Of a stretch of DNA of 64,000 nt, positions 1-64,000 are shown one piece after another. The translations under genes and the position numbers were made by a program. Under the pieces are notes generated by a model. The model was not told where the DNA came from and did no database searches. It was given only the letters and a program-made list of their open reading frames with translations. Position 1 is the stretch's first letter; every line of letters begins with the position of its first letter. Origin of the DNA: Legionella parisiensis (GTDB lineage Bacteria > Pseudomonadota > Gammaproteobacteria > Legionellales > Legionellaceae); NCBI RefSeq assembly GCF_001467945.1, contig NZ_LNYQ01000006.1, forward strand, positions 62,001-126,000, in the 5' to 3' direction.

Positions 1-96
1 TTTTATATACTGACGGCTGTTTATGGTCCGAAAAAGTCCTCTGGAGGCGAGGTCTACTAGTCTTACTTCTTGTGAATTAAATTCAATTTCTGGCAT
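1..96 (-). CDS. N-terminal fragment of an unidentified protein (runs off the window start)
   Basis: An open frame of 32 codons starts at an ATG at 94–96 on the minus strand and reaches base 1 without a stop. The visible protein begins MPEIEFNSQEVRLVDLASRG. The frame is intact and the codon use looks Legionella-like, but 32 residues are too few to assign a family. The ribosome binding site is weak (AGG about 11 bases upstream). It is divergent from the orphan gene that starts at 272, so the roughly 170 bases between them should carry both promoters. It may be a chance open frame. Confidence 0.4.
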   Translation of the reverse strand, partial: MPEIEFNSQEVRLVDLASRGLFRTINSRQYIK

Positions 97-271
97 GGAG
101 TACTAACCTATAAAAATTAAAGCGCATTTATTATACAATAAGTTCTTCTTAAGTAGCTAGGCAAGCCAGTAATTCATATTGACATCTGCTGTAAGTTGTT
201 TTCCATGAAATCGAAGTAGAGCCTCACCTGAACTATAATTAAATTTAGGAATTTCCCTCTAGAGTAAATTT

Positions 272-1618
272 GTGCGTGATTTAGCTAAATATGAAGCGAT
301 ACGTGATTTTATAAGAACTTTAAATGAGCAAGAAATAATTGACCTCATCATTAACTTAATGCCCAATGAAATACAAAAAAGAACTCGGGACTTATTTAAC
401 TCCGGATTATCCTTTGAATCAAGTGATATACAAAATGCCCTTAAATTACTTTTATATTTAAAAGAAGTAAAAAAAATTGATATTCTCGATGATAGATGGC
501 TGGATATAGCAATAAAATTTCCTCTTTATCAGGAAAAAATAAAAAAATTAACTGACATAGAGCATCATATTTTAGTTAGCGACCCGATAGTATCTTGGTT
601 ACTTAGTAGTGAGGTTTTTCAACTTTTAACCTCCAGTTCTTCAAAAACCACGCTCCATAAAGCAGCTGAAAGAGCACAAGAAACCGATGCAGTTTCTCGC
701 GTCGGCACAAATAGGGCAAAACAAATTATTGGCAAAACAGTGGCAGTAGCACCAGAAGTTTATCATTGCAACGTTGCATTGATTAAAATAACGAATTCAG
801 AAGGAAGAAATGAGACCTTTATGGTGCATTTAAATCCTAAACGAATAACCTGCCCAGGCGAATACCAAGACGAGAATGGTTATGTACTGTGGCTCGATCA
901 GTATAGTGGAACCCCTGAATCATCTGATAAAGCTTATTATGATGCAATAAAGTCATTAAAGCCGGGGGATAAAGTAGATATTAAAATGTTTAGAGGCAGC
1001 ATTTCTTTTGATGACTCAAATGAAATAGAGCGATTAAAAGATAAATTAACTCAAATGAAAGTTCAGCATGATATAAATATTATTCATGTACCTTCGAGTA
1101 CAACACGTTATAATCTTGCGTATAGTCCGGCTGAAGATAAAGTTCTAATTTGGCGAGGGCATCACAGAATAAAGGATAGTTTTTTGGAAATTAGTCATAT
1201 TTTCTCTAAAAATCCGTCACTCCATGAAAAAGGAATAACTTCTTTTAAAAATCGTTTCATTGATTATTATCAAACGCTACATGCAGCAGGTTTTACTCAG
1301 GAAGAAGCAGCTAAAAAAGCAATTGAAAAATATATTTCTGTGAGAGAGTCTTGGCTAGAGTATAAATTGCCTTTTCGAGGAGGATTGAAACTCTTTTTTA
1401 CCAGAGAGCAGACACAAATAAATTTAGGTATTGCCCGACAGTTAATTCAAGGTGTTTCCAACATAGAAAGTTTAGATACTGATAAATTGAGCAATGGGCA
1501 TCTGAGAGAGTTAATTACGGTCATTAATAATGATAAGAAGGATTATTTAGAATTAAAAGAGAGGCTTTCTTCGGAGTACAATGAGAAGGACCGCTCACTA
1601 AACCCAGACCTTATATAA
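272..1618 (+). CDS. Orphan protein with a possible CheD-like Cys/His deamidase domain; candidate effector
   Basis: The frame is 448 aa and starts with GTG. No family is recognised with certainty. Residues 1–110 look helical. Residues 150–296 read like a divergent CheD fold: Cys166 and His186 sit in hydrophobic strands (HCNVALIKI and MVHLNP), followed by a helix and a strand with FRGS (residues 240–243), then a helix, strand and strand ending DKVLIWRG. Deamidases of the CheD/CNF1/BLF1 fold use a Cys–His pair in this kind of arrangement. The Thr that CheD has six residues before Cys is Ala160 here. Residues 300–448 look helical and contain a charged stretch near the end (ELKERLSSEYNEKD) that would suit a Dot/Icm C-terminal signal. 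It stands alone between a divergent partial gene and sdhC. The catalytic assignment is inference. Confidence 0.7.
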   Translation: MRDLAKYEAIRDFIRTLNEQEIIDLIINLMPNEIQKRTRDLFNSGLSFESSDIQNALKLLLYLKEVKKIDILDDRWLDIAIKFPLYQEKIKKLTDIEHHILVSDPIVSWLLSSEVFQLLTSSSSKTTLHKAAERAQETDAVSRVGTNRAKQIIGKTVAVAPEVYHCNVALIKITNSEGRNETFMVHLNPKRITCPGEYQDENGYVLWLDQYSGTPESSDKAYYDAIKSLKPGDKVDIKMFRGSISFDDSNEIERLKDKLTQMKVQHDINIIHVPSSTTRYNLAYSPAEDKVLIWRGHHRIKDSFLEISHIFSKNPSLHEKGITSFKNRFIDYYQTLHAAGFTQEEAAKKAIEKYISVRESWLEYKLPFRGGLKLFFTREQTQINLGIARQLIQGVSNIESLDTDKLSNGHLRELITVINNDKKDYLELKERLSSEYNEKDRSLNPDLI

Positions 1619-1787
1619 ATTAGTCTCCATACTTCTTAATACATATGTCTTGATTTTTGTAGGCATGCTATTCATAGTGCTGACGACTAAAGTCGTGGTG
1701 AAAATAACAACAAAAAAATAATGGATTCTTCACTCTATTACAGTGAATCAAAGTTTACTTTTGCTCGAATTCCATAGCGTCTTAATC

Positions 1788-1815
1788 TTGCGCGATAAAA
1801 ACAGAGTGCTATACT
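1788..1815 (+). promoter_or_regulatory. Probable sigma-70 promoter of the sdh–suc block
   Basis: A TTGCGC box at 1788–1793 and a TATACT box at 1810–1815 are separated by 16 bases. They lie about 55 bases upstream of the sdhC start, which has an AAGGAAGAA ribosome binding site. The −10 box is close to consensus. Positions were read by eye only. Confidence 0.5.
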
Positions 1816-1868
1816 TCGCATTTGTGCTTTATTTAATTAACCTTTTCTAATTAAGGAAGAAACTCACA

Positions 1869-2243
1869 GTGAACAAAAAAAGACCCGTTAATCTGGATTT
1901 GGGTAGCTTAAAATTTCCCCCTATGGCGATAGTGTCTATCTTACATAGGATTTCAGGGGTAGTTTTATTTTTACTGTTACCCATAATGTTGTATATTTTT
2001 GGCCAATCAATGCAATCGGAAGAAGCCTTTATACAGGTAAAAGACTTATTGTCCCATCCCATTTATAAACTGGTGGTATGGGCATTTGGGGCTGCGATGA
2101 TCTATCATGTGCTTGCAGGGATTAGGCATCTTGTGATGGATATGGGGTTTGGTGAGCATCTTGATGCTGGTCGGCGTTCTGCTGTTATAGTCATTATTCT
2201 TGCCGTTATTTTGTCAATTTTTCTAGGATTCTGGATATGGTAA
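1869..2243 (+). CDS. sdhC: Succinate dehydrogenase cytochrome b556 subunit
   Basis: This is the larger membrane anchor of respiratory complex II. With SdhD it holds heme b and the ubiquinone site in the inner membrane. The 124-aa protein opens with a motif typical of the family (NKKRPVNLDL), then SIxHRxSG at about residues 26–31 (ILHRISG), and has three membrane spans. The axial heme histidine is in the HVLAGIRHL segment at about residues 80–88. The start is GTG, supported by a good ribosome binding site (AAGGAAGAA). The stop overlaps the start of sdhD by 7 bases, so translation is coupled. It is the first gene of the TCA block. Confidence 0.95.
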   Translation: MNKKRPVNLDLGSLKFPPMAIVSILHRISGVVLFLLLPIMLYIFGQSMQSEEAFIQVKDLLSHPIYKLVVWAFGAAMIYHVLAGIRHLVMDMGFGEHLDAGRRSAVIVIILAVILSIFLGFWIW

Positions 2244-2584
2244 ATAATGTCACCAGCTTAACAGGTAATGGGTTAAAGGATTGGTTGATTCAACGAGTTA
2301 CTGCAGTGTATTTTGCTGCTTATTCTTTTTTTATAATTGGTTTTTTATTATTGCATCCTGAATTGGGCTTCACACAATGGCATGCTCTTTTTTCTAATAC
2401 CATAGTTCGGATTGCGTCACTTATTGCATTGTTTGCACTTTCGTTGCATGCATGGATAGGTATTTGGACTGTGACTACAGATTATATGAAATGTACTGCT
2501 TTGCGTTTATCAGTACAAATGTTGGTCGTTTTGTGGCTCCTTAGTCAATTTATCTGGGGCTTCATGATCCTTTGGGGGCAGTAG
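2237..2584 (+). CDS. sdhD: Succinate dehydrogenase hydrophobic membrane anchor subunit
   Basis: This is the second membrane subunit of complex II, 115 aa with three predicted membrane spans. It carries the family features [11 protein letters not shown] near the N-terminus (residues 15–25) and SLHAWIGIW (about residues 68–76), where His is a heme or quinone-site ligand. It overlaps the end of sdhC by 7 bases and ends 1 base before the sdhA start, as expected for stoichiometric assembly of SdhCDAB. Confidence 0.94.
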
Positions 2585-2585
2585 C

Positions 2586-4355
2586 ATGACAATTGCACGT
2601 AACAAATTTGATGCAGTAATTATTGGAGCAGGTGGAGCCGGAATGCGTGCTGCACTGCAGATGGCAAATTCAGGATTAAAAGTCGCACTCTTATCTAAAG
2701 TATTCCCTACTCGCTCGCATACGGTATCGGCTCAAGGTGGTATTACTTGTGCGTTGGGAAACGCCCATGAAGATGATTGGCGCTGGCATATGTATGATAC
2801 GGTAAAGGGCGCTGATTATATTGGTGATCAGGATTCGATTGAGTACCTCTGCAAAACAGGTCCAGAAGCAGTATATGAGCTGGAGCATATGGGTTTGCCT
2901 TTCTCACGCATGGACAATGGTAAAATCTATCAACGTCAGTTTGGTGGCCAGTCCAAAAATTTTGGCGGAGAACAGGCAGCGCGCACTTGTGCTGCGGCAG
3001 ATAGAACAGGCCATGCTTTACTGCATACGCTATACCAACAAAATTTAAAAGCCAAAACACATGTATTTAGTGAATGGTATGCTCTTGATCTTGTTAAAAA
3101 TGCTCATGGTCACATATCTGGCGTCACTGCAATGTGTATTGAGACTGGAGAGATAGTATTTTTTCAGTCAAGAGTTTGCATTTTGGCTACTGGTGGAGCC
3201 GGGCGTATTTACCAATCGACAACCAACGCATTTATTAATACAGGCGATGGTTTCGGTATGGCACTGAGAGCAGGCATTCCTTTACAAGATATGGAAATGT
3301 GGCAGTTTCATCCTACAGGCATCGCTGGAGCTGGTGTATTAGTCACCGAAGGATGTCGAGGTGAGGGCGGTTATTTGATTAATAAAGATGGCGAGCGTTT
3401 TATGGAGCGTTATGCGCCGCGGGTTAAAGATTTAGCCTCTCGAGATGTGGTTGCTCGTTCTATGGCTCTCGAAATACGCGCAGGTAAAGGTTTTGATCCT
3501 AAAGGGGTAGATCACGTTAAATTAAAACTGGATCATTTGGGGGCTGATCTTATTATGTCGCGGTTGCCAGGAATTCGTGAGTTATCAATGAAATTCGCAG
3601 GAGTTGACCCGATTGTTGAACCGATTCCCGTAGTTCCTACCTGCCACTACAGTATGGGAGGCATACCAACGAACATGTATGGCCAAGTACTCACCAAAAC
3701 CAATGGCAATGAACATATCGTAGAAGGGTTATATGCAGTAGGGGAGTGTGCTTGTGTTTCTGTGCATGGTGCAAACCGTTTAGGCGGCAATTCGTTACTG
3801 GACTTGGTTGTTTTTGGGCGTGCTGCAGGATTGCATGTCGAAGAATTATGGCAATCAAATCAATTGCCTGAGATGGCTTACATCAGCGATGAAGACATTG
3901 CTCCCTCGTTACAACGGTATAACCGCTGGAATGATTCAACAGAGGGTGAAAGTCCTGCTGTAATTCATGATGAAATGCAACGTGTCATGCAAGAAGACTT
4001 TGGTGTATTTCGCACTGGGGAAGTAATGGCTTCAGGCTTAAAGCGTTTGCAGGCTTTACGTGACCGTTTGGCTCATGCCAAATTGGAAGATAAAAGCAAT
4101 GTATTTAATACAGAGCGGGTAAGTGCTTTAGAGCTGGATAATTTAATGGCCACTGCATATGCTACAGCGCAATCAGCGATTGTTCGCACGGAAAGCCGTG
4201 GTGCCCATAGTCGTGAAGATTATCCAAAACGTGATGATGAGAACTGGATTAAACATACGCTATATTTTGAAGAAGGCGAGAAGATTGATTTTCGACCGGT
4301 TAATGCATCACCTAAACATGTCGAGCCTTTGGCGCCGAAAGAACGCGTTTACTAA
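2586..4355 (+). CDS. sdhA: Succinate dehydrogenase flavoprotein subunit
   Basis: SdhA oxidises succinate to fumarate and passes electrons through covalently bound FAD to SdhB. The 589-aa length matches the family. The N-terminal Rossmann motif [10 protein letters not shown] (about residues 15–24) binds FAD, and the His in [10 protein letters not shown] (about residues 42–51) is the covalent FAD attachment site. Active-site segments HPTGIAGAG and [19 protein letters not shown] are intact, as is the C-terminal [14 protein letters not shown] motif. It sits between sdhD and sdhB, with 14 bases to sdhB. No defect was seen. Confidence 0.97.
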
Positions 4356-4369
4356 AGAGGATAGATTAC

Positions 4370-5092
4370 ATGGCAGATAGTAGAAAATTGACCGTATCAA
4401 TATATCGCTATAATCCTGAGGTGGATGCTAAGCCTTATATGAAAGATTATGAATTGGAGATCCCTGCTAAAAGTGATCCCATGTTGCTCACATTACTTGA
4501 GCGTTTGAAAGCAGAGCAGGATCCCTCGATAACTTATAGACGTTCCTGCCGCGAAGGGGTGTGCGGGTCGGATGGTATGAATATTAACGGGACTAACGGT
4601 TTAGCTTGTATTACTCATATATCTCAATTGAAGACAGATAAAATAGTAATTCGTCCTTTACCTGGATTTCCAGTAATCCGTGATTTAGCTGTTGATATGA
4701 CCCAATTTTATCAACAATATGAGCGTATAGAGCCTTATTTACAAAATGATGAGGTAGCGCCTGCTCAAGAACGGTTGCAATCCCCTGAAGAGCGCTCGTT
4801 ACTTGATGGATTATATGAATGTATTTTATGTGCATGCTGTACTAGTTCATGCCCCTCATACTGGTGGAACCCAGAAAAATATGTTGGTCCTGCTGGTTTA
4901 TTACAGGCAAGACGATTTTTAGCAGACAGCCGTGATACAGCAACCGCACATCGTTTGGATAAACTACAAGATCCTTTCAGTGTGTTTCGTTGCCGGAGCA
5001 TTATGAATTGTACCAGTGTCTGCCCGAAAGGACTCAATCCAATGAAGGCAATTGCAGATATTCGCTTACAAATGTTGACACAAGAAACCTAA
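4370..5092 (+). CDS. sdhB: Succinate dehydrogenase iron–sulfur subunit
   Basis: SdhB carries the [2Fe-2S], [4Fe-4S] and [3Fe-4S] clusters that wire FAD to ubiquinone. In the 240-aa protein the plant-type [2Fe-2S] ligands are in CREGVCGSDGMNINGTNGLAC, interrupted only by normal residues. The other two clusters are served by CILCACCTSSCP and by CRSIMNCTSVCPKGLNP. The conserved PSYWWN segment near the quinone site is present. It closes the sdhCDAB set; a 215-base gap separates it from the true start of sucA. Confidence 0.97.
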   Translation: MADSRKLTVSIYRYNPEVDAKPYMKDYELEIPAKSDPMLLTLLERLKAEQDPSITYRRSCREGVCGSDGMNINGTNGLACITHISQLKTDKIVIRPLPGFPVIRDLAVDMTQFYQQYERIEPYLQNDEVAPAQERLQSPEERSLLDGLYECILCACCTSSCPSYWWNPEKYVGPAGLLQARRFLADSRDTATAHRLDKLQDPFSVFRCRSIMNCTSVCPKGLNPMKAIADIRLQMLTQET

Positions 5093-5093
5093 C

Positions 5094-5121
5094 AATACTT
5101 TTCTTGTTTTTAAAAAGTATT
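5094..5121 (+). terminator. Weak AT-rich hairpin after sdhB
   Basis: The arms AATACTTTT (5094–5102) and AAAAGTATT (5113–5121) flank a short T-rich loop directly after the sdhB stop. The stem has only two G-C pairs and no long U tract follows, so it may instead be an mRNA processing or stability element between sdhB and sucA. Confidence 0.3.
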
Positions 5122-5208
5122 CTGGTGAAGCCATAAAACAGGAGATGTCATTCTCAATAAAATGAGGGTTATTCCTCCTGTGGTGAGTTCTAAACCAGTA
5201 TAAGGATG

Positions 5209-5249
5209 ATCCCCGCTCTTGCGGGGATAGCTGTTTTATCCACGTGGAT
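5209..5249 (+). promoter_or_regulatory. Structured sucA leader: GC-rich hairpin plus a palindrome
   Basis: ATCCCCGC (5209–5216) and GCGGGGAT (5221–5228) form an 8-bp perfect stem with a TCTT loop. Ten bases later lies the perfect 12-bp palindrome ATCCACGTGGAT (5238–5249). Both are within 100 bases of the sucA start. The hairpin has no U tract after it, so it does not look like a terminator. A protein-binding site, an mRNA stability element or a REP-type repeat are all possible. Confidence 0.45.
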
Positions 5250-5307
5250 GAGTGGAATAGCCAATTTTAATGGCGGTAGATATCAATACCCCTTTGGAGA
5301 GAGAGAA

Positions 5308-8112
5308 ATGAGCAGTTCCGATCTGCAAAAAGAATGGGCTTCTTCCTATTTATCTGGCGGAAGTATGGCCTATGTTGATAGTCTTTACGAAGATTATCTT
5401 GCTGACCCTAGTTCGGTTTCATCCGATTGGCGAGCAGTATTCAGTGCTTTGCCCAATGTTAATAGTGCCGAAAAGGAATTCTCACATCGAGAGATCCGTG
5501 ATTATTTTTTGCAGAATGCAGACAAAAAAGCAGTAACTGTAGTTCAAGCTTCAGATAGCCAACAATTTCGGATTGCAGATTTAATTAATGCATATCGTGC
5601 ATTGGGACATCATGCTGCGAAACTCGATCCTCTGGAAATGACAGAACGTACCCCAGTACCCGCATTGGAATTGGAGCATCACCATTTATCTGATGTAGAT
5701 AGAAATCGAAAGTTTTTTGCAGGAACTACCTTTAATGGTCCAGAAATGACTCTGGATGAAATATATCAAGCACTGCGTGAAACATATTGTGGCAGTATTG
5801 GTATTGAGTACATGCATATTTCTAATACCGAAGAAATAGAATGGTTGCAAGAACGAATGGAGTCTGTACGCGGTCGTCTTAATGTAGATAAAGAAAAAAA
5901 ACTGCAAATTTTAAAGGACTTAATTGCTGCGGATGGTTTAGAGCGCTATTTAGGTACCCGCTACGTGGGCCAGAAACGATTTTCTCTTGAAGGGGGCGAC
6001 TCACTCATTCCAATGATGAAAGAAATTATTGAGTGTGCTGGAAGAGACCATGTTAAAGAAGTAGTTATTGGTATGGCACATCGAGGCCGTCTCAATGTAT
6101 TGGTAAATGTTTTAGGTAAAGAGCCTAACCAGCTTTTCCAGGAGTTTGAAGGAAAAATAAAATACGAACGTACTGGTGATGTGAAGTATCATTTAGGTTT
6201 TTCTTCAGATATAAAAACACATTCAGGTTCAGTAGTGCATCTGGCTTTAGCTTTTAACCCGTCACACTTGGAAATTATTGGACCCGTAGTAGAAGGATCT
6301 GTCCGTTCCCGGTTGGGTCGCCGTGACGATCTGCAGAAAAAGGAGAAAGTTGTTCCTGTCGTCATTCACGGTGATGCGGCATTTGCCGGCCAAGGTGTGG
6401 TGATGGAAACTTTTAATTTTTCTCAGGCTCGTGGTTATTGTACAGGAGGGACGGTTCACATTGTTATTAACAACCAAATAGGTTTTACCACCAGTAATCC
6501 CTTGGATGCCCGTTCCACTTTATATTGTACTGATGTTGCCAAAATGGTTCAGGCACCGATTATTCATGTGAATGGTGATGACGCAGAAGCAGTTGTATTT
6601 GTGACTAAGCTTGCCTTTGATTTCAGAATGAAATTCAAACGAGATGTAGTAGTTGATCTCGTTTGTTACCGTCGACATGGGCATAATGAAGCAGATGAAC
6701 CGGCAGTAACCCAACCTTCCATGTATCGAAAAATTAAATCCATGCGTCCCTTACGTGAAATTTATGCAGATCGCCTGATTCAAGAAGGTTTGTTGACTAG
6801 TAAAGATGCTGAAAAATTAGTAGATGCTTACCGTGATACCTTGGATAAAGGTAAGGCTGTGGTGGATCTGGTTCACGGTGATTATGAAGGTAAATATGCG
6901 ATTGATTGGACTCCTTATGTGAATGCAAAATGGACAGATAAAGTAGATACTACGATCACCAGGGAGAACTTACAAAAAATAGCCAAGCAGTTAAATACAC
7001 TACCTAAAGGTTTTACGTTACACCCCGTAGTTCAACGGTTATTAAATGAGCGAAACAAAATGACTGCAGGCGAATTACCGATGAACTGGGGATATGCTGA
7101 AACTATGGCGTACGCGAGTTTGGTTCAGGAGGGTTACGGCGTGCGTTTATCAGGTCAGGACTCTGGACGAGGAACTTTTGCCCATAGGCATGCTGCATTA
7201 CATGATGCTGAAACTGGCGAAACGTTTGTTCCTCTCGAGCAAATAAAGAATGAGCTGAACCGACCTTTCTCGGTAATCGATTCAGTACTTTCTGAAGAAG
7301 CAGTATTGGCTTTTGAATATGGATTTGCTGCCTCTGCCCCCAATTTCTTAGTGTTATGGGAAGCTCAGTTTGGTGATTTTGCCAATGGTGCCCAAGTCGT
7401 TATTGATCAATTCATCAGTTCCGGTGAGCAAAAATGGGGCCGTTTATGTGGTCTAGTCATGTTGTTACCCCATGGATATGAAGGACAAGGACCGGAGCAT
7501 TCATCAGCTCGTTTGGAACGTTATATGCAGCTTTGTGCTCAGCATAATATGCAAGTTTGTACGCCAACTACTCCGGCACAAATATTCCATTTATTAAGAA
7601 GACAAGTGATTCGTAATTTCCGCAAGCCCTTAATCGTCATGACGCCTAAGAGTCTTTTACGTCATAAATTAGCGGTTTCTCCTCTAGAGGATTTATTTAA
7701 AGGTAAATTCCATAATGTTATTCCGGAAATTGACAAGCTTGATGCGAAAAAAATTACAAAAGTAGTATTGTGCTGTGGAAAAGTTTATTATGATTTACTG
7801 CAAATGCGTCGCGATAAAGAGTTAAACCATGTTGCGTTAGTGCGAATCGAGCAATTGTACCCGTTTCCTAAAAAAGCCCTTACGACAGAGCTAAATAAAT
7901 ATACTCAGGCTAAGCAAATTATTTGGTGTCAGGAAGAGCCGCAAAATCAGGGAGTATGGTTCTCCTCTCAACATAATATAAAAGATTGTTTGCGCCCTGA
8001 GCAATCCCTGCATTATGCCGGAAGAGAATTTGCTGCCGCGCCTGCTGTGGGAAGTCCAGCACTGCATGCAGAGCAACAGAATGCGTTGGTAGCGCAAGCT
8101 TTATTGGACTGA
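5308..8112 (+). CDS. sucA: 2-oxoglutarate dehydrogenase E1 component
   Basis: SucA is the thiamine-diphosphate-dependent E1 that decarboxylates 2-oxoglutarate and transfers the succinyl group to the lipoyl arm of SucB. The start chosen is the ATG at 5308, which has a GGAGAGAGAG ribosome binding site and gives 934 aa, close to the roughly 933 aa of the E. coli enzyme; an in-frame upstream ATG at 5206 would add 34 residues that overlap the leader hairpin. Visible landmarks are the N-terminal E2-interaction segment (SYLSGGSMAYVDSLYEDYL), GMAHRGRLNVLVNVLGK, the thiamine-diphosphate motif starting GDAAFAGQGVV, the RRHGHNEADEP motif, and LPHGYEGQGPEHSSARLERY. No lpd gene is present nearby. Confidence 0.96.
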   Translation: MSSSDLQKEWASSYLSGGSMAYVDSLYEDYLADPSSVSSDWRAVFSALPNVNSAEKEFSHREIRDYFLQNADKKAVTVVQASDSQQFRIADLINAYRALGHHAAKLDPLEMTERTPVPALELEHHHLSDVDRNRKFFAGTTFNGPEMTLDEIYQALRETYCGSIGIEYMHISNTEEIEWLQERMESVRGRLNVDKEKKLQILKDLIAADGLERYLGTRYVGQKRFSLEGGDSLIPMMKEIIECAGRDHVKEVVIGMAHRGRLNVLVNVLGKEPNQLFQEFEGKIKYERTGDVKYHLGFSSDIKTHSGSVVHLALAFNPSHLEIIGPVVEGSVRSRLGRRDDLQKKEKVVPVVIHGDAAFAGQGVVMETFNFSQARGYCTGGTVHIVINNQIGFTTSNPLDARSTLYCTDVAKMVQAPIIHVNGDDAEAVVFVTKLAFDFRMKFKRDVVVDLVCYRRHGHNEADEPAVTQPSMYRKIKSMRPLREIYADRLIQEGLLTSKDAEKLVDAYRDTLDKGKAVVDLVHGDYEGKYAIDWTPYVNAKWTDKVDTTITRENLQKIAKQLNTLPKGFTLHPVVQRLLNERNKMTAGELPMNWGYAETMAYASLVQEGYGVRLSGQDSGRGTFAHRHAALHDAETGETFVPLEQIKNELNRPFSVIDSVLSEEAVLAFEYGFAASAPNFLVLWEAQFGDFANGAQVVIDQFISSGEQKWGRLCGLVMLLPHGYEGQGPEHSSARLERYMQLCAQHNMQVCTPTTPAQIFHLLRRQVIRNFRKPLIVMTPKSLLRHKLAVSPLEDLFKGKFHNVIPEIDKLDAKKITKVVLCCGKVYYDLLQMRRDKELNHVALVRIEQLYPFPKKALTTELNKYTQAKQIIWCQEEPQNQGVWFSSQHNIKDCLRPEQSLHYAGREFAAAPAVGSPALHAEQQNALVAQALLD

Positions 8113-8198
8113 GTTTGAGTTTATCGTAGGCTGGAGCAGTTTCGTTTTCTCCAGACTACAATGTGTTAACAAATTTAATAAAATAAGAAGGTATAATC

Positions 8199-9428
8199 AT
8201 GTCTATTGAAGTCAAAGTACCTGTTTTGCCTGAATCAGTTGCTGATGCAACTGTAGCCGCATGGCATAAAAAAGTAGGTGATAAAGTTTCCCGTGATGAA
8301 AATTTACTGGATCTGGAAACTGACAAAGTCGTATTAGAAGTGCCTGCTCCAGCTGATGGGATATTGGCTGAAATTAATTTTCAAGAGGGTGATACCGTAC
8401 AGTCTGGTCAATTACTCGCAACAATAAAAGAAGGTTCTGGTTCCGAAGCCAAACAAGAAAAGAAAGAGGAAAAGAAGACTGAAACGACAAAAGCAAGTGA
8501 AGAAGCTGAAAGTGATAAAATAAGTGCTAAGGAAGATAAATCAACAAGTCCTGTAGTACGTCGCATGTTGGCAGAGCATGATCTTCAGCCAGGGCAAATC
8601 CAAGGCAGTGGCAAGGACGGACGTATCACTAAAGATGACGTTCTCGCATACATCGAATCCAGTAGAGAAAAAACTTCTAAATCGGCAGAAGGTAAAAAAG
8701 AAGAGACCCATAAGACGCCCATGGGATTACGTGAAGAGCGACGCGTTCCTATGACCCGTTTGCGAGCTAAAATTGCAGAGCGGTTATTGGCAGCCCAGCA
8801 TAATGCGGCGATGTTGACCACATTCAATGAAGTCAATTTGAAAGCAGTTATGGACATGCGTGCTCAATATAAAGACAGTTTTGAGAAAAAGCATGGAGTT
8901 AAGCTTGGATTTATGTCCTTTTTCACCAAGGCAGTTGTCGAGTCATTAAAACGTTTTCCTGCAGTGAATGCATCTATAGATGGCCAAGATGTGGTTTATC
9001 ATGGCTTCTATGATATTGGTATTGCCGTATCGACAGAGAGAGGATTGGTAGTTCCCGTGATTCGAGATGCTGATCAGATGAGCATGGCTGATATTGAACT
9101 GGCAATTAATGATTCCGCTACAAAGGCTAGACAAGGTAAGTTAGCTATGGAAGACATGCAAGGAGGTACCTTCACCATTACTAATGGCGGGGTATTTGGC
9201 TCGTTATTGGCTACTCCAATTATTAACCCTCCGCAAACAGGCATCCTGGGAATGCATAAAATTGAAGATAGACCTGTAGTGGAAAAAGGACAAATTGTGA
9301 TTCGTCCTATGATGTATGTAGCGTTATCTTATGATCATCGATTGATTGATGGTAAAGATTCAGTACAGTTTTTGGTGAGCGTTAAAGAATTATTGGAAGA
9401 TCCTGCTCGCCTTTTACTTAATGTTTAA
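8199..9428 (+). CDS. sucB: Dihydrolipoyllysine succinyltransferase (2-oxoglutarate dehydrogenase E2)
   Basis: SucB is the core of the 2-oxoglutarate dehydrogenase complex and forms succinyl-CoA. In the 409-aa protein, one lipoyl domain occupies residues 1–78, with the lipoylated Lys in [11 protein letters not shown] charged linker rich in Lys and Glu follows (about 80–115). The peripheral-subunit-binding domain is at about 117–153 ([22 protein letters not shown]). The catalytic domain ends with [16 protein letters not shown], which contains the His and Asp of the acyltransferase site. It follows sucA by 86 bases, with a small hairpin (CTGGAG at 8131–8136, CTCCAG at 8149–8154) between them. 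Confidence 0.96.
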
Positions 9429-9575
9429 TGAAATGTAACAGCGAGATCCGCATTTGACACATAAATGTACTCATAGTAAATCCTGAGCTTAACTTTGTTC
9501 TTGTTCGGGATGCTATGCACAAACAGACACTTATGAGTATTGAAGGATTTTGCTTCTTTTAGAAAGGTAATTGCG

Positions 9576-10736
9576 ATGAATTTACATGAATACCAGGCCA
9601 AACAATTATTTGCTAGCTACAATTTACCCGTTCCAAATGGTGAAGTAGCTTATAATGTTGAAGATGCAATCCAAGTGGCTACACAGTTATTAACCGCTCG
9701 TTGGGTTGTTAAAGCCCAAGTTCACGCTGGTGGCAGGGGGAAAGCAGGTGGTGTTAAATTGGTCTCGAATAAAGATGAACTGGCTGCAGCTGTTAAATCA
9801 TTACTAGGGACTCGGTTAGTCACATATCAAACAGATGCTCATGGACAACCCGTTAATTGCGTACTCATTGAGGAAACATGTGATATTGGCCGAGAATTAT
9901 ATCTTGGGGCTGTTGTTGATCGTGCTACTCGCCGTGTTGTATTTATGGCTTCTACTGAGGGCGGTGTCGAAATAGAAAAAGTGGCTGAAGAGACACCTGA
10001 AAAGATTTTCAAGGTCATCGTCGATCCTCTCGTCGGGGTTATGCCGTTCCAATGTCGTGATGTGGGATTTAAATTGGGATTAAAGGAAGAACAAATTAAA
10101 CACTTTACCCACCTGATGATGGGCTTAGGCAAGATGTTTGTTGATTGTGATTTAAGTCTATTAGAAATCAATCCATTAGTTGTAACAAAGCAGGGGCAGC
10201 TAATTTGTTTGGATGGAAAAATTAATATTGACGGCAATGCCTTATATCGTCAACCCAAATTAAAAAGCATGCGTGATACTTCTCAAGAAGATGAGCGTGA
10301 AAATCGTGCCAGCGACTGGGAGTTAAATTATATTCCACTTGATGGAACCATTGGTTGCATGGTGAATGGTGCTGGTTTGGCTATGGCGACTATGGATGTG
10401 ATTAAGCTTCATGGAGGTGAGCCGGCCAACTTCCTGGATGTGGGGGGCGGTGCTACTAAAGAACGGGTGAGCGAAGCACTAAAAATTATTGTCTCTGATG
10501 AAAATGTCAAAGGCATTTTGGTAAATATTTTTGGTGGTATTGTGCGTTGTGATCTCATTGCTGATGGTATTCTTGCTGCAGTGAAAGAAGTCGATGTGAA
10601 AATTCCTGTAGTAGTGCGTCTTGAAGGTAATAATGCACAACTAGGTGCTGATATTTTAAATAAAAGTGATTTGAATGTGATTGCTGCAACCAGTCTAACT
10701 GATGCTGCTAAGAAGATTGTGGCAGCTGTTGCCTAA
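9576..10736 (+). CDS. sucC: Succinyl-CoA synthetase beta subunit
   Basis: SucC and SucD together convert succinyl-CoA to succinate with substrate-level phosphorylation. The start is the ATG at 9576 ([13 protein letters not shown]), preceded by GAAAGG, giving 386 aa against about 388 in E. coli; a longer frame from 9540 adds residues not seen in the family. The ATP-grasp segment [17 protein letters not shown] and the C-terminal [16 protein letters not shown] are intact. A 147-base gap separates it from sucB and 22 bases separate it from sucD. Confidence 0.96.
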
Positions 10737-10758
10737 TTACTAAATTTCGAGGTTAACA

Positions 10759-11634
10759 ATGAGTGTATTAGTTAATAAACATACTAAAGTACTGTGTCAG
10801 GGGTTTACTGGAAAGCAAGGAACTTATCATTCAGAACAAGCGATTGCTTATGGCACACGTATGGTGGGTGGTGTGACCCCTGGAAAAGGCGGACAAAAGC
10901 ATTTAGGCTTGCCAGTATTTAACACGATGCGTGAAGCGGTTGAAGAAACTAAAGCAGAAGCGAGCGTGATTTATGTTCCTGCACCGTTTTGTAAGGATTC
11001 AATTTTAGAAGCTGCAGATGCCGGCATTCAATTAATTGTTTGCATTACGGAAGGTGTTCCTGTTTTAGATATGCTGCAAGTAAAAGTCTATTTGGAAAAC
11101 AACACCCAAGCACGTTTAATTGGACCTAATTGTCCTGGAATAATTACCCCGGGCGAATGTAAAATTGGAATTATGCCAGGATCAATACATTTACCTGGTA
11201 AAGTAGGAATTGTGTCACGCTCTGGTACCCTAACGTATGAGGCAGTAAAACAAACCACAGATAAAGGATTTGGTCAAAGCACCTGTATTGGTATTGGAGG
11301 AGATCCGATTCCTGGAACCAGTTTTATTGATGCCTTGGCTTTATTTGAGCAAGATTCTCAAACACAGGCTATTGTCATGGTTGGTGAAATTGGAGGATCT
11401 GCCGAGGAAGAGGCTGCTGAATACATTAAATCACATGTAAGCAAGCCCGTAGTTTCCTATATTGCGGGCGTTACTGCACCAGCTGGAAAACGTATGGGAC
11501 ATGCCGGTGCGATTATTTCCGGTGGTAAAGGAACCGCAGCTGAAAAGTATGCAGCATTAGAAGCCGCTGGCGTAAGAACAGTACGCTCGCCAGCTGATTT
11601 GGGTGATGCAATTGCCGAAGTAACTGGCTGGTAA
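10759..11634 (+). CDS. sucD: Succinyl-CoA synthetase alpha subunit
   Basis: SucD binds CoA and carries the phosphohistidine of the alpha2beta2 or alpha-beta enzyme. The 291-aa protein starts [22 protein letters not shown], the CoA-binding N-terminal domain. The catalytic His is in the [18 protein letters not shown] segment (about residues 242–259). It is the last gene of the TCA block; an inverted repeat lies about 40 bases after its stop. Confidence 0.97.
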
Positions 11635-11671
11635 CTCATCTTAAGCGGCACTATATTTTTTAGCACATTTT

Positions 11672-11729
11672 AGAGAACTGGTGCGGCTAAGAAGCGCGGA
11701 ATTTTAGCATTCGAGGCCAACAGTTCTCT
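11672..11729 (+). repeat. Inverted repeat after sucD, possible terminator
   Basis: The arms AGAGAACTG (11672–11680) and CAGTTCTCT (11721–11729) are perfect 9-bp complements separated by 40 bases, about 40 bases after the sucD stop. The loop is long and no U run follows directly, so intrinsic termination is uncertain; a Rho-dependent end or a regulatory fold is equally possible. Confidence 0.35.
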
Positions 11730-11880
11730 TAATGAATTCAAAAAAACATGACGCTGCATAAGCGGAACTGGTAAATGATGTAATACGGGTTAAGGCAAAA
11801 GCCATAGCCAGGAATATCGAATCACCATCATATAACTCTGGGTTATGCGCTGCTGCCCAATTTCTTTTTTATGGCATTTC

Positions 11881-12528
11881 ATGACAAATTTTCGAAGCAT
11901 TGCTGACATAAGACGAGAATACGGAGATCTGAATTTAAGTGAGAAATCACTTCCTGAGGATCCAATTGCCCAATTTAAGCTTTGGTTTGAGGATGTTTTA
12001 AAAAATGAAAAAAATGATCCAACGGCTATGGTTCTTTCGACAGTAGATGAGAATGGTCACCCAGACTCTAGAGTAGTTTTGTTAAAAGGTTTAGATAAGG
12101 GGCAATTTATTTTCTATACCAATTATCAAAGTACAAAAGCAAAGCAAATTCAAAATAACCCTTATGCAGCACTTAATTTTTATTGGCCACAAATGGCAAG
12201 GCAGGTCCGTATCCGCGGTCAAATTGAACAGATTAATGAGGAACAATCCGATCTTTATTTTTCAACAAGACCGATCAAAAGCCAATTCAGTGCTATTGTC
12301 TCTCCCCAAAGTCAAGAAATAGGGGGGAGAGAATCATTAGAGCATGCTTTAAATGATTTAATTCAAAAACACAGTCAAAAGCCTGTATTACGCCCTAGTT
12401 TTTGGGGTGGCTATATGGTGATTCCTAAAGAAATCGAGTTTTGGCAAGGACGTGATAACCGTTTGCACGATAGAATTCACTATTATTTAAAAGATGGACA
12501 ATGGAATTATCATCGTTTGGCCCCTTAG
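11881..12528 (+). CDS. pdxH: Pyridoxamine/pyridoxine 5'-phosphate oxidase
   Basis: PdxH is an FMN enzyme that makes pyridoxal 5'-phosphate from PNP or PMP in the cytoplasm. The ATG at 11881 ([19 protein letters not shown]) gives 215 aa, the usual length; frames open from 11845 and 11871 would add a hydrophobic tail not typical of the family. Landmarks are [11 protein letters not shown], the FMN-binding [13 protein letters not shown], and the C-terminal [13 protein letters not shown] followed by WNYHRLAP, the family signature. It stands alone, about 250 bases after sucD. Confidence 0.95.
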
Positions 12529-12656
12529 CAAGAGTGAGATAACCTCCCCCCACTAAACCTTATAACGCTTGCACGCCAATCGGATTTATATACATATACT
12601 CTTTTGCCTTATTCACTGAGTTTTGTCTAAAGCTTAGTGGGTAAGACTATATACGA

Positions 12657-12673
12657 CCGGCAAAATTTGCCGG
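12657..12673. repeat. Perfect palindrome between pdxH and a small membrane-protein gene
   Basis: CCGGCAAA and TTTGCCGG flank a single central A. The site lies about 130 bases after the pdxH stop. It is followed by AAAAAG rather than a U run, so on the plus strand it is not a classic terminator. It could be an operator or a small stem. Confidence 0.4.
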
Positions 12674-12929
12674 CAAAAAGTTAAATTCAGCCACAATTAT
12701 ATATTTTATCCCTCTTTTTGTACTTACTCTATTTTTTCTGTTTTTTTAAAAGGCAAAAAAAAATTGGCCTGAAAATTGCTTTAATTAATAATACAGATAT
12801 TAATCGAATGCTTTTGCAGTAATTTTTTCCAGAGTAAAGAAAAATTTGTCAAGAATTAGTAAATGTTTTTATTTGGTAAATAAGCGTTAACAGAAAGTCG
12901 TAAAATTATTTTAAGTGTAGAAATGATTA

Positions 12930-12951
12930 ACAGTATTGATAAAAATACTGT
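12930..12951 (+). promoter_or_regulatory. 8-bp hairpin or operator upstream of 12975
   Basis: ACAGTATT (12930–12937) and AATACTGT (12944–12951) are perfect complements around a 6-base spacer, ending 23 bases before the ATG. The position fits a repressor operator or a 5' UTR stem that affects ribosome access. Confidence 0.35.
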
Positions 12952-12974
12952 ATTAATAAATAGAGGGTATAATC

Positions 12975-13346
12975 ATGAACGACATAACAGCCTTACTACC
13001 ACATATTAAATTGCGTTTTAACATTGAGCATCCAAGTTACGAAGACAGTTATGCATTGGGTTATGAATGCGCACTTGCTGACTTAGCTGAAACGGATAAT
13101 CCATTTCATAAGGGAACCCAACAAGCCGAGCACTGGTTAGAAGGCTGGTGGGACGCAATTGGGGGCCAAGAGCCTTTATTTTCTTCGAATGCTTTAGAAG
13201 AAGCAGAACTATCTACCGCAGAAAGTGCTGCAAATGATCAAGAGTATGGCCACAAGCATGGCTTTTTATCTCTGGTAATTGAGATTAGCGGTGCAATAGC
13301 AGCGTCAGCATTAGTGGGATATCAATTATTTGAATTGGTAGCATAG
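12975..13346 (+). CDS. Small unknown protein with a C-terminal membrane segment
   Basis: The 123-aa frame has an AGAGGG ribosome binding site 9 bases before its ATG. I do not recognise a family. The first 70 residues are acidic and rich in Trp and Glu (AEHWLEGWWDAIGG at about residues 55–68), which resembles the ribosome-modulation-factor-like pattern of a short helical domain but is not enough to assign one. Residues 98–120 (LSLVIEISGAIAASALVGYQ) form a likely transmembrane helix ending in a short tail, so this could be a tail-anchored or single-pass protein. It is monocistronic and convergent with the SseB-like gene. Confidence 0.7.
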   Translation: MNDITALLPHIKLRFNIEHPSYEDSYALGYECALADLAETDNPFHKGTQQAEHWLEGWWDAIGGQEPLFSSNALEEAELSTAESAANDQEYGHKHGFLSLVIEISGAIAASALVGYQLFELVA

Positions 13347-13413
13347 ACTTAGTATGCAAAAACACATCAAGAGATTTTTTACGTCACCACGTGATCTTGT
13401 ATCTCTCATTTTT

Positions 13414-13436
13414 CCTCCTCCCATTTGGGAGAGGGG
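13414..13436. terminator. Shared terminator between convergent genes
   Basis: CTCCCA (13418–13423) and TGGGAG (13426–13431) form a G-C-rich stem, extended on both sides by partly paired CCTC and GGGG. TTTT lies upstream on the plus strand, which gives a short U run for transcripts coming from the minus strand. It sits between a plus-strand gene ending at 13346 and a minus-strand gene ending at 13452. Confidence 0.5.
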
Positions 13437-13451
13437 AATTAATGAGCTAAG

Positions 13452-13841
13452 CTAATTTTTAAAAAGTTTTAATACCATGGAGCGCATTCTTGCTGTTTCT
13501 GAAGGATTAAATTCTTTATAAATGTCACTGCCTATGTTAAGACATATGGTCACATTTTCACCAAGCCCTTTGAGTAAATCGACACCAGATAATTTAAGCA
13601 GTTTAATTTTGTTAGCTATATCGCCAGCCCAAGCATCAAGATAATGCATTTCGGTGAACGCAGGAAGAAAGATATTATCCTGTTCTTGTAAAAACAACAC
13701 CTTTGGTTGATCGTCTTCAGAGTTTTGTTCTACTGGAATGATAAAGTTGGCTTTAATAAACTCAAGATAAGCTTTATTGGCTTCTTTGGCATTTCCATTT
13801 GCATCAAGAGCTTCTTTTATTGCTAGGTTAAGAGCGGTCAT
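13452..13841 (-). CDS. SseB-family protein
   Basis: The 129-aa product matches the N-terminal domain of the SseB/enhanced-serine-sensitivity family: a helical opening (NLAIKEALDANGN), then YLEFIKANFIIPVE, VLFLQEQDNIFLPAFTEMHYLDAW and a strand with NVTICLNIGS. The family is widespread and its biochemical role is poorly defined; this domain is seen in stress-tolerance and toxin-immunity contexts. The start chosen is the ATG at 13841, which has AAGG at the right distance; a TTG at 13868 would add nine residues with no supporting ribosome binding site. It is divergent from the MFS gene. Confidence 0.75.
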   Translation of the reverse strand: MTALNLAIKEALDANGNAKEANKAYLEFIKANFIIPVEQNSEDDQPKVLFLQEQDNIFLPAFTEMHYLDAWAGDIANKIKLLKLSGVDLLKGLGENVTICLNIGSDIYKEFNPSETARMRSMVLKLFKN

Positions 13842-13994
13842 TTTCAGCCTTAGTTTGAATTTAATCAAAGTGTAATTATTTTGATGGTTATTGTAGCAAA
13901 AAAGTACAAATTAAACCATAACATAGATAAAACGAAACAACGCTACAAAGTATAACCATTTTCTGTACCTATGAAAATGAAATCAAACTATGTG

Positions 13995-14022
13995 TTGAAA
14001 TAAATGACAACCCTAGTATAAT
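13995..14022 (+). promoter_or_regulatory. Strong sigma-70 promoter upstream of the MFS gene
   Basis: TTGAAA (13995–14000) and a perfect TATAAT (14017–14022) are 16 bases apart. Transcription would begin near 14029, about 188 bases before the MFS start codon, leaving a long leader that contains a terminator-like hairpin. Confidence 0.7.
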
Positions 14023-14077
14023 GTCGCATTGGTTTTGCAGATTTATTGCTCACTTTTTTAGATAAATATTTTAGGGC

Positions 14078-14194
14078 ATGTTTTTATTTCATCTTGGTAA
14101 GATGTTACTATGTGAAATGTTAACAATCCCTATCCTGGGTTGTTTTTTGATGTGTAATGGCCAGATGACCATTCAATTGAACAGAGCCATTTAG
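14078..14194 (+). CDS. Possible 38-residue leader peptide
   Basis: An ATG at 14078, preceded by TTTAGGGC, opens a 38-codon frame (start MFLFHLGKMLLCEM) that runs through the leader hairpins and stops at 14192–14194, 22 bases before the MFS start. Its translation would collide with the terminator-like hairpin at 14122, the geometry needed for attenuation. No run of a single regulatory codon is obvious, and the AGGG is close to the ATG, so this may be chance. Confidence 0.25.
   Translation: MFLFHLGKMLLCEMLTIPILGCFLMCNGQMTIQLNRAI
14122..14148 (+). terminator. Terminator-like hairpin inside the MFS leader
   Basis: AACAATCCC (14122–14130) pairs with GGGTTGTT (14137–14144) with one bulged base, and the stem is followed by a run of six T from 14143 to 14148. 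A smaller hairpin (CATCTT at 14090–14095, AAGATG at 14099–14104) precedes it. The element lies about 115 bases after the promoter and 68 bases before the MFS start codon. It therefore marks either an attenuator or the 3' end of a small RNA. Confidence 0.6.
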
Positions 14195-14216
14195 GTGTTA
14201 TTAACGCAGAGAGTTT

Positions 14217-15512
14217 ATGAATAAAGTACATGAGTCTAGAGTAGAAATTTATAATCGTAAAAATTATTTAGGATTTGCTTGGTTAGTATGGGGGTTGGCT
14301 GCTGCATTCTATTTTTCTGATTATATGGCTCGTGTTGCCCCTGGAGTAATGCATCGATACTTACAAATTGATTTCGGAATTAATGAAGCTGGGTTTGGTA
14401 TTTTAACAGCCTCATTTTATATTCCATACATCCTGATGCAAATTCCTGTAGGATTGACTGTAGACCGTTTAAGTATACGTTGGCTGCTCACGGTAATGTC
14501 GCTCGTAACTGCTTTTGGTTGTTGTGTTTTTGGCCTTGCAGACAGTTTACTTATGGCCTCAATAGGAAGGATGCTCATAGGTTTTAGTGCTGCCTTTGCG
14601 TTTATTTGTTCTCTTCGATTAGCTACATCCTGGTTCCCTCCAACAATGTTAGGTTTGCTAGCGGGTTTAACACAAGCATTGGGAATGCTAGGGGCAGCTG
14701 CGGGAGAAGCTCCGGTTTCATTTTTAGTCACTAATGTGGGCTGGCGTCACAGTATGTTGATTATTGCTTTTCTTTTTATCGCGCTCGCAGCTTTGTTATA
14801 TCAATTTGTGCAAGACAAGCCAGGAGAACACCGCAGTGAGGTACGATCCATTAATCAGATCAGTATTCTTCAGAGTTTAAAAATTATTTTATCGTGCAGA
14901 CAAACTTGGCTTAATGCATTATATGCAGGATTTTTATTTGGACCGACAGCAGTAATTGGCGAAGCAATTGGACCTGCATACCTGCAATTCGGTAGAGGAT
15001 TGGGTGCGCATGCCGCTGCTTTCGCTACTGGATTAATTTTTATCGGTTGGGGGATTAGCGGTCCCTTATCAGGTTGGATTTCAGATAAAATAGGCCGGCG
15101 TAAACCTTTAATGATTCTTTCAGCAGCTTTTGGTGTGCTTTTTACATCTTTATTTGTCTATAGTACTTCTCTAAGTCAAAACTCCGCTTACTTACTATTC
15201 TTTCTTTTCGGTTTAACAAATACAGGTGTTGCTATTGCCTATGCTGTTTCGACGGAAATACATGATAGAAATGTGGTTGGTACTTCAATAGCGTTTACCA
15301 ATATGATATCAATTTTTGTAGGAGCGTTATTACAACCTTTAGTTGGACGATTGGTTGATATGGTATCTGGTACCCGTGCTTACAACGTTGAATCTTTATT
15401 GCTTTCTGATTTCCAGGCGGGTTTAAAGTTATTGCCACTTTGCTCCATAATCGCACTGATATTAGCTTTTACTGTTAAAGAAACCTATTGCAAGCCAGTG
15501 AATCATTCTTAA
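14217..15512 (+). CDS. Major facilitator superfamily transporter
   Basis: This 431-aa inner-membrane carrier has about 12 predicted spans. Between TM2 and TM3 lies the family motif in GLTVDRLSIRW (about residues 78–88), repeated after the central loop as GWISDKIGRRKPL (about residues 282–294). The first span region (FYFSDYMARVAPGVMH) resembles the large Legionella/Coxiella group of MFS carriers that includes the Pht amino-acid transporters, but the substrate cannot be read from sequence. It has its own promoter and a long structured leader, which suggests expression is tuned to a metabolite or growth state. Confidence 0.85.
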   Translation: MNKVHESRVEIYNRKNYLGFAWLVWGLAAAFYFSDYMARVAPGVMHRYLQIDFGINEAGFGILTASFYIPYILMQIPVGLTVDRLSIRWLLTVMSLVTAFGCCVFGLADSLLMASIGRMLIGFSAAFAFICSLRLATSWFPPTMLGLLAGLTQALGMLGAAAGEAPVSFLVTNVGWRHSMLIIAFLFIALAALLYQFVQDKPGEHRSEVRSINQISILQSLKIILSCRQTWLNALYAGFLFGPTAVIGEAIGPAYLQFGRGLGAHAAAFATGLIFIGWGISGPLSGWISDKIGRRKPLMILSAAFGVLFTSLFVYSTSLSQNSAYLLFFLFGLTNTGVAIAYAVSTEIHDRNVVGTSIAFTNMISIFVGALLQPLVGRLVDMVSGTRAYNVESLLLSDFQAGLKLLPLCSIIALILAFTVKETYCKPVNHS

Positions 15513-15649
15513 TCTCTCGACATTTTTTATTGCTATAAGAACTAGTTACAACTGTTTTTTTACAAGCGTGTATCGCACTCCTATGTTATTTACTGTTATA
15601 CTTTCTGCTGCAGTTTTGCTGCATGCGAATTAATAACATGGAGAAGAGA

Positions 15650-17122
15650 ATGAAAAAATTTACAGGATTAATAATTATCCTGGCCGTTCTAATTCTAGGC
15701 GGATATTATGGCATGGGTTTTCTTACTGAAAGAACGATTAGAAAAAATATAGAAGTAATTGACCAGTCTAATGGACTGTATGCTGAAATCGAGCGGTATA
15801 ATAGAGGATTATTTGACTCCGAAGCCCAAATTAAATGGCAGTTACATATTCCAGAGCGCATAGTAAAAGATGAGAATGGACAACCTCAAACTCTTCCTGC
15901 CCAAGACTATAATATGGTGATGCCACTAACAATCCATCATGGTCCCATTATTTATGCTAATAATAAATTACGTTTTGGACTGGGTTACGCTGAGGCAGTT
16001 TTCCCATTTCCTGAACAATATAATCAGCAATTCGATACACAATTTACAAAAGAATCAGTTAAGCCAAAGTTGGATTTAAGCATTTTCGTTAATTATCTTA
16101 ACGAAAGTAAAGTGGACTTCAAAGTTCCTAATTTTAAATTAATTGCCAAAGATGGTTCTGGCAATCTTGAATGGTTAGGAATGGATTCAAGCACAACCAT
16201 GTCTTCTGGAATGGCTAAGGTTGCAGGTAAAGTTGTCTTAGATGGCCTAAATGCTACTAAAGATGATACCAAAATTACTTTGAGCAAAGTATCTAGTGAT
16301 TATGATTTGCATGAAACACCTGCTGGATTGTATCTGGGTGATGCAAACTTCTCTCTTCCTTCCTTTGATATCTATGTTAAAGATCAAAAGATGTTTTCAA
16401 TTAATGAGCTTGCAATTAGGTCAGATAGTGATATTGAGCAACATCTATTTAATACCAATTTCAATCTGACTTTAAAATCAGTATTAGCAAATGGCCAGAA
16501 TTATGGTCCAGGAGAATTGCAAGTTGCTTTAAGAAATATTGATGCAGATGTATTGGCTAAAATTAATCAGCAAACTACAGAAATGCAAAATGGCACCGAG
16601 ATGCAACGCCAACAAGCAATGCTGGCCCTTCTTCCTGAAGTACCTAAATTATTTAACAAAGGTGCGGAATTTGAAATCTCCAAACTCAGTTTCACGATTC
16701 CACAGGGACAGATTGAAGGAAATATGTTTGTAACATTGCCTAAAGGTGAAAATGCCAATCCGTTCGAAATGATGCAAAAGATTCAAGGCAAAGCCATGCT
16801 ACAAGTACCGGCAGAGGCATTAAAAGCAGTGATGAAACAATCAGTATTGCAACAAATTGCTAAAAAGCCTGATTTGCAACAAACTTTAGCACAGCAATTG
16901 CAAGCGGCTCAAACTACAGGCCAGGTAAATCAGCCAGCTGCTGCTCCAGCCCAAAATCTTGAGCAATTAGCGGAATTGCAAACAAATAAACAAATAAGTG
17001 CACTACAGCAAAATGGTTTAATAGTAGCGCAGGGTAAAGATTTTGTAATTGAAGTAAGTTTAGATCAAGGTAAATTTACAATTAATGGTAAACCTTATGA
17101 TCCTTCAATGATGAAATTCTAA
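15650..17122 (+). CDS. DUF945 / YdgA-like envelope protein
   Basis: The 490-aa product starts MKKFTGLIIILAVLILGG, an N-terminal membrane anchor or uncleaved signal, followed by a long, mostly beta-rich periplasmic region. The ERYNRGLFDSEAQIKW segment (about residues 43–58) and the repeated SLDQGKFTINGKPYDP end are typical of the DUF945 (YdgA) family. The family is poorly characterised; an envelope role is inferred from topology. The ATG at 15650 has GGAGAAGAGA before it and is preferred over ATG codons at 15623 and 15638. A Gln/Ala-rich linker is present at about residues 405–445. Confidence 0.8.
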   Translation: MKKFTGLIIILAVLILGGYYGMGFLTERTIRKNIEVIDQSNGLYAEIERYNRGLFDSEAQIKWQLHIPERIVKDENGQPQTLPAQDYNMVMPLTIHHGPIIYANNKLRFGLGYAEAVFPFPEQYNQQFDTQFTKESVKPKLDLSIFVNYLNESKVDFKVPNFKLIAKDGSGNLEWLGMDSSTTMSSGMAKVAGKVVLDGLNATKDDTKITLSKVSSDYDLHETPAGLYLGDANFSLPSFDIYVKDQKMFSINELAIRSDSDIEQHLFNTNFNLTLKSVLANGQNYGPGELQVALRNIDADVLAKINQQTTEMQNGTEMQRQQAMLALLPEVPKLFNKGAEFEISKLSFTIPQGQIEGNMFVTLPKGENANPFEMMQKIQGKAMLQVPAEALKAVMKQSVLQQIAKKPDLQQTLAQQLQAAQTTGQVNQPAAAPAQNLEQLAELQTNKQISALQQNGLIVAQGKDFVIEVSLDQGKFTINGKPYDPSMMKF

Positions 17123-17246
17123 GATGTAATGGGAGTAATTTTGTAAGGAGTAGATGACAAAAACCAACCTACTCCTTATAAGAACTTACTGAACTGATAT
17201 TGAACATTATATATTGATTATTAATGCAGTTTTTTCTGCTCTGCCC

Positions 17247-17275
17247 TTGTTTCAACGGGCTTGTTTCGGTAATAT
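17247..17275 (+). promoter_or_regulatory. Probable fis promoter
   Basis: TTGTTT (17247–17252) and TAATAT (17270–17275) are separated by exactly 17 bases. The fis ATG lies 30 bases downstream, so the leader is short, with a strong AAAAGGAGG ribosome binding site. A partial inverted repeat (GCCC, then GGGC) sits in the spacer and could be a regulator site. Confidence 0.55.
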
Positions 17276-17304
17276 ACTGTTTTTAAAAGGAGGAGCTAAT
17301 AATA

Positions 17305-17586
17305 ATGACAACAATCAGTAACGAAGTAGTGGATAACACCGCTTCTCTGGCCGAAAGCGTAACTCTTTCAGTGCAAAAATATTTTTCTGAGCTTAAGGGA
17401 ACTGATCCTGTTGACTTATACCAGTTTGTGCTTGAAGAAATTGAAACACCATTGTTTCGTGCAGTGATGGAGCATTGCAAGTACAATCAGTCACGTGCAG
17501 CAATTATGTTGGGGATTAGTCGTGGAACTTTGAGGACTAAATTACGCCGGTATTTCGATGATAAATATGTTGGTACTCGCGACTAA
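17305..17586 (+). CDS. fis: Fis-family nucleoid-associated DNA-binding protein
   Basis: Fis bends DNA and regulates rRNA, virulence and growth-phase genes; in Legionella several Fis paralogs link growth phase to effector expression. The 93-aa protein ends with the Fis helix-turn-helix NQSRAAIMLGISRGTLRTKL (about residues 63–82), followed by RRYF. The N-terminal beta-hairpin and helices A–B (DPVDLYQFVLEEIETPLFRA) match the family. It has its own promoter and terminator and does not sit in the dusB–fis arrangement of enterics. Which of the Legionella paralogs it is cannot be decided here. Confidence 0.93.
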   Translation: MTTISNEVVDNTASLAESVTLSVQKYFSELKGTDPVDLYQFVLEEIETPLFRAVMEHCKYNQSRAAIMLGISRGTLRTKLRRYFDDKYVGTRD

Positions 17587-17601
17587 CTGAAGTGTAAAAT
17601 A

Positions 17602-17632
17602 AAAAAGGGAGCGGATAGGCTCCTTTTTTTTA
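17602..17632 (+). terminator. Intrinsic terminator of fis
   Basis: GGAGC (17608–17612) and GCTCC (17619–17623) form a stem with a 6-base loop, extended by an A tract before and a T tract after it, including TTTTTTT from 17624. It lies 15 bases after the fis stop. Confidence 0.85.
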
Positions 17633-17664
17633 TACCGAATAACGCATGGTCTTTTATGAACGAA

Positions 17665-17680
17665 AAGCCATATTTGGCTT
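17665..17680 (-). terminator. Possible terminator of prs
   Basis: AAGCCA (17665–17670) and TGGCTT (17675–17680) form a 6-bp stem. On the minus strand it is followed by TTTT. It lies about 130 bases after the prs stop, so it would leave a long 3' UTR. Confidence 0.4.
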
Positions 17681-17809
17681 AACTTGAAACACAAACCTGA
17701 GCTTGCACCAAAAGCTCAACCTTCATGCTGTAATCGTTGTAGAATGGCTCTGAGCTTTGGATGAGAGGCGTGCATATTGTGTCGCAAGAGCCATACTACA
17801 AATGTTAGT

Positions 17810-18757
17810 TTATTCAGCAAACATGGAGCTTACAGACTCTTCTATATTCACTCTTTTGATAGCCTGTGCCAGCATGTCAGATAAGCTCACAACACGAATT
17901 TTCTCGCATTTACGGGCTTCAGCAGATAGAGGAATCGTGTCAGTTACTACGATTTCATCAAGGACTGAGTTTTTAATATTATTGATTGCAGGGCCAGATA
18001 AAACAGGGTGCGTTATATAAGCTCTAACACTGTGTGCTCCGTTTTTCTTAAGCTCATGGGCCGCAGAACAAAGAGTTCCAGCGGTATCAACAATATCATC
18101 AACAATAATGCAATTCTTATTCTTGGGCTCACCAATAATATGCATTACTTCAGATTTATTAGGGCCACTCCGGCGTTTATCTATAATGCACAATTCAGCG
18201 TGGTCAAGAAGTTTCGCAACTGCTCGAGCTCTAACAACACCGCCTACATCAGGAGAGACTACCATTATATTTTTTAGATTTTGCTTTGTTATATCTTCGA
18301 GAAGTATTGGAGTTGCATAAACGTTATCCACAGGCATATAGAAAAAGCCCTGGATCTGATCAGCATGCAAGTCTACGGTAAGAACTCTGCAAATACCTAC
18401 AGATGCCATCATGTCAGCAACAACTTTTGCTGTAATTGGAACACGCGCTGAGCGGACTCGACGATCCTGGCGGGCATATCCAAAATAAGGAACTACGGCT
18501 GTGATACGAGAAGCAGAAGATCTTCTTAGCGCATCAGCTATTGTGAGGAGTTCCATTAGGTTATTATTTGATGGCGCACAGGTTGATTGAATTATAAAAA
18601 CGTCCCTACCACGGACATTTTCTAGAATCTCAATCATTGTCTCACCGTCGCTAAAGGTACCAACAGTTGCCTGGCCGATAGGTATTTTCAAATGAGAAGA
18701 AATTTGTTGAGCTAATTCCGGATTTGCATTTCCGGCAAAAATCATCATTGTGGACAT
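17810..18757 (-). CDS. prs: Ribose-phosphate pyrophosphokinase
   Basis: Prs makes PRPP from ribose 5-phosphate and ATP, feeding nucleotide, His and Trp synthesis. The 315-aa length is standard. Landmarks are the N-terminal [20 protein letters not shown] near the ATP site, the [11 protein letters not shown] signature (about residues 130–140) and the PRPP-binding loop [11 protein letters not shown] (about residues 218–228). It is the next gene downstream of tRNA-Gln on the same strand, the order seen in other gammaproteobacteria, but with ispE missing between lolB and the tRNA. Confidence 0.97.
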
Positions 18758-18908
18758 GTGTAAAAAGCCTTTAGATCTAGGTTAATCATTTAAACTTAAA
18801 CACATAGCAGAAGACAGCCAAAAAGATATTATTATTATTTGAGCATTTACAAGAACGCATCCTTCCAGGTTATCTTCTGCTGTCTGTTTACTTGAATCAA
18901 CAAGAAAG

Positions 18909-18983
18909 TGGCAGGGGTGCTAGGATTCGAACCTAGGTATGCAGGGATCAAAACCCTGTGCCTTACCGCTTGGCGACACCCCT
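18909..18983 (-). tRNA. tRNA-Gln (anticodon UUG)
   Basis: Read on the minus strand, the 7-bp acceptor stem AGGGGTG pairs with CACCCCT. The anticodon stem CAGGG/CCCTG encloses the loop TTTTGAT with anticodon TTG, and the T arm contains GGTTCGAATCC. The CCA end is encoded (18909–18911). All four arms fold, and the sequence closely follows bacterial tRNA-Gln. It lies between lolB and prs, a conserved position for this tRNA. Confidence 0.95.
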
Positions 18984-19174
18984 AAAATTTGCAGATTCTT
19001 ACAATCATCCATTATTAAAAATTTCGGTCATCCCTGCAAATGTGTTGCGTATTTTGCAGGGGTTTTAGGAACATGTCAACTTTGAACGCAATAATTTTTT
19101 TATTTTTTACCTAAAGAGAATAGTTGACATTATAGATAGAATGACATGCATAGCATATCAAACATAACAGTAGA

Positions 19175-19205
19175 AACGAAATCCAGAGAATTTCCGAATT
19201 TCGTT
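19175..19205 (-). terminator. Hairpin after lolB
   Basis: AACGAAAT (19175–19182) and ATTTCGTT (19198–19205) are 8-bp perfect complements with a 15-base loop, about 30 bases after the lolB stop on the minus strand. Only a short T run follows, so termination strength is uncertain. Confidence 0.45.
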
Positions 19206-19234
19206 TTAGCAAATTCTAAGTATGCAAGTCGGTT

Positions 19235-19882
19235 TTAAACAGTCCAATTTTGAATCGCTACTTTTACCATCACCCCGTTTCCTTCGAGACGAATCATACT
19301 TGGTAGATCAATCCCTCTGACCGAAGTATATTTAGCGAAATTAATTGTATATCCGCTTTGCCTCAATTGTACTAGATGATTGTATTCATCGTGCTTCTCA
19401 GCTTGAACAGGACCTGGAGCAGGAAGCCCTCTCACCCAATAATAAAGGTTATTTACAGGGAGTCTGATTCCAGTTTGTTCTGCTAATAGTTGATCAGGGC
19501 TATGAGATGTGATTTTTTTAGGTCCATCTTGGAAAGTTATAGTATTGCCTTTTTTGTCAATGAGAACTGTACCAGCTCCTAAAGGACCCATTAGGCGAAT
19601 TTGGTAGGTACCAGAGCCGCTTTGTTTCCAGTTCATAGCAGCTGACCACCCTTTATTTTTATTTTTTGCCGCCATGGAACCGCGAATTTCAAAGGAGGAA
19701 ACCATTGCTGTTTTTGCTTTGCGCTGTTCTACGGACATAACTTTATTTTGTGCCTCGGTCATTGCTTTGTTTTGTTCCAGGGGAATATTTTTGTTTAGGG
19801 GTACTTCCCCTGCAGGTCGCGGAGGGGCGCAGGCAGTTAAGAAGCAAAAAGGAATTATTACTAAACGTTTCATGTTATTCAT
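19235..19882 (-). CDS. lolB: Outer-membrane lipoprotein receptor LolB
   Basis: LolB receives lipoproteins from LolA and inserts them into the outer membrane. The 215-aa precursor has a short signal peptide ending in a lipobox, FLTAC, with the lipidated Cys at residue 18. The mature part has the LolB beta-barrel features [31 protein letters not shown] and [11 protein letters not shown]. The ATG at 19882 has GAGG at a good distance; an alternative ATG at 19873 lies three codons later. It is divergent from coaD. Confidence 0.9.
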
Positions 19883-19963
19883 TTATTACCTCAAGTCCAT
19901 TTATGTAGTTTTTCAATTAACAATACGCTAGACTGTTCGCATATGCAATCAGTCTTAATCAAT

Positions 19964-20467
19964 ATGAAATTAAAAGCAATTTACCCTGGTACTTTTGATC
20001 CTGTAACTAATGGACATGTTGATATTATCACGCGTGCGGCCAAGATTTTTCCTGACATTCTCGTTGCGGTGGCAAACAATCAAGCAAAACGTCCTTTTTT
20101 ACCATTGGAGACACGAATTCAACTTGTAGAAGAGGCTGTCGCAGATTTACCAGGAATTCGTGTACTTGGATTTGATAATCTTTTAATTGATTTTGTATTG
20201 GAACAGAATGCTGGCATTATTTTACGTGGTTTGCGCGCGGTTTCTGATTTTGAATATGAGTTTCAGCTTGCTGGAATGAATAGGAAATTATCCAAGCAAA
20301 TAGAAACGATATTCTTAACTCCATCAGAAAATTTCATGTACATTTCGTCTACTTTAGTGCGCGAAATTGCACTTCTAAATGGGGATATTTCTCAGTTTGT
20401 GCCTTCTTGTGTCGTAAGGGAGCTCCAAAAGAGACAGGGTGAACATGGAACGTCAAAAAATATTTAA
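19964..20467 (+). CDS. coaD: Phosphopantetheine adenylyltransferase
   Basis: CoaD adenylates 4'-phosphopantetheine to dephospho-CoA, the penultimate step of CoA synthesis. The nucleotidyltransferase signature [17 protein letters not shown] is at the N-terminus, with the TNGH His, and the C-terminal [10 protein letters not shown] motif supplies the other catalytic segment. The start at 19964 gives 167 aa and places the motif as in E. coli; an ATG at 19943 would add seven residues, and neither has a clear ribosome binding site. The 3' end overlaps the start of ggt by 23 bases. Confidence 0.93.
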
Positions 20468-22187
20468 GACTATTTGTCTGATTGCACTATGTATCAAATT
20501 TTTGTTTTCCCTCACTACCAATACTTTTGCCGACCAACAAAACATTCTTCCTCCCGGTTATGCTGTAGCTAGTGGAAATCCATTGGCAACAAATGCCGGG
20601 CTTGAAATTTTAGCCAGCGGTGGAAATGCTTTTGACGCAGCAGTTGCTGTGTCCGCAGTACTCGCTGTAGTTGAACCATACCATTCGGGATTGGGGGGAG
20701 GGGGGTTTTGGCTGCTGCATCAAGAAAATCAGCATAAAAACATTTTTATCGATGGAAGGGAAATAGCACCTTTGGCGGCCAAAAAAGACATGTATTTGGC
20801 ACCTGACGGCAGTGTGATACCAGGGCTATCCTTAAATGGAGGTTTAGCCGCAGCAATTCCAGGGGAACCTGCAGCATTGGTATATATTGCCAAAAATTAT
20901 GGGCGATTGCCTTTGGCCAAAACACTAGCTCCTGCAATCAAGCTAGCACAAGAAGGCTTTATGGTTGATAAGCAATTAAGCTCTTTTTTAAAGCGCCCGG
21001 ATCGATTGAAGCAAATCAAGAAATACCCTTCTACAGCCAAAATTTTCTTAAAGAATGGTTCTCCCTATCTTATAGGGGAGTATTTAATTCAGGCGGATTT
21101 AGCGAATACTTTGAAGCAAATTGCCGATAAAGGAGAGGACGGGTTTTATAGTGGAGAAGTAGCAAAGCGATTAGTTAAGGGAGTCAATGCTGCGGGAGGC
21201 ATATGGACACTTGAGGATTTAGCAAAATATCGTATCAAGATCAGAGAGCCTTTGATTGGTGCATACCATAATATGTTAATTATTACCGCGCCTCCGCCTT
21301 CCGCAGGTGGTATCGCATTATTGACCATGTTAAATATATTGTCTCATTATTCTTTATCTTCATTCTCAAAAGTGCAGTGGGTACATTACCTTGTAGAGTC
21401 CATGCGCCTATCGTATTGGCAACGCGAACAGTTTTTGGGCGATCCTGATTTTGTTACTATCCCCGTTGAGAGGTTAATTTCCGCAGAGAATGGAAAGCAG
21501 CTCAGTACATTAATTCCCCCACAAAAAGCGATTGCTAGCACTGTCTTACAAGGGAAGCATCCTCAAGAGAAGCAAAACAATACAACGCATATCTCTATTA
21601 TTGATGCTGAGGGTAATCGAGTTGCTGCGACTTTGTCCATTAATTATATTTTTGGTTCCAGTGTTGTAGCCGAAGGAACTGGTGTTTTGTTGAATGATGA
21701 AATGGACGATTTTTCGAGTAAAGTGGGCGAAGAAAATGTTTTTGGCATTGTTGGTGCTGATAAAAATGAGATTGCACCTGGGAAAAGACCATTATCCAGT
21801 ATGACACCTACGTTCCTTGAGTTACCGGGGCGTGTTGCAATTTTAGGAACACCTGGCGGCAGCCGGATTCCGACGATGGTCTTAATTGCATCGTTGGTGT
21901 TTCACGATACTTATGGCGCAATTAGTATGGTTTCAGCCATGCGTTTCCATCATCAGTATTTACCTGACGTGCTGCAGTTTGAACCAGATACCTTGCCCCC
22001 GGCAATTCAAGAAGCATTAACAGCCATGGGGTATCACTTAATGCAATTAGGGCGATATTATGGGGATATGCAAGCAATTACCTGGGATAAACAAACAAAT
22101 GTTCTAACTGCTGCATCTGATCCAAGAGCTATAGGTTTGGCTGCATCAATAGTAAATACTACGAGCGGATATGGTGTGAGATTCTAG
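20445..22187 (+). CDS. ggt: Gamma-glutamyltransferase (secreted)
   Basis: GGT cleaves the gamma-glutamyl bond of glutathione and related peptides in the periplasm and autoprocesses into two chains. The roughly 580-aa precursor begins with a signal peptide ([18 protein letters not shown], ending near TFA). The autocleavage and nucleophile Thr is in NNTTHISII (Thr at about residue 380). PLSSMTPTF and [12 protein letters not shown], which form the gamma-glutamyl pocket and oxyanion hole, are present. The ATG at 20445 is preferred over a GTG at 20439. It overlaps coaD by 23 bases, so the two are probably cotranscribed. Confidence 0.93.
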
Positions 22188-22206
22188 GTTATTTTCATGC
22201 ACAAAA

Positions 22207-22947
22207 TTATTTAGAAGGATTTTCTCCAACCAGCTCTTTTATTACCTCAAAAGTTTGCTGAATTAGCTTTTCCTTATTTTCAAGAGTAAAATGTGCTGCA
22301 TCAATTGGTTTGCCTATATGTATTTCAGCTTTTTGTTTTAGATGAAAATTAAAAGTTCGTGCAGGTAAAATATTATTGGCACCACGTATTCCTATAGGGA
22401 TAATTGTAGCCTTGGATTGGATTGCAGTAATAAATCCTCCCTTTTTAAATGAGCCAAGTTTTCCATCTTTGGAACGAGTGCCTTCGGGAGCAATCCACAT
22501 AACAATTCCGCTTTCCATCAATTGCTGCGCATATGCCAAGTCTTTAATGGCTTGATATTTATTTTTTCGGTCGACAAAAGGAAATTCTGCAGCTTTCATT
22601 GCTTTACCCATTAAAGGAATTTTTGCGAGTTCCTTTTTTGACAGCATCCGAATGGAGTGATGGGGAAATGCTTTAAAAGCAAGAGGAATATCATAAGCGC
22701 TTGAGTGATTGCACATAATAATCGTAGCCTTCCCTGGTTGCGGCTGGACATTAAATGGGTTTATCACTTTATATTCTACCTGTACGGCATTAAGTAGCTG
22801 ATCAATCCAATGATGTAGTGCATTATCTGTCCACTTACGGTTTATGGTGCTAAAAAAATATTTAAAGAGACAGCGCGTACTGGTGACTGCCGTATAAAAC
22901 ATGATATTACAAAGAATCCATGCGGTTCTTAATTGATTTGTTCTCAT
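22207..22947 (-). CDS. plsC: 1-acyl-sn-glycerol-3-phosphate acyltransferase family protein
   Basis: PlsC acylates lysophosphatidate to phosphatidate at the inner membrane. The 246-aa protein shows the catalytic NHSSAYD (H-x4-D) box, FPFVDRKNK, APEGTRSKDG and the IPIGIRG block in the family order, with a hydrophobic N-terminus as membrane anchor. The ATG at 22947 is preferred over an upstream TTG at 22962. It is convergent with ggt. Several PlsC paralogs are common, so the exact substrate could be another lysolipid. Confidence 0.88.
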   Translation of the reverse strand: MRTNQLRTAWILCNIMFYTAVTSTRCLFKYFFSTINRKWTDNALHHWIDQLLNAVQVEYKVINPFNVQPQPGKATIIMCNHSSAYDIPLAFKAFPHHSIRMLSKKELAKIPLMGKAMKAAEFPFVDRKNKYQAIKDLAYAQQLMESGIVMWIAPEGTRSKDGKLGSFKKGGFITAIQSKATIIPIGIRGANNILPARTFNFHLKQKAEIHIGKPIDAAHFTLENKEKLIQQTFEVIKELVGENPSK

Positions 22948-23111
22948 TCGCGTTAAGACCAAGTAAATTAGCGGTAATATAGCGCAAGTTGCTTCGCTTG
23001 CCCAGATAGTTTTTTACGAGTCTACATTTCAAATGCTATTGTAAATTTAGCATAAATTAGAAATAGCTCTGGGATTGGCAATAGGTTCTGGTTACTTCTA
23101 ACACAATCCAT

Positions 23112-25145
23112 TTAAAAAAATCCTACTGCCCTGCCAAAAGTACCGATTAATGAGTCATCTGGGAGGACCGTATGAATATCAAACCCATTAGACATAATTT
23201 TATCCTCAGCCCAACGTTCGTCCATGTAATAGCGATATCGAGTTCCATGCAAATGACCAATAGCATCTATTTTTTCTCTTAACCCATGTCTTCTCTCATC
23301 TTCAATGAGTTCCAAATATCGTAAATTATAATAAAGATTTTCCGGCATGAGTTCCTTCGCTTTTTTAAAATAGGGAATGGCTTCTTGTTTTTTCTCCTCA
23401 AAATAAACAAGGGTATCAGCGAGTAAGTAATAAGTTTTCGCGAGGAGTTGGCGCATTTCCTTTGATTTTGACTGATTAAGGGTAATAAAAGTTTTAAGTT
23501 CCTTTTTTAACTCTTCAATTTCATTGATATGCATTTTAATGAAATCAATGCGAGTGCTTAAGTTATCGTTATAATCAATGGGTACACCTAGTCGTGCAAT
23601 CAAACATTCAATTTTCCGTAACAATAATTTATTATAGACCTCCATTAGCGCCCCGTTGTTACTGAGAAACCGATATTCACTAAGTCGCTGTTGCGCTTTG
23701 CTTAATTGGGTTCGATCAGCTTCTTTCACAGGATGTTCCAGTTCATCAATGGCCAAAAGAGTCGCCGCATAGATCAAAGTTGCCTCTTTGACTAGAGAGT
23801 CGTGTGGCTGAATGCTCACAATTTTTTTAGCCAGCTCTATTTGTTCTTCAGCCATTTTCATTGTGGCTTTTGTCGCTTTATAGAGTAATCCTTCTTTTAT
23901 TTGTGATGTATTTGTATCAAATTGAGAACAATAATATTCACGCAGTCGTTCAAGCTTGTATTGATTAAATTTGAGGTTTTGACTTTTAGTATATAAAACA
24001 TCTGCGTCCTGAAAACGATGGCTCTCTATAGCGATGTCAAATTGATATAAAGTCCACTCGTCTCTCATCATAATGTCGTGCATGGAGTAGTCTTGATCCA
24101 GGATTTGCGGTGCAAGCCTGACTGCCTGAGCTAAATACTCAAGCGTTTGATTGCCGGTGAAGAGTTGGGTAATTCGCCATTTACTTTTTTCATTTTTAGC
24201 ATCTTCTAAATAACTCTTGGCTACTTGAATACGTAATTCAGGATATAATATTAAATAAACTGTTTGCTCTTCATAGCTAAAATTGTCTTTTATGTAATCA
24301 ACTGCTTTTTGTTGATCTTCTTTATTTGTTGATAAGAATAAGGCACCAATAAGCTCGACCGCATTTGTTAATGCTTGCGGATCTGTTTCTTCTTGAGCGA
24401 AGTAAAAATTAATAAATTCTTCCCTAAATTTTTTTTTGACCTCCAAAGACCATTCCAACGCTTCATAATATCGCTTATGTGAAGCCAGAAATTGCGCATA
24501 AGCTTCGGCAAAAGGACTGGATTTAAAACAATGTATTTTGCTGACTGGTTGGTTGTAGTAATTAATTTGGCGAATGGCGGCGTTAATTGTTTCACTGTCT
24601 TGGGGATCAATTGAAGGAAGCAAATAAGCCAGAGATTCTCGTATTAAAGCTTGCCCAAAAGGGTAGTTCCTGTAAATCGATTCATTGAGTTCAGGAAATG
24701 CATGTGAATGAGTCATGAAAAAACTGACTAATAGGCGTTGCAGTTCATTCGAAGTTTGATTTGCTCTTGGTAAATGGACTAAGTGTATAAAATACGGGGA
24801 GATTGGAAATCCATCTCTATTTTGATTTAATTCTTCAGATTTAAAACCTTTGAGGTAACCAGCATAGGCAATTTTACCTAAAGTCATTTCAATGCGATAA
24901 GGATGACAATGATTTTCAAAACCTAACCAGCCTTTAAATGATTCAAAAAGAGTACGGAACCAGCCGACCCGAAAAACATCGATTCCATCCGTGTAGAGTC
25001 TTTGCCTGGGAGATGAAGCAATTTCTCGCCAAAATATTCGATATTCTTTTTCATCAAAATCGTAAATCAGAAAGTCTGGAAGATGCACTGTACCTCTTTC
25101 TTGATATAATTCAACGAAACGTCTTGCTAATCTTAAACGTAACAT
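23112..25145 (-). CDS. Large unknown protein with a TPR-like helical C-terminus
   Basis: The 677-aa product has no signal peptide or membrane span and I do not recognise its N-terminal half. It starts MLRLRLARRFVELYQERG, with AGGA before the ATG at 25145; an upstream frame from 25190 lacks a better site. Most of the protein looks alpha-helical. Residues near 595–635 (LAKTYYLLADTLVYFEEKKQ, then AIPYFKKAKELMPENLYYN) look like one or two tetratricopeptide repeats, which bind proteins. It lies between plsC and mutM on the same strand, with no shared function evident. An effector role is possible but unsupported. Confidence 0.75.
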   Translation of the reverse strand: MLRLRLARRFVELYQERGTVHLPDFLIYDFDEKEYRIFWREIASSPRQRLYTDGIDVFRVGWFRTLFESFKGWLGFENHCHPYRIEMTLGKIAYAGYLKGFKSEELNQNRDGFPISPYFIHLVHLPRANQTSNELQRLLVSFFMTHSHAFPELNESIYRNYPFGQALIRESLAYLLPSIDPQDSETINAAIRQINYYNQPVSKIHCFKSSPFAEAYAQFLASHKRYYEALEWSLEVKKKFREEFINFYFAQEETDPQALTNAVELIGALFLSTNKEDQQKAVDYIKDNFSYEEQTVYLILYPELRIQVAKSYLEDAKNEKSKWRITQLFTGNQTLEYLAQAVRLAPQILDQDYSMHDIMMRDEWTLYQFDIAIESHRFQDADVLYTKSQNLKFNQYKLERLREYYCSQFDTNTSQIKEGLLYKATKATMKMAEEQIELAKKIVSIQPHDSLVKEATLIYAATLLAIDELEHPVKEADRTQLSKAQQRLSEYRFLSNNGALMEVYNKLLLRKIECLIARLGVPIDYNDNLSTRIDFIKMHINEIEELKKELKTFITLNQSKSKEMRQLLAKTYYLLADTLVYFEEKKQEAIPYFKKAKELMPENLYYNLRYLELIEDERRHGLREKIDAIGHLHGTRYRYYMDERWAEDKIMSNGFDIHTVLPDDSLIGTFGRAVGFF

Positions 25146-25223
25146 AAAAAATCCTAGTAAAAATAGGCGATTATGGTAATTTAAAATCAAGTATTGTGCA
25201 ATTAAGTGATAGAATGAACAGAC

Positions 25224-26051
25224 TTAACTAGATGTTTCATTTTGACATTGGGGGCAAAAAAAGGAATTACGTCCTGAAATTACAACTGATTCAATAGGAT
25301 GTTGACAGAGCATGCATGGTTGATTTTTTCGGCCATATACTTTAAGCGAGATACTAAAATAGCCTGGTTTGCCATCAAAAGCATAAAAATCACGCAAGGT
25401 AGTGCCGCCACATAATATGGCCTCTTTGAGTACTACTTTAATTTGTTTCGTGAGCGTAAAGCAGGCTTGTTCTGAAAGCATTTTCGCCGGAGTATTAGGA
25501 TGAATATTCGCTAAAAAAAGGCTTTCTGCAGCATAAATATTTCCTACACCCACCACAATTTCATGATCCATAATCAATGATTTTATCGGTTTATTTTTAT
25601 TTTGGGCTTTTTGATATAGGTAATGACCGTTAAATTCCTCACAAAGAGGTTCAGGACCTAAATGACGAAGTAGTCGATGTTGACACGGATTTTCACTGAT
25701 GTACAGAAATAAACCAAAACGCCTGGGATCACAAAATCGAAGCACTAACTCGTTTGCAAGTTTCAGGAGGATGTGATCATGTTTTTCTGGCGTACCCTTA
25801 TCCGCTATGATTCGTAGGTGACCTGACATCCCCAGATGGATTAAAAGATATCCTTTTGAGAGCTCGATTAGAATGTATTTTGCCCTACGTGAAACAGTAA
25901 TTATTTTTTTGCCGGCACACAATTGATTCAAGTTGTCGGGAACAGGGATGCGGAGTTTAGAATTGCGTACAATAATTTCTTTAATTGTCTGCCCTTCCAG
26001 ATGAGATTTAATTCCTTCCTTTGTAGTTTCAACTTCGGGTAATTCGGGCAT
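25224..26051 (-). CDS. mutM: Formamidopyrimidine-DNA glycosylase
   Basis: MutM (Fpg) removes 8-oxoguanine and formamidopyrimidines and nicks the abasic site. The 275-aa protein begins MPELPEVETT, giving the N-terminal Pro nucleophile and catalytic Glu after Met removal. The central GVGNIYAAESLF and the C-terminal zinc finger with C-x2-C (CMLC) and C-x2-C (CPQC) are intact. Its ATG overlaps the stop of the upstream 83-codon gene by one base, so the two are translationally coupled. Confidence 0.96.
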   Translation of the reverse strand: MPELPEVETTKEGIKSHLEGQTIKEIIVRNSKLRIPVPDNLNQLCAGKKIITVSRRAKYILIELSKGYLLIHLGMSGHLRIIADKGTPEKHDHILLKLANELVLRFCDPRRFGLFLYISENPCQHRLLRHLGPEPLCEEFNGHYLYQKAQNKNKPIKSLIMDHEIVVGVGNIYAAESLFLANIHPNTPAKMLSEQACFTLTKQIKVVLKEAILCGGTTLRDFYAFDGKPGYFSISLKVYGRKNQPCMLCQHPIESVVISGRNSFFCPQCQNETSS

Positions 26052-26302
26052 TATTTTTTATCGTCATGCTCAATGATTCTGCCCTGATTTTTATTAATCA
26101 CTTCTGCTTTAGTCGACTTGTTTGGGAATAAATATTGTTTTATTGCCGCGATCAGCCAAAGGACTCCACCTATGAGAAGGCCCCAAACCAAAACATACGA
26201 GAACATAAATAACAGACCAAAAAATAGCGCAATAGCAACGCCAGCTACCAAGAATGGCACTAAATTTTCAAAAATTTTTCCCAGAGGAGATTTCTCGTTC
26301 AT
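26051..26302 (-). CDS. Small two-span membrane protein coupled to mutM
   Basis: The 83-aa frame ends in TAATG shared with the mutM start. After a short cytoplasmic head it has two hydrophobic segments (about residues 15–34 and 37–56) and a charged C-terminal tail rich in Lys and Asp. No family is recognised. The coupling suggests coexpression with mutM, but a role in repair is not implied by the sequence. Confidence 0.65.
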   Translation of the reverse strand: MNEKSPLGKIFENLVPFLVAGVAIALFFGLLFMFSYVLVWGLLIGGVLWLIAAIKQYLFPNKSTKAEVINKNQGRIIEHDDKK

Positions 26303-26485
26303 AACATAATTTCCTATCTTATTATTTATTAATTATCGGCTACATAATGAAATGTTGCAACGTAAAGAGTAAAATTGTGTTATCCTTAATATGATATAAG
26401 GATTTTTTTGAATTCTTACATTGAGTACCTAACTAAAGGATGAGTTTTTTCTTAATTTGCATTTTGCATTTGAAGTGGAGCTATT

Positions 26486-27667
26486 ATGGTTTTTGGTTAT
26501 TTAAACCTGTCTTTTTGGGGATATGTGGTTGCAACATTGATTTTTACGCAAATTACTATCGCAGCAGTAACATTATATCTTCATCGCCATCAAACTCACC
26601 GAGCGTTGACTTTACATCCAATTATTAGTCATTTTTTCCGGCTTTGGCTGTGGTTAACTACCGGGATGGTTACTGCAGATTGGGTGGCTATTCATCGGAA
26701 GCATCACGCATCAGCAGATGTTGAGGGTGACCCGCACAGCCCTGTAGTTTTCGGGATTAAAAAAGTGTTTTGGGAAGGAGCAGAGCTCTACAAAGTAGCT
26801 CGCAAAGATAAAGAAATGGTCGCCAAATACTCTCATGGAACTCCTAGAGATTGGCTTGAGCGAAAAATTTATTCGCCCCATTCTTCCAAGGGAATTTTGC
26901 TGATGTTATTCATTAACTTATTCTTATTTGGTGTTCCTGGAATCACCATTTGGGCAATTCAAATGATGTGGATACCATTGCATGCTGCAGGCGTCGTTAA
27001 TGGAATTGGCCACCATTGGGGATATAGAAATTTTGAATGTCCCGATGCAGCAAGAAATATTTTCCCCTGGGGTTTTTGGATAGGTGGCGAAGAATTACAT
27101 AACAATCATCACACTTTTGCTTCTTCAGCCAAGTTTTCAATTAAATGGTGGGAGTTTGACATAGGTTGGATGTACATTCGAATTCTTTCCTTTTTAGGGC
27201 TTGCCAAAGTAAAAAAATTACCGCCCAAACTGTCGATGGAAAAAGGAAAGCGGCAAGTAGATTTGGATACGGTAAGAGCCGTTATTGGTAATCGTTTTCA
27301 GGTTATGTCTAACTATTATAAAAGTGTCATTAGGCCCATACTCAAGCAAGAAAAGCATAACCATATTGAAAATAAGGAAGAAAAGAAGCTTTTTGCGCGT
27401 GCTGGAAGTTTATTGAGACGGGAGAATTGTTTGTTAAGTACGCGAGCTAAAATGCGGTTATCCCATCTATTGGAAGCTCGTGAACAATTACGCATTGTTT
27501 ATGCATACAAACAATCGCTACAAAATATTTGGTTAAAAACAGCCTCTACTCAGAAAGAGTTAATTGAAGCATTACAACAATGGTGCAGGCAAGCAGAAGA
27601 ATCAGGTCTTGACGTCTTGAGGCAATTTGCCCAGCAGCTAAAAGGATATGTTCCTGTATATAGGTAA
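26486..27667 (+). CDS. Acyl-CoA/fatty acid desaturase
   Basis: The 393-aa integral membrane di-iron enzyme has the three histidine boxes of the stearoyl-CoA delta-9 desaturase group: HRHQTH (33–38), HRKHH (70–74) and HNNHH (205–209). The first two spans precede and follow box one, and a further pair lies near 135–175. The last 140 residues are a charged, helical extension not needed for catalysis. It would introduce a double bond into saturated acyl chains for membrane fluidity. The ATG has GGAG at the right distance. It stands before the PHB genes but is not clearly in their operon. Confidence 0.88.
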   Translation: MVFGYLNLSFWGYVVATLIFTQITIAAVTLYLHRHQTHRALTLHPIISHFFRLWLWLTTGMVTADWVAIHRKHHASADVEGDPHSPVVFGIKKVFWEGAELYKVARKDKEMVAKYSHGTPRDWLERKIYSPHSSKGILLMLFINLFLFGVPGITIWAIQMMWIPLHAAGVVNGIGHHWGYRNFECPDAARNIFPWGFWIGGEELHNNHHTFASSAKFSIKWWEFDIGWMYIRILSFLGLAKVKKLPPKLSMEKGKRQVDLDTVRAVIGNRFQVMSNYYKSVIRPILKQEKHNHIENKEEKKLFARAGSLLRRENCLLSTRAKMRLSHLLEAREQLRIVYAYKQSLQNIWLKTASTQKELIEALQQWCRQAEESGLDVLRQFAQQLKGYVPVYR

Positions 27668-27796
27668 TTCTTTTGTGACTTCTTACCTTGTTATCTCATA
27701 GAGGAGAGGACAGGTGAGAAGTTATGGTTTTTATTTGTTTTTTAGTTTCGATTGACTATAGTAGTATTTTATTATCGCAATAACAGGGAGTTGGTT

Positions 27797-28537
27797 ATGA
27801 TGAAAGGTGTAGCAATAGTTACTGGTGGAACTGGTGGTATAGGTACAGCCATTTGTCAACGCTTAGCCACCGATTTTCAAGTTGTCGCGTGTTATTTCAA
27901 ACATGGAAAACATGAAGAAGCGAAGCAATGGCAAGAAGAACAAAAAAAGCTGGGTCACGATATTGATATCGTTTATGGTGATATCGCACAATTTGCAGAT
28001 TGCGAAAAAATAGTCGCTTTAGTCAAGGAGCGTTATGGTCGTGTGGATGTACTGATTAATAATGCAGGCATTACCCAAGATTGCAGTTTACGGAAAATGA
28101 CTCCAGATCAATGGCAATATGTTGTTGATGCTAATTTGACCAGTGTATTTAATATGACCCGCAATGTAATCCCCATTATGATTGACGAAGGTTTTGGCCG
28201 TATCATAAGTATTTCTTCCATTAATGGACGAAAAGGCCAGTTTGGTCAATGTAATTATGCGGCAACTAAATCCGCATTGTATGGGTTCACTAAAAGTCTG
28301 GCTTTAGAAGTAGCAAATAAAGGCATAACGGTGAATACGGTTTCTCCTGGTTATGTAGAAACTCCTATGCTCACCTCTTTAAAAGAAGAGGTACTAAAAT
28401 CAATCATCGCAAGTATTCCTGTAGGTCGTTTGGGAAATCCAAAAGAAATAGCTGACGCAGTTGCTTTTTTAGCATCTCCTGATAGTGGGTTTATTACCGG
28501 CGCAAACTTGGATATTAATGGTGGACAGTATATGTAA
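27797..28537 (+). CDS. phaB: Acetoacetyl-CoA reductase (first of two paralogs)
   Basis: PhaB reduces acetoacetyl-CoA to (R)-3-hydroxybutyryl-CoA, the precursor of polyhydroxybutyrate. The 246-aa short-chain dehydrogenase has the cofactor motif TGGTGGIG, NNAGITQDCSLRKM, and the catalytic Ser and Tyr-x3-Lys in SSINGRKGQFGQCNYAATKS. The ATG at 27797 follows GGGAG; an upstream frame from 27752 is not supported. It ends in a 15-bp hairpin and is followed by a second phaB-like gene. FabG-like activity is the alternative, but the GRKGQFGQ segment is typical of PhaB. Confidence 0.88.
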   Translation: MMKGVAIVTGGTGGIGTAICQRLATDFQVVACYFKHGKHEEAKQWQEEQKKLGHDIDIVYGDIAQFADCEKIVALVKERYGRVDVLINNAGITQDCSLRKMTPDQWQYVVDANLTSVFNMTRNVIPIMIDEGFGRIISISSINGRKGQFGQCNYAATKSALYGFTKSLALEVANKGITVNTVSPGYVETPMLTSLKEEVLKSIIASIPVGRLGNPKEIADAVAFLASPDSGFITGANLDINGGQYM

Positions 28538-28539
28538 AC

Positions 28540-28575
28540 TTAAGCACTGGATTTGATTGAAAATCCAGTGCTTAA
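28540..28575 (+). terminator. 15-bp perfect hairpin between the two phaB genes
   Basis: TTAAGCACTGGATTT (28540–28554) and AAATCCAGTGCTTAA (28561–28575) pair perfectly around a 6-base loop, 2 bases after the phaB stop. No U run follows, but the stem is long and stable. It could end part of the transcripts or protect the upstream mRNA from exonucleases, setting different levels of the two paralogs. Confidence 0.6.
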
Positions 28576-28622
28576 AGCCTCTTTATCATAATTGTCGCAC
28601 ATCCTAACTCATAGAGAACCAT

Positions 28623-29369
28623 ATGCAACATAATAATATTGTATTGATCACTGGGGGTACCGGAGATATAGGTACAGCAATTGCAAAGGAGTTGAACTCT
28701 TCTTACAAACATGTTTTTTCTCTCGATTTAGTTTCTGCAGAGAATGGAAAAGCATGGAAAAAAGAGCTCATGGATGAAGGATATAAGAATATCCATTTTC
28801 GTCACATGGATGTAACTGATTTTGAGCAATGCGGAGAGGTTATTTCTTCTATTATTGAAGAGTACGGCAATATCGATGTGCTAATTAATAATGCGGGCAT
28901 CACGCGAGATGCTGTATTTACAAAAATGACGAAACAACAATGGGATGAAGTATTAACAGTTAATCTTGATGGCATGTTTAATGTCACTCGTCATGTAGTT
29001 GACAATATGAGAGAACAGGAATCAGGGCGAATCGTTAATATTTCTTCAGTTAATGCGCAAAAAGGTCAATTTTCACAAGCTAATTATGCCGCCTCAAAAG
29101 CAGGTGTTTATGGTTTTACCAAAAGTTTGGCGCAAGAACTCATGAGTAAAAACATCACGGTGAACAGTCTTTCTCCTGGGTATGTGGATACTCGATTAAT
29201 GAAAGGTATCAGACCAGATATTTTAGAAGGGATTATCGCTCAAATCCCTGCGAAGCGTTTAGCACAGACTCAAGAAATTGCTTGGGCCGTAGAGTTTTTA
29301 ATTAGTGAGAAAAGTCGGTATATTACCGGAGCTAATCTTAGCGTGAACGGCGGGCTCCATATGTATTAA
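28623..29369 (+). CDS. phaB: Acetoacetyl-CoA reductase (second paralog)
   Basis: This 248-aa short-chain dehydrogenase is a tandem paralog of the preceding gene. It keeps the cofactor motif TGGTGDIG, NNAGITRDAVFTKM and the catalytic SSVNAQKGQFSQANYAASKA. The two proteins align along their length but differ widely, so the duplication is old rather than recent. The likely job is again (R)-3-hydroxybutyryl-CoA formation for PHB, possibly with different cofactor or chain-length preference. It is followed by phaR. Confidence 0.87.
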   Translation: MQHNNIVLITGGTGDIGTAIAKELNSSYKHVFSLDLVSAENGKAWKKELMDEGYKNIHFRHMDVTDFEQCGEVISSIIEEYGNIDVLINNAGITRDAVFTKMTKQQWDEVLTVNLDGMFNVTRHVVDNMREQESGRIVNISSVNAQKGQFSQANYAASKAGVYGFTKSLAQELMSKNITVNSLSPGYVDTRLMKGIRPDILEGIIAQIPAKRLAQTQEIAWAVEFLISEKSRYITGANLSVNGGLHMY

Positions 29370-29479
29370 TGAGATTGCATTCTATCTTTAATTAAAGCTC
29401 ATCCTTTTCCATTTTAGGAGGATGAAAAAAAGATAATGTTTTTAACAATGCAAAATAGCCTACACATCAAGAGAAAACT

Positions 29480-29878
29480 ATGATTCGATTAATAAAAAAA
29501 TACAAAAATCGTCGGCTTTATGATACCGAGACTAGTCAGTATATTACCCTTGAAGAATTGCAGCGTTATGTAGTAGAAGGGGTGCAATTTAAAGTGGAAG
29601 ACTCACTCACCGAGAAAGATTTAACGAATGCTATCTTGCTTCAAATTATTGTGGAAATGGAGGCTGGTTCAACTCAATTTTTATCTTCAGATATTTTGCG
29701 GCAAATCATTTCCCTAGCTAATCATCCTATGCATGCTTCTTTGAAACAGATGATGGAGCAAATGTTCCAAGTTATGGAAAAGCCTTTACAAAATAATCCC
29801 TATCGTCAGGCGACTGAAACTTGGAATCAGCAAATGCAAAAAATGATGCAGCAATGGCAGAGTTTATTTAAAGGTTAG
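29480..29878 (+). CDS. phaR: Polyhydroxyalkanoate synthesis regulator PhaR
   Basis: PhaR represses phasin and PHB genes and is titrated off DNA by PHB granules. The 132-aa protein starts with the conserved DNA-binding and granule-binding domain (IRLIKKYKNRRLYDTETSQY and ITLEELQRYV), followed by a helical accumulation-associated region and a Met/Gln-rich tail. Its position between phaB and a phasin gene matches the known regulatory circuit; the phasin promoter immediately downstream is a natural target. Confidence 0.92.
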   Translation: MIRLIKKYKNRRLYDTETSQYITLEELQRYVVEGVQFKVEDSLTEKDLTNAILLQIIVEMEAGSTQFLSSDILRQIISLANHPMHASLKQMMEQMFQVMEKPLQNNPYRQATETWNQQMQKMMQQWQSLFKG

Positions 29879-29964
29879 CTGTCGGGGTAAGTTTTAATGC
29901 AGTGGACTATAAGGTGATTTAATGATTTTTTATGGTGCATTGCAAAAAAAAATAGTCTAACCCA

Positions 29965-29994
29965 TTGACAAGTCTGTTCTCTATGGACTAATAT
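29965..29994 (+). promoter_or_regulatory. Phasin gene promoter
   Basis: A perfect TTGACA (29965–29970) is followed after 18 bases by TAATAT (29989–29994), 33 bases before the phasin ATG. It is one of the best −35 boxes in the window. PhaR control is inferred from position only. Confidence 0.6.
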
Positions 29995-30027
29995 TATATT
30001 GTGCGATGCAACATAGAGGAGAGTATC

Positions 30028-30318
30028 ATGGCTCAACAAAATTTCGAAAAATGGACTGAAATGGCTAAAAAATTGCAAGAGCCTTTTCAAGCTATAGCTG
30101 AATTGAATGTGAAAACTTTGCAAAGTATGCATTATTTAAAGCCTGAAGAGATTGCGGGTATTAAAAAGCCTGAAGAACTGTTGGAGAAGCAAATTAGTCT
30201 AGCTGTTGAAAATGGTCATAAAGCTTTAGATTACATGCAAAAATCTTTTCAAATTCTTGAGAAAGCAATGTTAGGTTTTGTTCACGAAGCTAAAAAAGCA
30301 TCTGAAGTAAAGCATTAA
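30028..30318 (+). CDS. Small phasin (PHB granule-associated protein)
   Basis: The 96-aa helical protein begins MAQQNFEKWTEMAKKLQEPF and has a phasin pattern of amphipathic helices with QxxxFQ-type repeats (AIAELNVKTLQSMHY and ALDYMQKSFQILEKAM). Phasins coat PHB granules and control their size. The ATG at 30028 has a strong GAGGAGAG site; the frame is open upstream from a GTG at 30001 that lacks one. It follows phaR, has its own promoter, and ends in a strong terminator. The PHB polymerase gene phaC is not in the window. Confidence 0.85.
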   Translation: MAQQNFEKWTEMAKKLQEPFQAIAELNVKTLQSMHYLKPEEIAGIKKPEELLEKQISLAVENGHKALDYMQKSFQILEKAMLGFVHEAKKASEVKH

Positions 30319-30333
30319 TTTAACTATCTTTTT

Positions 30334-30375
30334 AAAAAAGCAGTTCCAGTATTTAAACCTGAACTGCTTTTTTTA
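30334..30375 (+). terminator. Intrinsic terminator of the phasin gene
   Basis: AAAAAAGCAGTTC pairs with GAACTGCTTTTTTT around a 14-base loop (30347–30360). The stem is 8 bp plus A–T extension and is followed by a run of seven T. It lies about 15 bases after the phasin stop. Confidence 0.85.
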
Positions 30376-30576
30376 TTTTCGCTTAAAACATGCCAAATCT
30401 TTGATAGGGTTAGCATTTACCACTGGTTTTAGGCATAGAATCACGCAAAAAGCATATAATTTTTTAAAGGATCAGGAATTGATTCTCTGAAAAGGTGGTA
30501 TAGTCATTAAGAAATAATTGCTTAATTTTAAGTCAATAATATATTTTTTTTTAATGTTATTTTCAAGGAGGGTATT

Positions 30577-30666
30577 ATGCAAGTCGGAGAAATCATGACA
30601 TCTAACCCCGAACTCTTACTCACCACTGCTATAATTACGGAAGCAGCTAAAAAATTGCGAGAATGA
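30577..30666 (+). pseudogene. Remnant of a CBS-domain protein
   Basis: A good ribosome binding site (AAGGAGGG) precedes an ATG that encodes only 29 residues, MQVGEIMTSNPELL and so on to KKLRE, then TGA. This is the standard opening of a CBS-domain protein (VGEIMTSNPELL..TAIITEAAKKL), which normally runs on for 100 residues or more. The rest is absent; instead a small hairpin and a TTTTA microsatellite follow. I read it as a truncated gene that kept its translation start. A genuinely short peptide is less likely. Confidence 0.65.
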
Positions 30667-30691
30667 AACTCTGGGTTTTTACCCTAAAAGC

Positions 30692-30733
30692 TTATTTTAT
30701 TTTATTTTATTTTATTTTATTTTATTTTATTTT
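30692..30733. repeat. TTTTA pentanucleotide microsatellite
   Basis: The unit TTTTA recurs without interruption from 30692 to 30733, with A at every fifth position from 30694 to 30729, about eight copies. It lies 26 bases after the truncated CBS frame and about 100 bases from the end of the LigD-type gene. Slipped-strand copy-number change is likely at such tracts. Confidence 0.9.
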
Positions 30734-30834
30734 GTTGAGGTACGATATGGATGAAATAAAATGGACTTAAAATTATACACATAGAGTTATGGAAGTTTCT
30801 CATTAATCAATATAGCTTGACTAAAAATGGTGTA

Positions 30835-31782
30835 TTAATCAAATAGAGCATTTAACTCTATATGCCGATTGTATCTATTGAAATTTTTCCAAGGGTTTTC
30901 TTTCTCTCCTAAACGCTGAAATATATTTTTCAAATGATAGAATTGGGGGTGTAAGGAACTATCATTCAGCTCTTCCCACTCCAGGGGCGTTGCGATAGGA
31001 GCTCCCTTTTTGGCACGTAAAGAATAGGGTGCTACTGCTGTCATAGCATAATCATTCCGTAAAAAATCAATAAATACTTTATTTCCACGTTTATTTTTTC
31101 GTTGCTCCAACGTCGTTATTTGGGGATGTTGTTGATGCAGCTTTTCTGCTATTTTTCTTGAAATTTCTTTAATTTTAGTAAATTTGCAGCGTGCTTTGAT
31201 GGGCAAATGTATATGTAGGCCCCGGGAACCGGAAGTTTTGACAAAGGTTGTAAGTTCAAAATCATCAAATAGTTTTTTTAAAGCAAGTGCTGTTTCACGC
31301 ACTTTTTCAAAATCATCATCCTGTGGATCTAAATCAAAAATAATTTGATCGGGTTTTTCGATTGAAGAAATAGTTGATAGGGAAATGTGCAGCTCCAAGG
31401 TATTTTGTCCTGCCAAATAGACCAAAGACTTTTTAGAATGGATGCCCACCATGCTCATTTCTGAATTTTCTTGTACGGTAGGTACCGTAAATTGTTTAAT
31501 ATAATCAGGAAAATAATGAGGGCGATGTTTGTTATAAAAACCCTCCTGATTAATACCATCAGGGTATCGTTTCAGACTGATCGGTCTATTTTTTACAAAA
31601 GGAAGAAGGTAATCTGCGATATTATAATAATACTCTGCGATTTCTTTCTTAGAAATCTTGTCATCTGGATAAAGTTGTTTATCTGGATGAGAGATGTCAA
31701 CACCAGTAATTTCCATAGGGTTTCTCCCAAGAGGTTTGTAATACCGATTATTTGTGTTCTTCTCGGTGTACTTCTTTTGCAT
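30835..31782 (-). CDS. Stand-alone LigD-type DNA polymerase/primase domain protein
   Basis: The 315-aa product is the polymerase domain found in bacterial NHEJ ligase D, a member of the archaeo-eukaryotic primase superfamily. It has the domain order TGVDISHPDKQLYP, KRYPDGINQEGFYNKH, the metal-binding IFDLDP (two Asp), SGSRGLHIHLP, and DFLRNDYAMTAVAPYSLRA with the third Asp. No ligase, phosphoesterase or Ku gene is nearby. The ATG at 31782 has AAAGGA at a good distance; ATG at 31716 (MEITGVDIS) is also well supported and gives 293 aa. Fill-in or ribonucleotide addition at breaks is the likely reaction. Confidence 0.88.
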   Translation of the reverse strand: MQKKYTEKNTNNRYYKPLGRNPMEITGVDISHPDKQLYPDDKISKKEIAEYYYNIADYLLPFVKNRPISLKRYPDGINQEGFYNKHRPHYFPDYIKQFTVPTVQENSEMSMVGIHSKKSLVYLAGQNTLELHISLSTISSIEKPDQIIFDLDPQDDDFEKVRETALALKKLFDDFELTTFVKTSGSRGLHIHLPIKARCKFTKIKEISRKIAEKLHQQHPQITTLEQRKNKRGNKVFIDFLRNDYAMTAVAPYSLRAKKGAPIATPLEWEELNDSSLHPQFYHLKNIFQRLGEKENPWKNFNRYNRHIELNALFD

Positions 31783-32274
31783 CCTTGTCCTTTCGAAGCA
31801 CCGAAAAAACAGGGATGTATTAATTTTCCAGGTTACGTTCGCATCGGTTTTTAAATAAATCATATTGCCAACAGCTGGCATTTTTGAATTACAGAGATAT
31901 TTTCCTTATTCTTTGCAGTTGTTCCTTGATGCTCTTTGGTTTTCCTAACCTGCTTGTTGCTGATCATTTTTTTAACTGTCTTTTGTTGGACATTATTTAA
32001 TCCTTGTTTTTGTGATATAGAATAAACTTTAACTCGACTCTTAGGCCAAGTTAAGGTCAGATAAATTATTTTCTTATAACTTAATTGATATTATGGACAA
32101 TAAAATCACAATATATGAAGTTATTGTTCTATTAATTAAATTTGAACAAAATAATCTAATCAATGGGTGTTTCTAGCGTTGGGAAAAAATACTTTTTTAG
32201 TTTTCTACAAGAGGATACAATGCCCCAAGATGAGAATGATTCTATGAATGAGATTACTAAAATGGGGGCATTGG
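31783..32274. other. Divergent intergenic region before lptF
   Basis: These 490 bases lie between the LigD-type gene (minus) and lptF (plus). On the minus strand a roughly 75-codon open stretch rich in Lys and Gln, with no start codon near its beginning, runs into the LigD-type start region. On the plus strand a 26-codon frame overlaps the lptF start. No RNA gene or consensus promoter was recognised. Confidence 0.5.
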
Positions 32275-32300
32275 GTGATCATTTTTCGTTATTTAGCTAA
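32220..32300 (+). CDS. Possible 26-residue upstream peptide overlapping lptF
   Basis: An ATG at 32220 with AGAGGA 5 bases before it opens a 26-codon frame (start MPQDENDSMNEITKMGALGD) that ends at 32300, inside lptF in another frame. Its ribosome binding site is better than that of either lptF start candidate, so lptF may be translated by coupling to it. No homolog is known to me. Confidence 0.35.
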   Translation: MPQDENDSMNEITKMGALGDHFSLFS

Positions 32301-33354
32301 AGAAGTGTTTATCACTTTGATTTCGCTAACCTCCATACTGGTGTTAATTTTTCTGAGTAATCAGCTAATTCAATATCTCAACAGGGCTGCCTCTGGAAGT
32401 ATTCCTGGTGTTATTATTATGAAGTTAATGATATTGGAATTGCCTACTTTACTGAGCTTCTTGGTTCCATTAGGTTTTTATATCGCCATGTTGCTTGCAT
32501 ATGGTCGTTTATATGCTGAAAGTGAGATGACAGTATTAGGGGCTTGTGGTTATGGACCAAATCAATTATTAAAACACAGTTTTATAATGGCTACAGGGGT
32601 AGCCATTATTGTTGCTGTGATAATGATTTGGGGAAGTCCTTTAATTTATATCGAACGAGCCAAGTTGTTACGTAGTACGGGAATACAAACTTTAGTACAA
32701 ACGATTATGCCTGGACGTTTCCATGCTATAAATGATGGTCAGGAAGTATTTTATGTCCAATCTATGAGTCGTGATCATACTAAGGCAAAGCAAATATTTC
32801 TCGCAAAAAAAAGCTCTGTAAATGAACGAACACGTTGGGATATATTATGGGCTGATCAAGCCTTTGCTGAAACGGATGCAAAAACAGGGGAGGACTACAT
32901 TATCTTGGAAAATGGTAAAGAATACCAAGGGACTCCTGGTCAGGCGGATTATCAAGTTGCAGAATTTGGCCAATATAAAGCACGGTTACCGCACCCCGTA
33001 ATTAAAATTTCTGATGATCTTCGCACAATAAGCACTGCAAGTTTATTACCTTATAATAATGAAAACGTTGCCAAGGCTGCTGAATTACAATGGCGTTTAT
33101 CGGTACCAATCATGGTATTTACTTTGACTTTAATTGCTGTTCCTTTGAGTCGTATTAACCCTCGTTCAGGAAAATATGCCAAGTTATTACCCGCAATTAT
33201 TGTTTATATTGTATATGCAAATTTATTGTTCATTGCGCGTGATGTAATGATTTCCGGAAAAACCCCACAATGGATAGGTTTATGGTGGGTACATCTGATT
33301 GTTATTAGTTTTGGATTATTTCTAAACTGGCGTAATCAGGTGAAGTTGGCATAA
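32275..33354 (+). CDS. lptF: LPS export permease LptF
   Basis: LptF and LptG form the membrane part of the LptB2FG ABC transporter, which pulls LPS from the inner membrane toward LptC and LptA. The protein has an N-terminal span (FRYLAKEVFITLISLTSIL), the LAYGRLYAESEMTVLGACG coupling-helix region, a periplasmic beta-jellyroll domain (about residues 130–260) and three C-terminal spans. The GTG at 32275 gives 359 aa and begins at the usual family position (VIIFRYL); an ATG at 32248 would add nine residues. It ends 2 bases before lptG. Confidence 0.93.
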   Translation: MIIFRYLAKEVFITLISLTSILVLIFLSNQLIQYLNRAASGSIPGVIIMKLMILELPTLLSFLVPLGFYIAMLLAYGRLYAESEMTVLGACGYGPNQLLKHSFIMATGVAIIVAVIMIWGSPLIYIERAKLLRSTGIQTLVQTIMPGRFHAINDGQEVFYVQSMSRDHTKAKQIFLAKKSSVNERTRWDILWADQAFAETDAKTGEDYIILENGKEYQGTPGQADYQVAEFGQYKARLPHPVIKISDDLRTISTASLLPYNNENVAKAAELQWRLSVPIMVFTLTLIAVPLSRINPRSGKYAKLLPAIIVYIVYANLLFIARDVMISGKTPQWIGLWWVHLIVISFGLFLNWRNQVKLA

Positions 33355-33356
33355 GC

Positions 33357-34421
33357 ATGAAAATATTAGATCGCTACATTGCAAAAACAGTTCTTAGCTC
33401 TATTGGGTTAGTCACATTAATGTTAGTAGGGCTGCAAATTTTTATTTTATTTGTCGGTGAAATAGGTGATTTAGGACGAGCTGATTATGGCATTGTTCAG
33501 GCAATTTTCTTTATTTTGTTACAAATGCCCTATCAAATCTATTTATTTTTTCCCATGGCAAGTCTTCTTGGCTGTTTGATTGGGCTTGGGATTTTGGCCA
33601 ATCATAGCGAATTGGTCATAATGCGTGCTACAGGAATGTCTATTGGGCAAGTCACTTGGGCAGTTTTAAAGGCATCGGTATTACTTATCGTATTGGTTAC
33701 TGTACTGGGGGAAACTTTAGTACCCTATTTATCCCATTATTCCAATGACTACAAGACTGCTGCAGTCAGTGGAGGGCAAACTTTAAGAACCTCACAGGGG
33801 TCTTGGATGCGCTATGGAAATGATTTTATTTCTGTCGGACTCATACAGCCCAAAAATGTCCTCAATAACATTTATCAATTTCGTTTTGATGAGCATCATC
33901 ATTTAAAAATGTCTCGTTTTATTTATGAGGCGAGATATACCCCTACAGGTTGGGTTGCTTATGGGATACAACAAACAGATTTTGATGCAGATCAAACCAA
34001 AGTTCAGACTTTTACTTCCCTTCCTTGGGACGTGTACGTAAAACCAAAAATCTTAATGATTAGCAGTGTTGAACCTGATGAAATGACCTTAAAAGAATTG
34101 AATCGCTACATTCGGGAGCAGAAACACAATCATCAGAATGTGCATAATTATCAGTTTGCTTTTTTACAACGGATTATTCAACCGTTTACGACCATGGTAA
34201 TGATGATCCTCGCCATCCCGTTTATTTTTGGTCCATTGCGCTCAACGACTATGGGGTCGAAATTGTTGGTGGGGGCCGCAGTGGGATTTAGCTTTCATAT
34301 CTTGAGCCGCTTTTTTGGTCCGCTCAGCACGGTATTTCAGTTGCCGCCTGAATTAGCTGCTTTGGGCCCAACTTTTATTTTCGCACTATTGGGCTTGTAT
34401 TTGATGAGAAGAGTGAGATAA
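33357..34421 (+). CDS. lptG: LPS export permease LptG
   Basis: LptG is the partner of LptF in LPS export. The 354-aa protein starts MKILDRYIAKTVLSSIGLV, a typical family opening, and has the HSELVIMRATGMSIGQV coupling helix, a periplasmic beta domain and three terminal spans ending in LGLYLMRRVR. It follows lptF by 2 bases and ends at a symmetrical terminator. Confidence 0.94.
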   Translation: MKILDRYIAKTVLSSIGLVTLMLVGLQIFILFVGEIGDLGRADYGIVQAIFFILLQMPYQIYLFFPMASLLGCLIGLGILANHSELVIMRATGMSIGQVTWAVLKASVLLIVLVTVLGETLVPYLSHYSNDYKTAAVSGGQTLRTSQGSWMRYGNDFISVGLIQPKNVLNNIYQFRFDEHHHLKMSRFIYEARYTPTGWVAYGIQQTDFDADQTKVQTFTSLPWDVYVKPKILMISSVEPDEMTLKELNRYIREQKHNHQNVHNYQFAFLQRIIQPFTTMVMMILAIPFIFGPLRSTTMGSKLLVGAAVGFSFHILSRFFGPLSTVFQLPPELAALGPTFIFALLGLYLMRRVR

Positions 34422-34423
34422 AC

Positions 34424-34440
34424 GTGTAAGTTACTTACAC
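34424..34440. terminator. Terminator shared by lptG and a convergent small frame
   Basis: GTGTAAGT and ACTTACAC are 8-bp perfect complements around one central T, followed by TCTTTTGTTTT. It begins 2 bases after the lptG stop and overlaps the stop of the small minus-strand frame at 34431, so it can act in both directions. Confidence 0.65.
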
Positions 34441-34652
34441 TCTTTTGTTTTCTCACTACGGATCTCTAACTTTCCTGAATATGTTAATTTCTTATTTCTT
34501 TTACTCATTTCGCAGAGTACTAAAAGGGTCGATTGATCATAGGGTAAGGTTCTGTTAATGGAACTCGTCAAATTCTCTTTAGCGCCACTGCCAGTTAAAT
34601 CGATGGAAGTAGCTATGTGGGTATCAGAAGTTTGGTCAAGTTTTAAAGCCAT
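34431..34652 (-). CDS. Small unknown protein next to the RtcB/radical SAM cassette
   Basis: The 73-aa frame (start MALKLDQTSDTHIATSIDLT) lies in the gap between lptG and the cassette and is divergent from the 121-aa gene. Its composition looks like real protein, with many Thr, Ser, Lys and Glu and two Cys, but no family is recognised and no clear ribosome binding site precedes it. Its position makes it worth testing as a partner or substrate of the cassette, though it may be a chance frame. Confidence 0.4.
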   Translation of the reverse strand: MALKLDQTSDTHIATSIDLTGSGAKENLTSSINRTLPYDQSTLLVLCEMSKRNKKLTYSGKLEIRSEKTKECK

Positions 34653-34716
34653 ACTTTGTATAAATATTATATGGTGATGCTTTTCTATAGTTTTTTTTGG
34701 TTCTTTAAAAATTGTC

Positions 34717-34722
34717 TATACT
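34717..34722 (+). promoter_or_regulatory. Possible −10 box for the RtcB/radical SAM cassette
   Basis: TATACT lies 48 bases before the 121-aa gene. The region where a −35 box is expected is T-rich without a clear hexamer, so the promoter is either weak or activator-dependent. Confidence 0.3.
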
Positions 34723-34769
34723 TAATATCAGTAACAAACAATAAAAGTTCACTTTGTAGGAGACTACTT

Positions 34770-35135
34770 ATGACTAGCCACATTGATGATACACCCTCTG
34801 AACCTACTTATACTTCCACTTCATACAAAGTGCAGTACCAAAAAGCTAAAGAAACCCCTGAACAAAAACTAATTAGAGAATTAGAGACCCAACTGAGTGA
34901 AGTCCAAGGTAAAAAAGGTGAAAGGCATGAACACAAAGCTAATGTAATTAAGGCTGCTCTTGATTTTCTTAAAGAACAAGACCCTATGGAACGGCAGGAA
35001 AAACGTAGGGAATTAACTGAGGCAATTCGCGACAATCCTAAATATGACAAGGCCTTATTTAGTAGCAAAACAAAAGATTTAATTGATCAGGTGGTAAATG
35101 CACATCCAGATAATTCACAGTCATATAATCTTTAA
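34770..35135 (+). CDS. Small charged helical protein, first gene of the RtcB/radical SAM cassette
   Basis: The 121-aa protein starts MTSHIDDTPSEPTYTSTSYK, with TAGGAG before the ATG at 34770; the frame is open further upstream but without a good start. After a Thr/Ser/Tyr-rich head (residues 1–25) it is strongly helical and charged (Lys, Glu, Arg, Gln) from about 28 to 110 and ends PDNSQSYNL. It has no Cys, no signal peptide and no membrane span. It is followed by the RtcB-like gene after 12 bases, so it is probably the operon's first gene. It could be a substrate, a chaperone or an RNA-binding partner of the two enzymes; none of these is proven. Confidence 0.75.
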   Translation: MTSHIDDTPSEPTYTSTSYKVQYQKAKETPEQKLIRELETQLSEVQGKKGERHEHKANVIKAALDFLKEQDPMERQEKRRELTEAIRDNPKYDKALFSSKTKDLIDQVVNAHPDNSQSYNL

Positions 35136-35147
35136 TATTATAAGACA

Positions 35148-36431
35148 ATGAACAGTGCATTAGTTAGGACGTATGCTGCGTCAAACCTGAAAAATTATTT
35201 TTATAGTACCCAGGTAATGAAAAAGGTTTCAGAGGTCTTGAGTTTTTTAATGCCTAATCATGAGTTACATTTATTTCCTGAGGCTACGATCAAAACGAAT
35301 AAACTACCCAATGGCCTGCTCATAAAAAGTGAGTTGGGTAAAACTATGCTTATGCCAGCTATTTTACGTGATCCAGGATGTGGTTTTTTGCTTTTTCACA
35401 TTAAAAATATTAATGCTGATTCTTCAATAGATGTTGCTCACTCCGTCTTAAAATTTTGTAGAAAACTAGAAAAAACAAGGATCCAATTAGATAATAGCTG
35501 GCATGATATTCTTTGTTGTGGAATTAATCATTTAAATAAGGCTAATGAATATCCTCATAATTATTTTTCCATTGATCTTAAGTTTCTTTATTTGGATATC
35601 GAGTTGGGCCGGCTCAATAGAGATATCAATAATATAACTAATACTCTTGAGTTAAAGACAGTGCAACCCTTGTCTATGACTAGAAGACACAATGAGTTGT
35701 TTGGTTTTCTTCACACTGGCAGTGAATATTTTCCAGAATACATCCATAAGCATTGGTCTAGAGTTGCAGCGGATTACAGCTATCGAAATGGATTATCAAC
35801 GCTTAATGCAATGAACCAAGGTATGTATGGTTTTCCTGATTCGATAGAGGAGGCTTATGAATACCAACAAGAATTAAAAGCGGCAATGAATTACTGCGTT
35901 TTTAAACGCTATTGGATTTTTAATCAATTAAAAAGATACCTCCATGAACAGCATAAAGATGTTGAAATCACTGTTCTGAGCGATAATTGTCATGCTGGTT
36001 TATTCGAAATGAAAAAAAATGATAAAAAGTACTTGTTGCAATCTAGGGGAGTGCAACTCCTTATTAATGGACAAACTCCCTATTTAATGGCCGGACATAA
36101 AGAATCTGAGTCTTTTCTATTGAAAGGATATTCGGGTAAAGAACTGGCTTATCTTGGTCATGGAACCAGTTACTCAATTGATCGCAACTTTAAATACGCT
36201 GAGTTATTGGGGCGTCAAAAAGTAGCGCAATCTTTAAATCAATTAAAATATATAATGACTAATACCAAACTAGAGGAGGATAAATGTTTAGCTTATACCT
36301 ATAACATTCAAAAACAAAAAGAGTATTTAGAACAGTCTTCTTTAAATTTTAGTCCATTATATCCACTGGTTAATTATCAAGGCCCCTATTTACGTCGAGT
36401 ACTCAATCATGACAATAAATCACAACACTGA
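35148..36431 (+). CDS. Divergent RtcB-family protein
   Basis: RtcB is a Mn/GTP-dependent RNA ligase that joins 3'-phosphate ends through a guanylated His. This 427-aa protein follows the family order. DPGCGF supplies Asp75 and Cys78, in place of the usual DIGCGM. A His-rich segment has His181 and His189 (LHTGS, like HSGSR). His282 is in SDNCHAGLFE, followed by QSRGVQLL in place of HRKGAT. PYLMAGHKESESFLLKG stands where RtcB has PGSMGTxSYVLxG, and LGHGTSYSIDR keeps the candidate guanylated His338 but not the GAGR that normally follows. The C-terminus (SPLYPLVNYQG) also matches. It overlaps a radical SAM gene by 23 bases. Ligase activity is uncertain. Confidence 0.82.
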   Translation: MNSALVRTYAASNLKNYFYSTQVMKKVSEVLSFLMPNHELHLFPEATIKTNKLPNGLLIKSELGKTMLMPAILRDPGCGFLLFHIKNINADSSIDVAHSVLKFCRKLEKTRIQLDNSWHDILCCGINHLNKANEYPHNYFSIDLKFLYLDIELGRLNRDINNITNTLELKTVQPLSMTRRHNELFGFLHTGSEYFPEYIHKHWSRVAADYSYRNGLSTLNAMNQGMYGFPDSIEEAYEYQQELKAAMNYCVFKRYWIFNQLKRYLHEQHKDVEITVLSDNCHAGLFEMKKNDKKYLLQSRGVQLLINGQTPYLMAGHKESESFLLKGYSGKELAYLGHGTSYSIDRNFKYAELLGRQKVAQSLNQLKYIMTNTKLEEDKCLAYTYNIQKQKEYLEQSSLNFSPLYPLVNYQGPYLRRVLNHDNKSQH

Positions 36432-37497
36432 TGAAATACTGCCATTTTCATTTGGCAATTTGTCTACAAGTAATTATCTGTGGTTAACCTTGACCAATTT
36501 ATGCAACCTTCATTGTAAATATTGCTTTAATTATATTTCGCATTGCAATGAACACATGTCTGCTGATCTTTCCGTCAACATTGTTAAGTCTCAACTCTTG
36601 TCTCTTGATAAAAATAAGTCAGAAAAATTCTTTGTGACCTATTTTGGCGGGGAACCTACACTCAATCATGCAGCCTTAATGAGTTCAGTTCATTTTCTTA
36701 TTGATAATGATGTTAATTGCCGCCAATGTTTAATGACCAATGGTGTTTTCAATTCACGAACTTTTACAGACTTAATAAATAAAGATATTGAATTTCAAGT
36801 CTCATTTGATGGGAAGAATAATAACTTACGGTTCAATAAAAATTTAACCAAAGCAGTGTTTACTGAAACTTTGGAGACCATTAAAAAACTCACAAGCAAT
36901 AAGGAATCCGTTTGCATTCGCGCTACCATTCATCAAGATAACGTAAAAAATTTACCTAGCTTAGTACAATTGTGCGATGCTTATGGTGTTCGAAGATTAC
37001 AAATTGCTCCGATTTGTAATTTTGGAGATGCTGAAGCAAATGCAGTCCAACAACCTGATCTAAATGAATATTTCGAATTATTTTGCAAAGCATTTGAACT
37101 GTCTTTGCAATACAATGTGCACATTGATCTTCATGGAGAAAAATATTTTAATCATATTAAAAATCAAAAAATGAAAATTCCCTTTGTTTGGCTTCCTGAT
37201 GGGTATGTGGCGATGAGTATTACCTATGCGAGCTCGAGAATAAAAGGCGCAGAAAAAATCATTATTGGCAAGTTCAATGAAGTTGAGAATAGGATAGATT
37301 TAAACAATTCGCTTATTGATCAAATGAAACATAATTTTCTTAAAAATAGAAAAAAGTATTGCCATGATTGTCCTATTCGTGATCTATGTTGCGGCAATAT
37401 ACATTTCACCCCCTTTGCAACGGATACCTTTAATCCAAAACGCGATCGTTATTTTTGTGAGTTAGCTATAAGAACGGTGAAGGAGTTTAGGGAGTGA
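36409..37497 (+). CDS. Radical SAM enzyme with a cysteine-rich C-terminus
   Basis: The 362-aa protein has the radical SAM cluster motif CNLHCKYC (Cys32, Cys36, Cys39) and the SAM-binding FGGEPT (residues 79–84). A C-terminal Cys group, CHDCPIRDLCCGN (Cys318, 321, 327, 328) plus Cys350, resembles the second half of a SPASM domain, which holds auxiliary Fe-S clusters in peptide- and protein-modifying enzymes. The first SPASM Cys is missing: PDGYVAMS stands where a Cys usually follows the PDG turn. Its ATG lies inside the RtcB-like gene (23-base overlap), so the two are translated together. A modification of protein, peptide or RNA is plausible; the substrate is unknown. Confidence 0.88.
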   Translation: MTINHNTDEILPFSFGNLSTSNYLWLTLTNLCNLHCKYCFNYISHCNEHMSADLSVNIVKSQLLSLDKNKSEKFFVTYFGGEPTLNHAALMSSVHFLIDNDVNCRQCLMTNGVFNSRTFTDLINKDIEFQVSFDGKNNNLRFNKNLTKAVFTETLETIKKLTSNKESVCIRATIHQDNVKNLPSLVQLCDAYGVRRLQIAPICNFGDAEANAVQQPDLNEYFELFCKAFELSLQYNVHIDLHGEKYFNHIKNQKMKIPFVWLPDGYVAMSITYASSRIKGAEKIIIGKFNEVENRIDLNNSLIDQMKHNFLKNRKKYCHDCPIRDLCCGNIHFTPFATDTFNPKRDRYFCELAIRTVKEFRE

Positions 37498-37647
37498 ACT
37501 TTGAATGAGCTGGTCTTATCACCAGCAAAGAAACTCCTTGGGAATGCTCTCATAGCTCCCTGAATGTAAGGCGATAGAAACATCTCATTTCCTTTGTACA
37601 TTTTTTCATTTAAAATGGCTTGTCTTTGGAGGAAAAAGCTATCACTG

Positions 37648-38823
37648 TTATACTACTTGTCCTGCGGCCCATCCCGATGACCAAGCCCATTGAAAATTAT
37701 ATCCTCCTAACCAACCGGTAACATCCAAGGCTTCGCCAATGAAATAAAGCCCGGGGATATCCTGAGCTTCCATAGTTTTGGAAGAAATTGCATGGCAATC
37801 TATACCACCAATAGTTACTTCAGCAGTACGATATCCTTCAGTCCCGTTAGGTTTTACCAACCAGGAGTTAAGCTGTTTTGCTACAGATTCCAAATGATGA
37901 TTGGAGAGTTTGGCAAGTTTCTTTTCAGCAATTTCTGGTGAAATAAAGAGCTCGATAACGCGTTTAGGTAAATGTGTGGACAAGATAGAGTTTAATTGTT
38001 TTTGTGGTTTTTCAGTTCGCGCGCTTTTTAAGTAATTCAAGAGATTGATTTCGGGCAATAAATTGATGCAGATACTTTCTCCTGCATGCCAATAAGAGGA
38101 TAATTGTAAAATTGCAGGGCCGCTCAAACCGCGATGAGTAAATAAGGTATTTTCACGAAATTCAATACGCGCATTTTTAACTAAACTATCAATACCAATC
38201 CCCGAAAGCAGGGAGATTCTTTCTTTTTCCAATACGTCCAGAGTAAGAGGAACCAATCCCGCTCGAGTAGGCCATACATTAATACCAAATTGCTCTGCTA
38301 CTTTGTAGGCAAATGGGCTAGCCCCCATGGTAGGTATGGATAAACCTCCACTGGCAACAACTAAAGATTGACAGTGAAATATCCCCCTGGTGGTTTGCAG
38401 TTTAAAGCTTTGTAATTTTTGAATTTTTTCTACACAGGTATTTAGGTGGACCATGACCCCTGCGGCATCGCACTCTTTTAGCAACATTTCTACAATATCT
38501 TTCGATTTATTATCGCAAAATAATTGTCCTAATGTTTTTTCATGAAAGGGAATTTTATGTTTTTTAACAAGCTCAATAAAATCCCATTGAGTATAGCGAG
38601 TTAAAGCAGATTTAAAAAAATGAGGGTTATGGGAGTTGTATTTTTCAGGTTCAATATAATAATTCGTAAAATTACAACGCCCCCCTCCTGACATTAAAAT
38701 TTTTTTACCTGCTTTATTTGCATGATCCAATACAAGGACTTTACGGTGACGTTTACCCGCTTCAATGGCACACATTAAACCTGCAGCACCTGCACCTATA
38801 ATAATGACATCAACTGCTTCCAT
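37648..38823 (-). CDS. HI0933-type flavoprotein (YhiN-like FAD-dependent oxidoreductase)
   Basis: The roughly 391-aa protein starts with the FAD-binding Rossmann motif VIIIGAGAAGLMCA, then AGKKILMSGGGRCNFTN, a signature of the HI0933/BaiN family. It also has FTHRGLSGPAILQLSS and ends with GLYFIGEALDVTGWLGGYN, QWAWSSGWAAG. Family members are FAD enzymes of unknown physiological substrate, some acting on bile acids or other hydrophobic compounds. The ATG at 38823 matches the family start; ATGs at 38853 and 38886 would add residues without clear ribosome binding sites. It is convergent with the cassette and divergent from the next gene. Confidence 0.88.
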   Translation of the reverse strand: MEAVDVIIIGAGAAGLMCAIEAGKRHRKVLVLDHANKAGKKILMSGGGRCNFTNYYIEPEKYNSHNPHFFKSALTRYTQWDFIELVKKHKIPFHEKTLGQLFCDNKSKDIVEMLLKECDAAGVMVHLNTCVEKIQKLQSFKLQTTRGIFHCQSLVVASGGLSIPTMGASPFAYKVAEQFGINVWPTRAGLVPLTLDVLEKERISLLSGIGIDSLVKNARIEFRENTLFTHRGLSGPAILQLSSYWHAGESICINLLPEINLLNYLKSARTEKPQKQLNSILSTHLPKRVIELFISPEIAEKKLAKLSNHHLESVAKQLNSWLVKPNGTEGYRTAEVTIGGIDCHAISSKTMEAQDIPGLYFIGEALDVTGWLGGYNFQWAWSSGWAAGQVV

Positions 38824-38945
38824 ATTGGATTGACTTGTGTTAAATCTAAACATGTGCAAGGGTAACATGTGATGTGCGTGATTCAAAGAGTTGGTCTTGA
38901 GTACAAAGGGATTTTTGATGCACTTATTTATTATAAATACATTTT

Positions 38946-40133
38946 ATGTATGTTCTTAAACGTCTTTTAGCAATAGCATTAGGTGTTATTGTATTGCCAA
39001 TACGTATCTTGGCATACAATGCCCTTTATGAAGCGATTGCATTTCTTTTGGGAGTTGTTGGTGTAATCAGCTTACCTGTTTACTTGGCATCTGTTTTTAA
39101 TGATCATGGCGTTTCCACTGCGAAGAATTTTCTACTGATAACGGTGGTTATTTTTCCACTTGTAGTGACAGCAATCGCAATTGGTTTTGCATTTACAACC
39201 GCTTTTCTAGTTTACAATACTGTAATCAACATGCTTGAATCGTTCTGGCTAGGTTTTAGGAGTGGATTACTGTATGAGATGGATGGTTTTTGGAATGCAT
39301 TAGCTTCGCAACATACTTTAACGCAAGACATCGATACACATATTAGGGCTTTTCAGTCCGGTGTGCATCCCGATGAGTTAATCGAGGATGTTGATTTTGA
39401 TGGCTTCCAACGAATAAGAGGGGAATTGCAAGATGTTGTTGTAGTAAAGGAGGATTTGGAAGTTCCGGATTTAGAAAGTAAAGACCTCCGGGAATTTTAT
39501 ACATTATTAAATGACAGTGAATTAGAAAAAATCGATACACTCATAAAGGAATTGACCAATCTCCAAGATCTTTTATCTCTAGAACAAAAACGACAGTTGA
39601 ATGCTTTAAAAACTTTGTATACTCAACATAACGATTTATCAAAAAAACTGGAGGATGTACGAACTGCTTTGGTGGAAAATGATAAAAGCCGAATTAAGGA
39701 TGAAATGGTAGCCTATAATGAGGTGGAAACCCCGATATTATTGGTGAAACAATATTTAAAAGAGGGAAAATGGCATAATGTCCCTGCAAATAGCTACGTT
39801 ACTGATAAAGAAAGTTTATTACATTGGTTAAAGCAAAATCCCAAACATCCTCTTAATAAAGATCTTCTGAAAAAACCAGAGTATTATAACAAAATGGAAA
39901 CAAGATATATTTGGTATGAACTGACCCTAGAGGATTGCTCATCCCAAGAATTAGCTGAGGCTGCTGCAAAAATGAATGATTTGGTGCTCGCTTTAATTCC
40001 TCTATTGCCTCTGCAAAAAATAAATCGGGGACTAGGCACTGTACCTCAATCATTTTTTGGCCCAGGGGTCAATAATTCTGAGTCACCTGAAGTAAAGTTG
40101 GATAATACCTTTACGGGCCAGACTTTGGGATGA
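38946..40133 (+). CDS. Unknown membrane protein with a coiled-coil cytoplasmic domain
   Basis: The 395-aa product has three hydrophobic stretches in its first 110 residues (about 5–20, 25–45 and 58–92), then a long charged region with coiled-coil character (about residues 185–245, e.g. LTNLQDLLSLEQKRQLNALK). It ends in a polar tail with PGVNNSESPEVKLDNTFTGQ. No family is recognised. The shape, membrane hairpins followed by coiled coil, is common among Legionella effectors that sit in host membranes, but nothing here proves secretion. Confidence 0.65.
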   Translation: MYVLKRLLAIALGVIVLPIRILAYNALYEAIAFLLGVVGVISLPVYLASVFNDHGVSTAKNFLLITVVIFPLVVTAIAIGFAFTTAFLVYNTVINMLESFWLGFRSGLLYEMDGFWNALASQHTLTQDIDTHIRAFQSGVHPDELIEDVDFDGFQRIRGELQDVVVVKEDLEVPDLESKDLREFYTLLNDSELEKIDTLIKELTNLQDLLSLEQKRQLNALKTLYTQHNDLSKKLEDVRTALVENDKSRIKDEMVAYNEVETPILLVKQYLKEGKWHNVPANSYVTDKESLLHWLKQNPKHPLNKDLLKKPEYYNKMETRYIWYELTLEDCSSQELAEAAAKMNDLVLALIPLLPLQKINRGLGTVPQSFFGPGVNNSESPEVKLDNTFTGQTLG

Positions 40134-40258
40134 TTCTAAAAGTAATCTTTATACAAGAATAAATTGAACTTTATGGTTCTTTTTTTTTTTCATAATTATG
40201 GTGCTAATTTAAGCTTATACTGTAAGTATTAAAGTGATCTATTTTAAGGACTATCATC

Positions 40259-40531
40259 ATGGATGAACTGGATATTTTGCAATTATTTTATGATGAGATG
40301 AAAAATCGCAGTGCAACTCGAGATCAAGTTTTTTTAAATATGGAGGAAGAGGCAGCAGCAATGCTTTCTCAAAAATCAGGACAATCTATATCCGTTGTCG
40401 ATCTACAAAAATTAACGGATATCTGTATCGCTAATCAATGGCTGGAGCGAACGACGGCTGATCCTAATTATAAATATTTATCATTAACTGAAGCAGGACT
40501 ACAAGTTATTATAGCGAATCAATACAGTTAA
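40259..40531 (+). CDS. Small protein with a winged-helix-like pattern
   Basis: The 90-aa frame starts MDELDILQLFYDEMKNRSAT and contains the pattern DLQKLTDICIANQWLERTT, then YKYLSLTEAGLQVI. A helix–turn–helix followed by a wing with LTEAG is common in winged-helix DNA-binding proteins such as MarR- and PadR-like regulators, but the protein is short and the match is general. It stands alone ahead of carB. Confidence 0.6.
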   Translation: MDELDILQLFYDEMKNRSATRDQVFLNMEEEAAAMLSQKSGQSISVVDLQKLTDICIANQWLERTTADPNYKYLSLTEAGLQVIIANQYS

Positions 40532-40769
40532 CCTGGAAAAAGCGGTTAAGTTCTACTGTGCAAACTAAGAACATCGAATCTACTAATTTTTTTCACTGTA
40601 CAGGTGACTACCGCTTTCACAAAAAATTCAAAATAATCCCGTATCTTCAGTAATTTCAGCTGGCTCCCTGCGAACTAAACAGCTTTTTCTATGTTAATTG
40701 CATATCAAGGGTATAAACTTTAAGCAAAAGTAGGTAAAATGTATCATTTTATTCTTTTTTGTTGTCAAT

Positions 40770-43700
40770 ATGCCAAAACGAACCGATATAAAATCCATTC
40801 TTATCCTTGGAGCAGGTCCTATTATAATAGGACAAGCTTGTGAATTTGATTACTCTGGAACCCAAGCAGTACGTGCCTTAAAGGAAGAAGGTTATCGTGT
40901 GATCTTGGTCAACTCCAATCCAGCTACCATTATGACGGATCCAGAACTTGCAGATGCAACTTATGTTGAACCGGTATCCTGGAAAGAAGTAGCACGTATT
41001 ATTGAAATTGAACGTCCAGATGCGCTCTTGCCGACTATGGGTGGACAGACAGCACTTAACTGTGCCCTGGATTTAGTACGTGAGGGAGTTTTAGCAAAGT
41101 ATAATGTAGAAATGATCGGCGCAACACGAGAGGCGATTGATCGCGCTGAAGATAGAGAAAAATTTCGTCAATTGATGATTAAAATTGGCTTGGATATGCC
41201 GCGTTCGGCGATTGCCCATAGCTTGGAAGAGGCAATCCAGGTCCAGGCTCAATTGGGTTATCCGGCAATTATTCGTCCCTCTTTTACTATGGGAGGCAGC
41301 GGTGGTGGTATTGCATATAATCGTGAAGAATTTGAAGAAATTTGTATGCGTGGGTTAGAGTTATCACCAACTCATGAGTTGCTGATTGATGAATCAGTAC
41401 TCGGTTGGAAAGAGTTCGAAATGGAAGTAGTGCGTGATAAAAATGATAATTGCATTATTGTCTGTACTATTGAAAACTTTGATCCTATGGGTGTTCACAC
41501 TGGTGATTCCATTACTGTGGCTCCTGCGCAAACACTTACTGATAAAGAGTTTCAACGTATGCGGGATGCCGCCATTAAAGTATTACGGGCAGTAGGGGTT
41601 GATACTGGGGGTTCAAACGTACAATTTGCTGTTAATCCAGAAGATGGGCGAATGCTTGTGGTTGAAATGAACCCAAGAGTTTCTCGAAGCTCTGCTTTGG
41701 CCTCCAAGGCAACTGGCTTTCCTATTGCAAAAGTGGCTGCAAAACTCGCTGTTGGCTACACGCTCGATGAGCTAAAAAATGAAATTACTGGTGGTAAGAC
41801 TCCGGCTTCGTTTGAACCAAGCATTGATTATATAGTCACTAAAGTGCCGCGATTTAATTTTGATAAATTCCCTCAAACTTCAGATATCCTGACGACACAA
41901 ATGAAGTCAGTCGGTGAGGTGATGGCAATTGGATCCAATTTCCAGGAGTCCTTACAAAAAGCAATACGAGGTTTAGAGATAGGGCGTTGTGGTTTGCATC
42001 CTTTATTCAAGAAAAACGATTTGGCACGTTTAAGAGGCCATTTGCGAGCACCAACTCCGGATAGGCTTTGGTATATCGCTGATGCTTTTAGAAACAATAT
42101 CACCCTTGAAGAAATTCATCAGGAAAGTCGTGTTGACCCTTGGTTTTTGGCGCAAGTTGAGGAGCTGGTTGCTCTGGAACGTTCTGTGGCCGGGAAAAAA
42201 TTGGCAGATGTCGATGCGCTTACTTTACGCCTTCTGAAGCGACGTGGTTTTGCCGATGCTTATTTGGCTACACTTTGGTCGTGCTCTGAAGAGGAGGTAC
42301 GCAAGCAACGAAAAGAACTAGGGATTGTTCCTGTTTACAAACGCATTGATTCCTGTGCAGGTGAGTTCCCCAGTGATACGGCTTATATGTATTCATGTTA
42401 TGAAACCAGTTGTGAAGCTCGCCCTGATACCGGTAAGAAAAAAATTATGATTCTTGGTGGAGGGCCTAATCGAATTGGTCAGGGAATTGAATTTGATTAT
42501 TGTTGTGTGCATGCAGCGATGGCGCTTCGGAGCGCAGGTTGTCAGACTATTATGGTTAATTGCAACCCTGAAACAGTTTCTACCGATTTTGATACTTCCG
42601 ATCGCCTGTATTTTGAACCTGTGACTCTAGAAGATGTTTTGGGGATTGTAGATGTAGAAAAACCAGAGGGAGTTATTGTCCATTACGGTGGACAAACCCC
42701 TTTAAAATTAGCACGAGCGTTAGAAGCAAATGGTGTTAAAATAATAGGGACCTCTCCAGATGCAATTGATAGGGCAGAAGACAGAGATCGGTTTCAAAAA
42801 TTAGTCACAGAATTGAAATTACATCAACCTGATAATGGTACTGTGCGTAGTGAGGCAGAAGCCATCGCCTTAGCAAACAAGATCGGTTATCCGTTAGTGG
42901 TAAGACCTTCATATGTTCTTGGAGGGCGCGCTATGGAAGTTGTCTATCAAGAAGATGATTTGCGCCATTATTTATCGCATGCAGTTGCTGTATCCAATGA
43001 TTCTCCCGTATTGTTGGATAAATTTTTAAATGATGCAATTGAAGTAGATATTGACGCAGTTTGTGATGGCAAAGAGGTGTTGATTGGTGCGGTAATGGAG
43101 CACATAGAACAAGCCGGTATTCATTCAGGCGATTCGGCCTGTACTTTACCCCCATTTAGTCTCAGTGTTGTGGTACAACAGGATTTAATGGAGCAAATGC
43201 GGCAAATGGCATTGAAGTTAGGAGTAGTTGGTTTGATTAATGCGCAATTTGCTATTCAAGCGGATGACATTTATGTTCTGGAGGTAAACCCAAGAGCCTC
43301 ACGGACTGTTCCTTTTGTTTCCAAAGCGACAGGTTTACCTTTGGCCAAAATAGCAGCTCTTTGCAAACTGGGGATTAGCTTAAAAGAACAAGGTTTAAGC
43401 CAAAACCACCATATGCCATCCTTTTATTCAATTAAGCTCCCCGTTTTCCCTTTTATCAAATTTTCTGGGGTAGACTCTATTCTTGGCCCTGAAATGAAAT
43501 CTACAGGGGAAGTAATGGGTATTGCCAGACGTTTTGGACAAGCTTATGCTAAGGCACAATTGGGAGCAGGTTCTAATATACCCAAGCGTCGTCGTGCTTT
43601 TGTTTCCGTTAGGGATGCCGATAAAACGCGAGTGGGTGAAATTGCCAAGCGATTGATTGAATTAGGTTTTGAAATCATTGCAACACGTGGCACCGCTTTG

Positions 43701-43973
43701 GCTTTACAAGCAGCAGGGGTTGATTGTCGCCGCGTATTTAAGGTGAACGAGGGTAGACCGCATGTTTTAGATTTTATAAAAAATAACGAAATTGATTTTA
43801 TTGTGAATACAACCGAGGGTAAGCAAGCAATCGCTGATTCTTTTGCAATTAGACGCAATGCATTACAACACAAGGTTAGCTATACTACAACCTTGTCAGG
43901 AGCTGAGGCTGCTTGTTTGGCCATGAAATATGAAGATAGAGAAACTGTGACTCGTTTGCAGGATTTGCATTAA
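40770..43973 (+). CDS. carB: Carbamoyl-phosphate synthase large subunit
   Basis: CarB makes carbamoyl phosphate from bicarbonate, ammonia and two ATP, for pyrimidine and arginine synthesis. The 1067-aa length is standard. Two homologous ATP-grasp halves are visible, starting [20 protein letters not shown] and [20 protein letters not shown], each with its RPSxxxGG glycine-rich loop, and a C-terminal allosteric domain (about 940–1067). The small subunit carA, usually just upstream, is not here. It is followed by greA after 114 bases, an order seen in other gammaproteobacteria. Confidence 0.97.
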
Positions 43974-44087
43974 CAAATACACTGCATCCAAGTTACACTT
44001 ATCACTAAATTTAATAATCTCATTTTCTTCTGAGGAGGGAATTGAGATTAAAAGATAAATTACCAGGGAATTATTTTTGAGGTAAAT

Positions 44088-44564
44088 ATGAGCAAACACC
44101 CCATGACAGTTCAAGGTGCAGAAGCACTTAATTCAGAATTACAACGTTTAAAATTTGTTGACAGGCCTCGTATTGTGGAAGCGATTGCTACAGCAAGGGC
44201 ACATGGTGATTTGAAAGAAAATGCCGAATATCATGCAGCCCGAGAACAGCAAAGCTTCAATGAGGGCCGTATTCAAGAACTGGAAGCAAAATTATCCCAT
44301 GCACAAATTATCGACATCAGCAAATTACCCAATAACGGCAAGGTAGTCTTTGGTTGTACAGTAACTGTATGCCATATCGCTACAGATGCGAAGGTAACTT
44401 ACAAAATTGTTGGTGAAGATGAGGCTGACATTAAACAGAATAAAATCTCCTACAGCTCTCCTATTGGCCGTGCTTTAATTGGCAAAGATTTAGATGACAC
44501 AGTCACCGTAAATACACCAGGAGGTATGGTGGAATATGAAATAATTGATGTGGAATACATTTAA
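44088..44564 (+). CDS. greA: Transcription elongation factor GreA
   Basis: GreA enters the RNA polymerase secondary channel and stimulates cleavage of backtracked RNA. The 158-aa protein has the N-terminal coiled coil (about residues 5–75) with the acidic tip region containing [20 protein letters not shown], where the tip Asp and Glu act, and the C-terminal FKBP-like domain ending [13 protein letters not shown]. It is the last gene of the carB–greA group. Confidence 0.96.
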
Positions 44565-44599
44565 GTAGTTAATTGCTCTTCCCCTCCTCTATCTATTTG

Positions 44600-44647
44600 C
44601 CACGGTTCCGCATAGGCTGGGCTGCTAAGCCCATAGCCGTTGCGTGG
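44600..44647. repeat. Branched hairpin downstream of greA
   Basis: The outer arms CCACG (44600–44604) and CGTGG (44643–44647) enclose GGCT and GGGCT (44615–44623) pairing with AGCCC (44628–44632) and AGCC (44635–44638) around a GCTA loop. It ends about 80 bases after the greA stop. Confidence 0.45.
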
Positions 44648-44661
44648 TAAGACGTGTTGTC

Positions 44662-44683
44662 ATTCCTGTTTATGCGCAGGAAT
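44662..44683. repeat. REP-like short inverted repeat
   Basis: ATTCCTG (44662–44668) and CAGGAAT (44677–44683) lie in the context TGTCATTCCTG … CAGGAATCTAGA. This resembles the common bacterial REP-type unit in which TCATTCCxG and CxGGAATCT flank a short loop. Only one copy was noticed in the window. Confidence 0.4.
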
Positions 44684-44788
44684 CTAGAAGTAATTAAGTG
44701 CACAATGCCAATATGGAAAATGGATCGCAGACTGCGCGGGGGAGCAAAAATTCACTTGCGAATTGATTAAAACTAATTCTTGTGCCGT

Positions 44789-44812
44789 AAGCAGGGCTGT
44801 TAAGCCCTGCTT
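44789..44812. terminator. Strong hairpin between convergent greA and Tim44-domain genes
   Basis: AAGCAGGGCT (44789–44798) and AGCCCTGCTT (44803–44812) form a 10-bp perfect stem with a GTTA loop. It ends about 70 bases before the stop of the minus-strand gene and could terminate either transcript, although the T run is short. Confidence 0.55.
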
Positions 44813-44881
44813 TGTATCAATTGTATTACCTAAGTGATGATGTGGTCTGGATTATAGGGGAAAACCAAGTTAATTCTCTGA

Positions 44882-45712
44882 TTAAGGTTGAAATACTTCC
44901 TGCTGAATACCACCGACAACCCATTGAGTGCTGTTAGGAAATTGACGGAAATGCCAGATTTCATCAAGTTGGCTCATAGGCTCATCATCCTCTTTAATGG
45001 AGCCGGTAAAGTGAACGCTTGCAATGAGTGAGTTAGATTGTTTTGAAACATCAAGTAACTTCGCGTCTAAAGTGATGACTTCTGTTTTATTTGACGAATT
45101 TCCTCGCTCATCTAACTGCATCTTTATTTCTGCAAATACTTCGGGTGCTGTGAATTCACTTAAATCTTGAAGGTTTTTTTTGTCATAGGCAGCTTGCAGG
45201 CGGTTAAATGTTACTTTAGCTTCACGTAAAAAGCTCTCAGGTACAAAACCTTCAGGGTATTGAGAAAAGTTATTCGTGGCACCGCTCTCTGAACTGCTGT
45301 TAAATGATTGGGTAAAGTTATTAAAAGGTTTTTGGTTAAATGGATTGGTTTGTCCCTGTCCTGATTGAAAACCCGGCTGCATTCTTTTGCGGAAAAAGCC
45401 AATAACAAAAAAGAGAACTGCTCCAATAATTAACCATGACAAGATTCCATTGGCAAAACCATGCCCCATAAATAAACTAGTAAGTAAGCCGCCAATTAAT
45501 AAGCCGCTAAGTAATCCTCCCCATCTGCTGGGATTTTTTGTATTTTGTCCAAGAACATTCGATTTCTGTACCTTATTTGGTGAAAACAAGGCACTTTGGG
45601 AACGCTGTATGCCAAAACTTCTGCCGGCACCAAAGCGTTTGGCAGAAGCTTCGTGAACTAACAGCCCAAAACTTAGTAACGTAATAAGTAAATAGGAAAT
45701 AAACGTACGCAT
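44882..45712 (-). CDS. Tim44-like domain membrane protein
   Basis: The 276-aa protein has a signal peptide or anchor (TFISYLLITLLSFGLLVHEASA), a linker, two hydrophobic segments (about residues 66–82 and 90–106: GGLLSGLLIGGLLTSLFMG and GILSWLIIGAVLFFVIGFF), a Gln/Asn-rich linker and a C-terminal Tim44-like fold (about residues 155–275: ESFLREAKVTFNRLQAAYDK and DEIWHFRQF). Bacterial Tim44-domain proteins are membrane-associated and of unclear function. It ends about 320 bases from greA and follows icmF on the same strand after about 100 bases. Confidence 0.82.
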   Translation of the reverse strand: MRTFISYLLITLLSFGLLVHEASAKRFGAGRSFGIQRSQSALFSPNKVQKSNVLGQNTKNPSRWGGLLSGLLIGGLLTSLFMGHGFANGILSWLIIGAVLFFVIGFFRKRMQPGFQSGQGQTNPFNQKPFNNFTQSFNSSSESGATNNFSQYPEGFVPESFLREAKVTFNRLQAAYDKKNLQDLSEFTAPEVFAEIKMQLDERGNSSNKTEVITLDAKLLDVSKQSNSLIASVHFTGSIKEDDEPMSQLDEIWHFRQFPNSTQWVVGGIQQEVFQP

Positions 45713-45812
45713 TGTATGAGCCCTTTCTTTTAATAGAGTTAGTAAGTATATAGAATTCGGATGAATCTGTCTCTCTGTGATTAAAATTTTAGCCAGACTC
45801 TGGTTTTAAGAG

Positions 45813-48734
45813 TTAAACTATAGACTCATTCAATGTAAATCCATTTAGAATTCCCGGTGTAAATGGATTAACCTGATTATTTGTTTTTAACAGGTAACGC
45901 CCTGAGTTGCTATTGATTTCAAATAGAATTTGCAAGCTGGAACTGTCTTGTTCATCAACGAGAACATTCACCTTTTCAAGTAGTTTAAATAAAGCCCAGA
46001 TTCCTTGTTCTGCAAGCTCATAGTGATTGCCTTCAATTGAATTAAGAGCAAGTTTTGCGTGGGATTGAGGCCAGGTAAAACGAATAACAGACTCGGTGCT
46101 TTGATTATCGGTCAATTTTGTGCTGCCAATCTGAAGCTCCAGGTTTGCAACCACAGGATCAAGGCTAATTTTTTGCAGACTAAAATCAATTCTACTTTCT
46201 TCGCCATGGTCAGGGAAAAACATATTGGTAATTATATTCGCACGTATCAGCGCATCTAATGTTTCTGATGCTATAGGTAATACGGAGTCATTTACTGCTT
46301 TAGGCTTCCATTCTGCATTAGAAATATCTAGAAATGGTTTAACATAGTTTTCAGTAAATGAATTTAATGCACCATGAGTAGAAAAGAAATGGTTGAAATC
46401 ATTTATTGAAATTTCTTCTTGCTGTGATGCATCAAAAGGATAGCGTCTGGCAATAGTGTTTTGGAATTCTCTATAAACGGTTTGATGCCATTGTTGGTTA
46501 ATATACTGACGACTGTCTTTGATAAGAATCCCCCACGTATCACTTGCTAATTGTTTTGTCCAGGTACTTAGAGGTTCGGGTAATTGTCGTGCTTGGTTAT
46601 AAAGTAAACTTACTGGATCGGAGGCACTGTCGCTAGCAAAACGTGTTTTGGTAATATTAAACGCAGTTTTACCTCCATCATTTATCATAGATAAAGTAGA
46701 AATAAAGCGCTCCAAATCAACGATTTTCAGACTTAATTCTTTAATGCTGGAAAGGCTCATTAAGTTTAAATCAGTAAATTGATTGGCAATAGATTGATTG
46801 AATAGCGATGTGCTATTACTCAAGTCAGCTTTGGTTTCTTGTTGGATTAAGCCGACCATTTTGCTTAATGCATGAGATTGCTCCAGATTTTTAACCACTT
46901 GCCGGCCAGCTTGATAATCTTGATAATGCAAGGGTTGTGATTTGCGCATGAACGTTTGCCACCAGGTGACATAATCAAAACAATATGCCTGAGTTATCAT
47001 TTCCTGTAATTGGTTTAAATCATTACGCGCTAAAACCCAGTTTTCTTTTTGCAGACTGTGGCTAATATCAGGGACTCTTTGCATCACTTCATTAAAACCT
47101 GAGCGGGTAAAGTAACCAGGTAATTCATTAGTAGCCAATACAAAACCATTAATTGCAATTTTTTGTTTGGCATTAGGTAAATACTCTTTTGCAATCGAGT
47201 AATAGAGGTAACTCGTGGGCAAGGCATTTAAATAATTCCTGGCATCACTAACTACCTGTGGCTTCACGGTTATATTTTTGGGGGGGGTGCTTAATAAGTG
47301 CTTTAATAGTGCCAGCTGTTTGTTTAAAGAACTTTCAGGCTGGTTTTTCCATTGAGCAGCAAACCAATCATGTACTTGCATTGCTGAAAAATGTTCCGGC
47401 TGGCCTAGCATCAGATAAATTTTCAAGGCGTTATAACGAACGATGGGGGTATTTCCTGAATTATTGATTACATCTTCCAGCTCGCCGGTTAATGAAGGTA
47501 AAAATTCACCATGGAGACGATTTTCAGCATTGTAGTGCAAATTGTGTTTTAATTGATGCACTGTGGGTAGCGACAAGGAATTACTGGGGATATTACTCAT
47601 CGTTTTTGCGGCTTTGGATAAATGATACAGGGCCTGTTTTTCTTTGTTTTTCTGACTATTCAGTACATCATAAGCAAGTAATTCTTTACTTGCTTCATCC
47701 AATAAATGAGCTGTTTTATAATGGTTATAGCTTAAGATCAGCAAGCTGATTCCTGCAATACTCGCAGTAACTGCAATAATGGGCTTTTGCGAAAATTTTC
47801 TGATTTGTGGAATTTGACTGCAATGCTCCTGGATGGTTTTTAATGCTCCTTCAACAAAATAGGCTCTGAAATTTGTTGCTTGAGGAAATGTATCCTGGAC
47901 CATCAAGGCATATTCGTGCTGGATTTTCTTATTCAGACGGTCAATACTCACGCCACCTTGCTCTGCACTACTAAAATAAATGGAATGTAAATTAAAAAGT
48001 TTGAGTGAGATTCCCTGAATTAATGCGTGAATAGGAGCACGCAAGCTAGCTACCTGTAAGGGAAATTCCCGAATTAAACTGCGTCTCATTGTAGAACGCG
48101 CGGGATGCATTTTGTTAATTACTTGTTGACCAAGTTGTTCGGTGAGCTGATTGAATTGGAATGAGTATGCTTCTATTTTTTTCTTTAACTCATTCCTGCA
48201 ATCAAGCGAAAACCCTAAAGGTTTCGATAAATTAGTTGTATGTTCTGATTGGTAAAATTCGGTGAACCCGGCAAGGGTATCCATTTTGGTAAACATCAGC
48301 GCAAGATTAATGGAATAACCCAGGTTAGTTCCAAATCGCTCCAACAGTTGCAAATGTGCTTTCTTCTGTTCTGCAAACTGACTTGGATCCGCAATAAGTA
48401 AGTCGTTTACATCAATGCATAAAACAAGACCAGTAATTTTTAGATACGTATTGCACCGGTTCAATTGCTTCAGGGTATTAAGTAATAAGGTTTTGCTGTT
48501 GGTAAGCCAATTTTCACCAAGCTCAATAATAATCCCTTTCTGATTAAAATATATTTTGGCATGTTGTTCGCTAAAAACAGGTATTTCTTCCAAATTACTC
48601 TGCTTTAATATGGCCGACTTTCCTTGAGCATTTTTTCCAGTAATCACTATAAAAGAAAGCTGATTGCTTTGTGGCTTTAATTGTGAAAGTATTTTTTTTA
48701 TAGCATCACATAATGCGCGTAAAGAATTGTCCAT
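45813..48734 (-). CDS. icmF: Dot/Icm type IVB secretion protein IcmF
   Basis: IcmF is an inner-membrane protein that, with DotU, stabilises the Dot/Icm core complex and helps place it at the cell pole; it is the homolog of TssM in type VI secretion. The 973-aa protein has a P-loop-like GKNAQGKS at residues 33–40, a membrane segment at about residues 320–340 (ASIAGISLLILSYNHY), a long helical periplasmic region and a beta-rich C-terminal domain. The start overlaps the stop of dotU (ATGA), so the two are coupled. No other dot/icm genes are in the window, unlike the arrangement next to icmB described in L. pneumophila. Confidence 0.92.
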   Translation of the reverse strand: MDNSLRALCDAIKKILSQLKPQSNQLSFIVITGKNAQGKSAILKQSNLEEIPVFSEQHAKIYFNQKGIIIELGENWLTNSKTLLLNTLKQLNRCNTYLKITGLVLCIDVNDLLIADPSQFAEQKKAHLQLLERFGTNLGYSINLALMFTKMDTLAGFTEFYQSEHTTNLSKPLGFSLDCRNELKKKIEAYSFQFNQLTEQLGQQVINKMHPARSTMRRSLIREFPLQVASLRAPIHALIQGISLKLFNLHSIYFSSAEQGGVSIDRLNKKIQHEYALMVQDTFPQATNFRAYFVEGALKTIQEHCSQIPQIRKFSQKPIIAVTASIAGISLLILSYNHYKTAHLLDEASKELLAYDVLNSQKNKEKQALYHLSKAAKTMSNIPSNSLSLPTVHQLKHNLHYNAENRLHGEFLPSLTGELEDVINNSGNTPIVRYNALKIYLMLGQPEHFSAMQVHDWFAAQWKNQPESSLNKQLALLKHLLSTPPKNITVKPQVVSDARNYLNALPTSYLYYSIAKEYLPNAKQKIAINGFVLATNELPGYFTRSGFNEVMQRVPDISHSLQKENWVLARNDLNQLQEMITQAYCFDYVTWWQTFMRKSQPLHYQDYQAGRQVVKNLEQSHALSKMVGLIQQETKADLSNSTSLFNQSIANQFTDLNLMSLSSIKELSLKIVDLERFISTLSMINDGGKTAFNITKTRFASDSASDPVSLLYNQARQLPEPLSTWTKQLASDTWGILIKDSRQYINQQWHQTVYREFQNTIARRYPFDASQQEEISINDFNHFFSTHGALNSFTENYVKPFLDISNAEWKPKAVNDSVLPIASETLDALIRANIITNMFFPDHGEESRIDFSLQKISLDPVVANLELQIGSTKLTDNQSTESVIRFTWPQSHAKLALNSIEGNHYELAEQGIWALFKLLEKVNVLVDEQDSSSLQILFEINSNSGRYLLKTNNQVNPFTPGILNGFTLNESIV

Positions 48735-49522
48735 CAGCTATCCAGAAGAGCAAGTTGGGTATGTCCAAATAAAACATTTTTTGCTTTATTTTCCAATAAG
48801 TATTGGCTGGTCAAAAAAGCAAGTGTTACCACAGTAATCGCAGTAATCAAAGTTATTATGACAGCTTTATAATTTTTTTTAACAATTTTAGGTATAGGGT
48901 TTTCATTAAATAAACGGCGTGGTTGATTAAAACGATTTTGCTGAATTATTTGATAAAGATCTTCAATATAGTTATCCAAAACCTGGCGTCCATCAGGTTT
49001 GAGATGGTAATGGCCCTCAAAGCCAATGATCAGGAGAAAATAAACCAACTCAATAAGATCAAGGTATTGGTTTGGTCTTTCTTTTATGTAATTGAGGATT
49101 TCAAAAAAACGATGTTGTGGTTGAGCATTATCGTTAGAGAGGGGTGTGAACGCTTTAAATTCGGCGGTAATTTGATACACGCGCATGTAATTTTTACCCA
49201 AGATTTCATCTATGGTCGCTGCCATTAAATAATGGGCGATGGCAGCAAAGTCTGTCGGGTATTTCGATGCATCCATTTTGCTCTGAAAAGCAAGGAGCTC
49301 ATGTTCAATATTGTCTCTGATGTTCTCAATGGCAGGCAATGAAGGGCTAAGACACAGCCGTTCCAGTAGCGATAAAAGAGGCCCTGCTGCCGCAACTAAA
49401 GCATTAGTTGAAAAAGGAGCAATAAATAATTTGGAGCGATAGTAACCTTGCGGGACAAGTATTGTTCCCGAATCAACAAGTTGACTGCTGACCAATGAGG
49501 CTGGATAATGCGCAACGGTCAT
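48734..49522 (-). CDS. dotU: Dot/Icm type IVB secretion protein DotU (IcmH)
   Basis: DotU partners IcmF in the inner membrane and is homologous to TssL of type VI secretion. The 262-aa protein is mainly cytoplasmic and helical with one C-terminal membrane span (about residues 225–245: YKAVIITLITAITVVTLAFL), and it contains the family segments AHYLMAATIDEILGKN, FFEILNYI and FEGHYHL. The ATG at 49522 has AGGAG at the right distance; the frame is open upstream from 49573 without one. Its stop overlaps the icmF start by ATGA. Confidence 0.93.
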   Translation of the reverse strand: MTVAHYPASLVSSQLVDSGTILVPQGYYRSKLFIAPFSTNALVAAAGPLLSLLERLCLSPSLPAIENIRDNIEHELLAFQSKMDASKYPTDFAAIAHYLMAATIDEILGKNYMRVYQITAEFKAFTPLSNDNAQPQHRFFEILNYIKERPNQYLDLIELVYFLLIIGFEGHYHLKPDGRQVLDNYIEDLYQIIQQNRFNQPRRLFNENPIPKIVKKNYKAVIITLITAITVVTLAFLTSQYLLENKAKNVLFGHTQLALLDS

Positions 49523-49669
49523 AGTCTTGCTCCTAGTAGGTCCTGATTCAAGCATGAATTCTTTTGCAAACACTCGAAGTTTAAAAGAAGATGATACGTT
49601 ATATATCGCTTATAGTTCAAGTGAGTCAAGTTTTTAAACTGTTAATGTGCTGCTAGCAAAAGTCACTAT

Positions 49670-51304
49670 CTAGATTGGCAAGGTTTTACCTGGATAATGG
49701 GTATTGGTTGGTGCAGCCTGTACTGTTTGAATCGCTTTGACAATATCCCTAATTTCCATAGGGGTATGGTGGCTTTCTCCTAACTTATCACAAGCTAATT
49801 TTAGATCCCCGTTGTCTTCGAACGCAGTCTTTATTTTATGAATTAAAGGAGACAAAGTACGGTTTTGATTGCCAAAAAAATTAGATTGGGAGCCTTGATA
49901 ACATTCAGTACACGCTTCTAATAAACCTATTAGCATGGCTGTAGTATGAGTTTTGTTGCCATTAGGATTTGGGGCTACCCTAATCAATTCAAGCCTGCTT
50001 TTGACTTGACTTAACGATCTCGGTAAAAATAAATTTTTTAGTGCTTGCTCAGAAAGCTTATTTAAAATCATGGTTTGCTCCCTAGAGGAAGCCGCATAAG
50101 ACAGAAAAGAAGAAAATTTCAGCAAATCTTTTGCAAAAATTTTTTCAAATCCCGTTTTAGAGAAGCCGCTTAAAAAATCAGTTTGCTTTTCTTTAGGAAC
50201 AAGAGCAAAAAATTCAACAGCTTGTTGGGGATCATTTATATTCCTCTCAAACCAATTTCTTTCATGAAGCCTTTTAAATAATTGAGCTATATTTTTTTGG
50301 GGTAATTCATTTAAAACGTCATTCAAATCAGAAGAATAAAATGAAATGTTTTCAAGCTTATCCACAATTTTTGAAAAATCTGCGTCTTCTTCTTTTGGTG
50401 GTGTAAATGCAGCGTGTAGGCCATTAAGTTGATTTTGGAACCCAGGAATTTCTTTTGCGCATATTGTTTCAATTTCTGATTTAAGTTGGGTGAATGTTTG
50501 TTCTTGATGTGGAATCCCAGCGCTTAAGTTTGTTGTCGCCATAAAAACTAAAAATCGAATATTCTGATACAAAGCTGCTTTTGCCCCAGGCTCAGTGAAT
50601 TGGCTTTCTATTATATTAGAAATTTGCGCTAAATATTTTGAGAAAGACTCTTGATTGACTGCCAGAAAACTTCGAGTCATTGAATCAAATACATTTTTTT
50701 CTTCCAAACTTGATGTCGATTCAACCTCATAATAATCGCGTCGATAACAACCATAAGGGTCTTCCTTTCTGAATCGATGGCTATCATAAGCAAAAGGGCC
50801 GCCAAAACCATCAAATGTGATGCATGAAGACGAGGACGCTGTAAAAATAATTTTTGAGCAGTTTACTCCTAAAGTTGCTACGATTTGAGATTCATATTCT
50901 TTTTGATACTCTGGGTCTAACAAACCACTTTTGTTCTTATAGCTTGTTCCAAAACACACCACCACTTGAATCGTGTCGGAAAATTCATGTTCTCTCATTA
51001 ACCTTCTTAAAAAAGAAAAAGAATTAGAACTGAGTCCACCTCCAAAATGCAGCATCATCATTTTTTGTATTTCATTATTGTTCATGTCAAGAATTGAGAC
51101 GGCCACGCAGTCTGAGAGACCTCCCGTGTACATCCCTTTATAATTACTGTTTTTTTTATCTAAAAGGACAAAAACCTCAGGCAAATTATTTAAACCAGAC
51201 ATCTCAACGAGCTTTAATTGAGCATTATCGTGTATGGGCGGAGTAATTAACTCAGAAAATAAAAAATCCTTTCCTTTTTTTTGTTCATCTATAGGTGCTT
51301 TCAT
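49670..51304 (-). CDS. CheD-like Cys/His domain protein; candidate Dot/Icm effector
   Basis: The 544-aa protein has an N-terminal region (about residues 35–175) that resembles CheD-family deamidases. It has Thr60, Cys66 and His86 in YTGGLSDCVAVSIL and MMLHFGG, followed by a helix, the strand VVVCFGTS, a helix and the strand IIFTASSSSCITFDG. CheD uses Thr, Cys and His with the same Thr-to-Cys spacing of six. The Cys-to-His spacing here is 20 against about 17 in CheD. The remaining roughly 370 residues are helical and unrecognised. It lies just upstream of dotU on the same strand but about 150 bases away. CNF1 and BLF1 toxins share the fold, so protein-glutamine deamidation in the host is a reasonable hypothesis. 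The ATG at 51304 is preferred over a TTG at 51310. Confidence 0.75.
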   Translation of the reverse strand: MKAPIDEQKKGKDFLFSELITPPIHDNAQLKLVEMSGLNNLPEVFVLLDKKNSNYKGMYTGGLSDCVAVSILDMNNNEIQKMMMLHFGGGLSSNSFSFLRRLMREHEFSDTIQVVVCFGTSYKNKSGLLDPEYQKEYESQIVATLGVNCSKIIFTASSSSCITFDGFGGPFAYDSHRFRKEDPYGCYRRDYYEVESTSSLEEKNVFDSMTRSFLAVNQESFSKYLAQISNIIESQFTEPGAKAALYQNIRFLVFMATTNLSAGIPHQEQTFTQLKSEIETICAKEIPGFQNQLNGLHAAFTPPKEEDADFSKIVDKLENISFYSSDLNDVLNELPQKNIAQLFKRLHERNWFERNINDPQQAVEFFALVPKEKQTDFLSGFSKTGFEKIFAKDLLKFSSFLSYAASSREQTMILNKLSEQALKNLFLPRSLSQVKSRLELIRVAPNPNGNKTHTTAMLIGLLEACTECYQGSQSNFFGNQNRTLSPLIHKIKTAFEDNGDLKLACDKLGESHHTPMEIRDIVKAIQTVQAAPTNTHYPGKTLPI

Positions 51305-51310
51305 GATCAA

Positions 51311-51740
51311 TACCCGCCAATTTACTATTTAAAAAATTACCATGATGATTTTATTTTAATTAGGTGAAGTTAATGCTTCATTAAGTAGAAATGAATGATT
51401 GGAATGGCCTAGTACGAATTGGATCGCAGTCTTAAGGCTGACTTTTCTCCAATATTCCTAATGTGTAAGTAAGAGATTGCTCTTAAGGATAGCTTCTCTC
51501 CTGTATAGAATGACACCTATATCTTGTACAGAAGTTAAAATTAGAACTGAACTCAAATCGCGTAGCTGTTGGTGTTGAATTTATTTGCATCCCTCATGAA
51601 CAATAAGGTACTATTCGGGTTTGCAAAATATAGAACTATTTTGGTACTATATTTATAATATGGATAGAAAATTGAGCAAGAGAATATTTTGTTTCAAATT
51701 AAGACTTATTTAGTACTAGATTATTCGATTTTGAGGTGTT
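51311..51740. other. Divergent intergenic region with the suf operator
   Basis: No gene was found in these 430 bases. Besides the palindrome at 51626–51654, short GTACTA-type motifs recur at about 51608, 51645 and 51712. The part nearer the candidate effector carries no recognised element. Confidence 0.5.
51626..51654. promoter_or_regulatory. Candidate Rrf2-family operator of the suf operon
   Basis: AAATATAG (51626–51633) and CTATATTT (51647–51654) form a 29-bp palindrome that extends, with one mismatch, to AAATATAGxAC and GTxCTATATTT. It resembles the IscR type 1 site, which has ATA at one edge and TAT at the other around a central AT-rich part. A TATAAT hexamer begins at 51654, so a bound regulator would cover the promoter. 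It is 87 bases before the start of the Rrf2 gene. Confidence 0.55.
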
Positions 51741-52202
51741 ATGCTGCGCATCAGCAAGTTGGCCGATTATGGAACAGTTGTGATGGTTTATCTCGCCAGG
51801 CACGCGCAAGAATTATGTAATGCTCGTGATATTGCATTACATACTCATCTGACTGTACCTACGGTAAGTAAAATTTTAAAACGTTTAACCAGTGCAGGTT
51901 TGTTAACTTCCGTACGTGGAGTGACTGGAGGATATCGATTGCGACGGCCTGCAACTGAAATTTCTGTGTCGCAAATAATTTTTGCATTTGAAGAACATCG
52001 TGGTTTCACAGAGTGCAGTTTGCAACCTAATGATTGTTCATTGCAAGGTGTTTGCACTATTCAGGGTAATTGGCGATTAATTAGCCAAGCAATTGAAACC
52101 GCTTTGGATAGTGTAAGTTTAGCCACTTTGGCTAGACCAAGTTTGCAAGCACAAGATGTGGAGCGAGTTCGACAATTGGCAAGTGGAGTTAATCGTGGCT
52201 AA
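51741..52202 (+). CDS. Rrf2-family Fe-S regulator of the SUF operon
   Basis: This 153-aa winged-helix protein belongs to the Rrf2/IscR group, in the subfamily found at the head of suf operons. The helix–turn–helix is [19 protein letters not shown] (about residues 37–55) followed by [14 protein letters not shown]. Three Cys in [15 protein letters not shown] (about residues 92–106) are the expected Fe-S ligands. It is likely to repress its own operon when cluster supply is good. The stop overlaps the sufB GTG start, coupling regulator and operon. Confidence 0.9.
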
Positions 52203-53643
52203 AAGCAGTGAGCAAATTAATTCTCTGCTCGATAGAGAATATCAACATGGGTTTACAACCGACATTGAAGTAGATACTTTTGAGCCGGGACTGGACGAAG
52301 ACGTTATTCGTCGTTTGTCAGCAATTAAAGGTGAGCCAGAATTTTTGCTTGAATGGCGTTTAAAAGCCTATAGGCATTGGTTAACCATGTCTCCTCCTCA
52401 ATGGTCCAGCGTTCATTACCCGCCTGTGGATTATAAGGCTCTTTCGTATTATTCAGCGCCAAAAATGAAAAAAGATGCGCCTAAGAGTCTGGATGAGGTC
52501 GATCCTGAGTTACTAAGAACTTATGAGAAACTGGGTATTCCTTTAAGAGAACAAGAAATGCTGGCTGGAGTTGCTGTAGATGCTGTTTTTGATAGTGTTT
52601 CCGTGGCAACTACGTTTAAAGCGAAACTCGCTGAAAAAGGTGTTATTTTTTGTCCTATTTCTGAAGCAGTACATAAACATCCAGAGTTGCTCATGCAATA
52701 TTTAGGCTCGGTAGTACCGTATCGGGATAATTTTTATGCTGCTTTGAATTCGGCCGTATTTAGTGATGGTTCTTTTGTATATGTTCCCAAAGGGGTGCGT
52801 TGCCCGATGGAATTATCAACTTATTTTCGAATTAATGCTGCCTCTACAGGACAATTTGAGCGTACCTTGATTATCGCTGATGTGGATAGTTACGTTTCTT
52901 ATCTTGAAGGTTGTACCGCACCCATGCGTGATGAAAATCAACTCCATGCTGCCGTAGTTGAGTTGATTGCTATGGATGGGGCGCAAATTAAATATTCTAC
53001 GGTGCAAAACTGGTATCCAGGTGATAAGGAAGGAAAAGGTGGGATTTATAATTTTGTGACGAAACGTGGCGCTTGCCGCGGAAAACGCTCTAAAATTTCC
53101 TGGACGCAAATTGAAACGGGTTCTGCAATTACCTGGAAATATCCCAGTGTTATTTTACAAGGAGATGATTCCGTTGGTGAGTTCTATTCAGTTGCCTTAA
53201 CTAATAATTATCAACAAGCCGATACCGGCACAAAAATGATCCATATTGGCAAAAACACGCGTTCAACTATTATTTCCAAAGGGATCAGTGCAGGACGTGC
53301 ACATAATGCTTATCGCGGTTTGGTTCGTATCGCACCAACAGCAACGAATGCACGAAATTATACTCAGTGCGATTCAATGCTAATGGGCTCTGAATGTTCC
53401 GCACATACCTTTCCTTATATAGAAGTCAAGAACCCCACCGCACAAGTAGAACATGAAGCAACTACTTCCAAGATCAGTGAAGAGCAATTGTTTTATTGTC
53501 AACAACGAGGAATCGATACTGAGGATGCTGTTTCGATGATCGTCAATGGTTTTTGTAAGCAGGTATTAAAAGAATTACCTATGGAATTTGCGGTGGAAGC
53601 GACTAAATTGCTAGGTCTAAGTTTAGAAGGGGCAGTAGGTTAA
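52195..53643 (+). CDS. sufB: Fe-S cluster scaffold subunit SufB
   Basis: SufB with SufC and SufD forms the scaffold on which Fe-S clusters are built. The start is the GTG at 52195, with GGAG before it, giving 482 aa; the frame from 52156 would add residues not found in the family. The conserved [18 protein letters not shown] segment near the C-terminus holds the Cys and Glu used in persulfide transfer and cluster binding. It overlaps the regulator gene by 8 bases and precedes sufC by 1 base. Confidence 0.95.
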
Positions 53644-53644
53644 T

Positions 53645-54391
53645 ATGTTAAAAATTAAAGAGCTAAATGTTGAAATAAATGACCAATCCATTTTAAAAGG
53701 CATTAATCTTCAGGTAAATGCAGGTGAAGTCCATGCCATTATGGGACCTAATGGCTCAGGCAAAAGCACCCTGTCCAAAGTATTAGCCGGCCATCCTTCT
53801 TATCAACTGATTAGTGGGGAAATAAACTATTTAGGACAGGATTTAACCCCGTTGTCTCCCGAAGAAAGAGCGCGTGCCGGTATTTTTCTGTCGTTTCAAT
53901 ATCCGGTGGAAATACCTGGTGTAACGAATGTTAACTTTCTTAAAGCTTCTGTTAATGCAGTACGTAAAGGCCAGGGTAAAAACACACTGGATGCCATTGA
54001 ATTCCTGACATTCATTCGAGAGAAATGCCAGTTACTGGAAATGGATGAAAGCTTTCTGTATCGCAGCATTAATGAAGGGTTTTCGGGCGGCGAAAAAAAG
54101 CGTAATGAAATTTTACAAATGGCAGCTTTGGAACCAAAGCTCGCTATTCTTGATGAGACTGATTCAGGCTTGGATATTGATGCACTACGTATTATTTCAC
54201 ATGGTGTTAATGCAATGCGGTCTCCCGAACGTTCTATTATTTTAGTAACGCATTATCAGCGCTTGCTTGATTATATTGAGCCGGATTTTATCCATGTGCT
54301 GGTAAATGGTCGTATTATTATGTCCGGCGATAAATCATTAGCGCTCGAATTAGAGAAAAAAGGGTACAGCTGGCTTGAGGAAACGGTGTAG
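53645..54391 (+). CDS. sufC: SUF ABC-type ATPase SufC
   Basis: SufC is the ATPase that drives shape changes in the SufBCD scaffold. The 248-aa protein has the Walker A MGPNGSGKSTLSKV (about residues 35–48), the signature FSGGEKKRNEI and the Walker B LAILDETDSGLDIDAL. The DETDSGLD form, with Thr where many ABC proteins have Ala or Pro, is typical of SufC. Confidence 0.96.
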   Translation: MLKIKELNVEINDQSILKGINLQVNAGEVHAIMGPNGSGKSTLSKVLAGHPSYQLISGEINYLGQDLTPLSPEERARAGIFLSFQYPVEIPGVTNVNFLKASVNAVRKGQGKNTLDAIEFLTFIREKCQLLEMDESFLYRSINEGFSGGEKKRNEILQMAALEPKLAILDETDSGLDIDALRIISHGVNAMRSPERSIILVTHYQRLLDYIEPDFIHVLVNGRIIMSGDKSLALELEKKGYSWLEETV

Positions 54392-54395
54392 TGAT

Positions 54396-55682
54396 ATGAG
54401 CGAGATTTTGGATTTTTACCAACAACGAGCAAATGCTGGTTTATCTACTTTGCCTTGGCTCGCCCAATTGCAAACTAAGGCATTAATGGATTTGAATCGA
54501 CGTGGATTTCCAACGCGACATGATGAAGACTGGAAATATACTAGTGTCGAGGCATTATTAAATCAGCCGTTTATGCGTTTTAATACTACAGAGAACCTCA
54601 ATGAGTCTGAGGTATATACGGATGAAATAAGCTCTGATTTACCAATAAATCAGCATATATTGATTCGCAATGGACTCATTTTGGGTGTGGAGCAGCTTGC
54701 CAAAACCTTACCTAAAGGCGTATTAGTACTTCCTTTAGCAGTTGCATTGACACAACATCCAGAATTACTTAAGCCTTATCTGGGAACTGTTTTAAAACAA
54801 GAGCATGGTTTTCATTATTTAAATACGGCGATGATTCACTGTGGTGTGTTGATTTATATTCCATCAGGTGTTGTTCTTGAAGAGCCAATAGCCTTAACTC
54901 ATGTACAGACTCAAGCAAATCAGGCAGTTTATTTGCGGCACTTGATTGTTGCCGAGGAAAACAGTCAGGCTGCAATAGTTGAAGACTATCAAGGTTTGGC
55001 TGATTGTTGTTATTTGACGAATACGGTAACTGAGATTGTTGTTGGTGCTGGTGCAAAATTAACACATTATACCCTGCAAAGAGAGAGTAAATCTGCTTTT
55101 CATATAGGCCATCTGTCGGTGAACCAATCAGAAGGCAGTGAATTTGCTAATCATTCTTTAAGCCTTGGCGGGCAATGGGTGCGCTCTGATATCAGCTTGT
55201 ATTTGCAAGAAGAAAAAACACATTCTTTGATGAATGGGATTTATGCTCCTGCTGAAGGACAACATGTGGATCATCATACCACAGTGCAGCATCTAGTACC
55301 TTCTTGCAGTAGTGAACAAGATTATAAAGGCATTCTCACTGGACGTTCACGTGCAGTATTTAATGGTAAGGTATTTGTTGCTAAAGATGCCCAGCATACT
55401 GATGCCAAACAACAAAATAAAAACCTATTACTCTCAGCAAATGCAGAGGTGGATACTAAGCCGCAGTTGGAAATTTTTGCCGATGATGTATTGTGCTCTC
55501 ATGGTGCGACGGTTGGACAATTGGATGAGGAAGCATTATTTTATTTGGCAACTCGTGGGATTGGTCGACTTGAAGCATCGCATTATTTAATTCATGCTTT
55601 TGCTAGTGATAATCTTCGGCTTATCCCCCATCGCCAATTAGCGGAGTATATGGGGCATTTATTAACACAACAGTTGGGGTAA
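54396..55682 (+). CDS. sufD: Fe-S cluster scaffold subunit SufD
   Basis: SufD partners SufB in the scaffold and aids iron entry. The 428-aa protein begins MSEILDFYQQRANAGLSTLP, with DEDWKYTSVEALL (about residues 42–54) as the usual opening. The beta-helix core includes HSLSLGGQWVRSDI and TDAKQQNKNLLLSANAEVDT, PQLEIFADDVLCSHGAT, which is the SufB/D family signature. The ATG at 54396 is preferred; the frame is open from 54375 inside sufC. It starts 4 bases after the sufC stop. Confidence 0.93.
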   Translation: MSEILDFYQQRANAGLSTLPWLAQLQTKALMDLNRRGFPTRHDEDWKYTSVEALLNQPFMRFNTTENLNESEVYTDEISSDLPINQHILIRNGLILGVEQLAKTLPKGVLVLPLAVALTQHPELLKPYLGTVLKQEHGFHYLNTAMIHCGVLIYIPSGVVLEEPIALTHVQTQANQAVYLRHLIVAEENSQAAIVEDYQGLADCCYLTNTVTEIVVGAGAKLTHYTLQRESKSAFHIGHLSVNQSEGSEFANHSLSLGGQWVRSDISLYLQEEKTHSLMNGIYAPAEGQHVDHHTTVQHLVPSCSSEQDYKGILTGRSRAVFNGKVFVAKDAQHTDAKQQNKNLLLSANAEVDTKPQLEIFADDVLCSHGATVGQLDEEALFYLATRGIGRLEASHYLIHAFASDNLRLIPHRQLAEYMGHLLTQQLG

Positions 55683-55687
55683 GCTAG

Positions 55688-56911
55688 ATGGACGCCTTGG
55701 ATATTCATGCAATTCGTAGAGATTTCCCTACACTTAATCAAAAAGTAAATGATTTTGATTTAATTTATTTTGATAATGCGGCAACGTCACAAAAACCTAA
55801 AACGGTGATTGAGGCTATTTCTCATTATTATGAACATGATAATTCGAATGTGCATCGTGGTGTGCATACTTTAAGTGTCAGAGCAACAGAAAGCTACGAA
55901 GCTGCCCGTTCCAAAGTGAAGCGCTTTATCAATGCTAATTCACCAAATGAGTGCGTTTTTGTACGTGGAACGACTGAAGCGATCAATTTAGTAGCGCAAA
56001 GTTTGGTTGCACCGCGTATTTTGCCTGATGAAGAAATATTAATTACACATATGGAACATCATTCCAATATTGTTCCCTGGCAGATGGTTTGTAAGAAAAC
56101 CAGAGCCAAGCTGCAAGTTGCTCCTATATCGCTTGATGGTGAGATTATATTGGATGAGTTTGCCAAGAAATTAAATAAAAACACTAAATTTGTGGCGATT
56201 ACGCATGCATCTAATGCTTTAGGCACTATTAATCCAGTTAAAGAAATGATCAAGATGGCGCATGATTATGGAGCAGAAGTATTAATCGATGGCGCGCAAG
56301 CAGTCCCTCATTTTCCTGTAGATGTACAAGATTTAGGTTGTGATTTTTACGCTTTTTCCGGACATAAATTATATGGCCCTACAGGAATTGGTGTTCTATG
56401 GGGTAAAGAAGAACTTCTGAATGCTATGTCTCCTTATCAAGGAGGAGGGGAGATGATTAATTATGTTACCTTTGATGCAACGGAATATGCCCCCATCCCG
56501 CATAAATTTGAAGCAGGTACTCCTAATATTGCCGGTGCGATTGGATTGGGTGCGGCAATCGATTATTTAGGCTCTTTGGATATGGATGCAATCCTCGCTT
56601 ACGAAAAAGAGTTGTTAGAATATGCAACCGCCGGAGTTCGCTCTGTGAGTGGATTTAATATTATTGGAACTGCACAACAAAAAGTACCAGTTGTTGCTTT
56701 TGTCCATGGAACAATTCATGCTCATGATATCGGCACTATTTTAGATAGTGAGGGAATTGCGATACGGAGTGGCCATCATTGTACCATGCCGTTGATGGAT
56801 TTTTATAATGTTGCTGCTACTTCGCGTATTTCCCTGGCATTTTATAACACCAAAGAGGAAATTGATTTATGCATACACGCATTGCATCGGGTTAAAGAGG
56901 TATTTGCATGA
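55688..56911 (+). CDS. sufS: Cysteine desulfurase SufS
   Basis: SufS removes sulfur from cysteine through PLP and holds it as a persulfide for the scaffold. In the 407-aa class V aminotransferase-fold enzyme, PLP binds Lys227 in SGHKLYGP and the persulfide Cys365 lies in RSGHHCTMP, the group II desulfurase pattern. NVHRGVHTLS near the N-terminus is also typical. Its stop overlaps the sufU start by 4 bases (ATGA). Confidence 0.96.
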   Translation: MDALDIHAIRRDFPTLNQKVNDFDLIYFDNAATSQKPKTVIEAISHYYEHDNSNVHRGVHTLSVRATESYEAARSKVKRFINANSPNECVFVRGTTEAINLVAQSLVAPRILPDEEILITHMEHHSNIVPWQMVCKKTRAKLQVAPISLDGEIILDEFAKKLNKNTKFVAITHASNALGTINPVKEMIKMAHDYGAEVLIDGAQAVPHFPVDVQDLGCDFYAFSGHKLYGPTGIGVLWGKEELLNAMSPYQGGGEMINYVTFDATEYAPIPHKFEAGTPNIAGAIGLGAAIDYLGSLDMDAILAYEKELLEYATAGVRSVSGFNIIGTAQQKVPVVAFVHGTIHAHDIGTILDSEGIAIRSGHHCTMPLMDFYNVAATSRISLAFYNTKEEIDLCIHALHRVKEVFA

Positions 56912-57357
56912 GTGCTGAATTGCGAGAGCTTTATCAAGAAATCATTATCGATCACAACCGCAATCCACGTCATCATTATGAGATGAAGGATGCGACAGCA
57001 CAAGCGAATGGTTTTAATCCTTTATGCGGGGATAAATTAACGGTGTATGCCAAAATAGAAGGGGATGTGATTACTGAGTTGAGTTTTTTGGGATGTGGTT
57101 GTGCTATATCCCAAGCATCCGCTTCTTTGATGACTGACTCAATCAAAGGGAAAACTCTAGAGGAAGCTCATGAAATGTTTCATCGCTTTCATCATATGTT
57201 GACTCAAAATGAAGAAGGCCAGTTACTTTATATGGATAAGTTGATGGTACTTGCAGGAGTAAAGGCTTATCCGGCACGGGTAAAATGTGCTACCCTGGCG
57301 TGGCATACTTTGGAAGCCGCATTGAATAAAGACAACAATGTGGTGAAAACAGAATAG
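56908..57357 (+). CDS. sufU: SufU-type sulfur transfer protein
   Basis: SufU is an IscU-like zinc protein that accepts sulfur from SufS. The 149-aa product starts with LYQEIIIDHNRNPRH and has Cys40 in NPLCGDKL, Cys63 and Cys65 in LGCGCAIS, and Cys127 in VKCATLAW, with the Asp of CGDK as the further zinc ligand. The inserted region around residues 75–110 is the feature that separates SufU from IscU. SufE, the usual partner in E. coli, is absent from this operon. Confidence 0.93.
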   Translation: MSAELRELYQEIIIDHNRNPRHHYEMKDATAQANGFNPLCGDKLTVYAKIEGDVITELSFLGCGCAISQASASLMTDSIKGKTLEEAHEMFHRFHHMLTQNEEGQLLYMDKLMVLAGVKAYPARVKCATLAWHTLEAALNKDNNVVKTE

Positions 57358-57460
57358 GGACTGATTTCCTGTGCTCCGATGCATACAGCATGTATGCTGG
57401 GCTTCGGTGCTCGAAAAATCAGGCTATTTGGGCTCAAACTAGCGCACTTGAAACAGTCCC
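57357..57460. repeat. Nested inverted-repeat element between sufU and sufT
   Basis: Outer arms GGGACTG (57357–57363) and CAGTCCC (57454–57460), inner arms CTGATTT (57361–57367) and AAATCAG (57416–57422), and a core GCATAC (57381–57386) with GTATGC (57392–57397) are nested within 104 bases. The element begins at the last base of the sufU stop and ends 40 bases before sufT. Size and terminal inverted repeats suit a small non-autonomous mobile element or a structured intergenic repeat; no target duplication was established. Confidence 0.5.
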
Positions 57461-57500
57461 GAAGAAATAATAGATTATCCAAAATATAAGTAGGTACTTT

Positions 57501-57836
57501 ATGTTTGGTTTTAAGAAAAAACAGGATGAAGAGTTATTGAAAGAAGCTATTATTAATGCGCTTAAGGGTGTTTATGATCCAGAGATTCCTGTTAATATTT
57601 ATGATTTAGGTTTAATTTACGATGTTTCGATTGATGATGAGGCACATGTCGCAATTCAAATGACCTTAACTACCCCGGGTTGTCCTGTGGCACAAACTTT
57701 TCCAGGGACAGTAGAGCAAGCAGTCAATAAAGTAGAAGGTGTTCGCGATTGTTCTGTGGAGTTGGTCTGGGAGCCACCTTGGACTCAAGAAAGAATGACC
57801 GAAGCAGCACGACTTGAATTGGGAATTTTTTATTGA
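57501..57836 (+). CDS. sufT: SUF system protein SufT (MIP18/DUF59 family)
   Basis: SufT is a small DUF59 protein that helps Fe-S maturation, related to PaaD and eukaryotic MIP18. The 111-aa protein has the family core KGVYDPEIPVNIYDLGLIYD (about residues 17–36), MTLTTPGCPVAQTFPG with a conserved Cys, and VELVWEPPWTQERMTEAARL. Its TGA overlaps the epmA ATG by one base (TGATG), so epmA is coupled to it. Confidence 0.92.
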   Translation: MFGFKKKQDEELLKEAIINALKGVYDPEIPVNIYDLGLIYDVSIDDEAHVAIQMTLTTPGCPVAQTFPGTVEQAVNKVEGVRDCSVELVWEPPWTQERMTEAARLELGIFY

Positions 57837-58777
57837 TGTGGCACCCTTCAGCATCAATCGAATTCCTACGCAAACGCGCAGAATTATTAGCCAAAATACG
57901 TTTATTCTTTACGGAACGCGGTTATTTTGAAGTGGAAACGCCTATTATGGCGCGCTATGGGACAACCGATGTTTATCTAAGTAATATCAAAGCCACTTTT
58001 CGCGGTGACACTTATTGTTTACAGACTTCTCCTGAATACCATATGAAGCGCTTGCTTGCAGCAGGAAGTGGCTCTATTTTTCAGATAGCACGTGTATTTC
58101 GCGATGATGAATTAGGACGTTGGCATAATCCAGAGTTTACCCTGTTAGAATGGTATCAATTAGGTATCGATCATCATGCATTAATGGAAGAAATAGATCT
58201 TTTCCTGCAAAGGGTAATGCAGTCTAAACCGATGATCAAAAAAACGTATCAACAGGCTTTTCTTGAAGCGTGCGATATTGACCCATTATCCGCAACCATT
58301 GCACAATTCCGTCAAATATTGGCTCATTACGATTTGGATAAAGTATTGCCTCCACAAGAAGAAGATAGAGATCAGTATCTCTTTTTATTGATGAGTCATG
58401 TTGTAGAACCTTTTTTGGGTAAGGAAAGTGTTCCGGTTGTGGTATATAATTTTCCGGCGTCACAAGCCTCCCTGGCAAAAATTAGCAATGGGGTTGCAGA
58501 ACGTTTTGAGGTTTATTATCAAGGGGTTGAGTTGGCGAATGGTTTTCATGAGTTAACTGATGCTGCTGCCCAAGCAAAACGTTTTGCTCAAGACCAAAAA
58601 ATAAGAAGTGAAAAAGGCTTTCCTTTCATGGAGGCAGATCACTATCTTTTGCAGGCATTAGAACATGGTTTGCCTTCATGCAGTGGTGTCGCTTTAGGTA
58701 TTGATAGACTCTTGGCCTTAGCTTTAAAACAACCTGAAATTGCCAAAATTATATCTTTTGATTTTGACAGGGCGTAG
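57836..58777 (+). CDS. epmA: Elongation factor P–(R)-beta-lysine ligase
   Basis: EpmA (also PoxA, GenX) attaches (R)-beta-lysine to elongation factor P, which relieves ribosome stalling at polyproline. The 313-aa protein is a shortened class II lysyl-tRNA synthetase without the anticodon domain. Motif 2 is FRDDELGRWHNPEFTLLEWY and motif 3 is SGVALGIDRLLALAL. The ATG at 57836 is used; a TTG one codon upstream lies inside sufT. Its place at the end of the suf operon is through coupling, not shared function. Confidence 0.95.
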   Translation: MWHPSASIEFLRKRAELLAKIRLFFTERGYFEVETPIMARYGTTDVYLSNIKATFRGDTYCLQTSPEYHMKRLLAAGSGSIFQIARVFRDDELGRWHNPEFTLLEWYQLGIDHHALMEEIDLFLQRVMQSKPMIKKTYQQAFLEACDIDPLSATIAQFRQILAHYDLDKVLPPQEEDRDQYLFLLMSHVVEPFLGKESVPVVVYNFPASQASLAKISNGVAERFEVYYQGVELANGFHELTDAAAQAKRFAQDQKIRSEKGFPFMEADHYLLQALEHGLPSCSGVALGIDRLLALALKQPEIAKIISFDFDRA

Positions 58778-58836
58778 TTACTTCTAATTTCTCCAAATTT
58801 AAATCCGATTATTTTTTGAACTATTTTGATAATAGA

Positions 58837-58871
58837 AAATGGAGCTCTAATTTTATTTTGAGGCTCCATTT
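58837..58871 (+). terminator. Terminator after epmA
   Basis: AAATGGAGC (58837–58845) and GCTCCATTT (58863–58871) form a 9-bp perfect stem with a 17-base AT-rich loop, followed by TGTTCTTT. It lies about 60 bases after epmA and marks the end of the suf–epmA transcript. Confidence 0.6.
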
Positions 58872-58965
58872 GTTCTTTCCGCCTAAAATATAACCTGTAA
58901 AATCTTTAATGAATTAATAGATGGTCTAATATTTAAATATGTATTGATTATTTGTGCGGTAAAGT

Positions 58966-61017
58966 ATGATACGTTCTGAAGATATTTTTAAACCCGATTT
59001 TAAAGGTAACTCTGATTTTAAAGGTCCCATAGTGTTGCATATGAGTGATCAAGAGGGTTTTGGAGATGTTTCTTTAGGAATGAAAATAGCTAAATTTCTT
59101 GCAAAAAAATACCCCAATGCTCCTATTTATGTTTTGGCTAAAGAGGATTCAGTCAAGAAAATAAGCCAAATTGAACCGAGCTTCTTAGATGGAGAGGTTT
59201 ATCCTCAAATTAGAGTTGTTAATAAGACCACTACCCATGGTTCAGTAATTGGCAGGATATGTGGCGAAGCGCAACTCGCTGTGGAAACTGCTATTTGCGA
59301 GAGTTCACTAACATTACATCATAAAAATAATGATTGCGCCAAAATTTTCATTGGGGAATACGGTCTTTATGAGGTAACACCTGAAAAGGAGCCAATTTAC
59401 AAGCCTCCCATAATTTGTTTAAGCGGAAATGTGGGTGTAGGGAAAGATTACCCTGGAATTTTGATTGAATCCGATTTAAAGGAATTTTCACGTCTTTCTC
59501 CTCCCGCAAAACAAAATGCGCGCGCAAAAATAATTGATGGAATTGAACCTTCTTTGAAAAGACAGATTTTAGGTAATTGGGGCGGTGATACATCTTCATT
59601 TCTTGCAAAAAATAGTTTTGCTTTTTCTTATTATAATTGGCCTTTTTCTTACAAAAGAGCTGCTACGGTTTTTGCAGCAAGTAATGAGCCCGGCAAACAT
59701 GCTAATTTCTTTGTAAGTGCTTCAACCAAGGAAGATAAGGACATAAAAACATTATCAATGCTTCAAGAGGCGGATTTTCAAGAAAAGTTAAAAAAACTTG
59801 GGTATACCAAGCTTGTTTTTTATATTGGAGATTCAGAAAGTCCACAGGAAATTATTTTAGATAGGTCAAATCCTGAGGGTAGAGAGTTTAGAGTATTTGA
59901 ACGAAATCGCTTCACCCTTGATACGACACTTGATTTAATGCGTTTGTCGGATGTTTGTGGCGTTGCAGGCGATCAATCGCTCACTGAAGCATTTTCTCTT
60001 GGTGCCGTCCCTGTACCTGAGGAATGGTATTGTCAACGTGATATAATACGTCAAATATCGAGCACTTATTATAAGTACACCACAATGCAAGAAGTTCATG
60101 AAAACACTTGGGGAGTAAGGGATTCTGTTGATCTATGGGCTAAAGCTGGGGAGCAAATACGAAAATGCCGCTCCAGTGTGGGATCTGTAATAACTAAATT
60201 TCAAGAAGAAGCAAATCTGTACAATGCGCTCGATTATCGACTTAATTTAGAATTTGATAAACCAAAACAAGAAGACCTCGATAAATACAATCAATCGTTT
60301 ATTGAGGCACTGGAGGTAGGCCAGAAAGGTAGAAAGACTGAAAAAGATAAAGCTTTTTATATTGCTACAGAAATAGCGCGTTATTATGCTAAATGGCAAC
60401 CCAGTGAACCGCTGACCATGAGTAAAATACTCGATACAATGAAAGCACATGTTGGTAAAAAAATTACGCATATTGACAGTATCCGCAATGTTACAATAAA
60501 AGAAAAAGATTGTGAGTTAGTAAGTAGCGAGCGTAGTGGCAGTTTTTTTAAAAGAAACATTACTCATAAACCTTCTCGAAATAAGGAATTGCTCACTAAA
60601 CTTCATTCTTTGCAACAAAAACATTTTGCCTCAGGAAGCGTCGGGACGGGCACTCAAGAAAAAAGTACTATTCTCAAAGAGAAATTGTCTGACATTCGTC
60701 ATCCAGCACTTACAGAAGATGATCTTCATTTGGCAGTGAAATATTTGGCTGGATTGGATATAGATAAACTCGGTGGGGAAGTTGGCTTTGGCCATACTCA
60801 ATATGTCGGCAAGACTTTGAACACTTCGTATCACTTCGTTGAAAAAATAACACCATGTGAAGATAAACCAATTAAAGAAAATAAAAAATTTACTATTACT
60901 CTCGAGAGTAACTATTCGACTGATGAAAGATATAACGTTACTCTTTCTAGAGAACAAGTGTACGAGTTTGCAGAGAAGCAAAAAGAACTGGAAGCGCAGT
61001 CAACATATAGCTGTTAA
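58966..61017 (+). CDS. Orphan protein with a GT-B-like glycosyltransferase pattern; candidate effector
   Basis: The 683-aa protein is not a known family to me. Its N-terminus (PIVLHMSDQEGFGDVSLGMK, then IAKFLAKKYPNAPIYVLA) reads like the first Rossmann unit of a GT-B glycosyltransferase and recalls the arginine rhamnosyltransferase EarP, which has Asp, Gly and Asp at this place; here they are Asp28 and Asp34 flanking GFG. Residues 280–352 contain a second Rossmann-like half, with LVFYIGDS and DVCGVAGDQSLTEAFSLGAV, where GDQS would contact the nucleotide sugar. The last 300 residues are helical and charged and end with EKQKELEAQ, an E-rich stretch of the kind found in Dot/Icm signals. Activity and export are inference. 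Confidence 0.7.
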   Translation: MIRSEDIFKPDFKGNSDFKGPIVLHMSDQEGFGDVSLGMKIAKFLAKKYPNAPIYVLAKEDSVKKISQIEPSFLDGEVYPQIRVVNKTTTHGSVIGRICGEAQLAVETAICESSLTLHHKNNDCAKIFIGEYGLYEVTPEKEPIYKPPIICLSGNVGVGKDYPGILIESDLKEFSRLSPPAKQNARAKIIDGIEPSLKRQILGNWGGDTSSFLAKNSFAFSYYNWPFSYKRAATVFAASNEPGKHANFFVSASTKEDKDIKTLSMLQEADFQEKLKKLGYTKLVFYIGDSESPQEIILDRSNPEGREFRVFERNRFTLDTTLDLMRLSDVCGVAGDQSLTEAFSLGAVPVPEEWYCQRDIIRQISSTYYKYTTMQEVHENTWGVRDSVDLWAKAGEQIRKCRSSVGSVITKFQEEANLYNALDYRLNLEFDKPKQEDLDKYNQSFIEALEVGQKGRKTEKDKAFYIATEIARYYAKWQPSEPLTMSKILDTMKAHVGKKITHIDSIRNVTIKEKDCELVSSERSGSFFKRNITHKPSRNKELLTKLHSLQQKHFASGSVGTGTQEKSTILKEKLSDIRHPALTEDDLHLAVKYLAGLDIDKLGGEVGFGHTQYVGKTLNTSYHFVEKITPCEDKPIKENKKFTITLESNYSTDERYNVTLSREQVYEFAEKQKELEAQSTYSC

Positions 61018-61044
61018 AAGCAAATTCTAATAGCTTCATGTTTA

Positions 61045-61461
61045 CTAAACCAAATCGAATGAGGTATGCTTCACTTCACTATGTTGTTCTCTTTGAAACG
61101 TGATGTACGCATTTTTTTCTTTTTCAGTGAATTTTTGAAATTCCGTGATTTTCGCTGAAATCCTTTCCTTGAGAATCTGTTGATATTCAGAATAATCCTT
61201 TGTATTTGTCACAAAATCTTTAGGGGTATTATAGCAATAATGAATATAAGCAATCTGATTTTGAGCTGCTTCAGTAAGCGTAGATTTCTTTGGATTGCAG
61301 CTAAAGAAGCCTTTAAGCGCTAAAATAAAAGGCGGAGTAATGAGTATTTGTAATTCTTCAGCGATTAAATTGAACTCTTCAATGCCTACTACAGGAATAC
61401 GGTCTAACTCTTCATTAATCAATTCAACATAATCTGCTCTTAATTTACTCGAAAACGTCAT
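61045..61461 (-). CDS. Small unknown protein
   Basis: The 138-aa frame starts MTFSSKLRADYVELINEELD and is mostly helical and charged, with IAEELQILITPPFILALKGF (residues 48–67) as its only hydrophobic part. No family, signal peptide or membrane span was recognised. It is convergent with the GT-B-like gene and nearly touches it. Confidence 0.6.
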   Translation of the reverse strand: MTFSSKLRADYVELINEELDRIPVVGIEEFNLIAEELQILITPPFILALKGFFSCNPKKSTLTEAAQNQIAYIHYCYNTPKDFVTNTKDYSEYQQILKERISAKITEFQKFTEKEKNAYITFQREQHSEVKHTSFDLV

Positions 61462-61674
61462 GATGTACCAGCTCAGAAAACATTAATCGTCCGCATTATA
61501 TAAATTTTGATCATAAAATTGCAATAGAGGAATTTTGCCATAAATTAAAGGATCTGGTGAATAAAATGACTCGTAGCTTGCACTAGAACATTAAAGCTTT
61601 GTGTAAAATTTCGACACCTTTTTGCAAAGCATTTGCTTAAGTAGAGATCCCGGAACAAAGCATCCTTTGTAACA

Positions 61675-62088
61675 TTATTTGAAATCCATTTCAAAATAAG
61701 CAGGCTCTGCTTTTGTATAATGATTATTTTCGGTGGTTAATTTGATAATCAAACGTTGGCACTCTTTTTCTGAAGCACAGAGCGTTAAGCTTAAAGAACA
61801 AAGATTAGGCTTGATTTCATCAGCAGGCAATACGGCACATAAGCCACCTTGGGTTTTTATCGCGTCAGGGTTTTTCACTGAAAACAAGGGGATGTAATTG
61901 GTACAATCGTTACTTGTTTCGACTGTGGATGAATAAAGCGATGGTTTATGGGTATTGATTTTGATTATGGAGATTAAATCACTTTCCTCCGTATATAAAT
62001 TTTCTATTGCCAATTGGCAATAGTCTTTTTCAGCGAAAGCAGTACCGATGGTAAGAGTAAAAAGCAGTGATGAGATAATTTTAATCAT
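61675..62088 (-). CDS. Small secreted or periplasmic unknown protein
   Basis: The 137-aa precursor has a clear signal peptide (MIKIISSLLFTLTIGTAFAE) with an AFA cleavage site. The mature part contains five Cys, in DYCQ, NDCTNY, GGLCAV, NLCSLSLTLC and SEKECQRL segments, suggesting disulfide bonds in the periplasm or outside. No family is recognised. It stands alone. Confidence 0.7.
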   Translation of the reverse strand: MIKIISSLLFTLTIGTAFAEKDYCQLAIENLYTEESDLISIIKINTHKPSLYSSTVETSNDCTNYIPLFSVKNPDAIKTQGGLCAVLPADEIKPNLCSLSLTLCASEKECQRLIIKLTTENNHYTKAEPAYFEMDFK

Positions 62089-62231
62089 AAGGATGGGTTA
62101 TTTTAATGGGCATCCTCTAATTATATGAGAGATTGCGAGGAGCCGATGGTTTTATAGCAATCTCATATTTTGAAACATTATTTTTTGGACAGCAACATCA
62201 CTTTATTATGTTGCTTTAGAGATATTCAGAG

Positions 62232-63518
62232 TTAACCGAAACTTCCGTTGTTACTAAGCGCTGTGCCTGGTTGACGTTGAAACCCTAATTCATCCTCATT
62301 TTGATCAGAGCTGTACTCAGAAGCATAAGGTTCAGTTGAGATGACTAATTCAGGAGTGAATCCTCCCTTCTTACTAGGAGTAGTTAGTCCATACCCGAGA
62401 AATGTTCCATATGAATGATCGACAGTTGGCTCGATAAGAGAACCTGTTTCTTTATTTTTCGTTTCTTCAATTTCCAAGTCCCTTGCTACTATTTCGTTTC
62501 TAACATCTTGATAGCTTGGAGTTAGTTCCGCATAAGGCACATATCGTACATTCATTTTCCCAGGTTTATGTTGATCTACTTGAATCCTAAATGGCAGCAT
62601 AAATAGCTCTTTTTTCCCATTTACATCAAATACCATCAGAGCCTGGCTTTCAGCAAAGTCTAATGCATCATCTTTTCGATGCTCCGCTTTATACCCTGGA
62701 AAAATCTTCGTTAAAGTATCTCGTATTGAATTACCATGGCCTACGACTATCATATCGCGCGGCTCATCATTATCTATTTCGTCTACTATCTCTTTTGCTA
62801 ACCCATTTTCTCTTTGTGCGTCTGTCGTGTGGGTTACATCAGAGGGCTGTGACGTCTCATCAAGTGCCCCGATAGTATCCAATGCTGCTTGTTTTGCACT
62901 CTTATTGTCTTCTAACGTGCTTCCAAAAACAGCGTAACGAATAAATGAGAAAAAAAGCAAAGCTCGATGTAAAAACTTCACATCAGAAAATGGATTAAGC
63001 AATGGACCATATTCACGCCAATTCATAATATCAAAACCCGAAGGTCCTTCGGCAATTTCTGTTATGTCACGTGAGGATTTGGCTGTTACGTTTTTTCTAT
63101 GAGTACGGAAGCCTTCAATAAAATTTGCTGCGGTTACAGTAGCTCGGGTCATAGTAGAAAATACAACGTGAGCATCATCTCTTTGATTATGCAAAAGGAC
63201 TGAGTAATCAAAATGCTTCATATTTGCATCAGCGGCTGGATTAATATTTGCATTCGGTTTGAATCCATACCCTTTATCCGCGTTCGTACATTCTCCATGG
63301 CGAAATAATTGAATGACTTTAAAATTATCCGCATCATTTGTGCATGTTTTTTTAAGATAAGTTTGGGTGAAAAGATACAAATCATTGGTTAATTGTTTAT
63401 TATCTAGTGCAGTAGGAGCTAATAATTGGTTATAGCGCTCTATTCGTTTCTGTATTCTTATTTGGTATTCTTGCAGACTCTTGTCTTGTGGTTCTGCGTT
63501 AATTTTTATCTGTGACAT
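62232..63518 (-). CDS. Histidine phosphatase superfamily protein with an insertion; candidate effector
   Basis: The 428-aa product has the phosphohistidine motif FRHGEC (Arg73, His74, Gly75) and, about 190 residues later, the second catalytic His in VVGHGNS (His261), the signature of the histidine phosphatase superfamily. The part between them is longer than in simple phosphoglycerate mutases and includes a hydrophobic stretch (ALLFFSFIRYAVFG). A roughly 110-residue C-terminal extension ends in an acidic, Ser-rich tail with SSDQNEDELG. The ATG at 63518 is preferred over a frame opening at 63557. A role as a phosphatase acting on phosphoinositides, phosphoproteins or a metabolite cannot be decided. 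The E-rich tail would suit Dot/Icm export. Confidence 0.8.
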   Translation of the reverse strand: MSQIKINAEPQDKSLQEYQIRIQKRIERYNQLLAPTALDNKQLTNDLYLFTQTYLKKTCTNDADNFKVIQLFRHGECTNADKGYGFKPNANINPAADANMKHFDYSVLLHNQRDDAHVVFSTMTRATVTAANFIEGFRTHRKNVTAKSSRDITEIAEGPSGFDIMNWREYGPLLNPFSDVKFLHRALLFFSFIRYAVFGSTLEDNKSAKQAALDTIGALDETSQPSDVTHTTDAQRENGLAKEIVDEIDNDEPRDMIVVGHGNSIRDTLTKIFPGYKAEHRKDDALDFAESQALMVFDVNGKKELFMLPFRIQVDQHKPGKMNVRYVPYAELTPSYQDVRNEIVARDLEIEETKNKETGSLIEPTVDHSYGTFLGYGLTTPSKKGGFTPELVISTEPYASEYSSDQNEDELGFQRQPGTALSNNGSFG

Positions 63519-63666
63519 CTTATTCTCATTAAATTTGACTGCATAGGTGCAAATCATAAAACATTTACCTTATGTGATTATTAAGTGATCAATGAAATAA
63601 TTTATATACCAGCAAGTTTTGAATATTATGGGGATGCCCTGCATCTGAAAAAGGTAATTTTCGTGA

Positions 63667-64000
63667 TCAGGTACAGCATATTGATTTGCTTTCAGCAATA
63701 ATGGAATAGACTTCATTGTCCCCAACCACGATATGATCGAGTAAACGGACGTCAACCAATTCCAGAGCCTCACGGATGCGCTCAGTTACGACGATATCCT
63801 GGTGGCTGGCGTCGGATAGGCCTGATGGGTGATTGTGGGCAAGGATGAGTGCTGCTGCATTCAGTTGCAAAACGCGTTCTATGATCGGTCTGGGATGAAT
63901 CGTTGCTGTATTGATTGTCCCGGAAAAGAGTTCCTCATAAGCAATGATGCGATGTTGATTATCAAGAAATAGAGCAGCAAAGGTTTCATTTTTATAATCA
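63667..64000 (-). CDS. radC: RadC/JAB-domain protein, C-terminal part (runs off the window end)
   Basis: The minus-strand frame is open from base 64000 to the stop at 63667, giving about 110 residues of the RadC family C-terminal domain. The JAMM metal motif is present: the Glu in EELFSGT, then [15 protein letters not shown] with both His and the Asp. The protein ends [19 protein letters not shown]. Despite the name, the cellular role of RadC proteins is unsettled. The N-terminal part lies beyond the window. Confidence 0.9.

What the first reader, a model, noticed from the sequence alone, without database searches (positions are those of the whole stretch)
34770..37497. RtcB homolog and radical SAM enzyme fused in one translationally coupled cassette
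A small charged protein, an RtcB-family protein and a radical SAM enzyme lie in a row with a 12-base gap and then a 23-base overlap, so they should be made together. I know of no described pathway that pairs RtcB with a cysteine-rich radical SAM enzyme. One reading is an RNA repair or RNA modification unit; another is a peptide-modifying (RiPP-like) unit in which the 121-aa protein is the substrate. The pairing is seen in the sequence; both functions are inference.
Basis: partly seen in the sequence, partly recalled or inferred. Interest (0 to 1): 0.85.

Follow-up and report, generated by a model that had tools for sequence, protein, structure and literature searches.

The report
Mobile RtcB-like and radical SAM cassette
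Three adjacent Legionella genes, a small protein, a strongly altered relative of the RNA ligase RtcB and a radical SAM enzyme, appear to move between species as one unit and may carry out a protein-modification chemistry that I have not found described.

Summary
In detail: 121-aa gene, 12-base gap, RtcB-family gene, 23-base overlap, radical SAM gene; separate ORFs, not a fusion. The same trio, same order, is in 4 of 143 Legionellales genomes searched; both enzyme profiles hit exactly those four. The copies lie in different places (one a L. lytica plasmid); here the unit fills a variable slot between lptG and a flavoprotein gene. Both enzyme trees reject the CarB tree and agree with each other; the small protein's tree does not decide. 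The RtcB-like protein keeps metal-A ligands and the histidine nucleophile but lacks His203, the GTLGGGN loop and Lys480. The radical SAM enzyme resembles SPASM maturases but keeps only Aux II cysteines. The small protein ends in an undescribed Legionellaceae domain, C-terminal in 22 of 23 other proteins examined. Best reading: a mobile protein-maturation cassette in which an RtcB-fold and a radical SAM enzyme act on the small protein. The chemistry is inferred. Four paper searches (open-licence library) listed no such pair.

The parts
34770..35135 (+). Small protein, 121 aa (first gene of the cassette)
   Evidence: relatives of 118, 116 and 117 aa in the same position in three other genomes, 41-46% identical; annotated as a CDS in L. 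lytica
34770..34805 (+). First 12 residues of the small protein; identical in L. erythra and similar in the other two; candidate recognition or modification segment (inference)
   Evidence: 22 of 23 non-cassette profile hits start at profile position 20 or later, the one that starts at 1 (L035) lacks this peptide
34857..35099 (+). Legionellaceae C-terminal domain (about residues 30-110)
   Evidence: 59 of 143 genomes with a 27-row profile; ends within 51 residues of the C terminus in 22 of 23 non-cassette proteins
35148..36431 (+). RtcB-fold protein, 427 aa, divergent
   Evidence: Pfam PF01139 above cut-off for the window protein, matched at E up to 1 in 4 of 4 members; the 13 PDB matches at E<=0.001 are RtcB chains, a tRNA ligase complex chain, PH1602 and TTHA1785 (the last two RtcB by recall) (low-confidence model)
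35370..35381 (+). D75 to C78 (RDPGCG), aligned with Asp95 and Cys98 of P. horikoshii RtcB
   Evidence: residue roles from passages of PMC10630183 and PMC8668186
35712..35714 (+). H189 (HTGSE), aligned with His234 (metal A)
   Evidence: invariant in four
35991..35993 (+). H282 (CHAGLF), aligned with His329 (metal A)
   Evidence: invariant in four
36159..36161 (+). H338 (GHGTSY), aligned with the guanylylated nucleophile His404 (HGAGR)
   Evidence: invariant in four
36409..37497 (+). Radical SAM enzyme, 362 aa
   Evidence: Pfam PF04055 above cut-off; best NCBIfam model PapB 73.9 bits, far under its cut-off 340; Foldseek best: 5why (CteB by recall), TigE, SkfB, anSME
36502..36525 (+). CX3CX2C (C32, C36, C39): SAM-binding 4Fe-4S cluster motif
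   Evidence: invariant in four
37360..37458 (+). C318-X2-C321-X5-C327-X22-C350: spacing of the Aux II site of SPASM enzymes; no Aux I cysteine set
   Evidence: PqqE Aux II and PqqE/anSME Aux I residues from passages of PMC5715301
34421..37645 (.). Stretch without blastn homology to the same slot in four relatives: flank homology stops at 34414-34421 and resumes at 37646-37648
   Evidence: slot gap 3232 bases here, under 1000 bases in 20 of 39 genomes

Best explanation
A horizontally moving three-gene protein-maturation cassette of Legionellaceae. Shown: the three genes are a conserved, tightly packed unit in four genomes; the two enzymes share a history that is not that of CarB; the RtcB-fold protein keeps the metal-A ligands and the histidine nucleophile but has lost other residues of an RNA ligase; the radical SAM enzyme most resembles SPASM peptide/protein maturases. 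Inferred: the small protein is the substrate or carrier; its conserved N-terminal segment is recognised and modified, while its C-terminal domain is a module used by many Legionellaceae proteins. The radical SAM enzyme makes a carbon-centred modification on it, and the RtcB-like enzyme, through a nucleotidyl-histidine or metal-bound phosphate step, adds, removes or activates a phosphate or nucleotide group on the same protein. RtcB would thus have been recruited from RNA sealing to another phosphoryl chemistry.
For: Trio in 4 of 143 Legionellales genomes, both enzymes in exactly the same four, small gene first in 4 of 4. RtcB-like and radical SAM prefer the same four-taxon tree; the CarB tree is rejected for RtcB-like (p-AU 0.0016) and radical SAM (p-AU 0.040, p-KH 0.010) (1000 resamplings, which the program itself calls few for the AU test). 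The five NCBIfam models with the lowest E-values among members, each matched by 4 of 4, are maturases: PapB, CbpB, tungsten-cofactor oxidoreductase maturase, DynA, YhhB. Fold matches: 5why, TigE, SkfB, anSME. RtcB-like: metal-A ligands, Asp95 and His404 equivalents invariant in four; His203, GTLGGGN loop and Lys480 equivalents lost.
Against: Only four copies known. No substrate is shown. The small protein has no Cys and no Trp, and its main domain occurs in many genomes without the enzymes (against 21, 22), so it could be a partner rather than a substrate. The small protein's own tree does not support the enzymes' shared topology (p-AU 0.032 against it, though p-KH 0.128 and p-SH 0.205). Radical SAM profiles of small-molecule enzymes (MoaA, NirJ, viperin) match too, more weakly. 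Both structure models are of low confidence.
Confidence: 0.4

Rival explanations
1. RNA repair or RNA modification unit: the RtcB-like enzyme still seals or trims RNA ends, the radical SAM enzyme modifies the same RNA, the small protein is an RNA-binding or regulatory subunit.
For: RtcB family membership by Pfam and fold; nucleophile His and metal-A ligands kept.
Against: His203, the GTLGGGN loop and Lys480 equivalents are missing; NCBIfam RtcB-family equivalog PRK09588 21 bits against a cut-off of 407; no RtcA, archease or release factor recognised among the neighbouring ORFs by inspection; a canonical RtcB with archease exists elsewhere in the same genome; the best radical SAM profiles are maturases.
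Confidence: 0.2
2. Effector-type unit: the small protein is of the host-interaction kind, its C-terminal domain a shared export or partner-binding module, and the two enzymes make or activate it before release. It can be a sub-case of the best explanation.
For: The domain ends within 51 residues of the C terminus in 22 of 23 non-cassette proteins of very different size; a stand-alone relative lies beside icmF in G005.
Against: Export was not tested; nine of the larger proteins scanned have no informative Pfam match; a C-terminal position alone does not prove a signal; the domain was sought by profile in Legionellales only.
Confidence: 0.17
3. Anti-phage or conflict module, acting like viperins (radical SAM making modified nucleotides) with the RtcB-like protein as nucleotide-handling partner.
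For: Patchy and mobile (4 of 143), slot between core genes whose length varies; prokaryotic viperin profiles match at 43 bits; viperin structures in the fold list.
Against: Maturases match better (PapB 73.9 bits; 5why rank 1); no PADLOC match for the RtcB-like protein and only a weak one for the small protein (GajB, 17 bits).
Confidence: 0.1
4. Genes without joint function that happen to ride together.
For: Mobile context: an IS66 transposase piece about 0.7 kb beyond the small gene in G132, a plasmid in L. lytica.
Against: Same order, near-zero spacing and intact ORFs in four separate surroundings, shared enzyme tree; neither enzyme found without the other in 143 genomes at the thresholds used.
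Confidence: 0.06

Closest known systems
RtcB 3'-phosphate RNA ligase (Pfam PF01139; P. horikoshii and human structures)
   Same: Fold (low-confidence model); Asp95, Cys98, His234, His329 and His404 equivalents; HxGS and HG motifs.
   Different: His203 replaced (N165 or T166 by alignment), GTLGGGN loop absent, Arg after HSGS replaced by Glu, GSMG replaced by GHKES/GQKES, final Lys replaced by Gln (3 of 4) or His (1 of 4) and followed by an extra tail; 18% identical to the genome's own canonical RtcB in a default alignment that misplaces one motif.
RtcB2-PrfH operon (passages of PMC9223846)
   Same: A second RtcB-family gene in an operon with an unrelated partner.
   Different: No release factor seen; the partners are a radical SAM enzyme and a Legionellaceae-type small protein; PRK09588 score 21 against cut-off 407, my use of that model as the RtcB2 type being recall.
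SPASM radical SAM peptide maturases (PapB, CteB, SkfB, anSME)
   Same: Radical SAM core, C-terminal cysteine-bearing extension, small gene next door, best profile and fold matches.
   Different: Only Aux II-type cysteines are present; no Aux I set; far below the curated cut-offs shown; partner enzyme is an RtcB homologue.
Prokaryotic viperins
   Same: Radical SAM core match.
   Different: Weaker than the maturases; extra C-terminal cluster motif; no test of the nucleotide site made.

Membership tests
RtcB RNA ligase | Pfam PF01139 gathering score | tested here: met
   window protein 35.2 bits against 27, partial (residues 180-368). At E up to 1, 4 of 4 members match; their own scores were not shown
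RtcB RNA ligase | RtcB fold | tested here: met
   the 13 PDB matches at E<=0.001 are RtcB or taken as RtcB; model pLDDT only 52.5. By sequence alone no RtcB match in the PDB, and hhalign against three canonical RtcBs gave 3% probability, E 0.015
RtcB RNA ligase | Metal A ligands Cys98, His234, His329 | tested here: met
   C78, H189, H282 invariant in four
RtcB RNA ligase | Nucleophile His404 | tested here: met
   H338 invariant in four
RtcB RNA ligase | Metal B ligand His203 and the GTLGGGN stretch | tested here: not met
   local-pair mode: TNTLEL in place of GTLGGGNHFIEL; the other mode places the gap differently and also aligns no His
RtcB RNA ligase | C-terminal Lys480 (human Lys504) that binds guanine | tested here: not met
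   Gln in three, His in one
RtcB RNA ligase | RNA ligation with GTP | not testable with these tools
   needs an assay
RtcB2-PrfH operon | Adjacent peptide release factor gene | tested here: not met
   ORFs and annotation by inspection; no profile search for PrfH was run
Radical SAM superfamily | CX3CX2C and Radical_SAM profile | tested here: met
SPASM domain | Seven-cysteine motif binding Aux I and Aux II | tested here: not met
   Only C318, C321, C327, C350 (Aux II spacing); no conserved Cys between residues 203 and 318
PapB-type peptide maturase | NCBIfam NF047865 cut-off | tested here: not met
   73.9 bits against 340
RiPP system | Small gene beside the maturase | tested here: met
   (the small gene lies next to the RtcB-like gene, two genes from the radical SAM gene's start)
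RiPP system | Leader/core layout with a modifiable core | tested here: inconclusive
   N-terminal 12 residues conserved, but no Cys and a C-terminal shared domain
RiPP system | Leader-binding RRE domain | not tested
   no RRE model was searched on its own; the Pfam scan of the three proteins listed none

The most novel reading that the evidence does not exclude
An RtcB-fold enzyme has been turned into a protein-tailoring enzyme: using a histidine-bound nucleotide it joins a nucleotide or an RNA 3'-phosphate to a hydroxyl of the small protein, whose side chain the radical SAM enzyme prepares, giving a protein-nucleotide or protein-RNA conjugate carried by a Legionellaceae C-terminal module.
Probability: 0.1. 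Interest if true: 0.92.

Novelty: new variant of a known kind. Interest (0 to 1): 0.62.

Why it matters
RtcB is known as an RNA ligase. A clade that keeps its nucleophile and the ligands of one metal site while losing other RNA-ligase features, and that is wired to a radical SAM enzyme, would show that this fold was recruited to new chemistry. The unit is small, self-contained and apparently mobile, so its chemistry is directly testable. The small protein also exposes an undescribed domain shared by many Legionellaceae proteins.

Tried and rejected
Single-sequence scan of genome contigs with the RtcB-like protein: 27 stretches matched a pattern, none a relative. With the four-row alignment: 75 stretches, 2 kept, L. 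erythra and a Planctomycetota stretch of 33 residues that I rejected as chance after reading its ORFs. That scan did not return L. lytica or G132, so its silence elsewhere is weak evidence. Viral contigs with the RtcB-like alignment: nothing; with the radical SAM alignment: one short radical SAM protein in a different setting. Phages with the RtcB-like protein: no match; phages were not searched with the other two. Plasmids: only L. lytica for RtcB-like; for radical SAM L. lytica plus three distant ones at 23-27% identity, whose neighbourhoods I did not examine. Class (369 genomes) and phylum (398) with the RtcB-like profile and class (229) with the radical SAM profile at E<=1e-15: only the window's own genome. 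These are samples that overlap, and the RtcB-like profile did not pick up canonical RtcBs in genomes that have one (for example G036, G043, G046), so diverged cousins elsewhere are not excluded. Rfam on 33000-39500 at gathering score: nothing. Promoter scan: 9 sites against 14.4 in shuffles, not used. GC of the cassette (0.33-0.34) is a little below its flanks but within the range of the stretch 30000-42000, so not used as evidence of transfer. Default MAFFT with one canonical RtcB misplaced the HxGS motif and was replaced by the two modes. PADLOC and PHROGs gave no defence assignment. Pfam for nine proteins carrying the C-terminal domain: no informative match. PDB search with the domain: helical designs and coiled coils, best E 0.0014, not used.

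Counts: 39 genomes with an lptG hit were used; 31 have the flavoprotein gene convergent on the same contig at 8-8018 bases, 3 have the two genes far apart, 5 have them on different contigs or lack a hit. The 23 non-cassette proteins are the 27 rows less the four cassette copies; L036, where the domain is internal, is the one exception.
Full report
Observation. The window holds three ORFs on the + strand: 34770-35135 (121 aa), 35148-36431 (427 aa) and 36409-37497 (362 aa). The spacing is as reported: a gap of 12 bases, then an overlap of 23. The second is an RtcB-family protein (PF01139, 35.2 bits, cut-off 27, residues 180-368) and the third a radical SAM enzyme (PF04055, 37.6 bits, cut-off 29.5). 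They are not fused.

Conservation. Among 57 relatives, the own genome included, the RtcB-like protein is found in 2. In the 143 genomes that the order search returned, its profile finds 4, and the radical SAM profile at E<=1e-15 finds the same 4: the window's genome G000, G022, G126 and G132. In 4 of 4 the small gene comes first, then RtcB-like, then radical SAM, with junctions between a 12-base gap and a 23-base overlap. Identities to the window proteins are 41-46% (small), 40-47% (RtcB-like) and 57-60% (radical SAM). No further copy was found in samples of 369 class and 398 phylum genomes (both include the window's own), nor, with the RtcB-like protein, in phages, plasmids other than the L. 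lytica one, or viral contigs. The genome collection of 84,980 species gave L. erythra only; that scan works from short peptide patterns and did not return L. lytica or G132.

Mobility. lptG (PF03739) and an HI0933-like flavoprotein gene (PF03486) are convergent on one contig in 31 of 39 genus genomes with lptG. The gap is 3232 bases in the window's genome, under 1000 in 20 of 39, and 8018 at most. DNA homology to four relatives stops at 34414-34421 and resumes at 37646-37648, so the cassette with about 350 upstream and 150 downstream bases fills the slot. In two relatives with long gaps, G108 and G028, the slot holds other ORFs. In G132 an IS66 transposase piece lies about 0.7 kb beyond the small gene. 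In L. lytica the cassette is on a 373-kb plasmid. For the four taxa, CarB supports (window, lytica),(erythra, G132), in line with the genus labels, and rejects the other two trees. RtcB-like and radical SAM both support (window, erythra),(lytica, G132) and reject the CarB tree (p-AU 0.0016 and 0.040; 1000 resamplings, which the program calls few for this test). The small protein cannot decide: its best tree is the third one, the CarB tree is not rejected, and it mildly disfavours the enzymes' tree (p-AU 0.032, p-KH 0.128, p-SH 0.205). The two enzymes have therefore most likely moved together; for the small gene this rests on position and order.

RtcB-like protein. A low-confidence AlphaFold2 model (pLDDT 52.5, four sequences) matches, at E<=0.001 and probability 1.00, 13 PDB chains: nine titled RtcB, one chain of a tRNA ligase complex, PH1602 and two of TTHA1785, the last three RtcB by recall. 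Sequence-only comparison is weak: no PDB hit by phmmer, no RtcB hit by profile, hhalign 3% probability though in register at HxGS and HG. From passages of PMC10630183 and PMC8668186: metal A is held by Cys98, His234, His329, metal B by Asp95, Cys98, His203, the nucleophile is His404, and in human RTCB guanine is bound by Glu230, Ser409 and Lys504. In one search the cassette proteins have D75, C78, H189, H282 and H338 at the positions of Asp95, Cys98, His234, His329 and His404, invariant in four. His203 is replaced (N165 or T166, depending on where the gap is set), GTLGGGN is absent, the final Lys is Gln or His. A Glu (E168) is kept where the guanine-binding Glu would be, in one of the two alignment modes. 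Mapping P. horikoshii numbers onto our canonical rows by motif, and Lys480 onto human Lys504, is my reading. The same genome has a canonical RtcB next to an archease gene on another contig.

Radical SAM enzyme. CX3CX2C is present. Ten Cys are invariant in four: 32, 36, 39, 104, 189, 203, 318, 321, 327, 350. The last four have the spacing of the Aux II site (PqqE: C310, C313, D319, C341; passages of PMC5715301; the anSME Aux II numbers that I compared are recalled). Aux I cysteines are missing. The five NCBIfam models with the lowest E-values, each matched by 4 of 4 members, are PapB, CbpB, a tungsten-cofactor oxidoreductase maturase, DynA and YhhB (25 of 56 families shown); for the window protein the best, PapB, is far below its cut-off. 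The model (pLDDT 63) is closest to 5why (CteB by recall), TigE, SkfB and anSME, with viperin and NifB among the next. I read it as a SPASM-like enzyme with one auxiliary cluster, most like enzymes that act on peptides or proteins.

Small protein. Its first 12 residues are identical in the window and L. erythra and similar in the other two. Residues 30-110 belong to a domain that the four-row profile finds in 25 of 143 genomes and a 27-row profile in 59 of 143 at E<=1e-4 (the 27 rows come from these genomes, so part of that number is built in). In 22 of 23 non-cassette hits the domain ends within 51 residues of the C terminus, in open frames from 127 to 1887 codons; in one (L036) it is internal. 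Pfam gave only weak matches below cut-off (best PriC, E 0.0015, one member). In G005 a stand-alone relative lies beside the 3' end of icmF (named by likeness to the window's IcmF).

Explanation. A protein-maturation cassette fits best: a SPASM-like radical SAM enzyme, an RtcB-fold enzyme that keeps phosphate-handling parts but not other RNA-ligase parts, and a small protein as substrate or carrier. The steps on the substrate are inference. An RNA unit, an effector-type unit and a viperin-like unit are kept as rivals. Searches of the open-licence paper library for RtcB with radical SAM and operon (5 papers), with RiPP, with radical SAM and gene cluster, and for Legionella with radical SAM, peptide and biosynthetic gene cluster (5 held, 4 listed) listed nothing that describes such a pair; of these papers I saw the listings and the starts of abstracts only. 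The survey of RNA repair systems by Burroughs and Aravind (2016) is not held and may contain relevant neighbourhoods.

Noticed in passing
L022-L044; window 34857-35099: A probably helical domain at the C terminus of many otherwise different Legionellaceae proteins, without a Pfam match above cut-off in the proteins scanned; it may be an export or partner-binding module.
   Followed up: partly
window 34421-37645 and the same slot in G108 and G028: The stretch between lptG and the HI0933-like flavoprotein gene is a variable slot (8 to 8018 bases in the 31 of 39 genomes where both lie convergent on one contig), with other ORFs in G108 and G028.
   Followed up: partly
L085 2075-2443 (G005): A stand-alone 122-aa member of the same domain family lies beside icmF; profile hits about 8-14 kb from lptG in six further genomes (G007, G017, G018, G022, G032, G034) may mark the same place. 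The window has no such gene between 45712 and icmF (45813-48734).
   Followed up: partly
window 30835-31881 (-): A LigD primase-polymerase domain protein (PF21686, 290.7 bits); partners for end joining were not sought.
   Followed up: no
L084 593-2425 (G000 contig C13): 610-aa protein with the C-terminal domain and no Pfam match at E<=1e-4; several other hits have open frames of about 606-626 codons and may be its relatives.
   Followed up: no
window radical SAM C104, C189, C203 (36409-37497): Three further invariant cysteines (and C199 in three of four) inside the radical SAM core, outside the usual cluster motifs; possible extra metal or disulfide site.
   Followed up: no
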